Source: Siphonodentalium dalli
Taxonomy: Eukaryota > Mollusca > Scaphopoda > Gadilida > Siphonodentaliidae
DNA: 64,000 nucleotides
Assembly: GCA_032622095.1 (NCBI GenBank)
Contig: CP136064.1
Location: 127,831,605 to 127,895,604 of the forward strand
Direction: 5' to 3'
A program made the translations under genes and the position numbers. This document shows positions 1-64,000 of the stretch, one piece after another. The stretch's first letter is position 1. Each line of letters begins with the position of its first letter. The notes beneath the pieces are model-generated. The model did not search any database. It was not told the DNA's origin and saw only the letters and a program-made list of their open reading frames with translations.

Positions 1-1531
1 ATAAATTGCCAGACTGGAGTATAGCGGGTTAGACATTACATGCTCGATATGTCTGACCACAAGGAACAACGTGTTTCAAATTTGGTGGACTTACCACCAG
101 ACTTCACTTGATTGTTCTTCAATTTGACTGGTACTTCATTGAAATCGCGACAACAAGAATACAAGTACTTTAGTGAAGGCTACATACATTCAGTTTCAAT
201 GTTTATTTGCGGCGACAAACTGTTTATCAGGGCAAAATGCCACTGAAGCATGAGGAAAAATGAACCTGCACATGGTGTCGATTTTGAGATAAATTGTTCG
301 ATAATTTCGGATATTCACTGTTCTTGTCAAGCTGGATAAGTAACACATAATAAATATTCAATGTTATTATAATATATCTCTTCACAATAGACACACGATC
401 TATCAATTTATCGATGGTGTACCATACAATTTCCCTATTTCGATGAAAATTCGAGGCCTTGTATGTTTTCATCCTGTGTAGTCAGTTTTTGTACTTTTTC
501 TAAGATGCACCATACTGGTATCGAAAAGTGTTCCATGTTATAATAACAATTAATATTTTTTCATAATTGGCACAATACGTGTATAGAACAAACATGTTTC
601 AGTATATTGAGAAATTATTTTTCATATCACATTCCCTAGTATTCCATTGGTCTGTCATAATGTTTGTGTATGTAAGTCCACGTATAAATGCCATGAATAC
701 CATTTATTCACAAAATATACCAATAAATACTGTTTAATGTACCACATCTAACCATCACAAATTGATTGTGAATACGAAAGTTATCAGGAAGAGGCGCCCT
801 ATCAGCCTGTATTAATCGACAACAGGTGAGATTAACAGGTGTTGTCATATACTTTGGCCATTTTAGTGTCCCTCTTTCCCCAACAAATCATCCCTTGGAG
901 ATTATAACACATTATCTCAAATGTATGCATAGTTTGATTTGATAGTGTTAACTAATTAGCTTATCTAGCACTTCCTAATCCCCTCATCATATTTCCATTT
1001 GTCACCTCTCTGGCTCGATCAGCGTGACATTTCCAACCTTCAAATTAATTTACTAATCCCAAAAGCCCCTTAGGGCGAAGCTTTCGCATACTGTTACTGT
1101 TATAGTTTTTCTGAAATTTAATCATATGCGCACCCACTTCATGTTTTAATGACTCCCGCAGTGGCGTTTACTTGCCTGCAGCAGGGATTATAGGATGGCC
1201 AGTGTGATCACCTATTAAAAAGCCACATTATATCTAATGATCCAAGTATATGTAGGTCATGACCATCTCCTATTTCTGCAGTAAATATTCAAAGTCAGCC
1301 AAAGTCATGACCATGGTTATACTGTACCAGGTGTGAATCAATGAAGAGAGTATCATAGCAACCTTTTTAATAAGAAAACATTGTAAATGGGAGTATAAAC
1401 ACAGAGTATAAACACAGAGTATAAACACAGACAAAATGACCCAGGCATGCGCCCCTTTTAATATTTGCTGTCTTCCTTTCTTTTAATTATTTCCTTTTTT
1501 CGAGAAACACTATAAATAACGCAACTTAAAT
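1..1531. other. AT-rich DNA without a recognisable gene
   Basis: All six frames are broken by frequent stops and I recognise no domain in the few short ORFs. The only structure I see is a small tandem repeat at 1,391-1,429, listed separately. Confidence 0.6.
1391..1429. repeat. 13-bp tandem repeat, three copies
   Basis: The unit gagtataaacaca occurs three times in a row without change. Confidence 0.9.
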
Positions 1532-1890
1532 CATGATGGGAGCTGCGGTGGCACAACATTAAATACCCTGTGCCAATTCATTATCTTATATATGCGAGTT
1601 ATATATGCATAGGTCGCCTCGCAAATATAAGAGAATGCATTGGTCTAACAATTTTTTCTCTTACATTCTTTAACAATTTTATCATTTTTTTATAATTTTT
1701 TCTTACATTCTTTATCAATTTTTAGAATTTGTTCTTACATTTTTAAACAATTATAAAAAATAATATTGAATTTGTTGGGCCAATGCATTCTCTTATATAT
1801 GCGAGGCGACCTATGGTCGACTCGCATACTGTATATAAGAGAATGCATTGGCACAGGGTTTTTGCAAAAATTCAGGAATCTCCCATCATG
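1532..1890. mobile_element. Foldback MITE with long inverted arms
   Basis: The segment begins with CATGATGGGAG and ends with its exact reverse complement. Both arms are about 110 bp and imperfect. The best-matched inner parts are 1,611-1,643 and 1,780-1,812, which contain CGCCTCGCA and GAGAATGCATTGG in opposite orientations. About 135 bp of T-rich spacer separates the arms. There is no coding capacity, so this is a non-autonomous element. Superfamily is unknown and I see no clear target duplication. A 25-bp piece of the same arm recurs at 62,559-62,583. Confidence 0.75.
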
Positions 1891-3166
1891 AAAGGGTTAA
1901 ACAGAACTTCCACTCATGTTTCTTCATGTTTGTTCCTTTTAGAGTTTTTAAGAAAGCTTATGAAAAGCTAACATGGGTGTATAATTCAACATAAATATTG
2001 GTGCCACTGAAAGTCACGGAGGATAGGTGGATGATTTGCAAATATAATGCGGGTAAAATACATTTAATCTACTTGAGAATGCCCTCTAAAGTGGTAATAA
2101 TGGAATTTACTGAATTTGGTCAGCAGTATATTTTATGTATTTATAGTATGGCACAAAACAAATATTTTTTATATGTTTACATACATCAATGTTTGGTTTT
2201 GAACAGAATTGTACCAGTATAGGCCTACATTTGTGTTTACGGCAATGTGCACATGCAACCTCCGCTATCAAGAACTGTCAAGGGGTGCAGGCTTGTTGTC
2301 AGTCAAGGACTATTTTTTATACAGAAAAACGTATATAAATTATGTCTCATTTATCAAAAATATTCTGTATAAAAGTAATTCCTCCTTGTATATTTTAATT
2401 CCTTTTTTTAAGTCAGTTAGTTTCAGAAAATCCAGTTGCTTGTCCATTAACTTTTTCTGTGACTTTTCCAGGTCTCGATATATTATGTTAAAACCAGCTG
2501 CACCAAGGCATATTCCACTTAAGATTATAAGAAACCAAATATTTGTGCATGTATAAAAATCATAACTCTATACATCCCATCACAAATGATCACATACATC
2601 CATTATCATACCTACAAGTTTCAATTAGCTCAACCCATTTTCTCAAAGCATTTGGCAAATACGGACTTAACTATCCTGTCATTATTCTCTTTGCACAAAG
2701 CTACAAAAGAAACAAATGGGGTATGTTGGGATATCGCATATGATCAAGATAATAAACCAGAAATTCTCTCAAGATTTAATTTCCTTGAGGAAAATTAATT
2801 TCTTTGCTCACGGATAACAAATTGTTTCCGGCAACTTCTCAACGATTCACCAATAAATGTGCGATATATGCTGAGTTATCAGATCAATATACAATAGATT
2901 CGTGTGGTGCTGCATCTGTTATCAGATATTCAGGAAATGAAACCATTACTTACAACCCTGTAAAACATTTATCAAATATACTGAAGATTGAGTGCCTCTT
3001 CCCAGCAAAATTCAATGTTCAAAAAGATGACAAATCTGTGAAAACAAATGTTGCACGGAGTTATTCATGCAGAGTGAACTTCAATTCTCAGACATCTTTT
3101 TTGGCCTTGAAAGTATTTGTCAAATTTATTTGCAAGTACTTTGACCATTGAGGTACAGTAATGCCA
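1891..3166. other. Non-coding stretch, nothing recognised
   Basis: Several ORFs of 60 to 115 codons exist on the plus strand, but their translations are low-complexity and show no domain I know. I treat them as chance ORFs in AT-rich DNA. Confidence 0.5.
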
Positions 3167-3300
3167 ACTCCTTAACCACAGCAGAATTATGGGTAACTTT
3201 TCAGGATTAAGTCAGTGAGAGCTTTCCAATGAATGGAAACAAGCCATATTTCCGACTAAATCATGAAAAGTTACCCGTAATGCTGGTGTGGTTAAGGAGT
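3167..3300. repeat. Short inverted repeat, MITE-like
   Basis: ACTCCTTAACCACA at the left end is matched by TGTGGTTAAGGAGT at the right end. The pairing continues inward imperfectly for about 50 bp per arm, through a shared GGGTAACTTTTCA. The 134-bp size and hairpin shape suggest a very small non-autonomous DNA transposon. Confidence 0.65.
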
Positions 3301-4200
3301 CGATTATTTAGGGCATCACTTAATGTTGATATTGATATATAGTTCTTTCACTAGTTTTTATTGATACTGTACTACTGTATACAACCATCAGTTAGCCCGG
3401 GGGGGGGGGGGCCTGTGAAATTTGTACACAAAAACTGGGATTGGGCTTATCCTCGAAGACCCTCACATGAAAAATCGCAGTTTTATATCGTAAATGTCGT
3501 ATTAATTATTAATACGATAGGAATTCTCTTTCTGGTCAGAAAAACTCGCCCTTTTCATTGTGGTAAAATCCCGCAAAAGTTGGCCCCTTAGTATCCGCAC
3601 CAGGCCAGCTGATCTCATCACTTCCTTTTTCTGGCGAATCGAATTTACACGCCGTTTTTTCTCTCTCGCCATTTTGTAAAATTCACAAATAGTTTCTTCG
3701 AAGTCGTCTTCGTCGTCTTCAGAGTCTTCTTCTTCTCCAGTCAATCACAGGCGTTCACGGCGACGTTCATCGAGTTCGGGAGGAATGTAATTCCAAGATT
3801 TCGAACCTTGAGAATAAATTGGATCGACTGTTAGTCATGGCCGGACATAGTTCTGCAGTTACCGGTACTTCAGTCCTTCCCAGGAGACGGGAGGGATTGC
3901 ACTCGCACCCGTACGCACTGGTAATTTTCAAATAACGGGTGCTAAGATTCGCACCCGTCCCTCATCTCAAAATACAAATGGAGACTGTAATTGTTGGGTC
4001 AATAGTGAACTAGTTGAAGGTTTAGATCCTTTACCATCTCAGTTCAACTATCGCATATTAAAGTGTAACTGGACATAGGTCTATTCCACAATGACTTTTT
4101 GTTTTAGAAAAAACCCAACTTACAATTATAGAATGGGTGCAATATGACACCCGTCTTCTGAATTACGGGAGCAAATAAATGCTCTCGCTGTGTTTTCCTC
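3301..4200. other. Stretch with a G run and one unrecognised acidic/basic ORF
   Basis: A run of about a dozen Gs lies near 3,400. On the minus strand, 3,502-3,744 encodes 80 residues with an acidic N-terminus (EEEDSEDDEDD) followed by a basic patch. I do not recognise it. It could be a fragment of a transposon or host exon, or chance. No other feature is visible. Confidence 0.35.
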
Positions 4201-4503
4201 GTGGGAAGGACTGGTACTTCCATTCCAGTTGATTCACGTGTGCCGATCCGACAGAGGACGGCTTCACTACTGGATGGTACTGACCCGCAGAAGGCGGTAC
4301 CCATCCAGGACTGTGCAAGTCCAGAGAGACCTTGTGGTGAACAAGATGATGTTCTCTCCCTGAATGTTGGGGCACCTTCGAATCTCGATGATTTGGACAG
4401 GGACCCGATGGACTATGTCAAACAAATTCAGGACTCGCTGGCTGACAGAAGTCTTCGAGATATCTTTGGGGCTGGCAGTTTCAATTTTACTGCGAAGGAA
4501 AAT
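4201..4503 (+). pseudogene. Possible N-terminal part of the DIRS-like gag, cut by an insertion
   Basis: This open frame has ordinary protein composition, with a stretch near LDRDPMDYVKQIQDSLADRS. It ends where the HINE-like element at 4,504-6,400 begins. The sequence beyond that element at 6,401 is gag-like DIRS sequence on the same strand, so this segment is probably the upstream part of the same gag. The last 30 residues of the apparent ORF are encoded by the inserted element itself. The link to gag rests on position and strand, not on a recognised motif, and an unrelated exon is possible. Confidence 0.35.
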
Positions 4504-6400
4504 GAAAGTGTCAATGACACTGTAGCTCAACTTGGAAAGGGAATAATTTCATGTTTTAAAGTCAATGGAGTGATTAGGAATGTGGAAAGTTGAAAGGCCT
4601 AGTTATGCAAAGAGTAAAATCTAAGATGGCTGCTGGCAGCCATGTTTTTAGATGGGAACGACTAATTTTGGGGTCATTCGGCAGCCATCTTATATTTACT
4701 CTTTGCATGACTAAATTCTTTGGTACGGCCTACAGGTCGTACCCTTGGTCGGATCATCATAAAATGTGTCTTAGCTGTTGACATTGAAATGTAGATGGGA
4801 ACAAGTCATTTTGGGTTCATTCGGGAAAAAAACATGGCCGCCAGTGGCCATCTTGGATTTCAATATTCAATCCATTAGCACGGGCTACAGGTTGTACTGT
4901 TTGTCTGATCATCATGAAATTTGTCATGGATATTAATATTGACATGTAGATGGGAACAAGTAATTTTGGGGTTGTTCGGCCAAAAAACATGGCCACCGGC
5001 AGCCATCTTAGATTTTACTCTTTGCATGACTAAATTCTTTGGCATGGCCTACAGGTCATACCTTTGGTCGGATCATCATAATATTTTTCATGGATGTTAA
5101 CAATGATATGTAGATGGGAACGAGTCATTTTGGGGTCATTCGTCCAAAAAACATGGCCGCCAGCAGCCATTTTGGATTTTACTCTTTGTATGACTAAATC
5201 CTTTAGCACGGGCTACAGGTCGTACCTTTAGTCTGATCATCATGAAATTTGTCATGACTGTTGAAATTGGAATGTAGATGGGAACAAGTCATTTTGGGGT
5301 CATTCGGACAAACAACATGGCCGCCAGCGGCCATCTTGGATTTCAAAATTCAATCCATTAGCACGGGCAACAGGTCGTACCTTTGGTCCGATCTTTATGA
5401 AATTTGTCATGAATGTTGACATTGTCATGTAGATGGGAACGAGTTATTTTGGTGTCATTCGGCAAAAAACATGGCCACCAGCCGCCATTTTGGATTTCAA
5501 AATTCAATCCATTGGCGCGGGCTACAGGTCATACTGCTCGTCTGATCATCATGAAATTTGTCATGGATGTTAATATTGACATGTATATGGGAACGAGTCA
5601 TTTTGGGGTCATTCGGCCAAAAAAAATGGCCACCAGAAGCCATCTTGGATTTAACTCTTTGTATGACTAAATCCTTTGGCCTACATGTCGTAGCTTTGGT
5701 CAAAAATCCAAAATGACCCCAAAACGACTCGTTCCCATCTACATTCCAATTTCAACAGCCATGACAAATTTCATGATGATAAGACTAAAGGTACTACATG
5801 TAGCCCGTGCTAAAGGATTTAGTCATACAAAGAGTAAAATCCAAAATGGCTGCTGGCGGCCATGTTTTTTTGCCAAATGACACCAAAATGACTCGTTCCC
5901 ATCTACATGTCACTGTTAACATCCATGAAAAAATTTATGATGATCCGACCAAAGGTACGACTTGTAGGCCGTGCCAAAGAATTTAGTCATGCAAAGAGTA
6001 AAATTTAAGATGGCTGCCGGTGGCCATGTTTTTTGGCCGAACAACCCCAAAATTACTCGTTCCTATCTACATGTCAATATTAACATCCATGACAAATTTC
6101 ATGATGATCAGACAAACAGTACGACCTGAAGCCCGTGCTAATGGATTGAATATTGAAATCCAAGATGGCCATTGGCGGCCATGTTTTTTTCCCGAATAAA
6201 CCCAAAATGACTCGTTCCCATCTACATGTCAATGTCACCAGCTATGACAAATTTCATAATGATCCGACCAAAGGTACGACCTGTAGCCCATGCTAAAGGA
6301 AATTGTTGATGCATCACGCACACACACACGCACACACGGACGACGGACGACAAAGCCATGGCAATAGCTCAAACTTTACAAAGTAACGTTGAGCTAAAAA
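4504..6400. mobile_element. HINE/pearl-like tandem-repeat transposon, non-autonomous
   Basis: The left end starts at gaaagtgtcaatgacactg, which holds the palindrome AGTGTCAATGACACT. TAGCTCAACTT follows at 4,523-4,533. The right end (6,383-6,396) carries the inverted counterpart GTTGAGCTA, and nearby TAGCTCAAACTTTAC can pair with it as a terminal hairpin. The interior holds diverged repeats of roughly 150-190 bp built around AAGATGGC. They read in reverse orientation from about 4,600 to 5,700 and forward from about 5,705 to 6,290. An AC/ACGG-type microsatellite lies at 6,315-6,351. This plan (inverted ends, core repeats, microsatellite, hairpin) matches bivalve pearl elements and Helentron-associated elements. 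No ORF encodes a transposase. The same family recurs in every nanos unit. Confidence 0.75.
6315..6351. repeat. AC / ACGG-type microsatellite tail of the HINE-like element
   Basis: Alternating AC dinucleotides pass into GGACGACGGACGAC just before the terminal hairpin. Pearl-type elements carry a microsatellite at this place. Confidence 0.85.
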
Positions 6401-7136
6401 GTGGGTCTTAAGTTGGACGAGGCGCAAAAAGTGCTCATTCAGTCATCATTCCATAGCGACAGCCCAGTCGTCCTACTGCTTTCAAAGAAGATACATTTGA
6501 CAAATTTCCGTTAGATGAAACAGCCGAGGAGTTTCTTAAGGTACCATCGATGGACGATCTTGTAAACAGTCTTCTGGTTCAGTGACATGGCGCTAAGGCT
6601 GCTTCGGGCCACCAGTCCCCTAGTCTATTCTCCCAGCCACACAAAAAAAAGGATCGCATATAAAGGCCATCAGGCAGCTAGGCTGGGGTTGGTGGTCCAC
6701 TGCTATGTACAGCAGGCATTAGCTACACTTCTCTCATCTTTGGATGAGGAGAATGCGGATGTGGAGACGTGTATGGCCCAAGTGAAGGACATATTTCAGA
6801 TATCCTCGCATGCTTTAGATCAGATGGGCCGTTCCGGCGCCTTTTTTTCATATCATTCGCCGTGCTCTCACATCCTCTGACACGGGGCTATATGAGTCTG
6901 AGGCTAGCAGTCAACTGACTAACTTGCCGCTCACTGGAGAAGGGGTCTTTGGCAAAGAACTGGAGCCCATGCTTAGAGCTCGAAAGGAGCGTAAAAAGCA
7001 GATAGATGACTTGTTAGCAGACACCAAAGCGGGGAAGCGGAAAGAGGCGCCCACAGGCTCTTCTCAATCTCAATTTAGAGGAAAGAACTCGACGTCATCA
7101 GTTGCAAATGCCGGTCAACCCGATCGTACATGCTAA
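6401..7136 (+). pseudogene. Decayed gag-like region of a DIRS-type retrotransposon
   Basis: The reading changes frame several times. A frame around 6,480-6,580 reads into a stop before the ORF that starts at 6,587. A T run near 6,841-6,847 shifts the frame again, after which 6,880-7,136 continues with LPLTGEGVFGKELEP and a basic tail (RKERKKQIDDLL). The succession of a helical segment, a phrase like HIIRRALTSSDTGLY, the GEGVFG motif and a lysine-rich tail is what I associate with the gag of DIRS-like tyrosine-recombinase retrotransposons. The reverse transcriptase follows directly on the same strand, as expected. It is not functional because of the frameshifts and stops. Confidence 0.6.
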
Positions 7137-8552
7137 CGAGGATCGTTCCCGGAGTCAGCCTTCTGGAGCATATTTGGAAGCCGGGTACAGACAAAGATCT
7201 CCTCTTCAAGATCCTTCTTTTTGTGCCAAGCCACATTATGAGCGAGGGACACGGGGAAGAAAAAGTCGCGGGAGAAGCATGTGACTATGTAAGTATCCCA
7301 TCTCATTTGCCAAACGTACCTGTAGGAGGGCATCTATCACATTTTTTGACATATTGGCAAACAATTACGAAAGATAGATGGGTATTGAAAGTATTGGAAC
7401 ACGGTTACCAATTCAAGTTTCACAGTCTACCAAAATTCTTGGGCATGAAGGAAACCACGGTCACGCATAGTCAATGTCAGTTGATTCAGAGCGAAATAAT
7501 AACAATTTTCATAAAAGTGACGTCACTGGTTGTGAATTCGGGTATGTCACTTTCTAGACGATTGTATGTTTCTCCACTCCTCTCGAAAGGGGCTCCTGGA
7601 AGCCAGGACATTGGTCCTAGATAAAATTGCCAGTCTGGGGTTTTTGGTCAATCTAGAAAAGTCAAATTTGGCACCAACACAGACAATAGTATACCTCGGA
7701 TGCCAATTCAATCACCAACAGGGTGTCGTTTACCCCACACTGGAGATTGTGTTGGGTCTCAGAAAGCTTGTTCTGGGGTTTCACCCTCCATCCAGAACAG
7801 CTCTGGATTTCCTATCATTACTCGGGACAATGGCATCCAGCACAGAGCTCATACCAAACGCACAGCTTTTTATGAGGCCAATTCAAACTTATCTACTCTC
7901 CCATTGGTCTCCCAGTCGGATGATTCTTTGTCATTCGATACCAGTAACTCCAGATTTAATGCGTCACCTCCAATGGTCCCATTATGGTGGGTATTCGATT
8001 GCAATGTCCTCAAGGGCAGATCGTTCACGCCCCCTCTCAATTGGTTCACGATAACTACAGACGCCAGCAACTCCAGAGGGTGGGGCGGAACCTTGGGCAG
8101 TCAGATGGTTCAGGGTGTGTGGTCCCCTTTACAAAGGTTACAACACATCAATTGTCTCGAAATGGAAGCTGTTATTCGGACATTAAACAGTTTTCTTCCA
8201 CAGTTGAAATGGCAAAATGTGCAGGTTCGGTCAGACAATACATAAACAAGATCTCAGACACAATTTCGACTAACGCACGAACTGTGGGGGGGTGGCCTTG
8301 GCAAACCACATCACATTGAAAGCTGCTTTCATTCGGGAGAAAGACAACTCCCTGGCAGATCATTTGAGTCGTCATCAGGTAGACCCACATGAATGGTCCC
8401 TTAATCACGTTGTCTTTCAAAGGCTATTCCAAAGGTGGGGTCATCCAGTGATAGATATATTTGCGACAGATCTGAACAAACAGGTGCAGCGGTTTTGCTC
8501 CTGGATCCCACAGGCACGGGCGAGACGCGTTCTCAATTCATTAGTTCATTAA
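7137..8552 (+). pseudogene. Decayed reverse transcriptase / RNase H of a DIRS-like retrotransposon
   Basis: Several frames must be followed. VGGHLSHFLTYWQTITKDRW (about 7,325-7,385) is the typical start of a DIRS reverse transcriptase. The catalytic FLDD lies at 7,551-7,562 in another frame, followed by GFLVNLEKSNLAPTQ and YLGCQF. The RNase H part shows TTDASNSRGWGG (about 8,055), CLEMEAV, RSDNT and later KDNSLADHLSR, so the D-E-D-D residues are recognisable. The closing WGHPVIDIFATDLN block is characteristic of this superfamily. Frameshifts and stops, for example after RSDNT, make it a pseudogene. The tyrosine recombinase and methyltransferase-like regions normally found further on are absent. 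The sequence ends at the TTAA-flanked MITE at 8,553. Confidence 0.8.
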
Positions 8553-9091
8553 AGATGGTCTATCTCTTTGTAAACATGCATTATATAGTTACAGGGTTAT
8601 AAAATAATAGATATGAATCGGAGACCCCTGTCCGGAAATGCTTCTATCGATTACTATTGATTATATCTTGAATATTTTCTGGTCTAAAAACGTGTGGTTG
8701 TGTAGCTAATGAACAATAGTGGTTACTGTTAATAGAGACCAGAAATTTTATTGTGTAATTTTTTTACAAATAAATGTCAATTAGACTCATTATCGCTTAT
8801 ATCTATGGAATAAAACAATACAAACAATCAATCTGGGACATTTGACGTTCAGCGAGTAGCAATGGGAACACCCTAATGATCGCTATCGCTATATTGTATC
8901 GCCTGAATGGTCTGTTAAAAAAATATAACAATAAAGTGTCCCATTTAATAATCTCATTTTATAATAAAATATTCGAAATATAATCAATATTAATTGATAG
9001 AAGCGTTTCGGGGCGGGTTTTCAAATCATATTTAATATTTTATAACCACGCAACTATCTAAAAAAAATTATATGAAGAGATAATCCATCTT
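8553..9091. mobile_element. TTAA-flanked MITE with about 125-bp inverted arms
   Basis: TTAA at 8,549-8,552 and 9,092-9,095 flanks a 539-bp segment. The arms start AGATGG and AAGATGG when both are read inward, and match imperfectly for about 125 bp (both contain TATCTCTT, GGTTATAAAAT and GCTTCTATC). TTAA target duplications are the hallmark of the piggyBac superfamily, so a non-autonomous piggyBac-like origin is likely. The middle is AT-rich and non-coding. The element sits directly after the DIRS RNase H remnant. Confidence 0.65.
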
Positions 9092-9095
9092 TTAA

Positions 9096-10255
9096 GTTTT
9101 AAACATCATATTTTTAAAATTAATTTGATAGCGTCATTATTTCATTTTGAAATTCATAATTTAACCCACTAGTTTTCCCCAATTGACTGGGCCCTGGACT
9201 ACCCCAAAAATAAGCAAGATTATCCTTGTCAGATCCCCTAGAGTTGGCATACTATGGTTCTTATTTTTGTGTCCAATGTGGGGAAGGTAGTGGTGTGGTG
9301 AAAGCTTCCCTAAGACAAAAGTTTCAAGACAGTCACTCCAATATGCAAGATTTGTACGAAGAGCGGATTCACTCCTGTTATTGCCAGGCCATATGCTAAA
9401 TAAGAACTTAAATAGAAGAATATAAAATACTGTGCCTTGTGAGTTCATTACAATGTTATATCCAGATAGACTATATATAGACATTATACCTGTATCACAA
9501 TAAATTAAAGGGCTGTCATTACCTTGTGCGTTATGAGAATTTTTTAAAAAAGAAAGAAAGAAGGTCTACCCCATCCCTACCCTAATTTGTTGCCCTCCTT
9601 TACCAGAAACGAAGGTATTATTTTATTTGGCCTTAGGAATCGCCATATATGGAAGTTTTAAACCACACTCGCTCACCTCCAAACTGCCAAGAAAAAACGT
9701 TATTGTAGGACTTTTACGGCAAATATGATATCTTGATTGGTATTGCTGTGAGTCTTTTAATATTGGTAATAAACTAATTTGGATAACTAAATTGGCATTT
9801 GGTGAAATTCTGTTGTTGTTGTTGTAACTGGATGATAAGGGGACCATCGAATCGGATTATATACCTTTAAATATAACATATACATACAGCGAAGTTGTGG
9901 AAATTAGGAAAGTATTTGTTTCAATGAATAGGTCAGTAGTGGTATAAGTAGGTGGGAGTATCTTACCTTCATTTAGATGTAACTCCATTAGGACAAATTC
10001 TGGATCCCATTCCATTGGGTATATTGTGAGTTAGCAGCTGAGCAATGAAAGAATCTAAAACCTGTACATAAAAAGTTGGTCTGTTTTAATTATTTTTTGT
10101 TGTATAAGTATAAGATTTTGAATGGCATGTTAACAACAGAGCTATACATCAAATCTCAGAATTTCAGAGTAATAATCATCTATTTATTACTGCAAGCCAT
10201 ATAATGATTGGGATTCTATTTTTTAAAACACTATTTCACATGTCAGTAAACACAT
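9096..10255. other. Non-coding stretch, nothing recognised
   Basis: No domain-bearing ORF is visible. A minus-strand ORF at 9,161-9,484 and another at 9,623-9,847 give unremarkable translations. A short GTT run occurs near 9,811-9,825. Confidence 0.5.
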
Positions 10256-11425
10256 TAAGTTAAAATAATAAAATAACAGATTCCCATTGCAGGTGCACAA
10301 ACCTAACCCCTAACCCTAATCCTAAAGCTATTGACTGAAAAATGTAGGAATAAAAGCTCCCACAAATAATGCATGTTGCAAAATAACTCCACCAAAAAAA
10401 AGTTGGACAGAGGTCATCGCAGGTCCCAGGTTCCCATGGTACTAAATATCTGTGCCAAGTTTTAAAAAATTGACCTAAAAATGTAGAAATACCCACATAC
10501 CAAATTTTATTGGCATGAATGTAATATTATGAGCGAACATACCAAATGGCTATAATATAATATCGTGATGTGGTCTTATTTTTGGATTAAAACTAACTAT
10601 TATAAATTTTCCGCCATTTGTTGAGAATAATTCTAACTAGAGGTGTGACTGTCCCAATGGGACTATGGATACACCCCTGTTTTTAAAATACTAAGATGTT
10701 TCACATGCCAGTAAACATTTAGTTAAAATAATAAAATAACAGTCCCCATTGCAGGTGTACAACCATAACCCTAATCTTAAACCTATTGACCGAAAAATGT
10801 AGGAGTAAAAGCTTGGACAAAATTATGTATGTTGCGAACAAAATTCTAAGTCGAAAGAGGGGAATAACTCCACACACAAAATGTCGGACAGACGTCATAA
10901 TCGCAGGTGCACAGGTTCCCATAGTACTAAATATCAGTGCCAAGATTAAAAAACATTGACCGAAAAATGTAGGAATAAAAGCTCGGACAAAATTATGCAT
11001 GTTGCAAAAAAAGTTTCCAAGTCGAAAAAGGGGGATAACTCCACCAAAAAATGTCGGACAGATGTCATAATCGCAGGTGCACAAGTTCCCATGGTACTAA
11101 ATATCTGTGCCACGTTTTTTTTAAATTGACCGAAAAATGTAGGAATAAAAGCTCGGACAAAAGTATACATGTTGCAAAAAAATTCTAAGTGGAAAAAGGG
11201 GGATAACTCCACCAAAAAAAGTCATACAGACGTCATAATCGCAGGTGCACAGGTTCCCATGGTGTTTGATGTCTGTGCCAAGTTTCACGGAAATTGATCA
11301 AAAAACGACTGAGAAAAACTCCGGACAAATTTGTGTCCACGGACGGACGGACGACGGACGGACGGTACGACGGACAAGCTGACTCCAGTATACCCCCCCT
11401 AACTTCGTTGCGGGGGGGTATAATA
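10256..11425 (+). mobile_element. Second pearl-like tandem-repeat element with ACGG tail and terminal hairpin
   Basis: Four to five diverged repeats of about 170 bp share GGTTCCCATGGTACTAAAT, a phrase around GACCGAAAAATGTAGGAATA, and GGGGATAACTCCACC. They are followed by an ACGG microsatellite (about 11,338-11,376) and a perfect 11-bp hairpin at 11,389-11,422. Architecture is as in the element at 4,504-6,400, but the sequence family is different. Left boundary is approximate. There is no transposase ORF. Confidence 0.7.
11389..11422. repeat. Perfect terminal hairpin of the pearl-like element
   Basis: TATACCCCCCC (11,389-11,399) pairs with GGGGGGGTATA (11,412-11,422) across a 12-base loop. 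A hairpin near the 3' end is a feature of Helitron-type elements. Confidence 0.85.
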
Positions 11426-11770
11426 ATATACCCGACAATTGCCGATACTTTGAATACATGTGACATCATTGTGTTCTGTCTATTTAAGTCGATTGAGATG
11501 CATTCATTTAGTTCCTTTTATTTTGCATCACATTGGACAAGACTTAATTAGAGTATAAATCACTTTCACATGGTTGGGAATATAGTGGAGGGGTGATTGG
11601 TGTATGGTTATTAAATTTCTAATAATCATTTCCCATGGAAAGTTACTGTTTTGACGCATTAAAAATCAAAATCAAAACATGGATCTGACGGTTTAAAGTT
11701 TCCGAAACGTGTTCTGCCCTGACAAAAAAAATACAATTGCAACCAAGAACGCCATTCCCAAAGAATTGTG
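11426..11770. other. Unique spacer before the 6.12-kb array
   Basis: No gene or repeat is recognised. The array begins at 11,771 with cgaatcctaaatgactg. Confidence 0.5.
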
Positions 11771-12372
11771 CGAATCCTAAATGACTGACAGATGATGGGT
11801 TTCTCAGTAAAGCATTGTGCTTTACAATTTCTAAAGAATGGCTAGGTCTTTAGTTTAATATCACATTACATATTTCAAGTTGCCATTGCTTGCTGACCAC
11901 ATTTGACACAAATATGACACCAGTATGTTTATGAACAGAAACGCATTTCAATTGATATTAACAAAATATACAGAGATTTAATTCTTACCTCTGAAGCATT
12001 TAATGGCCAAATTATGCAATAATTTATCACACCCACAACATAATACGATCATGCACATAGAACTCGTCAGAGGGAAAAAACTGGTCTGAAATTCACCGTG
12101 AAATGCCTTAATTTCACTTTTCAAACTCCCGACAAAATTTCTCTACAGGGAGACGCAAATATTGTCACTGGAACCTCTTTGAAATTACTCCTATAATGAC
12201 CAACCTCTATACCAAATTTAACTGATATCCTCAGATATATACGCAGATGGTGGATCGGCAGACAAAACAGATGGATGGAGGATAAATGCAAACCTGCACA
12301 GCCAGCATTGTCTTCAGTATAAATGAAGATATTATTAAATTCTGACAAAAATCATTGGATTACTTACAGTAC

Positions 12373-12531
12373 AGTGTGTTAGTCCGACAGTTTGGTAGCC
12401 CGAAGGTTCATTAATCAGAATGTTCCATTGTCCAAGGTTTCATTAGTAAGAGGGTTTATTGGTCTGTGGGTTTGATAGTCTGGCAGTTTGGTATTGTAAG
12501 GGTCTATCAGTCCGAGGTTTCAGTAGATCAC
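12373..12531. repeat. Degenerate minisatellite, forward orientation
   Basis: Imperfect units of the kind GTCCGAAGGTTCATTA with altered spacers (gtccgacagtttggtag, gtccaaggtttcattag). The same motif appears in reverse complement, better preserved, in Y. Equivalent stretches lie 6.12 and 12.25 kb further on. Confidence 0.55.
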
Positions 12532-14765
12532 ATGTCCAGTTCAAAGAGACACAAGTATCACAGTGAACATCTATTAACACAATGAATAGTGGAGCAGCAG
12601 AGACCAGAAATAAATTGAATCAATCATTTCACTGAGGCCAAAGAAAATTAAATATCTGGTTTGGGTTACAAGCCGAAAATAAATAGGGTACATATGTATT
12701 AGGTCAACATGAATTTTTTTTTTTTTAATTAATTTTTTTATTTTTACATAGTCTTAATATGACTTTGCATGTGCGTATTTAACTCTGCAAGATTGACATA
12801 AAACTACTTTTGATTATTTTTGTAAAAAATTTAATATTACACTGAGAAATCAACCTATTCTGAGATGTTGAAATGTGTTTTTTGTGTTTTATGAATTTTT
12901 TGGAGAAAAAATTCAATAAATTTTCTTGAAAACCATGAAAAAAACTTCAGGGTAGGGCTGGGTCCGTAGGGAACCTAAACCACAAATATTTTTTTCTTTG
13001 GCCCGACCACTAATATTTATATGTCAAAATGTTCGCACAGATATGAGGAATATGAAAACTGAGTTAGCCAGAAACAAAGATCTGTGTGAACTGAGATTTT
13101 GGGGAAAAAACCTCTTTTTTGTAAATAAATCAGTAAAAACTGGAATTGAGCTCTAGGAATAATATTTCACCTTACTTTTTGCTGGAAACTCACATGAACT
13201 GTAGTGTATGGTCATGTTTACATGATGAAAATGGTTTGATGATTATTTCATTATCCTATGGTTAACTTTGGAGTAAAATTCAAAAATAATTATGAAAATG
13301 AGATAATTTTGGAATCCACCAAAACATAATATACATCGTTAACCCTTTGAACCCTGGCGCCCCACAGTGATCGACACCCTGACCCGGGGCTCCCAGTGGT
13401 ATGTCCGCCCTTAAATTAGACATGGTCTAGTAGCATGGTGTTGATTGTGTTCAAATTGCGACACCGGTCTGAAACTTTACAGGTTTGTCCCCCATGGATC
13501 ATCGATTATTATAAGATCGCGAGACTTTGCCTCGCGGCAACTCCTTGGTAACGGTTGCTAGGAATGTTGGAATGTTAAATATCATGACTGAACTAACTAG
13601 CATAAATTTGTGTCACTATTAATCCATATAATTTTATAACAACTCAACCGACAGAAATATTCAAACCCGTCTACACTAGCGAACACATACGAAAACGAAA
13701 GCACGCGCATGCGTAATAGATCAGAAATCTGGGAAAACACGCGAAATTAACATAATTTATTTGTATTTGAAAATGGTGATATGTTTTCCAATCCGGGATT
13801 AAACTAACAAATCTGTAATTCTGACAACTTTTATATCACAATCTATGTGTGAACACAAAGAATACAATCTCTGCTACAGGTAATTAAGACTAATGTATTT
13901 GTAGATAATTTAAGAGAAAATGGTATTTTGATGGGTCATATCGGTGGTCACTGATGTTGACCTGCTTCAAAATGTGTGCTAACTTTGCTTTCAGCTCTTT
14001 TATTTATAGACTAGAAGGATTAATACAATCGTAAATGTCCAAATATTAAAATATGTATTAATCCGAATAGTCTAATTTGTTGGACTATTCAGTCAGCTGC
14101 TGCAATGCAAAATTACACAGCAGTTATAAAAATTAGTGAATATTTTAATGCAAAACTCTGCAGTTGCAAATATTTATGGATGTGACTTTTTTATCAGGCG
14201 GGTTGGCTTCTAATTTGTTCCAATACAAGGTTGGTGTATTTATTTATTTATTTTATATTCCTTTTTCAAAACTAGGTCAAGCGTTGTGAGTCCACAAATT
14301 CTCAACTTAAGAAAAGTAAATTTATAAATATTGAGAGCTGTAGCTTACCTAGCCCCCGTCGTCAGTTAAATGTTACATGTCTGTTAAACGACACGGCCGC
14401 TTCAGTGAATAGTTCCATTTTTCCAATCCAGACCACTTACTGCTTCATCTATAAATCCCCATTCAATTATCAGATTATGTGACTGATTGGTCAGTGTTAA
14501 ATTGGTGTCACTTGAACTCCCCGGCATAAAGGATCATAAACATTTTGTCTACTGACACACAATCTAAATATGGATAGACAATATATCGACATTCGTGCCT
14601 TGGCTTCAGTTCTTCAAGTTTTATTCTGAAACTGCACCCATCCAAAAGGGGGAGAAAGAAAACAATATGTGCCCCTCCAACGACTCGACAGTGCCACGGA
14701 TGAGAAAAAGCGGGAACTAAATAGGTTTTGATAAAACGTGAGCCACACAGACCGATTTTCGCAAG

Positions 14766-14986
14766 CTGAGATCAGTCTCCAATCCAGGATTAACCGCTGC
14801 CCGCGCCCATACGTTGTCCGCGACCACTCGTATTGCCAAGAAATGTATCATTTATGTATTTGAGACGTTCGTAGGTTACAATTCATTCTGCATTATTCTG
14901 AGAAGCTGAACAGCCCAAATTCATTTGAAAATTGTCCAGATCAAGCTAGAATGACTCGGAATTGCAACTGACAAAAGACATCAATA
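14766..14986. repeat. 225-bp dispersed repeat, copy in array 1
   Basis: This piece starts near tgagatcagtctcc and ends catcaataaac. A close relative is the last 225 bp of each nanos unit (about 38,818-39,042, 46,257-46,481, 53,689-53,906). Also present at about 20,891-21,111 and 27,016-27,236. It is not tRNA-like, and it may be one end of a transposon. Confidence 0.7.
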
Positions 14987-15118
14987 AACAAGAAAACCAT
15001 AGTCAGAAATGGTAACGCCACCAAGATCGTATTATTAGCCATAAATATAAATAACAAGAAAACCATAGTCAGAAATGGTAACGCCACCAAGATCGTATTA
15101 TCAGCCATAAATATAAAT
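14987..15118. repeat. 66-bp direct duplication
   Basis: aacaagaaaaccatagtc begins at 14,987 and again at 15,053, and the two 66-bp copies are nearly identical. Present in all three X segments. Confidence 0.9.
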
Positions 15119-15780
15119 AATAATACAATTATTCTATAAACTAGCTTTCAAATTTTATGCGGGAAATTTGCGTACTTCCATATTTCAAGTTTTCCCGTTT
15201 CTCGTGTCATACATTACTTTCATCAAACTGTCTTCTTTATTACACAAGCTGATAGGCCCGACTTCACCCGGGCTGTTTCCCATCTGCTTTCCGGTGAAAG
15301 GTGCGATTTGACCTTCAATTGACTATTTCGAAAGTCAAGGTCAGGTCAGGGTCATGATTTGTCCAGTCCAAAACACCCCCACCCGTAGAAAAGTACCCAT
15401 AGGTATCAAATTTCGTCGAAATCCGTCCGTTTTACCCAACTTGACCTTTAATGAACAATTTTGAAGGTCAAGGTAAGGTCAGAGTCATGATTTGACCCGT
15501 CCAAAACACCCCCCCCCCCCGACAAAAGTACCCATAGGTATCAAATTTCGTCGAAATCTATCCGTTTTATCCGAGTTGACCTTTGATTGGCCATGTTGAA
15601 GGTCAAGGTCAGGCCGAGGTCACGATTTGACCCGTTCAAAACTCTCCTCGGACCAAAGTATCCCTAGGTATCAAATTTCGCCGAAATTTGTCCGTTTTAC
15701 CCAAATTTACCTTGCATTGACAGTTTTAAAGGTCAAGGTCAGGTCGGGGTCACGATTTGACCCGTCCAAAACACTTCCCG
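15118..15780 (+). repeat. G block 1: four diverged repeats of about 140 bp, rich in AGGTCA
   Basis: After an AT-rich lead with CCCGACTTCACCCGGGCTG, four units each contain TTGACCTT, a GGTCAAGGT segment, GATTTGACCCGTCCAAAAC or a variant, and a phrase around CCCATAGGTATCAAATTTCG. C runs of variable length occur in unit 2. A related element in the opposite orientation lies at about 57,780-58,375, so this is a dispersed transposon family with internal tandem repeats. It is non-coding. Confidence 0.8.
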
Positions 15781-17228
15781 GACACAAATACCCATAAGTA
15801 TCAAATTACGTTGAAATCTATGGAAAGCCGAGGAGGACATGTTGGTCGCTAATTGCTAGATATACGACGCGGTATTTTGAAGGTGTTTCAAACTAGGAGA
15901 TAGAAGTATTCTGCCTTTCAAATGGTGATGAATTATAGTAGTTTATTCAAATTTTATGGCATAAATTGTTATTAAAATCGTATATACTATAAAAAATTAA
16001 TGACTCGAAAATTAAGTGGGCCTTTAAACAAAGTCACAATTGCATTTAGGCTCATCTCATACTCGTCCATTCAGCGATATTCTACTGCGCAGTTTGTTAT
16101 AGCCTCCAGTATTTATTGAGCGTTATACCCCCAACTCTTATAATTCGCCTTTAGCAGGCGTACTCTTGCCTCAGATTATTGAGATATTAGGTCACACATA
16201 ATCACATTAAATCGCATCGTAACATAGCAATTGTGTGGGCTCCTTGGCGTGAATATGTAATGAGAAATAAGGTCATACGTAATGACATTAAACTCAAGAA
16301 AACCCTCGAAAACAAAACAAAATCACATTTAATGTTTTACGTTATTTCCTTCATAAAAAGAATCTTCGTGATAATGAACCCTCTCGTTACTTTAGAATAT
16401 AGAATTAACCTTAAAATAAAAAAAATCTTTGGAACACAGAACCTTCGGAATAACGAACCTTCGGATTGGTGAACCTTCGGAATAGCGAACATTCAGAGAA
16501 ATTTCGGAATAGTGGACCTTCGGGATAGTGAACCTTCGGAATAGAGACATGCCGCCAATATTCATATTATATGCCCAGAGTTCAAAGGTATGGACCCATA
16601 AAATTCTAAACTTGGCCCTTAAAATATTGAACTCCAAATTGGAGCACACACAGAACACCACTTAAGTCAACTGAACCTATGTCATGTCCCAATGCGGGAG
16701 GGTCCATATATACCACAACATTCATAGTATATGCCAAGAATTCAAAGGTATGGGCCCACGTAATGACATAAAATCTCAAGAAAACCAGCGAAAACAAAAC
16801 AAAATCACATTTAATGTTCTAAGTTAAGTTATTTCCTCCTGTATCTGTATCGGTGTGCGCGCATGATCAGTTCGGATGTGAGCGCACACTCCATATAAAG
16901 AATCTTTGTGAAAATGAACCCTCTCAAATTAGTCTCAATACTTTAAAATATAGAATTAACCTAAAAATAACAAAAACCTTCGGAATAGAGAACCTTCGGA
17001 ATAGCGGACCTTCGGGATAGCAAACCTTCATAATAGAAGCATGTCCCCACAATTACACCGGTGACGTAAACACATGTGCCAATCTTAGTTGTACTCTCGC
17101 AATTATCGGTACGATGAAACGGTGACGGAATTTGACGAGGTTTGCCGAATGTACAATCACCCAGTGAATTATCGATCGACCATGCGATATCAAAAAACCA
17201 AAAGCTAGAAACACCACACTAGGTGGCG
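15781..17228. repeat. Y segment 1
   Basis: AT-rich and non-coding. It contains two minisatellite patches built on AACCTTCGGAATAG (16,433-16,545 and 16,973-17,036) and two related copies of a phrase around AGAATTCAAAGGTATGGGCCC. It ends at CTAGGTGGCGTAA. Confidence 0.8.
16433..17036. repeat. Minisatellite patches, AACCTTCGGAATAG unit of about 16-17 bp
   Basis: About seven imperfect units lie at 16,433-16,545 and four at 16,973-17,036, separated by unrelated sequence. Orientation is opposite to the degenerate patch at 12,373-12,531. The same patches recur in Y2, Y3 and Y4. Confidence 0.8.
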
Positions 17229-17897
17229 TAATAATACAATTATTCTATAAACTAGCTTTCAAATTTTATGCGGGAAATTTGCGTACTTCCATATTTCAAG
17301 TTTTCCCGTTTCTCGTGGCATATATACATTACTTTCATCAAACTGTCTTCTTTATTACACAAGCTGATAGGCCCGACTTCACCCGGGCTGTTTCCCATCT
17401 GCTTTCCGGTGAAAGGTGCGATTTGACCTTCAATTGACTATTTCGAAAGTCAAGGTCAGGTCAGGGTCATGATTTGTCCAGTCCAAAACACCCCCACCCG
17501 TAGAAAACTACCCATAGGTATCAAATTTCGTCGAAATCCGTCCGTTTTACCCAACTTGACCTTTAATTAACAATTTTGAAGGTCAAGGTAAGGTCAGAGT
17601 CATGATTTGACCCGTCCAAAACAACCCCCCCCCCCCCGACAAAAGTACCCATAGGTATCAAATTTCGTCGAAATCTATCCGTTTTATCCGAGTTGACCTT
17701 TGATTGGCCATATTGAAGGTCAAGGTCAGGCCGAGGTCACGATTTGACCCGTTCAAAACTCTCCTCGGACCAAAGTATCCCTAGGTATCAAATTTCGCCG
17801 AAATTTGTCCGTTTTACCCAAATTGACCTTGCATTGACAGTTTTAATGGTCAAGGTCAGGTCGGGGTCACGATTTGACCCGTTCAAAACACTTCCCG
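17229..17897 (+). repeat. G' block 1
   Basis: A second copy of the G block with its own variants shared by all G' blocks: cgtagaaaactaccc, taattaacaattttg, ccatattgaagg and gtggcatatatac. It breaks off at CTTCCC and is joined to the next X at 17,896. Confidence 0.85.
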
Positions 17898-20800
17898 AAT
17901 CCTAAATGACTGACAGATGATGGGTTTCTCAGTAAAGCATTGTGCTTTACAATTTCTAAAGAATGGCTAGGTCTTTAGTTTAATATCACATTACATATTT
18001 CAAGTTGCCATTGCTTGCTGACCACATTTGACACAAATATGACACCAGTATGTTTATGAACAGAAACGCATTTCAATTGATATTAACAAAATATACAGAG
18101 ATTTAATTCTTACCTCTGAAGCATTTAATGGCCAAATTATGCAATAATTTATCACACCCACAACATAATACGATCATGCACATAGAACTCGTCAGAGGGA
18201 AAAAACTGGTCTGAAATTCACCGTGAAATGCCTTAATTTCACTTTTCAAACTCCCGACAAAATTTCTCTACAGGGAGACGCAAATATTGTCACTGGAACC
18301 TCTTTGAAATTACTCCTATAATGACCAACCTCTATACCAAATTTAACTGATATCCTCAGATATATACGCAGATGGTGGATCGGCAGACAAAACAGATGGA
18401 TGGAGGATAAATGCAAACCTGCACAGCCAGCATTGTCTTCAGTATAAATGAAGATATTATTAAATTCTGACAAAAATCATTGGATTACTTACAGTACAGT
18501 GTGTTAGTCCGACAGTTTGGTAGCCCGAAGGTTCATTAATCAGAATGTTCCATTGTCCAAGGTTTCATTAGTAAGAGGGTTTATTGGTCTGTGGGTTTGA
18601 TAGTCTGGCAGTTTGGTATTGTAAGGGTCTATCAGTCCGAGGTTTCAGTAGATCACATGTCCAGTTCAAAGAGACACAAGTATCACAGTGAACATCTATT
18701 AACACAATGAATAGTGGAGCAGCAGAGACCAGAAATAAATTGAATCAATCATTTCACTGAGGCCAAAGAAAATTAAATATCTGGTTTGGGTTACAAGCCG
18801 AAAATAAATAGGGTACATATGTATTAGGTCAACATGAATTTTTTTTTTTTTAATTAATTTTTTTATTTTTACATAGTCTTAATATGACTTTGCATGTGCG
18901 TATTTAACTCTGCAAGATTGACATAAAACTACTTTTGATTATTTTTGTAAAAAATTTAATATTACACTGAGAAATCAACCTATTCTGAGATGTTGAAATG
19001 TGTTTTTTGTGTTTTATGAATTTTTTGGAGAAAAAATTCAATAAATTTTCTTGAAAACCATGAAAAAAACTTCAGGGTAGGGCTGGGTCCGTAGGGAACC
19101 TAAACCACAAATATTTTTTTCTTTGGCCCGACCACTAATATTTATATGTCAAAATGTTCGCACAGATATGAGGAATATGAAAACTGAGTTAGCCAGAAAC
19201 AAAGATCTGTGTGAACTGAGATTTTGGGGAAAAAACCTCTTTTTTGTAAATAAATCAGTAAAAACTGGAATTGAGCTCTAGGAATAATATTTCACCTTAC
19301 TTTTTGCTGGAAACTCACATGAACTGTAGTGTATGGTCATGTTTACATGATGAAAATGGTTTGATGATTATTTCATTATCCTATGGTTAACTTTGGAGTA
19401 AAATTCAAAAATAATTATGAAAATGAGATAATTTTGGAATCCACCAAAACATAATATACATCGTTAACCCTTTGAACCCTGGCGCCCCACAGTGATCGAC
19501 ACCCTGACCCGGGGCTCCCAGTGGTATGTCCGCCCTTAAATTAGACATGGTCTAGTAGCATGGTGTTGATTGTGTTCAAATTGCGACACCGGTCTGAAAC
19601 TTTACAGGTTTGTCCCCCATGGATCATCGATTATTATAAGATCGCGAGACTTTGCCTCGCGGCAACTCCTTGGTAACGGTTGCTAGGAATGTTGGAATGT
19701 TAAATATCATGACTGAACTAACTAGCATAAATTTGTGTCACTATTAATCCATATAATTTTATAACAACTCAACCGACAGAAATATTCAAACCCGTCTACA
19801 CTAGCGAACACATACGAAAACGAAAGCACGCGCATGCGTAATAGATCAGAAATCTGGGAAAACACGCGAAATTAACATAATTTATTTGTATTTGAAAATG
19901 GTGATATGTTTTCCAATCCGGGATTAAACTAACAAATCTGTAATTCTGACAACTTTTATATCACAATCTATGTGTGAACACAAAGAATACAATCTCTGCT
20001 ACAGGTAATTAAGACTAATGTATTTGTAGATAATTTAAGAGAAAATGGTATTTTGATGGGTCATATCGGTGGTCACTGATGTTGACCTGCTTCAAAATGT
20101 GTGCTAACTTTGCTTTCAGCTCTTTTATTTATAGACTAGAAGGATTAATACAATCGTAAATGTCCAAATATTAAAATATGTATTAATCCGAATAGTCTAA
20201 TTTGTTGGACTATTCAGTCAGCTGCTGCAATGCAAAATTACACAGCAGTTATAAAAATTAGTGAATATTTTAATGCAAAACTCTGCAGTTGCAAATATTT
20301 ATGGATGTGACTTTTTTATCAGGCGGGTTGGCTTCTAATTTGTTCCAATACAAGGTTGGTGTATTTATTTATTTATTTTATATTCCTTTTTCAAAACTAG
20401 GTCAAGCGTTGTGAGTCCACAAATTCTCAACTTAAGAAAAGTAAATTTATAAATATTGAGAGCTGTAGCTTACCTAGCCCCCGTCGTCAGTTAAATGTTA
20501 CATGTCTGTTAAACGACACGGCCGCTTCAGTGAATAGTTCCATTTTTCCAATCCAGACCACTTACTGCTTCATCTATAAATCCCCATTCAATTATCAGAT
20601 TATGTGACTGATTGGTCAGTGTTAAATTGGTGTCACTTGAACTCCCCGGCATAAAGGATCATAAACATTTTGTCTACTGACACACAATCTAAATATGGAT
20701 AGACAATATATCGACATTCGTGCCTTGGCTTCAGTTCTTCAAGTTTTATTCTGAAACTGCACCCATCCAAAAGGGGGAGAAAGAAAACAATATGTGCCCC

Positions 20801-23800
20801 TCCAACGACTCGACAGTGCCACGGATGAGAAAAAGCGGGAACTAAATAGGTTTTGATAAAACGTGAGCCACACAGACCGATTTTCGCAAGCTGAGATCAG
20901 TCTCCAATCCAGGATTAACCGCTGCCCGCGCCCATACGTTGTCCGCGACCACTCGTATTGCCAAGAAATGTATCATTTATGTATTTGAGACGTTCGTAGG
21001 TTACAATTCATTCTGCATTATTCTGAGAAGCTGAACAGCCCAAATTCATTTGAAAATTGTCCAGATCAAGCTAGAATGACTCGGAATTGCAACTGACAAA
21101 AGACATCAATAAACAAGAAAACCATAGTCAGAAATGGTAACGCCACCAAGATCGTATTATTAGCCATAAATATAAATAACAAGAAAACCATAGTCAGAAA
21201 TGGTAACGCCACCAAGATCGTATTATCAGCCATAAATATAAATAATAATACAATTATTCTATAAACTAGCTTTCAAATTTTATGCGGGAAATTTGCGTAC
21301 TTCCATATTTCAAGTTTTCCCGTTTCTCGTGTCATACATTACTTTCATCAAACTGTCTTCTTTATTACACAAGCTGATAGGCCCGACTTCACCCGGGCTG
21401 TTTCCCATCTGCTTTCCGGTGAAAGGTGCGATTTGACCTTCAATTGACTATTTCGAAAGTCAAGGTCAGGTCAGGGTCATGATTTGTCCAGTCCAAAACA
21501 CCCCCACCCGTAGAAAAGTACCCATAGGTATCAAATTTCGTCGAAATCCGTCCGTTTTACCCAACTTGACCTTTAATGAACAATTTTGAAGGTCAAGGTA
21601 AGGTCAGAGTCATGATTTGACCCGTCCAAAACACCCCCCCCCCGACAAAAGTACCCATAGGTATCAAATTTCGTCGAAATCTATCCGTTTTATCCGAGTT
21701 GACCTTGATTGGCCATGTTGAAGGTCAAGGTCAGGCCGAGGTCACGATTTGACCCGTTCAAAACTCTCCTCGGACCAAAGTATCCCTAGGTATCAAATTT
21801 CGCCGAAATTTGTCCGTTTTACCCAAATTTACCTTGCATTGACAGTTTTAAAGGTCAAGGTCAGGTCGGGGTCACGATTTGACCCGTCCAAAACACTTCC
21901 CGGACACAAATACCCATAAGTATCAAATTACGTTGAAATCTATGGAAAGCCGAGGAGGACATGTTGGTCGCTAATTGCTAGATATACGACGCGGTATTTT
22001 GAAGGTGTTTCAAACTAGGAGATAGAAGTATTCTGCCTTTCAAATGGTGATGAATTATAGTAGTTTATTCAAATTTTATGGCATAAATTGTTATTAAAAT
22101 CGTATATACTATAAAAAATTAATGACTCGAAAATTAAGTGGGCCTTTAAACAAAGTCACAATTGCATTTAGGCTCATCTCATACTCGTCCATTCAGCGAT
22201 ATTCTACTGCGCAGTTTGTTATAGCCTCCAGTATTTATTGAGCGTTATACCCCCAACTCTTATAATTCGCCTTTAGCAGGCGTACTCTTGCCTCAGATTA
22301 TTGAGATATTAGGTCACACATAATCACATTAAATCGCATCGTAACATAGCAATTGTGTGGGCTCCTTGGCGTGAATATGTAATGAGAAATAAGGTCATAC
22401 GTAATGACATTAAACTCAAGAAAACCCTCGAAAACAAAACAAAATCACATTTAATGTTTTACGTTATTTCCTTCATAAAAAGAATCTTCGTGATAATGAA
22501 CTCTCTCGTTACTTTAGAATATAGAATTAACCTTAAAATAAAAAAAATCTTTGGAACACAGAACCTTCGGAATAACGAACCTTCGGATTGGTGAACCTTC
22601 GGAATAGCGAACATTCAGAGAAATTTCGGAATAGTGGACCTTCGGGATAGTGAACCTTCGGAATAGAGACATGCCGCCAATATTCATATTATATGCCCAG
22701 AGTTCAAAGGTATGGACCCATAAAATTCTAAACTTGGCCCTTAAAATATTGAACTCCAAATTGGAGCACACACAGAACACCACTTAAGTCAACTGAACCT
22801 ATGTCATGTCCCAATGCGGGAGGGTCCATATATACCACAACATTCATAGTATATGCCAAGAATTCAAAGGTATGGGCCCACGTAATGACATAAAATCTCA
22901 AGAAAACCAGCGAAAACAAAACAAAATCACATTTAATGTTCTAAGTTAAGTTATTTCCTCCTGTATCTGTATCGGTGTGCGCGCATGATCAGTTCGGATG
23001 TGAGCGCACACTCCATATAAAGAATCTTTGTGAAAATGAACCCTCTCAAATTAGTCTCAATACTTTAAAATATAGAATTAACCTAAAAATAACAAAAACC
23101 TTCGGAATAGAGAACCTTCGGAATAGCGGACCTTCGGGATAGCAAACCTTCATAATAGAAGCATGTCCCCACAATTACACCGGTGACGTAAACACATGTG
23201 CCAATCTTAGTTGTACTCTCGCAATTATCGGTACGATGAAACGGTGACGGAATTTGACGAGGTTTGCCGAATGTACAATCACCCAGTGAATTATCGATCG
23301 ACCATGCGATATCAAAAAACCAAAAGCTAGAAACACCACACTAGGTGGCGTAATAATACAATTATTCTATAAACTAGCTTTCAAATTTTATGCGGGAAAT
23401 TTGCGTACTTCCATATTTCAAGTTTTCCCGTTTCTCGTGGCATATATACATTACTTTCATCAAACTGTCTTCTTTATTACACAAGCTGATAGGCCCGACT
23501 TCACCCGGGCTGTTTCCCATCTGCTTTCCGGTGAAAGGTGCGATTTGACCTTCAATTGACTATTTCGAAAGTCAAGGTCAGGTCAGGGTCATGATTTGTC
23601 CAGTCCAAAACACCCCCACCCGTAGAAAACTACCCATAGGTATCAAATTTCGTCGAAATCCGTCCGTTTTACCCAACTTGACCTTTAATTAACAATTTTG
23701 AAGGTCAAGGTAAGGTCAGAGTCATGATTTGACCCGTCCAAAACAACCCCCCCCCCCCCGACAAAAGTACCCATAGGTATCAAATTTCGTCGAAATCTAT

Positions 23801-24017
23801 CCGTTTTATCCGAGTTGACCTTTGATTGGCCATATTGAAGGTCAAGGTCAGGCCGAGGTCACGATTTGACCCGTTCAAAACTCTCCTCGGACCAAAGTAT
23901 CCCTAGGTATCAAATTTCGCCGAAATTTGTCCGTTTTACCCAAATTGACCTTGCATTGACAGTTTTAATGGTCAAGGTCAGGTCGGGGTCACGATTTGAC
24001 CCGTTCAAAACACTTCC
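17896..24017. repeat. 6.12-kb array, unit 2
   Basis: X is 17,896-21,242, G 21,243-21,902, Y 21,903-23,350 and G' 23,351-24,017. Almost identical to unit 1. Differences seen include a shorter C run in G and a C to T change near 22,502. Confidence 0.88.
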
Positions 24018-27000
24018 CGAATCCTAAATGACTGACAGATGATGGGTTTCTCAGTAAAGCATTGTGCTTTACAATTTCTAAAGAATGGCTAGGTCTTTAG
24101 TTTAATATCACATTACATATTTCAAGTTGCCATTGCTTGCTGACCACATTTGACACAAATATGACACCAGTATGTTTATGAACAGAAACGCATTTCAATT
24201 GATATTAACAAAATATACAGAGATTTAATTCTTACCTCTGAAGCATTTAATGGCCAAATTATGCAATAATTTATCACACCCACAACATAATACGATCATG
24301 CACATAGAACTCGTCAGAGGGAAAAAACTGGTCTGAAATTCACCGTGAAATGCCTTAATTTCACTTTTCAAACTCCCGACAAAATTTCTCTACAGGGAGA
24401 CGCAAATATTGTCACTGGAACCTCTTTGAAATTACTCCTATAATGACCAACCTCTATACCAAATTTAACTGATATCCTCAGATATATACGCAGATGGTGG
24501 ATCGGCAGACAAAACAGATGGATGGAGGATAAATGCAAACCTGCACAGCCAGCATTGTCTTCAGTATAAATGAAGATATTATTAAATTCTGACAAAAATC
24601 ATTGGATTACTTACAGTACAGTGTGTTAGTCCGACAGTTTGGTAGCCCGAAGGTTCATTAATCAGAATGTTCCATTGTCCAAGGTTTCATTAGTAAGAGG
24701 GTTTATTGGTCTGTGGGTTTGATAGTCTGGCAGTTTGGTATTGTAAGGGTCTATCAGTCCGAGGTTTCAGTAGATCACATGTCCAGTTCAAAGAGACACA
24801 AGTATCACAGTGAACATCTATTAACACAATGAATAGTGGAGCAGCAGAGACCAGAAATAAATTGAATCAATCATTTCACTGAGGCCAAAGAAAATTAAAT
24901 ATCTGGTTTGGGTTACAAGCCGAAAATAAATAGGGTACATATGTATTAGGTCAACATGAATTTTTTTTTTTTTAATTAATTTTTTTATTTTTACATAGTC
25001 TTAATATGACTTTGCATGTGCGTATTTAACTCTGCAAGATTGACATAAAACTACTTTTGATTATTTTTGTAAAAAATTTAATATTACACTGAGAAATCAA
25101 CCTATTCTGAGATGTTGAAATGTGTTTTTTGTGTTTTATGAATTTTTTGGAGAAAAAATTCAATAAATTTTCTTGAAAACCATGAAAAAAACTTCAGGGT
25201 AGGGCTGGGTCCGTAGGGAACCTAAACCACAAATATTTTTTTCTTTGGCCCGACCACTAATATTTATATGTCAAAATGTTCGCACAGATATGAGGAATAT
25301 GAAAACTGAGTTAGCCAGAAACAAAGATCTGTGTGAACTGAGATTTTGGGGAAAAAACCTCTTTTTTGTAAATAAATCAGTAAAAACTGGAATTGAGCTC
25401 TAGGAATAATATTTCACCTTACTTTTTGCTGGAAACTCACATGAACTGTAGTGTATGGTCATGTTTACATGATGAAAATGGTTTGATGATTATTTCATTA
25501 TCCTATGGTTAACTTTGGAGTAAAATTCAAAAATAATTATGAAAATGAGATAATTTTGGAATCCACCAAAACATAATATACATCGTTAACCCTTTGAACC
25601 CTGGCGCCCCACAGTGATCGACACCCTGACCCGGGGCTCCCAGTGGTATGTCCGCCCTTAAATTAGACATGGTCTAGTAGCATGGTGTTGATTGTGTTCA
25701 AATTGCGACACCGGTCTGAAACTTTACAGGTTTGTCCCCCATGGATCATCGATTATTATAAGATCGCGAGACTTTGCCTCGCGGCAACTCCTTGGTAACG
25801 GTTGCTAGGAATGTTGGAATGTTAAATATCATGACTGAACTAACTAGCATAAATTTGTGTCACTATTAATCCATATAATTTTATAACAACTCAACCGACA
25901 GAAATATTCAAACCCGTCTACACTAGCGAACACATACGAAAACGAAAGCACGCGCATGCGTAATAGATCAGAAATCTGGGAAAACACGCGAAATTAACAT
26001 AATTTATTTGTATTTGAAAATGGTGATATGTTTTCCAATCCGGGATTAAACTAACAAATCTGTAATTCTGACAACTTTTATATCACAATCTATGTGTGAA
26101 CACAAAGAATACAATCTCTGCTACAGGTAATTAAGACTAATGTATTTGTAGATAATTTAAGAGAAAATGGTATTTTGATGGGTCATATCGGTGGTCACTG
26201 ATGTTGACCTGCTTCAAAATGTGTGCTAACTTTGCTTTCAGCTCTTTTATTTATAGACTAGAAGGATTAATACAATCGTAAATGTCCAAATATTAAAATA
26301 TGTATTAATCCGAATAGTCTAATTTGTTGGACTATTCAGTCAGCTGCTGCAATGCAAAATTACACAGCAGTTATAAAAATTAGTGAATATTTTAATGCAA
26401 AACTCTGCAGTTGCAAATATTTATGGATGTGACTTTTTTATCAGGCGGGTTGGCTTCTAATTTGTTCCAATACAAGGTTGGTGTATTTATTTATTTATTT
26501 TATATTCCTTTTTCAAAACTAGGTCAAGCGTTGTGAGTCCACAAATTCTCAACTTAAGAAAAGTAAATTTATAAATATTGAGAGCTGTAGCTTACCTAGC
26601 CCCCGTCGTCAGTTAAATGTTACATGTCTGTTAAACGACACGGCCGCTTCAGTGAATAGTTCCATTTTTCCAATCCAGACCACTTACTGCTTCATCTATA
26701 AATCCCCATTCAATTATCAGATTATGTGACTGATTGGTCAGTGTTAAATTGGTGTCACTTGAACTCCCCGGCATAAAGGATCATAAACATTTTGTCTACT
26801 GACACACAATCTAAATATGGATAGACAATATATCGACATTCGTGCCTTGGCTTCAGTTCTTCAAGTTTTATTCTGAAACTGCACCCATCCAAAAGGGGGA
26901 GAAAGAAAACAATATGTGCCCCTCCAACGACTCGACAGTGCCACGGATGAGAAAAAGCGGGAACTAAATAGGTTTTGATAAAACGTGAGCCACACAGACC

Positions 27001-30000
27001 GATTTTCGCAAGCTGAGATCAGTCTCCAATCCAGGATTAACCGCTGCCCGCGCCCATACGTTGTCCGCGACCACTCGTATTGCCAAGAAATGTATCATTT
27101 ATGTATTTGAGACGTTCGTAGGTTACAATTCATTCTGCATTATTCTGAGAAGCTGAACAGCCCAAATTCATTTGAAAATTGTCCAGATCAAGCTAGAATG
27201 ACTCGGAATTGCAACTGACAAAAGACATCAATAAACAAGAAAACCATAGTCAGAAATGGTAACGCCACCAAGATCGTATTATTAGCCATAAATATAAATA
27301 ACAAGAAAACCATAGTCAGAAATGGTAACGCCACCAAGATCGTATTATCAGCCATAAATATAAATAATAATACAATTATTCTATAAACTAGCTTTCAAAT
27401 TTTATGCGGGAAATTTGCGTACTTCCATATTTCAAGTTTTCCCGTTTCTCGTGTCATACATTACTTTCATCAAACTGTCTTCTTTATTACACAAGCTGAT
27501 AGGCCCGACTTCACCCGGGCTGTTTCCCATCTGCTTTCCGGTGAAAGGTGCGATTTGACCTTCAATTGACTATTTCGAAAGTCAAGGTCAGGTCAGGGTC
27601 ATGATTTGTCCAGTCCAAAACACCCCCACCCGTAGAAAAGTACCCATAGGTATCAAATTTCGTCGAAATCCGTCCGTTTTACCCAACTTGACCTTTAATG
27701 AACAATTTTGAAGGTCAAGGTAAGGTCAGAGTCATGATTTGACCCGTCCAAAACACCCCCCCCCCCCGACAAAAGTACCCATAGGTATCAAATTTCGTCG
27801 AAATCTATCCGTTTTATCCGAGTTGACCTTTGATTGGCCATGTTGAAGGTCAAGGTCAGGCCGAGGTCACGATTTGACCCGTTCAAAACTCTCCTCGGAC
27901 CAAAGTATCCCTAGGTATCAAATTTCGCCGAAATTTGTCCGTTTTACCCAAATTTACCTTGCATTGACAGTTTTAAAGGTCAAGGTCAGGTCGGGGTCAC
28001 GATTTGACCCGTCCAAAACACTTCCCGGACACAAATACCCATAAGTATCAAATTACGTTGAAATCTATGGAAAGCCGAGGAGGACATGTTGGTCGCTAAT
28101 TGCTAGATATACGACGCGGTATTTTGAAGGTGTTTCAAACTAGGAGATAGAAGTATTCTGCCTTTCAAATGGTGATGAATTATAGTAGTTTATTCAAATT
28201 TTATGGCATAAATTGTTATTAAAATCGTATATACTATAAAAAATTAATGACTCGAAAATTAAGTGGGCCTTTAAACAAAGTCACAATTGCATTTAGGCTC
28301 ATCTCATACTCGTCCATTCAGCGATATTCTACTGCGCAGTTTGTTATAGCCTCCAGTATTTATTGAGCGTTATACCCCCAACTCTTATAATTCGCCTTTA
28401 GCAGGCGTACTCTTGCCTCAGATTATTGAGATATTAGGTCACACATAATCACATTAAATCGCATCGTAACATAGCAATTGTGTGGGCTCCTTGGCGTGAA
28501 TATGTAATGAGAAATAAGGTCATACGTAATGACATTAAACTCAAGAAAACCCTCGAAAACAAAACAAAATCACATTTAATGTTTTACGTTATTTCCTTCA
28601 TAAAAAGAATCTTCGTGATAATGAACCCTCTCGTTACTTTAGAATATAGAATTAACCTTAAAATAAAAAAAATCTTTGGAACACAGAACCTTCGGAATAA
28701 CGAACCTTCGGATTGGTGAACCTTCGGAATAGCGAACATTCAGAGAAATTTCGGAATAGTGGACCTTCGGGATAGTGAACCTTCGGAATAGAGACATGCC
28801 GCCAATATTCATATTATATGCCCAGAGTTCAAAGGTATGGACCCATAAAATTCTAAACTTGGCCCTTAAAATATTGAACTCCAAATTGGAGCACACACAG
28901 AACACCACTTAAGTCAACTGAACCTATGTCATGTCCCAATGCGGGAGGGTCCATATATACCACAACATTCATAGTATATGCCAAGAATTCAAAGGTATGG
29001 GCCCACGTAATGACATAAAATCTCAAGAAAACCAGCGAAAACAAAACAAAATCACATTTAATGTTCTAAGTTAAGTTATTTCCTCCTGTATCTGTATCGG
29101 TGTGCGCGCATGATCAGTTCGGATGTGAGCGCACACTCCATATAAAGAATCTTTGTGAAAATGAACCCTCTCAAATTAGTCTCAATACTTTAAAATATAG
29201 AATTAACCTAAAAATAACAAAAACCTTCGGAATAGAGAACCTTCGGAATAGCGGACCTTCGGGATAGCAAACCTTCATAATAGAAGCATGTCCCCACAAT
29301 TACACCGGTGACGTAAACACATGTGCCAATCTTAGTTGTACTCTCGCAATTATCGGTACGATGAAACGGTGACGGAATTTGACGAGGTTTGCCGAATGTA
29401 CAATCACCCAGTGAATTATCGATCGACCATGCGATATCAAAAAACCAAAAGCTAGAAACACCACACTAGGTGGCGTAATAATACAATTATTCTATAAACT
29501 AGCTTTCAAATTTTATGCGGGAAATTTGCGTACTTCCATATTTCAAGTTTTCCCGTTTCTCGTGGCATATATACATTACTTTCATCAAACTGTCTTCTTT
29601 ATTACACAAGCTGATAGGCCCGACTTCACCCGGGCTGTTTCCCATCTGCTTTCCGGTGAAAGGTGCGATTTGACCTTCAATTGACTATTTCGAAAGTCAA
29701 GGTCAGGTCAGGGTCATGATTTGTCCAGTCCAAAACACCCCCACCCGTAGAAAACTACCCATAGGTATCAAATTTCGTCGAAATCCGTCCGTTTTACCCA
29801 ACTTGACCTTTAATTAACAATTTTGAAGGTCAAGGTAAGGTCAGAGTCATGATTTGACCCGTCCAAAACAACCCCCCCCCCCCCCGACAAAAGTACCCAT
29901 AGGTATCAAATTTCGTCGAAATCTATCCGTTTTATCCGAGTTGACCTTTGATTGGCCATATTGAAGGTCAAGGTCAGGCCGAGGTCACGATTTGACCCGT

Positions 30001-30144
30001 TCAAAACTCTCCTCGGACCAAAGTATCCCTAGGTATCAAATTTCGCCGAAATTTGTCCGTTTTACCCAAATTGACCTTGCATTGACAGTTTTAATGGTCA
30101 AGGTCAGGTCGGGGTCACGATTTGACCCGTTCAAAACACTTCCC
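24018..30144. repeat. 6.12-kb array, unit 3
   Basis: X is 24,018-27,364, G 27,365-28,027, Y 28,028-29,475 and G' 29,476-30,144. Unlike units 1 and 2, this G' runs on through CTTCCCGGACACAAATACCC into Y4, which shows the original continuation of the G block. Confidence 0.88.
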
Positions 30145-31599
30145 GGACACAAATACCCATAAGTATCAAATTACGTTGAATTCTATGGAAAGCCGAGGAG
30201 GACATATTGGTTGCTAATTGCTAGACATACGACGCGGTATTTTGAAGGTGTTTCAAACTAGGAGATAGAAGTATTCTGCCTTTCAAATGGTGATGAATTA
30301 TAGTAGTTTATTCAAATTTTATGGCATAAATTGTTATTAAAACCGTATATACTATAAAAAATTAATGACTCGAAAATTAAGTGGGCCTTTAAACAAAGTC
30401 ACAATTGCATTTAGGCTCATCTCATACTCGTCCATTCAGCGATATTCTACTGCGCAGTTTGTTATAGCCTCCAGTATTTATTGAGCGTTATAACCCCAAC
30501 TGTTATAATTCGCCTTTAGCAGGCGTACTCTTGCCTCAGATTATTGAGATATTAGGTCACACATAATCACATTAAATCGCATCGTAACATAGCAATTGTG
30601 TGGGCTCCTTGGCGTGAATATGTAATGAGAAATAAGGTCATACGTAATGACATTAAACTCAAGAAAACCCTCGAAAACAAAACAAAATCACATTTAATGT
30701 TTTACGTTATTTCCTTCATAAAAAGAATCTTCGTGATAATGAACCCTCTCGTTACTTTAGAATATAGAATTAACCTTAAAATAAAAAAAATCTTTGGAAC
30801 ACAGAACCTTCGGAATAACGAACCTTCGGATTGGTGAACCTTCGGAATAGCGAACATTCAGAGAAATTTCGGAATAGTGGACCTTCGGGATAGTGAACCT
30901 TCGGAATAGAGACATGCCCCCCAATATTCATATTATATGCCCAGAGTTCAAAGGTATGGACCCATAAAATTCTAAACTTGGCCCTTAAAATATTGAACTC
31001 CAAATTGGAGCACACACAGAACACCACTTAAGTCAACTGAACCTATGTCATGTCCCAATGCGGGAGGGTCCATATATACCACAACATTCATAGTATATGC
31101 CAAGAATTCAAAGGTATGGGCCCACGTAATGACATAAAATCTCAAGAAAACCAGCGAAAACAAAACAAAATCACATTTAATGTTCTAAGTTAAGTTATTT
31201 CCTCCTGTATCTGTATCGGTGTGCGCGCATGATCAGTTCGGATGTGAGCGCACACTCCATATAAAGAATCTTTGTGAAAATGAACCCTCTCAAATTAGTC
31301 TCAATACTTTAAAATATAGAATTAACCTAAAAATAACAAAAACCTTCGGAATAGAGAACCTTCGGAATAGCGGACCTTCGGGATAGCAAACCTTCATAAT
31401 AGAAGCATGTCCCCACAATTACACCGGTGACGTAAACACATGTGCCAATCTTAGTTGTACTCTCGTAATTATCGGTACGATGAAACGGTGACGGAATCTG
31501 ACGAGGTTTGCCGAATGTACAATCACCCAGTGAATTATCGATCGACCATGCGATATCAAAAAACCAAAAGCTAGAAACACCACACTACGGTGGCGTAAT
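30145..31599. repeat. Y segment 4, diverged end of array 1
   Basis: Same layout as Y1-Y3 but with private differences (acatattggttgctaatt, ataaccccaactgtta, gacatgccccccaat, cactacggtggcg). It ends at GGTGGCGTAAT, directly against the HINE-like element of the first nanos unit. Confidence 0.8.
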
Positions 31600-32946
31600 G
31601 AAAGTGTCAATGACACTGTAGCTCAACTTGGAAAGGGACTAATTTCACGTGTTACAGTCAATGGAGCGATAGAAATGCGGAAATTTGAAATGTCTAAGCA
31701 ATACCAGATTATCAACATGAAGATATATACATGTATATATATAAAGTAAAATCCAAGATGGTTGCTGACAGCCGTATGTTTTTGAATGCAACTAAAAAAC
31801 ATTTGATAGCTTCCATCTAGTAAATCAATATCAAGATTAATATGAAGTTTGATGATGATCGGCTGAGGGCCGGAGTGGACTGTAGGGTGTGCGAAAGGAT
31901 TTAGTCATGCAGAGAGTAAAATCCAAGATGGCTGCCAGCTGACATGTTTTATGGTCGAATGACCCCAAAATGACTCGTTTCCCATTTACGTGTCAATGTT
32001 AACATCCATGATGATCAGACGAAAACTCCGGCCTGTAGCCCGTGCTAATGGATTGAATTTTGAAATCCAAGATGCCGCTGGCGGTCATATTTTTTTGCCG
32101 AATGATCCCAAATTGACTCGTTCCCATCTACATGTCAAGAGCCATGACAAATTTCATAATGATCAGACCAAAGGTACGACTCACTTGTAGCCTGTGCCAA
32201 ATGATTTAGTCGTGCAAAGAGAAAATCCAAGATTGCTGCCAGCGGCCATATTTTATGGCCGAATGACCCCAACATGACTCGTTCCCATTTACATGTCAAT
32301 GTCAACGCCCATGACAAATTTCATAATGATCCGACCAAAGGTATGACCTGGAGCCCGTGCCAAAGGATTTAGTCAGGCGAAGAGTAAAATCCAAGATGGC
32401 TGTGAGCGGCCATGTTTTGTGGCCGAATGACCCCAAAATGACTTGTTCCCATCTACATGTCATTGTTAACATCCATGACACATTTCATTATTATCAGACC
32501 AAAGGTATGACCTGCAGCCCATGCCAAACAATTTAGTCATGCAAAGAGTAAAATACAAGATGGCTGCCGGCGGCCATATTTTATGGCTGATCGACCCCAA
32601 AATTACTCGTTCCCATCTACATGTCAATATTAACATCCATGACAAATTTCATGATGGTCAGACAAACAGTAGGACCTGTATCCCGTGCTAATCGATTGAA
32701 TTTTGAAATCCAAGATGGCCGCTGGCAGCCATTTTTTTTTTCTCGAATGACCCCGAAATGACTCGTTCCCATCTACATGTCAATGTCAACAGCTATGACA
32801 AATTTTATAATGATCCGACCAAAGGTACGACCTGTAGCCCGTGCTAAAGGAAATTGTTGACGAATCACACTCGCACAGATACACGCACGACGGATACCAA
32901 GCCATGACAATAGCTCAAACTCTACAAAGTAAAGTTGAGCTAAAAA
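31600..32946 (+). mobile_element. HINE-like element at the start of nanos unit 1
   Basis: Same ends as the element at 4,504-6,400: the left palindrome AGTGTCAATGACACT plus TAGCTCAAC, and the right hairpin TAGCTCAAACTCTAC / GTAAAGTTGAGCTA. Core repeats of about 150-190 bp all read forward, and each centres on AAGATGGC with an inverted GCCAT. The microsatellite tail is short. Non-autonomous. Confidence 0.8.
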
Positions 32947-35110
32947 TGTTATATTTAATTAAGAAAAGACACACACCGGCAGCGTTCAGACATCGCGTTG
33001 CGAGGGGACTGCACTCTGTTTTGCCGCAGCTTGCGATTTTCGCTGGCGTCATGCCCAGCTTGTTGACCATTGAACACGGGGGAGTAGAGTCTGAGCTGCA
33101 TATAGACCCCTCCCATATGTGGATTTTGTGTGTGATTATGATATATGTGTAGAACTGTATCAGTGCTTCATTTGCCGGTTGTTTGCCATCTGGCTATTGG
33201 GGCTTTCTAGAGTTGTCGGTCATTGAATCCAAGATGGCCGCCGAAACTGAATATCTGACTTGGTAAATTTTAATCAGCAAGTAATCAGGAAGATTGTGAG
33301 GTTATAGCTATTAAGTCGTGCGATATGTCATTATATTACTAATTGAATACACCATATTTATTGGTATGAATAAATTTCATATATTCAAAATGGCCGCCAA
33401 AATGGTCACCGGAAGTGTACAATGACGCTTTTTCAGTAATATTTTCTAGATCACTTTTTGTTGTTTGAAACTGGTTAAGAATTGTTACTTTGTTTTGCAT
33501 TGTTTATATTTTCTGGTCATTGGGGCAATGAAATAAGACATTATTGGTGTCCCTTACGATCCGTCAATAATTTGATTTTTACAGAACGCCAAAATAGCCG
33601 CCAAAATATGGAAAATTGTGAAGATTTCCCCGGTGTACCCTGAAAATCGCTTTGTTGTGGTTGATGAATAAAATTGCCTATTCTACATTACCAACATGTC
33701 TGTTGCACATTGGTTAATTGTTAGTATTGTAACTACTGGCATTGCCATAAATATTGGATTTTACTCTCACAAACTTGACAATCGGCAAAAATTCACTTTC
33801 ATGTTTGGACTATTAAAATGTAACTAACTTTGGTATGAAATGCGTTTATTGTTTTAAACTATTTTAAATGTGTCAAACCAAATTACTCAAGATGGCTTCC
33901 AAAATGTCAACCAACTTGGGTAAAATGTTCATTTTTCACATATATCCGGAACATAATATTATTCTCTGCTGTTCCGAAAAGTTAGCAAACTGTGACTCAC
34001 TTGGTTACTATGCATGTTAGGTCATCAACTGACAACTAAATATTCTACCTGATTGTCTCAGTTCCTTATGAGGGTGACGACCCCCCCCCCCCCTACCTCC
34101 GGAATCCGGCTTAAAACTTACCCCGGCATCCGGAATACTCCATAAAAGAGAGACGGCATCCGGCATACACTTTCTTCTCAAATGATACGAGGAATTAAAT
34201 CGTGCGTGTTAAAACGCAACATGTGGTGCCTAGCTATATTTACCATTTCTAACCGATTCTATTCAATCAATGTAACTTTTCCACTATTCTAGTGTGGTGC
34301 ACTCGGCGTTATACAAACTAACGTAGATTATCAACGTTTTAACCCGTCAAGCAGATGCCAGGTGGAAGTCAACTCTATCGGGGAATATAGCAAACCACAG
34401 GTCACCATTACGATCTATTTGAACACTAATATTATTAGTCACGCTCCCTCATATGGGGCATGACAAATTCATTTTAAAATTGCAATATGGAATTTGACTG
34501 AAAACCTCTTTTGGGATTATGGCCATATTTTGAAAGGAAATTGGCAGACTCGAAACTGAGATGAACCACAATATGTGGCTATTTTGGCCCATTTGGATCA
34601 AAATGGATCAACTTGATACAAAAGCTATGGAGGCCATGGTGGCAGCCAGGTAGTTACTGTATGGTCATAGGTGGTGTGAATAGGAATACAAGGAGTTATT
34701 TTATGGTCACGAATGATGTTAATAGATATACAAGGGGTGGTCATGATTGGGGTGTCCATTGTGAGATGCATGAGATACACGTAGTTGCTGGATGGTCACG
34801 TGTGAGGTGAAGATGTGGTGTGACTGTATGCATGGTTGCATGGTTATGTGTGGATGCACGGGTATACACGATGTGACTGTACATGGTCATCTATATGTTG
34901 TTTATGTATATATGTAGTGATGGCAAACAACCGGCAAATTGAGGGACTGATATAGTTATACAAAGATATCATAACCACAAAAACAATCCGCAAATGGTGG
35001 AGGGGGGGGGGGGGCTATATATGCAGCTAAATCGCACCCAATCAACTATAGCCAATTCCCAAAACTGCTGCTTCAGAACAAGTTAGTGGTTTTTTTTTTA
35101 TTTGCAATAA
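32947..35110. other. AT-rich module downstream of nanos (3' side), unit 1
   Basis: Non-coding. It contains GCACTC-rich sequence near 33,010, several AAGATGGCCGCC or AAAATGGCCGCC motifs, a C run at 34,081-34,093, CCGGAATCCGGC-type short repeats, and an imperfect minisatellite rich in GGTCA and GTGTGA (about 34,610-34,910). A G run lies near 35,000-35,014. The corresponding stretches are 40,386-42,520 and 47,825-49,970. A diverged relative of 33,570-34,560 sits on the other side of nanos at 37,735-38,460. Confidence 0.7.
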
Positions 35111-35142
35111 AACGAGAGATATATAATAAGAGAACGATCACA

Positions 35143-35148
35143 TTTATT
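35143..35148 (-). terminator. Polyadenylation signal of nanos copy 1
   Basis: AATAAA on the minus strand, about 210 bp after the stop codon. The same signal is at 42,571-42,576 and 50,013-50,018 for the other copies. It gives a 3' UTR of a little over 200 nt. Confidence 0.55.
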
Positions 35149-35357
35149 ACTGAAAATATAAACATCATTCATTCATATAACATTGACATAATATATAACA
35201 TTGGTTCCATGCAAGGAATCAGTTCAATCACATGTAGTAAGCACTATACATATATGCACACTGGCAAGCACGGGAACGGATTTGCACTATATTGAATACA
35301 TTTTTGGTGTACGGTTGAGACGTACAAGTACGAGTCACTTCAGTCTCAGTAATAGAA

Positions 35358-35939
35358 TCACATGAAGGATCGGGTATTTCCGCCGTAGTTTTGAGGACAG
35401 TACTTGATTGTGTGAGAATCGTCGCCTGTCTTCCTGCAGATAGGACAAACGTACCGTCTCAGAATGGGACACGTGGTTTTGCCGGCCGAGTTCTTCAGCA
35501 CGTGGCTGGAGTACACTTCTACGTCTTCGCCGTTGTTTCTGCAGAACACGCACAGAGGCTTTCTTGTCTTCTTGTTCTTAGACGCCACATATTCCTGGAG
35601 AACGTCACCGGAACACTGAACGTCACTTTCGTCGAGCGAGAGAAGTGTTGCGTCGAGGGTTTTGTAACTTCGTGCGGCTGACTGATACACGTCGAAATCA
35701 TCGAGGTCGGTTTCAATGCCGTTGCGACGAAATTCGTCGTATGCGTTGCATCTTGCGTTGTCGAGCTCCAGCAGATCGTTGGTGTGGTCGATGGTAGTAG
35801 GCATCGTTGCTGATATGTCCTTGAGAATTGTGAACGGACTGTCAATGACGGTTGTCTTGCTTTCAGCTCTTGGAACGTAATTTCCGAATGGGTTCAAACT
35901 AACGAACATTTCTTCGGTATCACCAAGGAAGAATTCCAT
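35358..35939 (-). CDS. nanos: Nanos homolog, copy 1
   Basis: A 193-residue protein, single exon. Residues 130-181 form the Nanos-type double CCHC zinc finger with exact spacing: C130-X2-C133-X12-H146-X10-C157, then C165-X2-C168-X7-H176-X4-C181. In known Nanos proteins this domain binds RNA with Pumilio, and the N-terminus recruits the CCR4-NOT deadenylase to silence mRNAs in germ-line and stem cells. Here residues 11-22 ([12 protein letters not shown]) might be the NOT1-binding motif, which is a guess. The rest of the N-terminal half is acidic and unconserved. I start at 35,939. The frame is open to 36,191, but the longer version would cross a TATA-like box and initiator at 36,023-36,055. The gene is richer in GC than its surroundings. 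It differs from copy 3 at two residues (G6 and V118, against D and A). Confidence 0.92.
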
Positions 35940-36022
35940 TGTAAAAACTGTTGAGTAAAACTGAGTCTGGATACTGAGTGTGATGGTACTAGTTATTGTA
36001 TGGTAATGGTTGTGAGAGCGAA

Positions 36023-36055
36023 TGACATTTGCAGCCTGTACCGGTCTATTTATTA
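36023..36055 (-). promoter_or_regulatory. Core promoter of nanos copy 1
   Basis: On the minus strand TAATAAATAGACCGG (36,055-36,041) lies about 30 bp upstream of TGTCATTCG, an initiator-like TCA(+1)TT with the A at 36,023. This spacing is right for a TATA/Inr promoter and gives a 5' UTR of about 83 nt before the ATG at 35,939. Identical elements occur in the other two copies. Confidence 0.55.
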
Positions 36056-36248
36056 CACTCTGGGCGTCCCCCAGTTGGTGCATGGGGGTTGACACCTGGT
36101 CAACTCCATTGGGCTTCGTTGAAAACCTTTCAGGATATTCTAGCCAATCGCGTTTCAGCGTTGTGAAAACATATAGTAAGCTAGTTACCACCGCAATTGA
36201 CTAATTTGAATGTTGTTTTATCGTCGCTGAACATCACAGGAACCAAAA

Positions 36249-36317
36249 ATGTCTCCATCGACGCCGAAAGTCGGTAAGAACATTATCAACGGATGGTACA
36301 ATGGATGGTACATCTAA
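36249..36317 (+). other. Short divergent ORF with a splice-donor-like site
   Basis: ATG in a good context (ccaaaaATG) opens 22 codons beginning MSPSTPKVGKN, with AAGTCGGTAAGA at codons 7-10 resembling an exon/donor boundary. It lies head-to-head with nanos, 226 bp from its predicted start site. It is present unchanged at 43,680-43,748 and 51,106-51,174. It could be the first coding exon of a lost or distant gene, or chance. Confidence 0.2.
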
Positions 36318-37189
36318 TTATACACAGTTGCACACACATATCTAATATTGTTGCAATATAAAATATAAAAAAGACGTGATTATGAATATATTATTCGAAA
36401 AAACATATTTAACAAATAAAAAAAAATAAAAAAACCTCATTGTGTATGAGCAGTTTGATAACAAAGCACATGACACTGAGATGATATATATATATGTCTC
36501 TCATAATTATGCATGTACGTCTTTGCTGTTCCATTTGATTTATTACACTTTTGTGAATTTTTCCAACTGTGAACTTCAAATTAGTGGAGTAGATTAAGTC
36601 CAAATTTCAAAGCAATTGTTCAATTTGTAACTAAAGCATGAAAATTTGCACATATGTACATGTTCACATACTAATTGATATTGGATATGGAGCCACGCTG
36701 AAATATAACGTTAACACCTCTTTTAAGGGGTTTTCCGAATTTAAAGAGCGTTTCGTGATTATATAATTTAATAAATGTCGCAATTAATCGTACCATGAAA
36801 TACGTGATTTAAAATTCGGCATATACATTAAGTATGATTATGCGATATATAATGTCACATTTTTGGGGTAAAATTGTAACTCCCATCAAGATGGCCGTAA
36901 AAATGGTAGCCGTAAGTGGATTTATTTTTTCACTAATATCTTAATGTAAACATATTTTATTCCAATCATAATAACATATATACATTTGACAAAGTGTTGA
37001 CAATAAAAACAGAATAGGATAAATGATTGTTGGATTGGAAAAGGGATTAAACAACAAGCCTAAGTTTGCTCCCTTTTTTTTTCGCGCCCACTCTTCATTA
37101 AGTGTAGAGGGGGGTCAGACGGGAAGGAATGGAAATATTATAATAATAATAATAATAATAGTAATGATGATGTTATGATAGTCAGGAAG

Positions 37190-37230
<41 letters not shown>

Positions 37231-37734
37231 GAGAGAGACAGAAGGAGTGAAAGAAGACGGAAAGAGAGAGAGAGAAAAGAACATTAAATTTAACAGTGAA
37301 AAAAATGCGTTAAATTTCCATGAACACACGGCAGTTGTAGCACTCCTCCTCTCCCTTTCTCCCTCTCTTTCTCCCCCTCACTCACTCTGTATCTCGCTCT
37401 GTCTCTCTGACCTCAGCAGATTCATAAATTTTCTACGATTATTAAAATCATCATTATCATGTTATACATATCCTGTCATTCATATCATGTACTCTTCAAC
37501 TTGGCCTCTTACCCTCTGCTCTTCTTATATAGTCAATGTCTCTTTCTTTTCTGATGAGATAACTCAACATAAGTGATGACTCGATTGTTGTTAAATCCTC
37601 TTCAACCTCATCTATTCTAAATTATGTCATAAATAAACATTTGTAAAAAAAATATTATATATGTTCTTTGAGGGTAGAATTAAATATTGTTTAAACCAGA
37701 CCTGTGCAAACTAAGTGAGGCATACCATGACTAA
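36318..37734. other. AT-rich non-coding part of unit 1 with microsatellites
   Basis: No gene seen. Contains a TAA repeat (about 37,138-37,160), an AT run passing into GA (about 37,188-37,280) and a CT-rich tract (about 37,345-37,410). Lengths differ between units. Corresponding stretches are 43,749-45,165 and 51,175-52,600. Confidence 0.7.
37138..37280. repeat. TAA, AT and GA microsatellites, unit 1
   Basis: A run of TAA units is followed by about 40 bp of AT interrupted once by AC, then GA repeats. Counterparts at about 44,579-44,710 and 51,996-52,135 have different repeat numbers, so these are good markers to tell the units apart. Confidence 0.9.
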
Positions 37735-38460
37735 TTAATATTTCAACTCAATGGAACCAAAATTGTCACTTGGTCTGAAAATGGCTGCCAAGATGGCGAC
37801 CAAACATGGGAAATGGTAAATATTGACTCAGCATGCCATGTAATCGCTTACAAGTTGTGGTCGATGAATAAAATTGGCTATTCTGTCTTATATACTTTAA
37901 ATTCTAACATTTCTGATGCACACTGGTTAAGTGTTAACAATGTGACCACTGAAATTACCAGAATTATTGGATTTTTCTATCACAAACTTAACATAAAAAT
38001 TGGCAAAAATTTACTTTTCAGGTTTTGGCCATTTATTCAAGTAAATGGAAGTATCTTTGGTATCAGAGATGTTTATTGTTTTAATCTGTCTTAAATGCGT
38101 CACACTAATGTGTTTTTAGACAAAATTACTCAAGGTGGCTTCCAAAATGGCAACCAATTTGGTAAAACAAAAAAAGATGATTTTTTTTACATATATCCCG
38201 AACATTATTCTGTTCCCAAGAGTTAGAAAATTATAACTCACTTGTTTATTACCATGTTATGCTTAATCCAATGACTACTACATGTTTCATTCTCTGAGGC
38301 ATGACAAATTCCTTTTAAATGATATACTGCAGTATGGAATTTTGCCAAAAATGTCTTCTGGGACTCTGGCCATATTTTTTAACGGAAATAGGCAGAACGT
38401 CTAAACGAAATTGAGTGAAACCATATTATGTGGCTACTCTCGACAATTAGCATGAACATC
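37735..38460. repeat. Diverged second copy of the 33.6-34.6 kb module
   Basis: Shares many phrases in the same order and orientation with 33,570-34,560: GATGAATAAAATTG, a stretch around CACAAACTT, ATTACTCAAG followed by TGGCTTCCAAAATG, ACATATATCC, GGCATGACAAATTC. Identity looks like that of an old duplication. nanos is therefore bracketed by direct repeats. Also present in units 2 (about 45,165-45,900) and 3 (about 52,600-53,330). Confidence 0.7.
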
Positions 38461-38479
38461 AACTTAATATATGGTGTAT

Positions 38480-38817
38480 GTTTTTTTGCCGAATAACCCT
38501 AAAATGTCAAGATCCATGACGAATTTCATAATGATCCTATCAAAGGTACGTCTTGTAGCCTTTGCCAAAGGATTTAGTCATGCAAAGAGTAAAATCCAAG
38601 ATTGCTGCCATACTTTATGGCCGAATGACCCCAACATGACTCGTTTCCATCTACATGTCAATGTCAACGCCCATGACAAATTTCATAATGATCCAACCAA
38701 AGGTATGACCTGTAGCCCGTGCCAAAGGATTTAGTCAGGCAAAGAGTAAAATCCAAGATGGCTGCCAGCGGCCATGTTTTATGGCCGAATGACCCCAAAA
38801 TGAATTGTTCCCATCTG
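38480..38817 (+). repeat. Partial HINE-like repeats at the end of unit 1
   Basis: Two core repeats of the HINE family (each with AAGATTGCTGCC or AAGATGGCTGCC and a GCCGAATGACCCCAA phrase), without the terminal hairpin. They place HINE sequence at both ends of the nanos unit. Counterparts lie at about 45,905-46,256 and 53,335-53,688. Confidence 0.75.
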
Positions 38818-39042
38818 AGATCAGCTGAGATCAGTCTCCTACCCAGGATTAACCGCTGCTCGCGCCCATATGTTGCCCGCGCCCACACGTATTGCGAAGA
38901 AATGTCTCATTTATGTATTTGAGACGTTTGTAGGTTACAATTCATTCTGCATTATTCTGAGAAGCTGAACAGCCCAAATTCATTTGAAAATTGTCTAGAT
39001 CAAGTTAGAATGAATTACAACTGACAAAACGCATCAATAAAC
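38818..39042. repeat. 225-bp dispersed repeat closing unit 1
   Basis: Starts near tgagatcagtctcc and ends caataaac, directly before the next HINE-like start. Homologous to 14,766-14,986 in array 1. Confidence 0.75.
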
Positions 39043-42000
39043 GAAAGTGTCAATGACACTGTAGCTCAACGTGGAAAGGGACTAATTTCATGTGTTACAG
39101 TCAATGAAGCGATAGAAATGCGGAAAGTTGAAATGTCTAAGTAATATCAGATTATCAACATGAAGATATATACATGTATATATATAAAGTAAAATCCAAG
39201 ATGGTTGCTGACAGCCGTATGTTTTTGAATTCAACTAAAAAACATTTGATAGCTTCCATCTAGTAAATCAATATCAAGATTAATATGAAGTTTGATGATG
39301 ATCGGCTGAGGGGAGTGGACTGTAGGGTGTGCAAAAGGATTTAGTCATGCAGAGAGTAAAATCCAAGAGGGCTGCCAGCTGACATGTTTTATGGTCGAAT
39401 GACCCCAAAATGACTCGTTTCACATTTACGTGTCAATGTTAACATCCATGATGATCAGACGAAAACTCCGGCCTGTAGCCCGTGCTAATGGATTGAATTT
39501 TGAAATCCAAGATGCCGCTGCCGGCCAAATTTTTTTGCCGAATGATCCCAAATTGACTCGTTCCCATCTACATGTCAAGAGCCATGACAAATTTCATAAT
39601 GATCAGACCAAAGGTACGACTCACTTGTAGCCTGTGCCAAATGATTTAGTCGTGCAAAGAGAAAATCCAAGATTGCTGCCAGCGGCCATATTTTATGGCC
39701 GAATGACCCCAACATGACTCGTTCCCATTTACATGTCAATATCAACGCCCATGACAAATTTCATAATGATCCGACCAAAGGTATGACCTGGAGCCCGTGC
39801 CAAAGGATTTAGTCAGGCGAAGAGTAAAATCCAAGATGGCTGTGAGCGGCCATGTTTTGTGGCCGAATGACCCCAAAATGACTTGTTCCCATCTACATGT
39901 CATTGTTAACATCCATGACACATTTCATTATTATCAGACCAAAGGTATGACCTGCAGCCCATGCCAAACAATTTAGTCATGCAAAGAGTAAAATACAAGA
40001 TGGCTGCCGGCGGCCATATTTTATGGCTGATCGACCCCAAAATTACTCGTTCCCATCTACATGTCAATATTAACATCCATGACAAATTTCATGATGGTCA
40101 GACAAACAGTAGGACCTGTATCCCGTGCTAATCGATTGAATTTTGAAATCCAAGATGGCCGCTGGCAGCCATTTTTTTTTCTCGAATGACCCCAAAATGA
40201 CTCGTTCCCATCTACATGTCAATGTCAACAGCTATGACAAATTTTATAATGATCCGACCAAAGGTACGACCTGTAGCCCGTGCTAAAGGAAATTGTTGAC
40301 GAATCACACTCGCACAGATACACGCACGACGGATACCAAGCCATGACAATAGCTCAAACTCTACAAAGTAAAGTTGAGCTAAAAATGTTATATTTAATTA
40401 AGAAAAGACACACACCGGCAGCGTTCAGACATCGCGTTGCGAGGGGACTGCACTCTGGTTTGCCGCAGCTTGCGATTTTCGCTGGCGTCATGCCCAGCTT
40501 GTTGACCATTGAGCACGGGGGAGTAGAGTCTGAGCTGCATATAGACCCCTCCCATATGTGGATTTTGTGTGTGATTATGATATATGTGTAGAACTGTATC
40601 AGTGCTTCATTTGCCGGTTGTTTGCCATCTGGCTATTGGGGCTTTCTAGAATTGTCGGTCATTGAATCCAAGATGGCCGCCGAAACTGAATATCTGACTT
40701 GGTAAATTTTAATCAGCAAGTAATCAGGAAGATTGTGAGGTTATAGCTATTAAGTCGTGCGATATGTCATTATATTACTAATTGAATACACCATATTTAT
40801 TGGTATGAATAAATTTCATATATTCAAAATGGCCGCCAAAATGGTCACCGGAAGTGTACAATGACGCTTTTTCAGTAATATTTTCTAGATCACTTTTTGT
40901 TGTTTGAAACTGGTTAAGAATTGTTACTTTGTTTTGCATTGTTTATATTTTCTGGTCATTGGGGCAATGAAATAAGACATTCTTGGTGTCCCTTACGATC
41001 CGTCAATAATTTGATTTTTACAGAACGCCAAAATAGCCGCCAAAATATGGAAAATTGTGAAGATTTCCCCGGTGTACCCTGCAAATCGCTTTGTTGTGGT
41101 TGATGAATAAAATTGGCTATTCTACATTACCAACATGTCTGTTGCACATTGGTTAATTGTTAGTATTGTAACTACTGGCATTGCCATAAATATTGGATTT
41201 TACTCTCACAAACTTGACAATCGGCAAAAATTCACTTTCATGTTTGGACTATTAAAATGTAACTAACTTTGGTATGAAATGTGTTTATTGTTTTGAACTA
41301 TTTTAAATGTGTCAAATCAAATTACTCAAGATGGCTTCCAAAATGTCAACCAACTTGGGTAAAATGTTCATTTTTTACATATATCCGGAACATAATATTA
41401 TTCTCTGCTGTTCCGAAAAGTTAGCAAACTGTGACTCACTTGGTTACTTTGCATGTTAGGTCATCAACTGACAACTAAATATTCTACCTAATTGTCTCAG
41501 TTCCTTATGAGTGTGACGACCCCCCCCCCCCCCCACCTCCGGAATCCGGCTTAAAACTTACCCCGGTATCCGGAATACTCCATAAAAGAGAGACGGCATC
41601 CGGCATACACTTTCTTCTCAAATGATACGAGGAATTAAATCGTGCGTGTTAAAACGCAACATGTGGTGCCTAGCTATATTTACCATTTCTAACCGATTCT
41701 ATTCAATCAATGTAACTTTTCCACTATTCTAGTGTGGTGCACTCGGCGTTATACAAACTAACGTAGATTATCAACGTTTTAACCCGTCAAGCAGATGCCA
41801 GGTGGAAGTCAACTCAATCGGGGAATATAGCAAACCACAGGTCACCATTACGATCTATTTGAACACTAATATTATTAGTCACCCTCCCTCATATGGGGCA
41901 TGACAAATTCATTTTAAAATTGCAATATGGAATTTGACTGAAAACCTCTTTTGGGATTATGGCCATATTTTGAAAGTAAATTGGCAGACTCGAAACTGAG

Positions 42001-42785
42001 ATGAACCACAATATGTGGCTATTTTGGCCCATTTGGATCAAAATGGATCAACTTGATACAAGAGCTATGGAGGCCATGGTGGCAGCCATGTAGTTACTGT
42101 ATGGTCATAGGTGGTGTGAATAGGAATACAAGGAGTTATTTTATGGTCACGAATGATGTTAATAGATATACAAGGGGTGGTCATGATTGGGGTGTCCATT
42201 GTGAGATGCATGAGATACACGTAGTTGCTGGATGGTCATGTGTGAGGTGAAGATGTGGTGTGACTGTATGCATGGTTGCATGGTTATGTGTGGATGCACG
42301 GGTATACACGATGTGACTGTACATGGTCATCTATATGTTGTTTATGTATATATGTAGTGATGGCAAACAACCGGCAAATTGAGGGACTGATATAGTTATA
42401 CAAGGATATCATAACCACAAAAAAAATCCGCAAATGGTGGAGGGGGGCTATATATGCAGCTAAATCGCACCCAATCAACTATAGCCAATTCCCAAAACTG
42501 CTGCTTCAGAACAAGTTTTTTTTTTGGATTTGCAATAAAACGAGAGATATATAATAAGAGAAGGATCACATTTATTACTGAAAATATAAACATCATTCAT
42601 TCATATAACATTGACATAATATATAACATTGGTTCCATGCAAGGAATCAGTTCAATCACATGTAGTAAGCACTATACATATATGCACACTGGCAAGCACG
42701 GGAACGGATTTGCACTATATTGAATACATTTTTGGTGTACGATTGAGACGTACAAGTACGAGTCACTTCAGTCTCAGTAATAGAA

Positions 42786-43370
42786 TCACATGAAGGATCG
42801 GGTATTTCCGCCGTAGTTTTGAGGACAGTACTTGATTGTGTGAGAATCGTCGCCTGTCTTCCTGCAGATAGGACAAACGTACCGTCTCAGAATGGGACAC
42901 GTGGTTTTGCCGGCCGAGTTCTTCAGCACGTGGCTGGAGTACACTTCTACGTCTTCGCCGTTGTTTCTGCAGAACACGCACAGAGGCTTTCTTGTCTTCT
43001 TGTTCTTAGACGCCGCATATTCCTGGAGAACGTCACCGGAACACTGAACGTCACTTTCGTCGAGCGAGAGAAGTGTTGCGTCGAGGGTTTTGTAACTTCG
43101 TGCGGCTGACTGATACATGTCGAAATCATCGAGGTCGGTTTCAATGCCGTTGCGACGAAATTCGTCGTATGCGTTGCATCTTGCGTTGTCGAGCTCCAGC
43201 AGATCGTTGGTGTGGTCGATGGTAGTAGGCATCGTTGCTGATATGTCCTTGAGAATTGTGAACGGACTGTCAATGACGGTTATTGTCTTGCTTTCAGCTC
43301 TTGGAACGTAATTTCCGAATGGGTTCAAACTAACGAACATTTCTTGGGTATCATCAAGGAAGAATTCCAT
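42786..43370 (-). CDS. nanos: Nanos homolog, copy 2
   Basis: 194 residues, one more than the other copies, because of a 3-bp insertion that adds an isoleucine after T29. Compared with copy 3 it also has Q instead of E at residue 9 and M instead of V at the residue before YQSAAR. The double zinc finger and C-terminus are identical to copy 1, and all eight metal ligands are present. The core promoter (TATA-like box 43,472-43,486, initiator A at 43,454) and the poly(A) signal are intact, so nothing visible disables the gene. Start chosen as for copy 1. Confidence 0.92.
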
Positions 43371-43453
43371 TGTAAAAACTGTTGAGTAAAACTGAGTCTG
43401 GATACTGAATGTGATGGTACTGGTTATCGTATGGTAATGGTTGTGAGAGCGAA

Positions 43454-43486
43454 TGACATTTGCAGCATGTACCGGTCTATTTATTA
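43454..43486 (-). promoter_or_regulatory. Core promoter of nanos copy 2
   Basis: Same TATA-like box and initiator-like motif as copy 1, with identical spacing. Confidence 0.5.
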
Positions 43487-44630
43487 CACTCTGGGCGTCC
43501 CCCAGTTGGTGCATGGGGGTTGACACCTGGTCAACTCCATTGGGCTTCGTTGAAAACCTTTCAGGATATTCTAGACAATCGCGTATCAGCGTTGTGAAAA
43601 CATATAGTAAGCTAGTTACCACCGCAATTGACTAATTTGAATGTTGTTTTATCGTCGCTGAACATCACAGGAACCAAAAATGTCTCCATCGACGCCGAAA
43701 GTCGGTAAGAACATTATCAACGGATGGTACAATGGATGGTACATCTAATTATACACAGTTGCACACACATATCTAATATTGTTGCAATATAAAATATAAA
43801 AAAGACGTGATTATGAATATATTATTCGAAAAAACATATTTAACAAATAAAAAAAAATAAAAAAACCTCATTGTGTATGAGCAGTTTGATAACAAAGCAC
43901 ATGACACTGAGATGATATATATATGTCTCTCATAATTATGCATGTACGTCTTTGCTGTTCCATTTGATTTATTACACTTTTGTGATTTTTTCCAACTGTG
44001 AACTTCAAATTAGTGGAGTAGATTAAGTCCAAATTTCAAAGCAATTGTTCAATTTGTAACTAAAGCATGAAAATTTGCACATATGTACATGTTCACATAC
44101 TAATTGATATTGGATATGGAGCCACGCTGAAATATAACGTTAACACCTCTTTTAAGGGGTTTTCCGAATTTAAAGAGCGTTTCGTGATTATATAATTTAT
44201 TAAATGTCGCAATTAATCGTACCATGAAATACGTGATTTAAAATTCGGCATATACATTAAGTATGATTATGCGATATATAATGTCACATTTTTGGGGTAA
44301 AATTGTAACTCCCATCAAGATGGCCGTAAAAATGGTAGCCGTAAGTGGATTTTTTTTCCCACTAATATCTTAATGTAAACATATTTTATTCCAATCATAA
44401 TAACATATATACATTTGACAAAGTGTTGACAATAAAAACAGAATAGGATAAATGATTGTTGGATTGGAAAAGGGATTACACAACAAGCCCAAGGGCTTTT
44501 GTTAAGTTTGCTCCCTTTTTTTTCGCGCCCACTCTTCATTAAGTGTAGAGGGGGGTCAGACGGGAAGGAATGGAAATATTATAATAATAATAATAATAAT
44601 ACTAATGATGATGTTATGATAGACAGGAAG

Positions 44631-44673
<43 letters not shown>

Positions 44674-47600
44674 AGGAGTGAAAGAAGACGGAAAGAGAGA
44701 GAGAGAGATAAAAGAACATTAAATTTAACAGTGAAAAAAATGCGTTAAATTTTCATGAACACACGGCAGTTGTAGCACTCCTCCTCTCCCTTTCTCCCTC
44801 TCTTTCTCCCCCTCACCCACTCTGTATCTCGCTCTGTCTCTCTGACCTCAGCAGATTCATAAATTTTCTACGATTATTAAAATCATCATTATCATGTTAT
44901 ACATATCCTGTCATTCATATCACGTACTCTTCAACTTGGCCTCTTACCCTCTGCTCTTCTTATATAGTCAATGTCTTTTTCTTTTCTGATGAGATAACTC
45001 AACATAAGTGATGACTCGATTGTTGTTAAATCCTCTTCAACCTCATCTATTCTAAATTATGTCATAAATAAACATTTGTAAAAAAAATATTATATATGTT
45101 CTTTGAGGGTAGAATTAAACCAGACCTGTGCAAACTAAGTGAGGCATACCATGACTAATTAATATTTCAACTCAATGGAACCAAAATTGTCACTTGGTCT
45201 GAAAATGGCTGCCAAGATGGCGACCAAACATGGGAAATGGTAAATATTGACTCAGCATGCCATGTAATCGCTTACAAGTTGTGGTCGATGAATAAAATTG
45301 GCTATTCTGTCTTATATACTTTAAATTATAACATTTCTGATGCACACTGGTTAAGTGTTAACAATGTGACCACTGAAATTACCAGAATTATTGGATTTTT
45401 CTATCACAAACTTAACATAAAAATTGGCAAAAATTAACTTTTCAGGTTTTGGCCATTTATTCAAGTAAATGGAAGTATCTTTGGTATCAGAGATGTTTAT
45501 TGTTTTAATCTGTCTTAAATGCGTCACACGAATGTGTTTTTAGACAAAATTACTCAAGGTGGCTTCCAAAATGGCAACCAATTTGGTAAAACAAAAAAAA
45601 GATGATTTTTTTTACATATATCCCGAACATTATTCTGTTCCCAAGAGTTAGAAAATTATAACTCACTTGTTTATTACCATGTTATGCTTAATCCAATGAC
45701 TACTACATGTTTCATTCTCTGAGGCATGACAAAATTCCTTTTAAATGATATACTGCAGTATGGAATTTTGCCAAAAATGTCTTCTGGGACTCTTGCCATA
45801 TTTTTGAACGGAAATAGGCAGAACGTCTAAACGAAATTGAGTGAAACCATATTATGTGGCTACTCTCGACAATTAGCATGAACATCAACTTAATATATGG
45901 TGTATTGTTTTTGCCGAATAACCCTAAAATGTCAATGTCAAGATCCATGACGAATTTCATAATGATCCTATCAAAGGTACGTCTTGTAGCCTTTGCCAAA
46001 GGATTTAGTCATGCAAAGAGTAAAATCCAAGATTGCTGCCATGCTTTATGGCCGAATGACCCCAACATGACTCGTTTCCATCTACATGTCAATGTCAACG
46101 CCCATGACAAATTTCATAATGATCCAACCAAAGGTATGACCTGTAGCCCGTGCCAAAGGATTTAGTCAGGCAAAGAGTAAAATCCAAGATGGCTGCCAGC
46201 CTGCCAGCGGCCATGTTTTTTGGCCGAATGACCCCAAAATGAATTGTTCCCATCTGAGATCAGCTGAGATCAGTCTCCTACCCAGGATTAACCGCTGCCC
46301 GCGCCCATATGTTGCCCGCGCCCACACGTATTGCGAAGAAATGTCTCATTTATGTATTTGATACGTTTGTAGGTTACAATTCATTCTGCATTATTCTGAG
46401 AAGCTGAACAGCCCAAATTCATTTGAAAATTGTCTAGATCAAGTTAGAATGAATTACAACTGACAAAACGCATCAATAAACGAAAGTGTCAATGACACTG
46501 TAGCTCAACTTGGAAAGGGACTAATTTCATGTGTTACAGTCAATGGAGCGATAGAAATGCGGAAAGTTGAAATGTCTAAGTAATATCAGATTATCAACAT
46601 GAAGATATATACATGTATAAATATAAAGTAAAATCCAAGATGGTTGCTGACAGCCGTATGTTTTTGAATGCAACTAAAAAACATTTGGTAGCTTCCATCT
46701 AGTAAATCAATATCAAGATTAATATGAAGTTTGATGATGATCGGCTGAGGGGAGTGGACTGTAGGGTGTGCGAAAGGATTTAGTCATGCAGAGAGTAAAA
46801 TCCAAGATGGCTGCCAGCTGACATGTTTTATGGTCGAATGACCCCAAAATGACTCGTTTCCAATTTACGTGTCAATGTTAACATCCATGATGATCAGACG
46901 AAAACTCCGGCCTGTAGCCCGTGCTAATGGATTGAATTTTGAAATCCAAGATGCCGCTGGCGGCCATATTTTTTTGCCGAATGATCCCAAATTGACTCGT
47001 TCCCATCTACATGTCAAGAGCCATGACAAATTTCATAATGATCAGACCAAAGGTACGACTCACTTGTAGCCTGTGCCAAATGATTTAGTCGTGCAAAGAG
47101 AAAATCCAAGATTGCTGCCAGCGGCCATATTTTATGGCCGAATGACCCCAACGTGACTAGTTCCCATTTACATGTCAATGTCAACGCCCATGACAAATTT
47201 CATAATGATCCGACCAAAGGTATGACCTGGAGCCCGTGCCAAAGGATTTAGTCAGGCGAAGAGTAAAATCCAAGATGGCTGTGAGCGGCCATGTTTTGTG
47301 GCCGAATGACCCCAAAATGACTTGTTCCCATCTACATGTCATTGTTAACATCCATGACACATTTCATTATTATCAGACCAAAGGTATGACCTGCAGCCCA
47401 TGCCAAACAATTTAGTCATGCAAAGAGTAAAATACAAGATGGCTGCCGGCGGCCATATTTTATGGCTGATCGACCCCAAAATTACTCGTTCCCATCTACA
47501 TGTCAATATTAACATCCATGACAAATTTCATGATGGTCAGACAAACAGTAGGACCTGTATCCCGTGCTAATCGATTGAATTTTGAAATCCATGATGGCAG

Positions 47601-50214
47601 CTGGCAGCCATTTTTTTTTCTCGAATGACCCCAAAATGACTCGTTCCCATCTACATGTCAATGTCAACAGCTATGACAAATTTTATAATGATCCGACCAA
47701 AGGTACGACCTGTAGCCCGTGCTAAAGGAAATTGTTGACGAATCACACTCGCACAGATACACGCACGACGGATACCAAGCCATGACAATAGCTCAAACTC
47801 TACAAAGTAAAGTTGAGCTAAAAATGTTATATTTAATTAAGAAAAGACACACACCGGCAGCGTTCAGACATCGCGTTGCGAGGGGACTGCACTCTGTTTT
47901 GCCGCAGCTTGCGATTTTCGCTGGCGTCATGCCCAGCTTGTTGACCATTGAACACGGGGGAGTAGAGTCTGAGCTGCATATAGACCCCTCCCATATGTGG
48001 ATTTTGTGTGTGATTATGATATATGTGTAGAACTGTATCAGTGCTTCATTTGCCGGTTGTTTGCCATCTGGCTATTGGGGCTTTCTAGAGTTGTCGGTCA
48101 TTGAATCCAAGATGGCCGCCGAAACTGAATATCTGACTTGGTAAATTTTAATCAGCAAGTAATCAGGAAGATTGTGAGGTTATAGCTATTAAGTCGTGCG
48201 ATATGTCATTATATTACTAATTGGATACACCATATTTATTGGTATGAATAAATTTCATATATTCAAAATGGCCGCCAAAATGGTCACCGGAAGTGTACAA
48301 TGACGCTTTTTCAGTAATATTTTCTAGATCATTTTTTGTTGTTTGAAACTGGTTAAGAATTGTTACTTTGTTTTGCATTGTTTATATTTTCTGGTCATTG
48401 GGGCAATGAAATAAGACATTCTTGGTGTCCCTTACGATCCGTCAATAATTTGATGTTTACAGAACGCCAAAATAGCCGCCAAAATATGGAAAATTGTGAA
48501 GATTTCCCCGGTGTACCCTGCAAATCGCTTTGTTGTGGTTGATGAATAACATTGGCTATTCTACATTACCAACATGTCTGTTGCACATTGGTTAATTGTT
48601 AGTATTGTAACTACTGGCATTGCCATAAATATTGGATTTTACTCTCACAAACTTGACAATCGGCAAAAATTCACTTTCATGTTTGGACTATTAAAATGTA
48701 ACTAACTTTGGTATGAAATGTGTTTATTGTTTTGAACTATTTTAAATGTGTCAAACCAAATTACTCAAGATGGCTTCCAAAATGTCAACCAACTTGGGTA
48801 AAATGTTCATTTTTCACATATATCCGGAACATAATATTATTCTCTGCTGTTCCGAAAAGTTAGCAAACTGTGACTCACTTGGTTACTATACATGTTAGGT
48901 CATCAACTGACAACTAAATATTCTACCTGATTGTCTCAGTTCCTTATGAGGGTGACGACCCCCCCCCCTACCTCCGGAATCCGGCTTAAAACTTACCCCG
49001 GCATCCGGAATACTCCATAAAAGAGAGACGGCATCCGGCATACACTTTCTTCTCAAATGATACGAGGAATTAAATCGTGCGTGTTAAAACGCAACATGTG
49101 GTGCCTAGCTATATTTACCATTTCTAACCGATTCTATTCAATCAATGTAACTTTTCCACTATTCTAGTGTGGTGCACTCGGCGTTATACAAACTAACGTA
49201 GATTATCAACGTTTTAACCCGTCAAGCAGATGCCAGGTGGAAGTCAACTCTATCGGGGAATATAGCAAACCACAGGTCATCATTACGATCTATTTGAACA
49301 CTAATATTATTAGTCACCCTCCCTCATATGGGGCATGACAAATTCATTTTAAAATTGCAATATGGAATTTGGCTGAAAACCTCTTTTGGGATTATGGCCA
49401 TATTTTGAAAGGAAATTGGCAGACTCGAAACTGAGATGAACCACAATATGTGGCTATTTTGGCCCATTTGGATCAAAATGGATCAACTTGATACAAGAGC
49501 TATGGAGGCCATGGTGGCAGCCAGGTAGTTACTGTATGGTCATAGGTGGTGTGAATAGGAATACAAGGAGTTATTTTATGGTCACGAATGATGTTAATAG
49601 ATATACAAGGGGTGGTCATGATTGGGGTGTCCATTGTGAGATGCATGAGATACACGTAGTTGCTGGATGGTCATGTGTGAGGTGAAGATGTGGTGTGACT
49701 GTATGCATGGTTGCATGGTTATGTGTGGATGCACGGGTATACACGATGTGACTGTACATGGTCATCTATATGTTGTTTATGTATATATGTAGTGATGGCA
49801 AACAACCGGCAAATTGAGGGACTGATATAGTTATACAAGGATATCATAACCACACAAAAAAATCCGCAAATGGTGGAGGGGGGCTATATATGCAGCTAAA
49901 TCGCACCCAATCAACTATAGCCAATTCCCAAAACTGCTGCTTCAGAACAAGTTAGTGTTTTTTTTTTGGATTTGCAATAAAACGAGAGATATATAATAAG
50001 AGAACGATCACATTTATTACTGAAAATATAAACATCATTCATTCATATAACATTGACATAATATATAACATTGGTTCCATGCAAGGAATCAGTTCAATCA
50101 CATGTAGTAAGCACTATACATATATGCACACTGGCAAGCACGGGAACGGATTTGCACTATATTGAATACATTTTTGGTGTACAAGTACGAGTCACTTCAG
50201 TCTCAGTAATAGAA

Positions 50215-50796
50215 TCACATGAAGGATCGGGTATTTCCGCCGTAGTTTTGAGGACAGTACTTGATTGTGTGAGAATCGTCGCCTGTCTTCCTGCAGATAG
50301 GACAAACGTACCGTCTCAGAATGGGACACGTGGTTTTGCCGGCCGAGTTCTTCAGCACGTGGCTGGAGTACACTTCTACGTCTTCGCCGTTGTTTCTGCA
50401 GAACACGCACAGAGGCTTTCTTGTCTTCTTGTTCTTAGACGCCGCATATTCCTGGAGAACGTCACCGGAACACTGAACGTCACTTTCGTCGAGCGAGAGA
50501 AGTGTTGCGTCGAGGGTTTTGTAACTTCGTGCGGCTGACTGATACACGTCGAAATCATCGAGGTCGGTTTCAATGCCGTTGCGACGAAATTCGTCGTATG
50601 CGTTGCATCTTGCGTTGTCGAGCTCCAGCAGATCGTTGGTGTGGTCGATGGTAGTAGGCATCGTTGCTGATATGTCCTTGAGAATTGTGAACGGACTGTC
50701 AATGACGGTTGTCTTGCTTTCAGCTCTTGGAACGTAATTTCCGAATGGGTTCAAACTAACGAACATTTCTTCGGTATCATCAAGGAAGAATTCCAT
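50215..50796 (-). CDS. nanos: Nanos homolog, copy 3
   Basis: 193 residues, with D6, E9, V at the residue before YQSAAR and A118. At every site where copies 1 and 2 differ from each other it agrees with one of them, so it is the best stand-in for the ancestral version. Zinc finger identical to the other copies. TATA-like box at 50,898-50,912, initiator A at 50,880, poly(A) signal at 50,013-50,018. No visible damage. Confidence 0.92.
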
Positions 50797-50879
50797 TGTA
50801 AAAACTGTTGAGTAAAACTGAGTCTGGATACTGAATGTGATGGTACTAGTTATCGTATGGTAATGGTTGTGAGAGCGAA

Positions 50880-50912
50880 TGACATTTGCAGCATGTACCG
50901 GTCTATTTATTA
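50880..50912 (-). promoter_or_regulatory. Core promoter of nanos copy 3
   Basis: Same TATA-like box and initiator-like motif as the other copies, with the same spacing. Confidence 0.5.
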
Positions 50913-52050
50913 CACTCTGGGCGTCCCCCAGTTGGTGCATGGGGGTTGACACCTGGTCAACTCCATTGGGCTTCGTTGAAAACCTTTCAGGATATTCTAG
51001 CCAATCGCGTATCAGCGTTGTGAAAACATATAGTAAGCTAGTTACCACCGCAATTGACTAGTTTGAATGTTGTTTTATCGTCGCTGAACATCACAGGAAC
51101 CAAAAATGTCTCCATCGACGCCGAAAGTCGGTAAGAACATTATCAACGGATGGTACAATGGATGGTACATCTAATTATACACAGTTGCACACACATATCT
51201 AATATTGTTGCAATATAAAATATAAAAAAGACGTGATTATGAATATATTATTCGAAAAAACATATTTAACAAATACAAAAAAATAAAAAACCTCATTGTG
51301 TATGCGCAGTTTGATAACAAAGCACATGACACTGAGATGATATATATATGTCTCTCATAATTATGCATGTACGTCTTTGCTGTTCCATTTGATTTATTAC
51401 ACTTTTGTGAATTTTTCCAACTGTGAACTTCAAATTAGTGGAGTAGATTAAGTCCAAATTTCAAAGCAATTGTTCAATTTGTAACTAAAGCATGAAAATT
51501 TGCACATATGTACATGTTCACATACTAATTGATATTGGATATGGAGCCACGCTTAAATATAACACCTCTTTTAAGGGGTTTTCCGAATTTAAAGAGCGTT
51601 TCGTGATTATATAATTTATTAAATGTCGCAATTAATCGTACCATGAAATACGTGATTTAAAATTCGGCATATACATTAAGAATGATTATGCGATATATAA
51701 TGTCACATTTTTGGGGTAAAATTGTAACTCCCATCAAGATGGCCGTAAAAATGGTAGCCGTAAGTGGATTTTTTTTTTCACTAATATCTTAATGTAAACA
51801 TATTTTATTCCAATCATAATAACATATATACATTTGACAAAGTGTTGACAATAAAAACAGAATAGGATAAATGATTGTTGGATTGGAAAAGGGATTACAC
51901 AACAAGCCCAAGGGCTTTTGTTAAGTTTGCTCCCTTTTTTTTTCGCGCCCACTCTTCATTAAGTGTAGAGGGGGGTCAGACGGGAAGGAATGGAAATATA
52001 ATAATAATAATAATAATAATAGTAATGATGATGTTATGATAGACAGGAAG

Positions 52051-52085
<35 letters not shown>

Positions 52086-54678
52086 GAGAGAGAGAGAAGG
52101 AGTGAAAGAAGACGGAAAGAGAGAGAGAGAGAAAAGAACATTAAATTTAACAGTGAAAAAAATGCGTTAAATTTTCATGAACACACGGCAGTTGTAGCAC
52201 TCCTCCTCTCCCTTTCTCCCTCTCTTCCCCCCTCACCCACTCTGTCTCTCGCTCTGTCTCTCTAACCTCAGCAGATTCATAAATTTTCTACGATTATTAA
52301 AATCATCATTATCATGTTATACATATCCTGTCATTCATATCATGTACTCTTCAACTTGGCCTCTTACCCTCTGCTCTTCTTATATAGTCAATGTCTTTTT
52401 CTTTTCTGATGAGATAACTCAACATAAGTGATGACTCGATTGTTGTTAAATCCTCTTCAACCTCATCTATTCTAAATTATGTCATAAATAAACATTTGTA
52501 AAAAAAATATTATATATGTTCTTTGAGGGTAGAATTAAATATTGTTTAAACCAGACCTGTGCAAACTAAGTGAGGCATACCATGACTAATTAATATTTCA
52601 ACTCAATGGAACCAAAATTGTCACTTGGTCTGAAAATGGCTGCCAAGATGGCGACCAAACATGGGAAATGGTAAATATTGACTCAGCATGCCATGTAATC
52701 GCTTACAAGTTGTGGTCGATGAATAAAATTGGCTATTCTGTCTTATATACTTTAAATTCTAACATTTCTGATGCACACTGGTTAAGTGTTAACAATGTGA
52801 CCACTGAAATTACCAGAATTATTGGATTTTTCTATCACAAACTTAACATAAAAATTGGCAAAAATTAACTTTTCAGGTTTTGGCCATTTATTCAAGTAAA
52901 TGGAAGTATCTTTGGTATCAGAGATGTTTATTGTTTTAATCTGTCTTAAATGCGTCACACGAATGTGTTTTTAGACAAAATTACTCAAGGTGGCTTCCAA
53001 AATGGCAACCAATTTGGTAAAACCAAAAAAGATGATTTTTTTTACATATATCCCGAACATTATTCTGTTCCCAAGAGTTAGAAAATTATAACTCACTTGT
53101 TTATTACCATGTTATGCTTAATCCAATAACTACTACATGTTTCATTCTCTGAGGCATGACAAATTCCTTTTAAATGATATACTGCAGTATGGAATTTTGC
53201 CAAAAATGTCTTCTGGGACTCTGGCCATATTTTTGAACGGAAATAGGCAGAACGTCTAAACGAAATTGAGTGAAACCATATTATGTGGCTACTCTCGACA
53301 ATTAGCATGAACATCAACTTAATATATGGTGTATGTTTTTTTGCCGAATAACCCTAAAATGTCAATGTCAAGATCCATGACGAATTTCATAATGATCCTA
53401 TCAAAGGTACGTCTTGTAGCCTTTGCCAAAGGATTTAGTCATGCAAAGAGTAAAATCCAAGATTGCTGCCATGCTTTATGGCCGAATGACCCCAACATGA
53501 CTCGTTTCCATCTACATGTCAATGTCAACGCCCATGACAAATTTCATAATGATCCAACCAAAGGTATGACCTGTAGCCCGTGCCAAAGGATTTAGTCAGG
53601 CAAAGAGTAAAATCCAAGATGGCTGCCAGCGGCCATGTTTTATGGCCGAATGACCCCATGCAAAATGAATTGTTCCCATCTGAGATCAGCTGAGATCAGT
53701 CTCCTACCCAGGATTAACCGCTGCCCGCGCCCATATGTTGCCCGCGCCCACACGTATTGCGAAGAAATGTCTCATTTATGTATTTGAGACGTTTGTAGGT
53801 TACAATTCATTCTGCATTATTCTGAGAAGCTGAACAGACAAATTCCTTTGAAAATTGTCTAGATCAAGTTAGAATGAATTACAACTGACAAAACGCATCA
53901 ATAAACGAAAGTGTCAATGACACTGTAGCTCAACTTGGAAAGGGACTAATTTCATGTGTTACAGTCAATGGAGCGATAGAAATGCGGAAAGTTGAAATGT
54001 CTAAGTAATATCAGATTATCAACATGAAGATATATACATGTATATATATAAAGTAAAATCCAAGATGGTTGCTGACAGCTATGTTTTCGAATGCAATTAA
54101 AAAAACATTTGATAGCTTCCATCTAGTAGATAAATATCAAGATTAATATGAAGTTTGGTGATGATCGGCTGAGGGGAGTGGACTGTAGGGTGTGCGAAAG
54201 GATTTAGTCATGCAAAGAGTAAAATCAAAGATGGCTGCCAGCTGACATGTTTTATGGTCGAATGACCCCAAAATGACTCATTTCCAATTTACGTGTCAAT
54301 GTTAACATCCATGATGATCAGACGAAAACTCCGGCCTGTAACCCGTGCTAATGGATTGGTGTAAACAATATTTTGGATTGAATTTTGAAATCCAAGATGC
54401 CGCTGCCGGCCATATTTTTTTGCCGAATGATCCCAAAATGACTCGTTCCCATCTACATGTCAAGAGCCATGACAAATTTCATAATGATCCGATCAAAGGT
54501 ACGACTTATAGCCTGTGCCAAAGGATTTAGTCATGCAAAGAGAAAATCCAAGATTGCTGCCAGCGGCCATGTTTTATGGCCGAATGACACCAACATGAAT
54601 CGTTCCCATCTACATGTCAATGTCAACGCCCATGACAAATTTCATAATGATCCGACCAAAGGTATGACCTGTAGCCCG

Positions 54679-55802
54679 GGGTCCGTGACTACCCGCCCCC
54701 GAGACAACCCGCCCCCTTTCACTCTGAGACAATCCGCCCCCGGACAACCCGCCCCCAAAAATCAATTAGCGGTAATCAGTGGCTAATTAGGAGGTGTGGT
54801 GGGATTATGAGATGTTTGTTTAACGAAACTGGGTTGTTTTTTTTATAGATTTTTATTTGATTTAACAACATGGACAACAATACATACACATGTAATATAA
54901 TATAACTTGTGAACACAAAAATGCATCAACGATAATATGTTTATTTATTAATGAACGAAATTTAAAAACGGAATGAGCGAAGATTAATAACAAAATTTAA
55001 TAAGTTTAACAAACGAACAATGATTAATTTGGGGCTGGTGCCTCCTTCTGCAGAAGTGGGACCATGGTATAGAAATCTAAGCCGGTCCCATTGTATTCTT
55101 TCGTCTATGCCATGCTTCGATGTCGTTGTTGGTGCGGACGTCATATGAGTATATGCTCCAACTCTATTGGGGGGGGGGGATGATGAGCTCATGATCCACT
55201 GGCGCTGCATGTAGTCTAGGACCTTCAGACGTTCTGTCATAGTACTCCTGGAACGTTTCTCTTATTTGTGGAGCCGGGAGGAAGGGAAGAGCCAGCAACT
55301 GACGGATGAAGTTGTGCAATGGACCCTTCTGGCCATATGCCGTCTTAAGGCCGACGGTTGATGTGTGTCTATTCACGGCCTGCGTCCAGTTCCGTCGGCA
55401 TCGTTCAAAGGCTGTTTGTGTATACTCACCTCCAGTTAACATCAGTGAGATGAATCCCGACCACTAAGTGTTGTGATAACACACCGTGATAATGAACCAT
55501 TTGCATCAAATGTTTGTTTTGAAAGCACCCATTTTAATTAGTCTTCACTTAGGCCTACCTTAAGTGCCGTTCAGTTGTCAAAACATTGTGTCATTCTTTA
55601 TCCCAGTCCACGCATTGACATAATTAATGAATAAACACATGTTTTGTTGATCAAAATCTTTAATAATATATCATCAAAGAACATAAAAGAACATAATCAC
55701 TATTAACTATTTCTGGACAACCCGCCCTCATTTATCGGGACAACCCGGCCCCAAAATAGCATAGGGGCGGGTTGTCTCGGGGGCGGGTATAGTCCCGTTC
55801 CC
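54679..55802 (-). mobile_element. Mutator-like (MULE) DNA transposon with 8-bp target duplication
   Basis: GTAGCCCG occurs on both sides (54,671-54,678 and 55,803-55,810), but only once at this point in other copies of the host repeat. The ends are inverted: both start GGG, contain GACTA and share CCCGCCCCCGAGACAACCCG. The interior carries a broken transposase fragment on the minus strand. An 8-bp duplication is at the lower end of the range usual for MULEs. Confidence 0.8.
54962..55442 (-). pseudogene. Fragment of a MULE transposase, frameshifted
   Basis: Reading from 55,442 downwards, the frame gives NWTQAVNRHTSTVGLKTAYG and LLALPFLPAPQIRETFQEYY. This is the conserved block after the catalytic core of animal MULE transposases, where a CHFH..QAVWR motif is followed by GL..AY and LPFLP. 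The HFHW part is damaged. A second, overlapping frame (from 55,240) continues with LDYMQRQW and a TTTSKHG region where an RTNN..EGWH motif is usual. The DDE catalytic residues lie upstream and are missing, so this is a decayed remnant that cannot move itself. The G run near 55,170-55,180 probably causes the frame change. Confidence 0.7.
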
Positions 55803-56601
55803 GTAGCCCGTGCCAAAGGATTTAATCAGGCAAAGAGTAAAATCCAAGATGGCTGCCAGCGGCCATGTTTTGTGGCCGAATGACCCCAAAATTACTTGTT
55901 CCCATCTACATCTCAGTGTTAACATCCATGACACATATCATTATTATCAGACCAAAGGTATGACCTGCAGCCCATGCCAAACAATTTAGTCATGCAAAGA
56001 GTAAAATCCAAGATGGCTGCCGGCGGCCATGTTTTATAGCTGATCGACCCCAAAATTACTCGTTCCCATCTACATGTCAATATTAACATCCATGACAAAT
56101 TTCATGATGATCAGGCAAACTGTAGGACCTGTATCCCGTGCTAATGGATTGGAATTTGAAATACAAGATGGTCGCTGGCAGCCATGTTTTTTTTCTTCGA
56201 ATGACCCCAAAATGACTCGTTCCCATTTATATGTCAATGTCAACAGCTATGACAAATTTTATAATGATCCGACCAAGGGTACGACCTGTAGCCCGTGATA
56301 AAGGAAATTGTTGACGAATCACACACGCACACGCACGACGGATACCAAGCCATGGCAATAGCTCAAACTCTACAAAGTAAAGTTGAGCTAAAAATGTTAT
56401 ATTTAATTAAGAAAAGACACACACCGGCAGCGTTTCTGGCAGGGAGTGGAGCGAGGCAGTCATCATTTGCTTTGTCTGTATTAGTTCCTCTCTGTCAGAC
56501 GTTAACACGAGTGAGTTGTGTGGTCGCGACTTCGGTTGCAGCTGCCCTCGTATTAATGCCGACCGGAGTGAGACGGTTTTGGATTAGGCTCAGGACGGAT
56601 T

Positions 56602-57572
56602 ATGGAGCTAATCCCCGACGCCGCGTTAGCTGCAATGCAAAGAAGCCAAATTGTGGACACTGTTAGTTGGAATCTCCAAGCTAACATGGGCTATTTGGTT
56701 CTTTGCATTGCATTCCGGACAGAGGATGCTGGTATCCAGAGGTCTTCTGCCCGGGACAGGAACGCCGAGACCAGCCGTAACATGAAGAAGAAGATGAAGA
56801 CAGCGCCTCTGAAGAGAAAGACACCAGCTCGATGGAGAAGGGACGCCGCCAGACGGGCGAAGTGGAAGAAGGAGTGACCGTTGATCTGCCGGTAACCCCT
56901 CCCCGTGTGGTTCAGCCGTCCAGCGTCACAGCCGGCAGGTCGGAGTTAGTTTAAACATATTTATTAGCAAAAATAGCTAATTGGATTGGGGCACAAGTTA
57001 TTGCTAACTTAATGACGCCCCATTCCAACAAACAATTGGCAATTAACAAAAGGAGTTAGGCTTCCTGCCTGCAATACATATAATATATAGGTATAAAAAG
57101 AACACTTGTATGATATATTAATTAAGATAAAATCGGGGATACACATTAGGATGTCAAAGGATATGTGTATTGTTTGCGTCAGTATGGGAGGGTATGAGAT
57201 GTGAACCGTCGATCGATGATGTGATATTTGTCTTATAAGTATATGTTCAATCTTTCGCTCGGTTTGATATATTATTAATCATTAAATCGGTGTGTTTCCA
57301 TAATGTACTTTTGAGCAACAACGAATAGCTTGTAATTTAGGTCGGAGTTGTCTGAGAGACGCCCAGACGACCCGACCTGCATGGAGACGGGCCACACCAG
57401 ACCAGCTAGCATGGACTCCGTTGATCTGCCGGAAGTCCCTGCTGTCGTCACGGAGGCAGGTGGAGACAGGGACGCGGACACCACCCCGATGTTCCTGCCG
57501 CCAGCTTTGACGTGGAGATGGAAACACCACCCAGCCATTCCCCACAAGGGACGGAAACCACCACCTCCGTGA
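56602..57572 (+). pseudogene. Unrecognised coding-like region split by a 391-bp insertion
   Basis: The frame that reads VTVDLPVTPPRVV after 56,871 ends in the inserted element at 56,948. Beyond the element the same frame resumes without loss and continues to a stop at 57,570-57,572, with a similar phrase DSVDLPEVPAVV. In another frame, 56,602-56,877 encodes 91 residues ending in a very basic tail. GC content is higher than in the surroundings. I do not recognise a family. The repeated DLP motif and the acidic/basic segments could be a gag-like ORF1 or a host exon. Confidence 0.35.
56948..57338 (-). mobile_element. Small insertion with 11-bp target duplication, probably retroposed
   Basis: AGGTCGGAGTT is found at 56,937-56,947 and 57,339-57,349. 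The enclosed 391 bp are AT-rich and non-coding. Read on the minus strand, the element ends with AATAAATATGTTTAAACT, which looks like a 3' end with a polyadenylation-type signal. Duplication length and shape suit a LINE 3' fragment or SINE. The family is not identified. Confidence 0.6.
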
Positions 57573-57730
57573 GGCTCCGTCCCTCCGAGGCCGAAGTGTG
57601 ACGAGGAGCCGGCGTCACTAACACAGCACCAAATAGAACAAGAAAACTAAGATGCATGCATCAGGTCGGCCGTGAACTATCTACCATAGAATTGTTGTAG
57701 CTATCGATTATACATTTTGGAACACCTGTC

Positions 57731-57770
57731 TGTATGTATGTGTGTATGCATGAATGCATGTGTGTATGTG
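57731..57770. repeat. TGTA/TGCA microsatellite
   Basis: Interrupted repeats of tgtatg and tgcatg. Confidence 0.8.
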
Positions 57771-57779
57771 TTATAGACT

Positions 57780-58375
57780 GTAACACTGCTCGACTGATCC
57801 GACTCGGATTTGGTATTTAACGTGTCAACTTGACCTCGCTCATAGGCATGTTTCTGGACCTTGACCGATCCGACTAAAAATTTGTGTGTAGGACTACTTC
57901 GATCCGGGAGCAATATTGACGGGTCCAATTTCACGTGGGACCATGTTCTCGAACGTCCTGATGTAGGCATGTTTCTGGACTATTTGGACGGGTCAAATCT
58001 TGATCCCGACCTGACTTTGACATTCAAAAAGATCAATTCAAGGTCAAATCTGGTAAAACGAAGTATTTCAACGAAATATAATACCTACTGTTACTTTTGT
58101 CCCAGGAGTGTTTCGGTGGGTCAAATTATGACCCTGACCTGATCTTGACATTCAAAATTGTCAATTCAAGGTCAAATCGGGTAAAGCCGGGCGGATTTCG
58201 ACGGGTACTTTTGTCGTGACTTTTGTCCGGGGAGTATTTTGGGCGGGTCAAATCGTGACCCGACATGACGTTCACCTTTAAAATGGTCAATTCAAGGTTA
58301 AATCGCGCAATTCTCCGAAAATCAGAGGGGAACATCCCGGACGAAGTAGGGTCCACCAGCTACTATTATATATTT
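57780..58375 (-). mobile_element. Reversed, older relative of the array-1 G block
   Basis: On the minus strand the segment begins with a phrase like TAGTAGCTGGTGGACCCTAC and then repeats units containing TTGACC, a GGTCA-rich part and GATTTGACCCG, as in 15,118-15,780. Identity is moderate. It shows that the G block belongs to a dispersed transposon family. Confidence 0.65.
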
Positions 58376-58539
58376 CTAGATTTAGTTACAAACTAAATAC
58401 CTGTATATTGTACAAAGAAATGTTTGACAAATATATCTGTATCAATATTACCATACGGGTCATTAAAATAGATACGACGAAACAAATTTTGAAGGGTGCA
58501 TGGTATCAGGTAAATTTTTATATTTCAAATGATGACAGG

Positions 58540-58990
58540 AATGCGGAAAGTTGAAGTACCTACGTAATACTGGCTATCCGAATGAAGAGATATACATGTA
58601 TATAAAAACCAAAATAGAAGATGACTGCTGGCGACAATGTTTTCCAAAAAAATTCAAAGCATTCGATAGCTCCCATCTAGTTGTCAGCCCGAAGATCAAT
58701 ATAAAGTGTGGTGACTATCAGATGAGGGATATGACTGTACAGTTGCTAAACAATTCAGTCACGCAAAAGAGGATCAAACAGTAAGATACCAAATTGCTGC
58801 CTGTGGTAATGTTTTTTAACGAAATTCGGGAAAATTAGATTACTCTCCCCCTGGTTATCCAGAAGATCATTGTGGAATCTGGTGACGATCGGACAAGGGG
58901 TGTCGTCTGTAGGATCAACCAAATTATTTAGCCATAAAAATAGTAAAATTCAAGATCACCGCTGGCAGTGATGTCTTCACAAGGACAGCT
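58540..58990 (+). mobile_element. Old HINE-like fragment
   Basis: Follows the left part of the HINE family: AATGCGGAAAGTTGAA, ATATACATGTATATA, then diverged core units with AAGATGACTGCTGG and GTGACGATCGGAC. Much more diverged than the copies in the nanos units. No ends preserved. Confidence 0.6.
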
Positions 58991-59099
58991 TGAGAACAAA
59001 ACATGGCTCACATCTAGCGGTGACCCAAACTATCCACATGAGAACAAGTTCTCCAATAAAAGCTGGCTGCAGGGTGCGCCAATTGATTCAAATTCGAAA

Positions 59100-59565
59100 T
59101 TTAACAGGGTGTACTGCTTGTGGCCATGTTTTCCCCGCAAATTTGATAGAGTGATGGACAAAACCACTGAATCCGTTGAATCAATATACATGTATACATG
59201 GATTAATGTATATGCATTGTTATACACAGTACTGGTATATAAAGGTACTGAAAATAACAATATTACTAGTATACACAAAATATATCATGGCTATGGGTTC
59301 TAATATCCGAATATGACAGCTGATAACTTGGTGTGAATTGAAGAGTGGTGGTGTCTCACGCATATCTAACCCTCCATGTTAGAAACATGCCATTAAATGT
59401 CATAAGTATAATCTAGCTTGAGGACAGAAGTTATCCATAAAAAAAACCCTTAATTCAACCAGGTCCTCGCGCGATGTATGGTCGATCACATGATGATCTA
59501 GGGGGGATTAGAATTGTTGTATAAAAACAGCACTGCATGTAAATATAAAATAAAAGACAGTCTGA
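59100..59565. other. Non-coding stretch, nothing recognised
   Basis: Contains short TA-rich runs. The ORFs here are short and have no recognisable domain. Confidence 0.4.
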
Positions 59566-59567
59566 CA

Positions 59568-59857
59568 AAATAAAGTTTCAGTGACACTCTATCCGAAGAG
59601 GGGAATAATTCCATCTGTTACAGTCAATGGAGCAATTATGAATCTGGAAAGGTGAAATTTCTAAGTAATACTAGATATCGACATGACGCGATAACATATA
59701 ACGTAAATGCAATATGGCCGCTGGCGACCATTTTTTCCTATAAAATTAAAAAAATATTTGATAGCTCTCATCTGATAGATCAATATCAAGATAAATATTA
59801 AGTTTAGTGATGATCGGATGAGTGAAGTGGACTGTGCTAAACGGTTTAGTAATGCTT
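59568..59857 (+). mobile_element. Second old HINE-like left-end fragment
   Basis: A diverged version of the family start (AAGTTTCAGTGACACTCT in place of the palindrome), followed by TTACAGTCAATGGAGCAAT, ATATGGCCGCTGGCGACC and GATGATCGGATGAG. Core repeats and right end are missing. Confidence 0.6.
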
Positions 59858-60170
59858 AAAAAGATTTTTACCTTAATATTTTTATGTTCACTTTATAAAC
59901 TTCACTGAGTCATCTTTGTCATGTATTGAGTTTGATATCTGTTGTTAACAGTTTATAAATCATGTATGTCTCATGTTTGTTATTTTAATTTATGTGTTTA
60001 TTATCATTAAATAAAGTTGAATTCCTTAAAAAGATTCTTACCTCAATGTTTTTATGTTCACTTTATAAACTCCACTGAGTCATCTTTGTCATGTATTGAA
60101 TTTGATATCTTTTGTTAACAGTTCATAAATTATGTATGTCTCGTGTTCGTTTTTATAACAATAACATGAT
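59855..60170. repeat. Direct repeat, 170-bp period, two copies
   Basis: CTTAAAAAGAT begins at 59,855 and 60,025, and the copies share TTTTTATGTTCACTTTATAAACT, with one gap-free run of up to about 20 bases at a time. The first ends in ATTAAATAAAGTTGAATTCC, which resembles the 3' end of a LINE. Confidence 0.7.
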
Positions 60171-60218
60171 TTCAGAGGGCCGTTAATAAACCATAATGCC
60201 CGATGAAATCATGTTATT
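60160..60218. repeat. Inverted repeat with perfect 15-bp arms
   Basis: AATAACATGATTTCA (60,160-60,174) pairs with TGAAATCATGTTATT (60,204-60,218) across a 29-bp loop. Confidence 0.85.
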
Positions 60219-60598
60219 ACTATTATTACTACAGTTTTGGACATTTTACCCATTTGAGGATTCAGTGGAATAATGAAGTAGATTAAGAGAGAAATATTTT
60301 CAAGAACATTTAAATTTAATATCATTTGACTTGTCAGCCGACACGGAGTCCCGAAAATAGGAGAGGGGAAAACCAGCATTGAAGATGAGTAACAAACAAT
60401 GAGAGGTTGACAGCTAAAATTATTAATGCATACGTACGCTCGGTACAATAATTCAATCATATAGCGTGAATTCCAATCATAAAACCACCATAGTGTCGGG
60501 AAAATCTGATACATCTTCCCATTATTTTCTTGAAATAAACACGCCAGAACGGAAGTTGAAGGGACGTAACTCGCGCGATAATAAACGCGATCTTGTTT
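60219..60598. other. No gene supported
   Basis: A 141-codon ORF covers 60,209-60,634 on the minus strand, but it overlaps two hairpins and has no domain I recognise. Confidence 0.4.
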
Positions 60599-60652
60599 GC
60601 GGGCGGCGGGCCGATAATGAACTAGGCTTCTCATTATCGGCCCGCGGCCCGC
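60599..60652. repeat. GC-rich hairpin with 22-bp arms
   Basis: The arms 60,599-60,620 and 60,631-60,652 are reverse complements except for one base. The loop is actaggcttc. The sequence is strongly GC-rich in AT-rich surroundings. Confidence 0.85.
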
Positions 60653-60921
60653 TGTTTTGGTAACAATACGCTATTTGGAACGCCCCGAAAAACATTATCA
60701 ATGGCCTAGAGAACGCCCTATAAAGTGGTAATAATATATTATATACACTTTATAGTGTGTTTCAGAACGAAAACAAAATGAATAAAATCAACAAATTTGT
60801 AAATTTAAAAACAATTCAAACGTTGTTGTATTCCATGTCCCAGCCCGGACATATACACCAAATTTCAATAATATTCATTGAGAAACAACGGACCAAACGC
60901 CATATAACACCCCGTATGCAT

Positions 60922-60957
60922 CTTTTATTCCGAGTTGGCCTTTTATTCCGAGTTGGC
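60922..60957. repeat. 18-bp tandem duplication
   Basis: cttttattccgagttggc occurs twice in a row. Confidence 0.9.
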
Positions 60958-61400
60958 ACGCGCCGATTGGGCGAGTTAGCCCATGGGGCGAGTACGCCGA
61001 TTCCGACACCTTTTCTATTTGCAGCAGTTTAAGTTTACGCGTAATTTAATTTACAAAGTTCCCCAATTGGTATCGTAAATAGAGCGACCTTATTTGACAG
61101 AGAATGCCTCTGTTATTGATTATAAAGTTGCTATACATTAAAAACGACAATTCACATGCTCGTTCAAGCGCAGTAGTCTATTTTCCCCATGTTAAAGGAC
61201 ATCCACAAATACTAAATAACGCTAACTTACTGCCGAATGTTTTACACGACAACTGTTAACATATTTGGGCTGAATTCATCTGACGCGGTATTATTCCTCA
61301 AAATAAACAACAAAACCATCGTTACTTGGAAATGTAGTTTGGGCTAACATTTACATAAATCCTCCATATCATTATTCCGACACACACGTCAGATGAAAAA
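60958..61400. other. Non-coding stretch, nothing recognised
   Basis: No repeat or coding signal stands out. Confidence 0.4.
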
Positions 61401-61427
61401 CTCACATGAAGTAACCGGCCAAATTGG

Positions 61428-61569
61428 CCGAAACAAGAACGTGATGCCATCAAAGAAGCGATTTATCACCACCACGCAGCAGGAAAGTCGTATCCATTCA
61501 CCATACAAGAACTCTTCATGTGTATTGGGATCGACTGGATTACAGAGGACCTGACAAGCAGGACCCTGC
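61428..61569 (+). pseudogene. Possible coding remnant, family unknown
   Basis: The frame beginning at about 61,430 reads RDAIKEAIYHHHAAGKS and continues to a stop near 61,577. The phrase is weakly reminiscent of C-terminal ends of endonuclease-bearing retroelements, but the match is too short to name a family. Confidence 0.2.
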
Positions 61570-61650
61570 ACATATGACGGCCTCTGTAACACCAGCAAAC
61601 CGAATTATTTTAACCAGCACACTGCCTGCGGCCAGTAGCTCCGATTCAGA

Positions 61651-61690
61651 CACCACCACCACCACCACAACAACAACAACAACAACAACA
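61651..61690. repeat. ACC/ACA trinucleotide microsatellite
   Basis: About five ACC units pass into about eight ACA units. On the minus strand it encodes a valine run, which explains a chance ORF there. Confidence 0.9.
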
Positions 61691-61881
61691 GCATCAAATC
61701 GAAGGAAAATTAAGGAAGGCAAAGAAAAAAAAATAGATCATTTCCATTTCATCTTCACAACTTCATGCTTATGTAATACCATGCATAACATGTATTTATT
61801 AAAATTCAACAGTGGGTTGTAGGGAAGGGGTGCCGCCCCTTCCAAATCTTCCCGGGTCAAATCCCAAACCCCATATCAGAG

Positions 61882-64000
61882 CACCGGCAGCGTTCAGACA
61901 TCGCGTAGCGAGGGGACTGCACTCTTTTTTGCAGCTTGCGATTTTCGCTGGCGTCATGCCCAGCTTGTTGACCCTTGAACACGGGGGGGTAGAGTATGGG
62001 CTGCAAATAGACGGTATAGACCCCTCCCATATGCGGATTTTGTGTGTCGTTATGATTATGTGTAGAACTGTATCAGTGCTTCATTTGCCGGTTGTTTAAT
62101 TGCCATCTGGCTATTGGGGCTTTCTAGAGTTGTCGGTCATTGAATCCAAAATGGCCACCGAAACTGAATATCTGACCTAGTAAATTTTAATTAGTAAGTA
62201 ATCAGGAAGATTGTGAGGTTATAGGTACTATATAAGTCGTGCGATATGTCATTATATTACTAATTGAATACACCATATTTATTGGTATGAATAAATTTCA
62301 TATATTCAAAATGGCCGCCAAAATGGTCACCGGAAGTGGACAATGACGCTTTTTCAGTAATATCTTCTAGATCACATTCTGTTGTTTGAAACTGGTTAAG
62401 AATTGTTACTTTGTTTTGCATTGATTATATTTTCTGGTCATTGGGGCATTGAAATAAGAAATTCTTGATGTCCAAGACCCTTACGATCCGTCAATAATTT
62501 GATTGTTACAGAACGCGGAATAAAATGTTCACCAAAAATCACAATTGGGAGTCTATTCGCCTCGCATATATAAGAGAATGCATTTTTCAAGGTATACCCA
62601 TGAATATTCGGAGTCATTGGAACCAAAATTGTTACTTTGTCTCAAAATGGCCGCCAAAATATGGAAAATTGTAAAGATTTCCCCGGTGTACCCTGCAAAT
62701 CGCTTACAAGAAGTTGTGGTTGATGAATAAAATTGGCTATTCTACATTACTAACATGTCTGGTGCACATTGGTTAATTGTTAGTATTGTAACCACTGACA
62801 TTGCCATAAATATTGGATTTTACTCTCACAAACTTGACAATCGGCAAAAATTCACTTTCATATTTGGACTATTAAAATGTAACTAACTTTGGTATGAAAT
62901 GTGTTTATTGTTTTGATCTATTTTAAATGTCTCAAACCAAATTACTCAAGATGGCTTCCAAAATGTCAACCAACTTGGGTAAAATATTCATATTTCACAT
63001 ATATCCGGAACATAATATTATTCTCTGCTGTTACGAAAAGTTAGCAAATTGTGACTTACTTGGTTATTATGCATGTTATGTAATCAACTGACAACTAAAT
63101 ATTCTACCTGGTTGTCTCAGTTCCTTATAAGGGTGACGACCCCCCCCCTACTTCCGGAATCCGGCTTAATTAAACTGACCCCGGCATCCGGAATACTCCA
63201 TAAAAGAGAGACGGCATCCGGAATACATTTTTAGTGTAAATTATCATCAAATGCACACACTTTCTTATCAAAATTTAATGATACGAGGAATTAAATCGTG
63301 CGTGTTAAAACGCAACATGTGGTGCCTAGATATATTTCCAATTCTAACAGATTCTATTCAATAAATGTAACTTCATGTTTTCCACTATTCTAGTGTGGTG
63401 CACTCGACATTATACAAACTAACGTAGATTATCAACGTTTTAACCCGTCAAGCAGATGCCAGGTGGAAGTCAACTCTATCGGGGAATATAGCAAATCACA
63501 GGTGATCATTACGATCTATTTGGACACTAATATTATTAGCCACCCTCCCTTATGGGGCATGACAAATTCATTTCAAAATTAAAATATGGAATTTGGCCGA
63601 AAACCTCTTTTGGGATTCTGGCCATATTTTGAAAGGAAATTGGCAGAACTTTGACTCGAAACTGAGATGAACCACAATATGTGGCTATTTTGGCCCATTT
63701 GGATCAAAATGGATCAACTTGATACAAGAGCTATGGAGGCTATGGTGGCAGCCAGGTAGTTACTGTATGGTCATAGGTGGTGTGAATAGGAATACAAGGA
63801 GTTATTTTATGGTCACGAATGATGTTAATAGATATACAAGGGGTGATCATGATTGGGGTGTCCATTGTGAGATGCATGATATGAGGTATACACGTAATGG
63901 CTGTATGGTCATGTGTGAGATGAAGATGTGGTGTGACTGTATGGTTGCATGGTTATGTGTGGATGCACGGGTATACACGATGTGACTGTACATGGTCATA
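61882..64000. repeat. Unit 4 resumes: diverged copy of the AT-rich module
   Basis: Matches 32,974 to about 34,891 of unit 1 in order and orientation, with clearly more differences than units 1-3 show among themselves. It carries about 110 bp (62,520-62,640) that the other units lack, including GTCTCAAAATGGCCGCC and a 25-bp piece of the foldback MITE from 1.5 kb. The window ends about 470 bp before the position that corresponds to the nanos stop codon. Confidence 0.85.

Follow-up and report, generated by a model that had tools for sequence, protein, structure and literature searches.

Several large tandem arrays of nanos-type genes in the genome of the scaphopod Siphonodentalium dalli

The genome of the scaphopod mollusk Siphonodentalium dalli contains at least 256 places encoding Nanos fingers, among which eight nanos families (A to H) can be discerned, three of them (A, C and E) amplified into large arrays. 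Nanos is usually regarded as a protector of germ cells that is sensitive to dosage and kept at low copy number. The analysis set out from a window, i.e., the whole stretch of 64,000 nucleotides studied here (C4:127831605-127895604, contig CP136064.1 of assembly GCA_032622095.1, which comprises 2.23 Gb in nine contigs).

Results

The nanos array in the window

Three intact single-exon nanos genes are located on the minus strand of the window, one per head-to-tail unit of 7.43 kb (31597-53903). The original prediction of three near-identical, intact tandem nanos genes, each with a promoter-like element and a poly(A) signal, was confirmed by the open reading frames, by a Pfam profile search in which PF05741 covers all 54 positions in each window copy (E value 5.1e-25) and by megablast, according to which units 1-3 are 97.6-97.8% identical. 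The finger spacing that had been read from the letters, C-x2-C-x12-H-x10-C and C-x2-C-x7-H-x4-C, is present in all three window copies, and both copy-specific variants, an additional codon in copy 2 and V118 in copy 1, were recovered. The promoter-like element is the TATA-like sequence AATAAATAG at -115 from the ATG, and the AATAAA hexamer lies 196-209 bases past the stop codon across the three copies. The ATG triplets at 35939, 43370 and 50796 are the likely start codons. The features of array A within the window are the following:

31597-39039, no strand assigned: tandem unit 1 (megablast)
35143-35148, minus strand: AATAAA poly(A)-signal-like hexamer of copy 1, with a second AATAAA at 35097-35102
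35358-35939, minus strand: nanos coding sequence of copy 1, 193 amino acids from the in-frame ATG at 35939 (open reading frame and PF05741)
36046-36054, minus strand: TATA-like AATAAATAG of copy 1, -115 from the ATG
39040-46478, no strand assigned: tandem unit 2 (megablast)
42571-42576, minus strand: AATAAA poly(A)-signal-like hexamer of copy 2
42786-43370, minus strand: nanos coding sequence of copy 2, 194 amino acids with one extra codon, ATG at 43370 (open reading frame and PF05741)
43477-43485, minus strand: TATA-like AATAAATAG of copy 2, -115 from the ATG
46479-53903, no strand assigned: tandem unit 3 (megablast)
50013-50018, minus strand: AATAAA poly(A)-signal-like hexamer of copy 3
50215-50796, minus strand: nanos coding sequence of copy 3, 193 amino acids, ATG at 50796 (open reading frame and PF05741)
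50903-50911, minus strand: TATA-like AATAAATAG of copy 3, -115 from the ATG
53904-54678, no strand assigned: start of unit 4, with homology again at 55805-56434 and 61882-63999

Such a three-unit nanos arrangement cannot be explained by chance. With regard to the proposed recent local triplication, recency, tandem order, intact frames and nanos identity stand, while the number does not: the local array holds 18 copies. "Three" is incomplete because a fourth unit begins at 53904, the nanos copy of which is situated just beyond the window (C4:127896061-127896639). This unit is interrupted by other DNA, as homology resumes only in the two segments listed above. Substitutions among the three window units amount to 0.85-1.05%, and to 0.35-0.70% in the coding sequences, gap-adjacent columns being excluded. 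Gene conversion focused on the coding sequence was considered, as divergence was higher in the flank than in the coding sequence for five of six flanks at first comparison, and was rejected for the three window units once the exclusion of gap-adjacent columns had brought the difference within noise. Neither tRNA genes nor Rfam matches at the gathering score were found in the window. The predicted protein structure reached a mean pLDDT of 57.7 and a pTM of 0.26, with blocks above 70 confined to the finger region.

A further tandem array with units of 6.12 kb and 99.9% identity occupies window positions 11771-31599 and directly adjoins nanos array A. It contains 130-bp and 16-bp repeats and is devoid of a nanos gene.

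Eight nanos families

Searching the genome with PF05741 yielded 349 candidates, of which 150 were scored; every one of these 150 surpassed the curated cut-off. The list grew with three protein queries, each with 150 scored among 293-296 candidates. Counted as distinct places over the profile and the three protein queries, with broken and truncated copies included, the figure of at least 256 is a lower bound. It is distributed as follows, all numbers applying to the matches listed:

Array E, 155 places: C1:129.37-129.92 Mb, one strand, at least 155 copies, unit 2.99 kb
Array C, 54 places: C1:103.26-103.39 Mb, one strand, unit 2.52 kb
Array A (that of the window), 18 places: C4:127.87-128.15 Mb, 17 full-length copies and one frameshifted copy (L007)
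Family B, 7 places: six at C4:88.8-92.7 Mb, one on C3
Family D, 6 places: C4:249.7-250.5 Mb
Family F, 4 places: C5:18.5-18.8 Mb, one broken
Family G, 4 places: two at C5:23.7 Mb, two at C5:249.1-249.4 Mb
A', 2 places: C6
C', 2 places: C1:97.1 Mb
E', 2 places: C2, both broken
Family H, 1 place: C2
Degraded G-type pseudogene, 1 place: C4:124.83 Mb, finger cysteines lost

The count for array E combines 150 copies from a protein query with five found only by the other searches; by arithmetic, its span offers room for about 183 units of 2.99 kb. Phylogenetic analysis of the proteins (68 rows, 67 different sequences) placed every family in a clade of its own, the stems measuring 0.42-2.3 changes per column and the tips about 0.005. 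The deep joins of the tree are uncertain, since the bootstrap is not fully settled and long branches meet, as the program warned. Long-stemmed separate clades with near-zero depth inside the arrays indicate that the large arrays are independent, recent and derived from distinct old paralogues. Among viral contigs, 34 stretches fit a pattern and none of these encodes a relative.

Zinc fingers, RNA contacts and interaction motifs

Family A matches the solved Nanos structures PDB 3ALR and 5KL1, both at 3e-16 in a sequence search, and family E matches Drosophila Nanos (5KL1) at 2e-19 in an alignment that extends into the Pumilio-contacting tail. The double CCHC finger and the RNA-contact residues are features that the genes described here have in common with the Nanos family. 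The double CCHC spacing is exact in 76 of the 80 sampled sequences, each of the remaining four having lost one ligand. In Drosophila, the RNA-contact residues F321, N325, Y352, T366, K368 and Y369 have been mutated, as stated in the available part of PMC4995099. All six are present in families A (19/19), B (7/7) and D (6/6) and in 17 of 19 C sequences, the other two carrying N325I. Families E and F (N325S) and H (K368T) retain five, and family G retains four (K368G, Y369H).

The NOT1-interacting motif F..W.DY..L is reported as conserved in vertebrates and some invertebrates in the accessible text of PMC4003280. It is not essential for membership in the Nanos family because only some invertebrate Nanos proteins carry it. 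The best-fitting segment agrees with the motif in four of five positions in C, G and H, the tryptophan occurring only in G among these, and in one to three of five positions in A, B, D, E and F, counts to which no chance baseline attaches. As judged from these matches, the NOT1-binding motif appears degraded or unrecognizable in five of the eight families (A, B, D, E and F), which would set them apart from the known Nanos family. Low-copy family G thus combines the best NOT1 motif with changed RNA contacts, the large arrays A and E represent the opposite, and in the large array C both RNA contacts and NOT1 motif are nearly whole.

The C-terminal tail contacts Pumilio via I376 and M378 in Drosophila, and this contact diverges outside Diptera (PMC4995099, available part). 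Both residues of the I-x-M tail occur in 21 of 22 E and in 2/2 F sequences, the isoleucine alone occurs in C, neither is found in A, B, G and H, and none of the D sequences has both. In addition, a central motif F..NG...(D/E/N)(L/F), followed by (D/E).D one to three residues on, is present in 74 of 76 non-G sequences, the exceptions being one C and one D sequence, and in none of the four G sequences. This extra motif, common to seven of the eight families, constitutes another difference from the known Nanos family.

Long-term constraint and variation within arrays

Among 28 paralogue pairs analyzed for dN/dS, 14 exhibit dS values of 0.1-0.9, all of them within families A, B, C or D, and in all 14 dN/dS ranges from 0.19 to 0.35. 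Families A-D are under long-term purifying selection. The other 14 pairs are identical, too close or near saturation. Family E lacks a suitably diverged partner, and long-term constraint was measured for A-D only. Among the pairs that are too close, L020/L022 and window copy 3/L002 gave dN/dS values of 2.73 and 1.67, respectively, on very few changes. Positive selection in the C6 pair L020/L022 was discarded, 10 nonsynonymous vs. one synonymous change being too few for a conclusion.

Variation within the arrays was assessed in 17 of 18 A copies (L007 omitted), 16 of 54 C copies and 22 of at least 155 E copies. C and E copies were picked to span the arrays, and the E set deliberately included low scorers and two known carriers of stop codons, so that nonsense variants are overrepresented in it. 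The numbers of nonsynonymous/synonymous/nonsense variants were 22/6/0 in array A (neutral expectation 20.1/7.1/0.9), 14/4/0 in array C (13.7/3.5/0.8) and 40/15/2 in array E (40.8/13.9/2.2). The original prediction had taken intactness as a sign of function, and this did not hold up in the samples from the three arrays: intact frames mostly reflect youth, because the counts match neutrality. A zinc ligand is lost in 4 of the 55 sampled copies, so that, together with the neutral fit of the variants, single array copies look dispensable. An internal TGA was observed in 6 of 150 scored E copies. Individual copies are without detectable constraint, although families A-D have been constrained over longer time, and the copies in the arrays appear too recent and too redundant for their presence to demonstrate that every one is important.

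Upstream regions and neighboring repeats

By eye, a TATA-like element was recognized upstream of the ATG, at about -80 to -130, in representatives of every family, the weakest being that of G1. B copies residing on different contigs have conserved upstream blocks in common. The presence of TATA-like boxes across the families and of these blocks in the B copies speaks for joint copying of promoter and gene. For the B copies L018 and L021, homology to L039 stops near -370 and +120, and the copied stretch includes the conserved upstream blocks and the TATA-like box; inspection of these two copies by eye for a poly(A) tract or a target duplication as signs of retroposition revealed none.

A transposon common to the arrays was entertained as cause of the amplification, as a segment to the left of array E (L086:6124-6763) is 78% identical to window positions 30281-30921, and was rejected. 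The latter positions, beside array A, belong to a 641-bp repeat with 1392 candidates genome-wide, so that the coincidence between E and A means little. All 40 scored candidates are 100% identical, and the repeat is probably a mobile element of very recent origin.

Amplification among other regulators

In its degree of amplification, nanos far exceeds the other regulator families, seven having been searched in all. The Pumilio PUF domain matched six times, always in a single locus (150 of 221 candidates scored), whereas NOT1 gave four exon matches at one locus (12/12 scored) and Piwi/Argonaute 16 matches at four loci (24/24 scored). The 53 bHLH matches (102/102 scored) included no large array. 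The 62 forkhead matches (70/70 scored) include one divergent subfamily, mostly single open frames of 400-425 amino acids, in two tandem clusters, and a divergent homeodomain cluster was recorded as well:

C4:194.32-194.69 Mb: forkhead cluster 1, 17 copies
C5:93.75-93.82 Mb: forkhead cluster 2, seven copies and one partial copy
C1:189.99-190.29 Mb: divergent homeodomain cluster, at least 13 copies (150 of 505 candidates scored)

Since divergent forkhead and homeobox subfamilies are clustered too, nanos is not the sole amplified regulator but one of a few lineage-specific ones.

Discussion

A reasonably probable explanation is that a diversified group of Nanos-type RNA-binding proteins was amplified repeatedly, in the service of dosage or of intragenomic competition, this purpose being our interpretation of the sequences. 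Diverged paralogues (families A-H) exist, of which A-D were kept by long-term purifying selection. Three families multiplied independently and recently with their own TATA-type promoters, giving rise to arrays of 18 (A), 54 (C) and at least 155 (E) copies. The genome has several such tandem arrays of single-exon nanos genes, and the window covers one of them at its left end. The products may be Nanos-type RNA-binding repressors, and the arrays would raise the Nanos dose, probably in the germ line or early embryo. Dosage of such repressors in germ line or embryo would be the simplest purpose and competition with canonical Nanos a bolder one: A and E proteins may function as altered Nanos or as its competitors instead of adding to canonical Nanos, because most or all RNA contacts are kept and the NOT1 motif is unrecognizable. 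A far-reaching version, distinctly unlikely in our view, would hold that RNA-binding Nanos variants with a lost or changed CCR4-NOT motif were amplified independently to tens to hundreds of copies, antagonizing low-copy, motif-bearing Nanos, in parallel with divergent forkhead and homeobox genes of the same early or germline program.

Alternatively, unequal exchange may amplify random segments in a satellite-like manner, carrying compact single-exon genes along, so that the arrays would be neutral and mostly silent. The neutral appearance of the within-array variants agrees with this, as do the internal TGA codons in E copies (6 of 150 scored), the frameshift in array A copy L007 and the clustering of divergent forkhead and homeobox subfamilies, and the explanation stays alive because the nanos-free 6.12-kb segment beside array A is itself tandemly amplified at 99.9% identity. 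Hitchhiking is nevertheless rather unlikely given that amplification recurred, three times on a large and several times on a small scale, in separate nanos families, that bHLH, PUF (150 of 221 candidates scored), NOT1 and Piwi are without amplification, and that the paralogues of A-D are constrained.

In a conflict within the genome comparable to that of mouse Slx/Sly, array Nanos variants would vie among themselves or with the canonical protein for RNA, Pumilio or CCR4-NOT. Five of eight families without recognizable NOT1 motif yet with five to six of six RNA contacts (counts lacking a chance baseline) would fit this, as would the restriction of G, whose motif includes the tryptophan, to four copies among the matches listed, and the single state of NOT1 and PUM (150 of 221 candidates scored for the latter). 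We deem such a conflict very unlikely, as the dN/dS values of the diverged paralogues, all below 0.4, bear no mark of diversifying selection and family C is amplified despite its near-complete motif. False duplications or unpurged haplotypes could also swell copy number, all the more since some marine invertebrates have a heterozygosity of about 1%, which the unit divergence of about 1% resembles. Such an assembly artefact is extremely improbable, however: at least 155 and 54 copies lie on one strand with regular spacing, coding sequences are distinct in 19 of 22 sampled E, 14 of 16 C and 16 of 17 A copies, and the three arrays reside on two contigs with differing unit lengths, other members being found on four further contigs.

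A genome with at least 256 Nanos-finger places, the majority in young arrays and many apparently devoid of a NOT1 motif, would demonstrate that the germ-cell regulator Nanos is open to amplification of the kind known from immune or sex-conflict genes, and S. dalli would offer a natural system for the effects of Nanos dosage and of RNA binding without recruitment of CCR4-NOT. Nanos genes elsewhere are reported in one to four copies per animal vs. at least 256 places here. According to the parts available of the respective papers, two nanos genes are present in cnidarians (PMC11328910), one in the annelid Alitta virens (PMC8871563) and four in grouper (PMC5412271). Lineage-specific nanos duplication exists in these low-copy sets too, but copies are about 60-250 times fewer and tandem arrays are unmentioned in the same parts. 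Among the matches listed from full-text literature on nanos copy number, mostly outside subscription journals, such an expansion was absent. Slx/Slxl1 and Sly of mice are co-amplified, sex-linked spermatid chromatin factors with shown conflict, as described in the accessible portion of PMC7743899. The nanos arrays would resemble them in the large amplification of a germ-cell regulator and in competing variants with different co-repressor recruitment; they differ in that the protein family is unrelated and in being known from sequence alone.

Additional observations

Two open reading frames in the window (7130-7624 and 7700-8245) gave no match in the Pfam search; by eye, the region 7130-8245 presumably represents a degraded reverse-transcribing element of the DIRS type. 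A 164-bp tandem repeat is present in both orientations at 4681-6300, 32063-32848, 39503-40287, 46942-47726 and 55805-56305, i.e., inside each nanos unit and elsewhere in the window; we take this repeat and the 130-bp repeat to resemble molluscan repeats. The haemocyanin profile PF14830, applied without a positive control, found nothing. On C7 (77.3-79.1 Mb), about eleven homeodomain matches among those listed form a row that, by its arrangement, seems compatible with a bilaterian Hox cluster.
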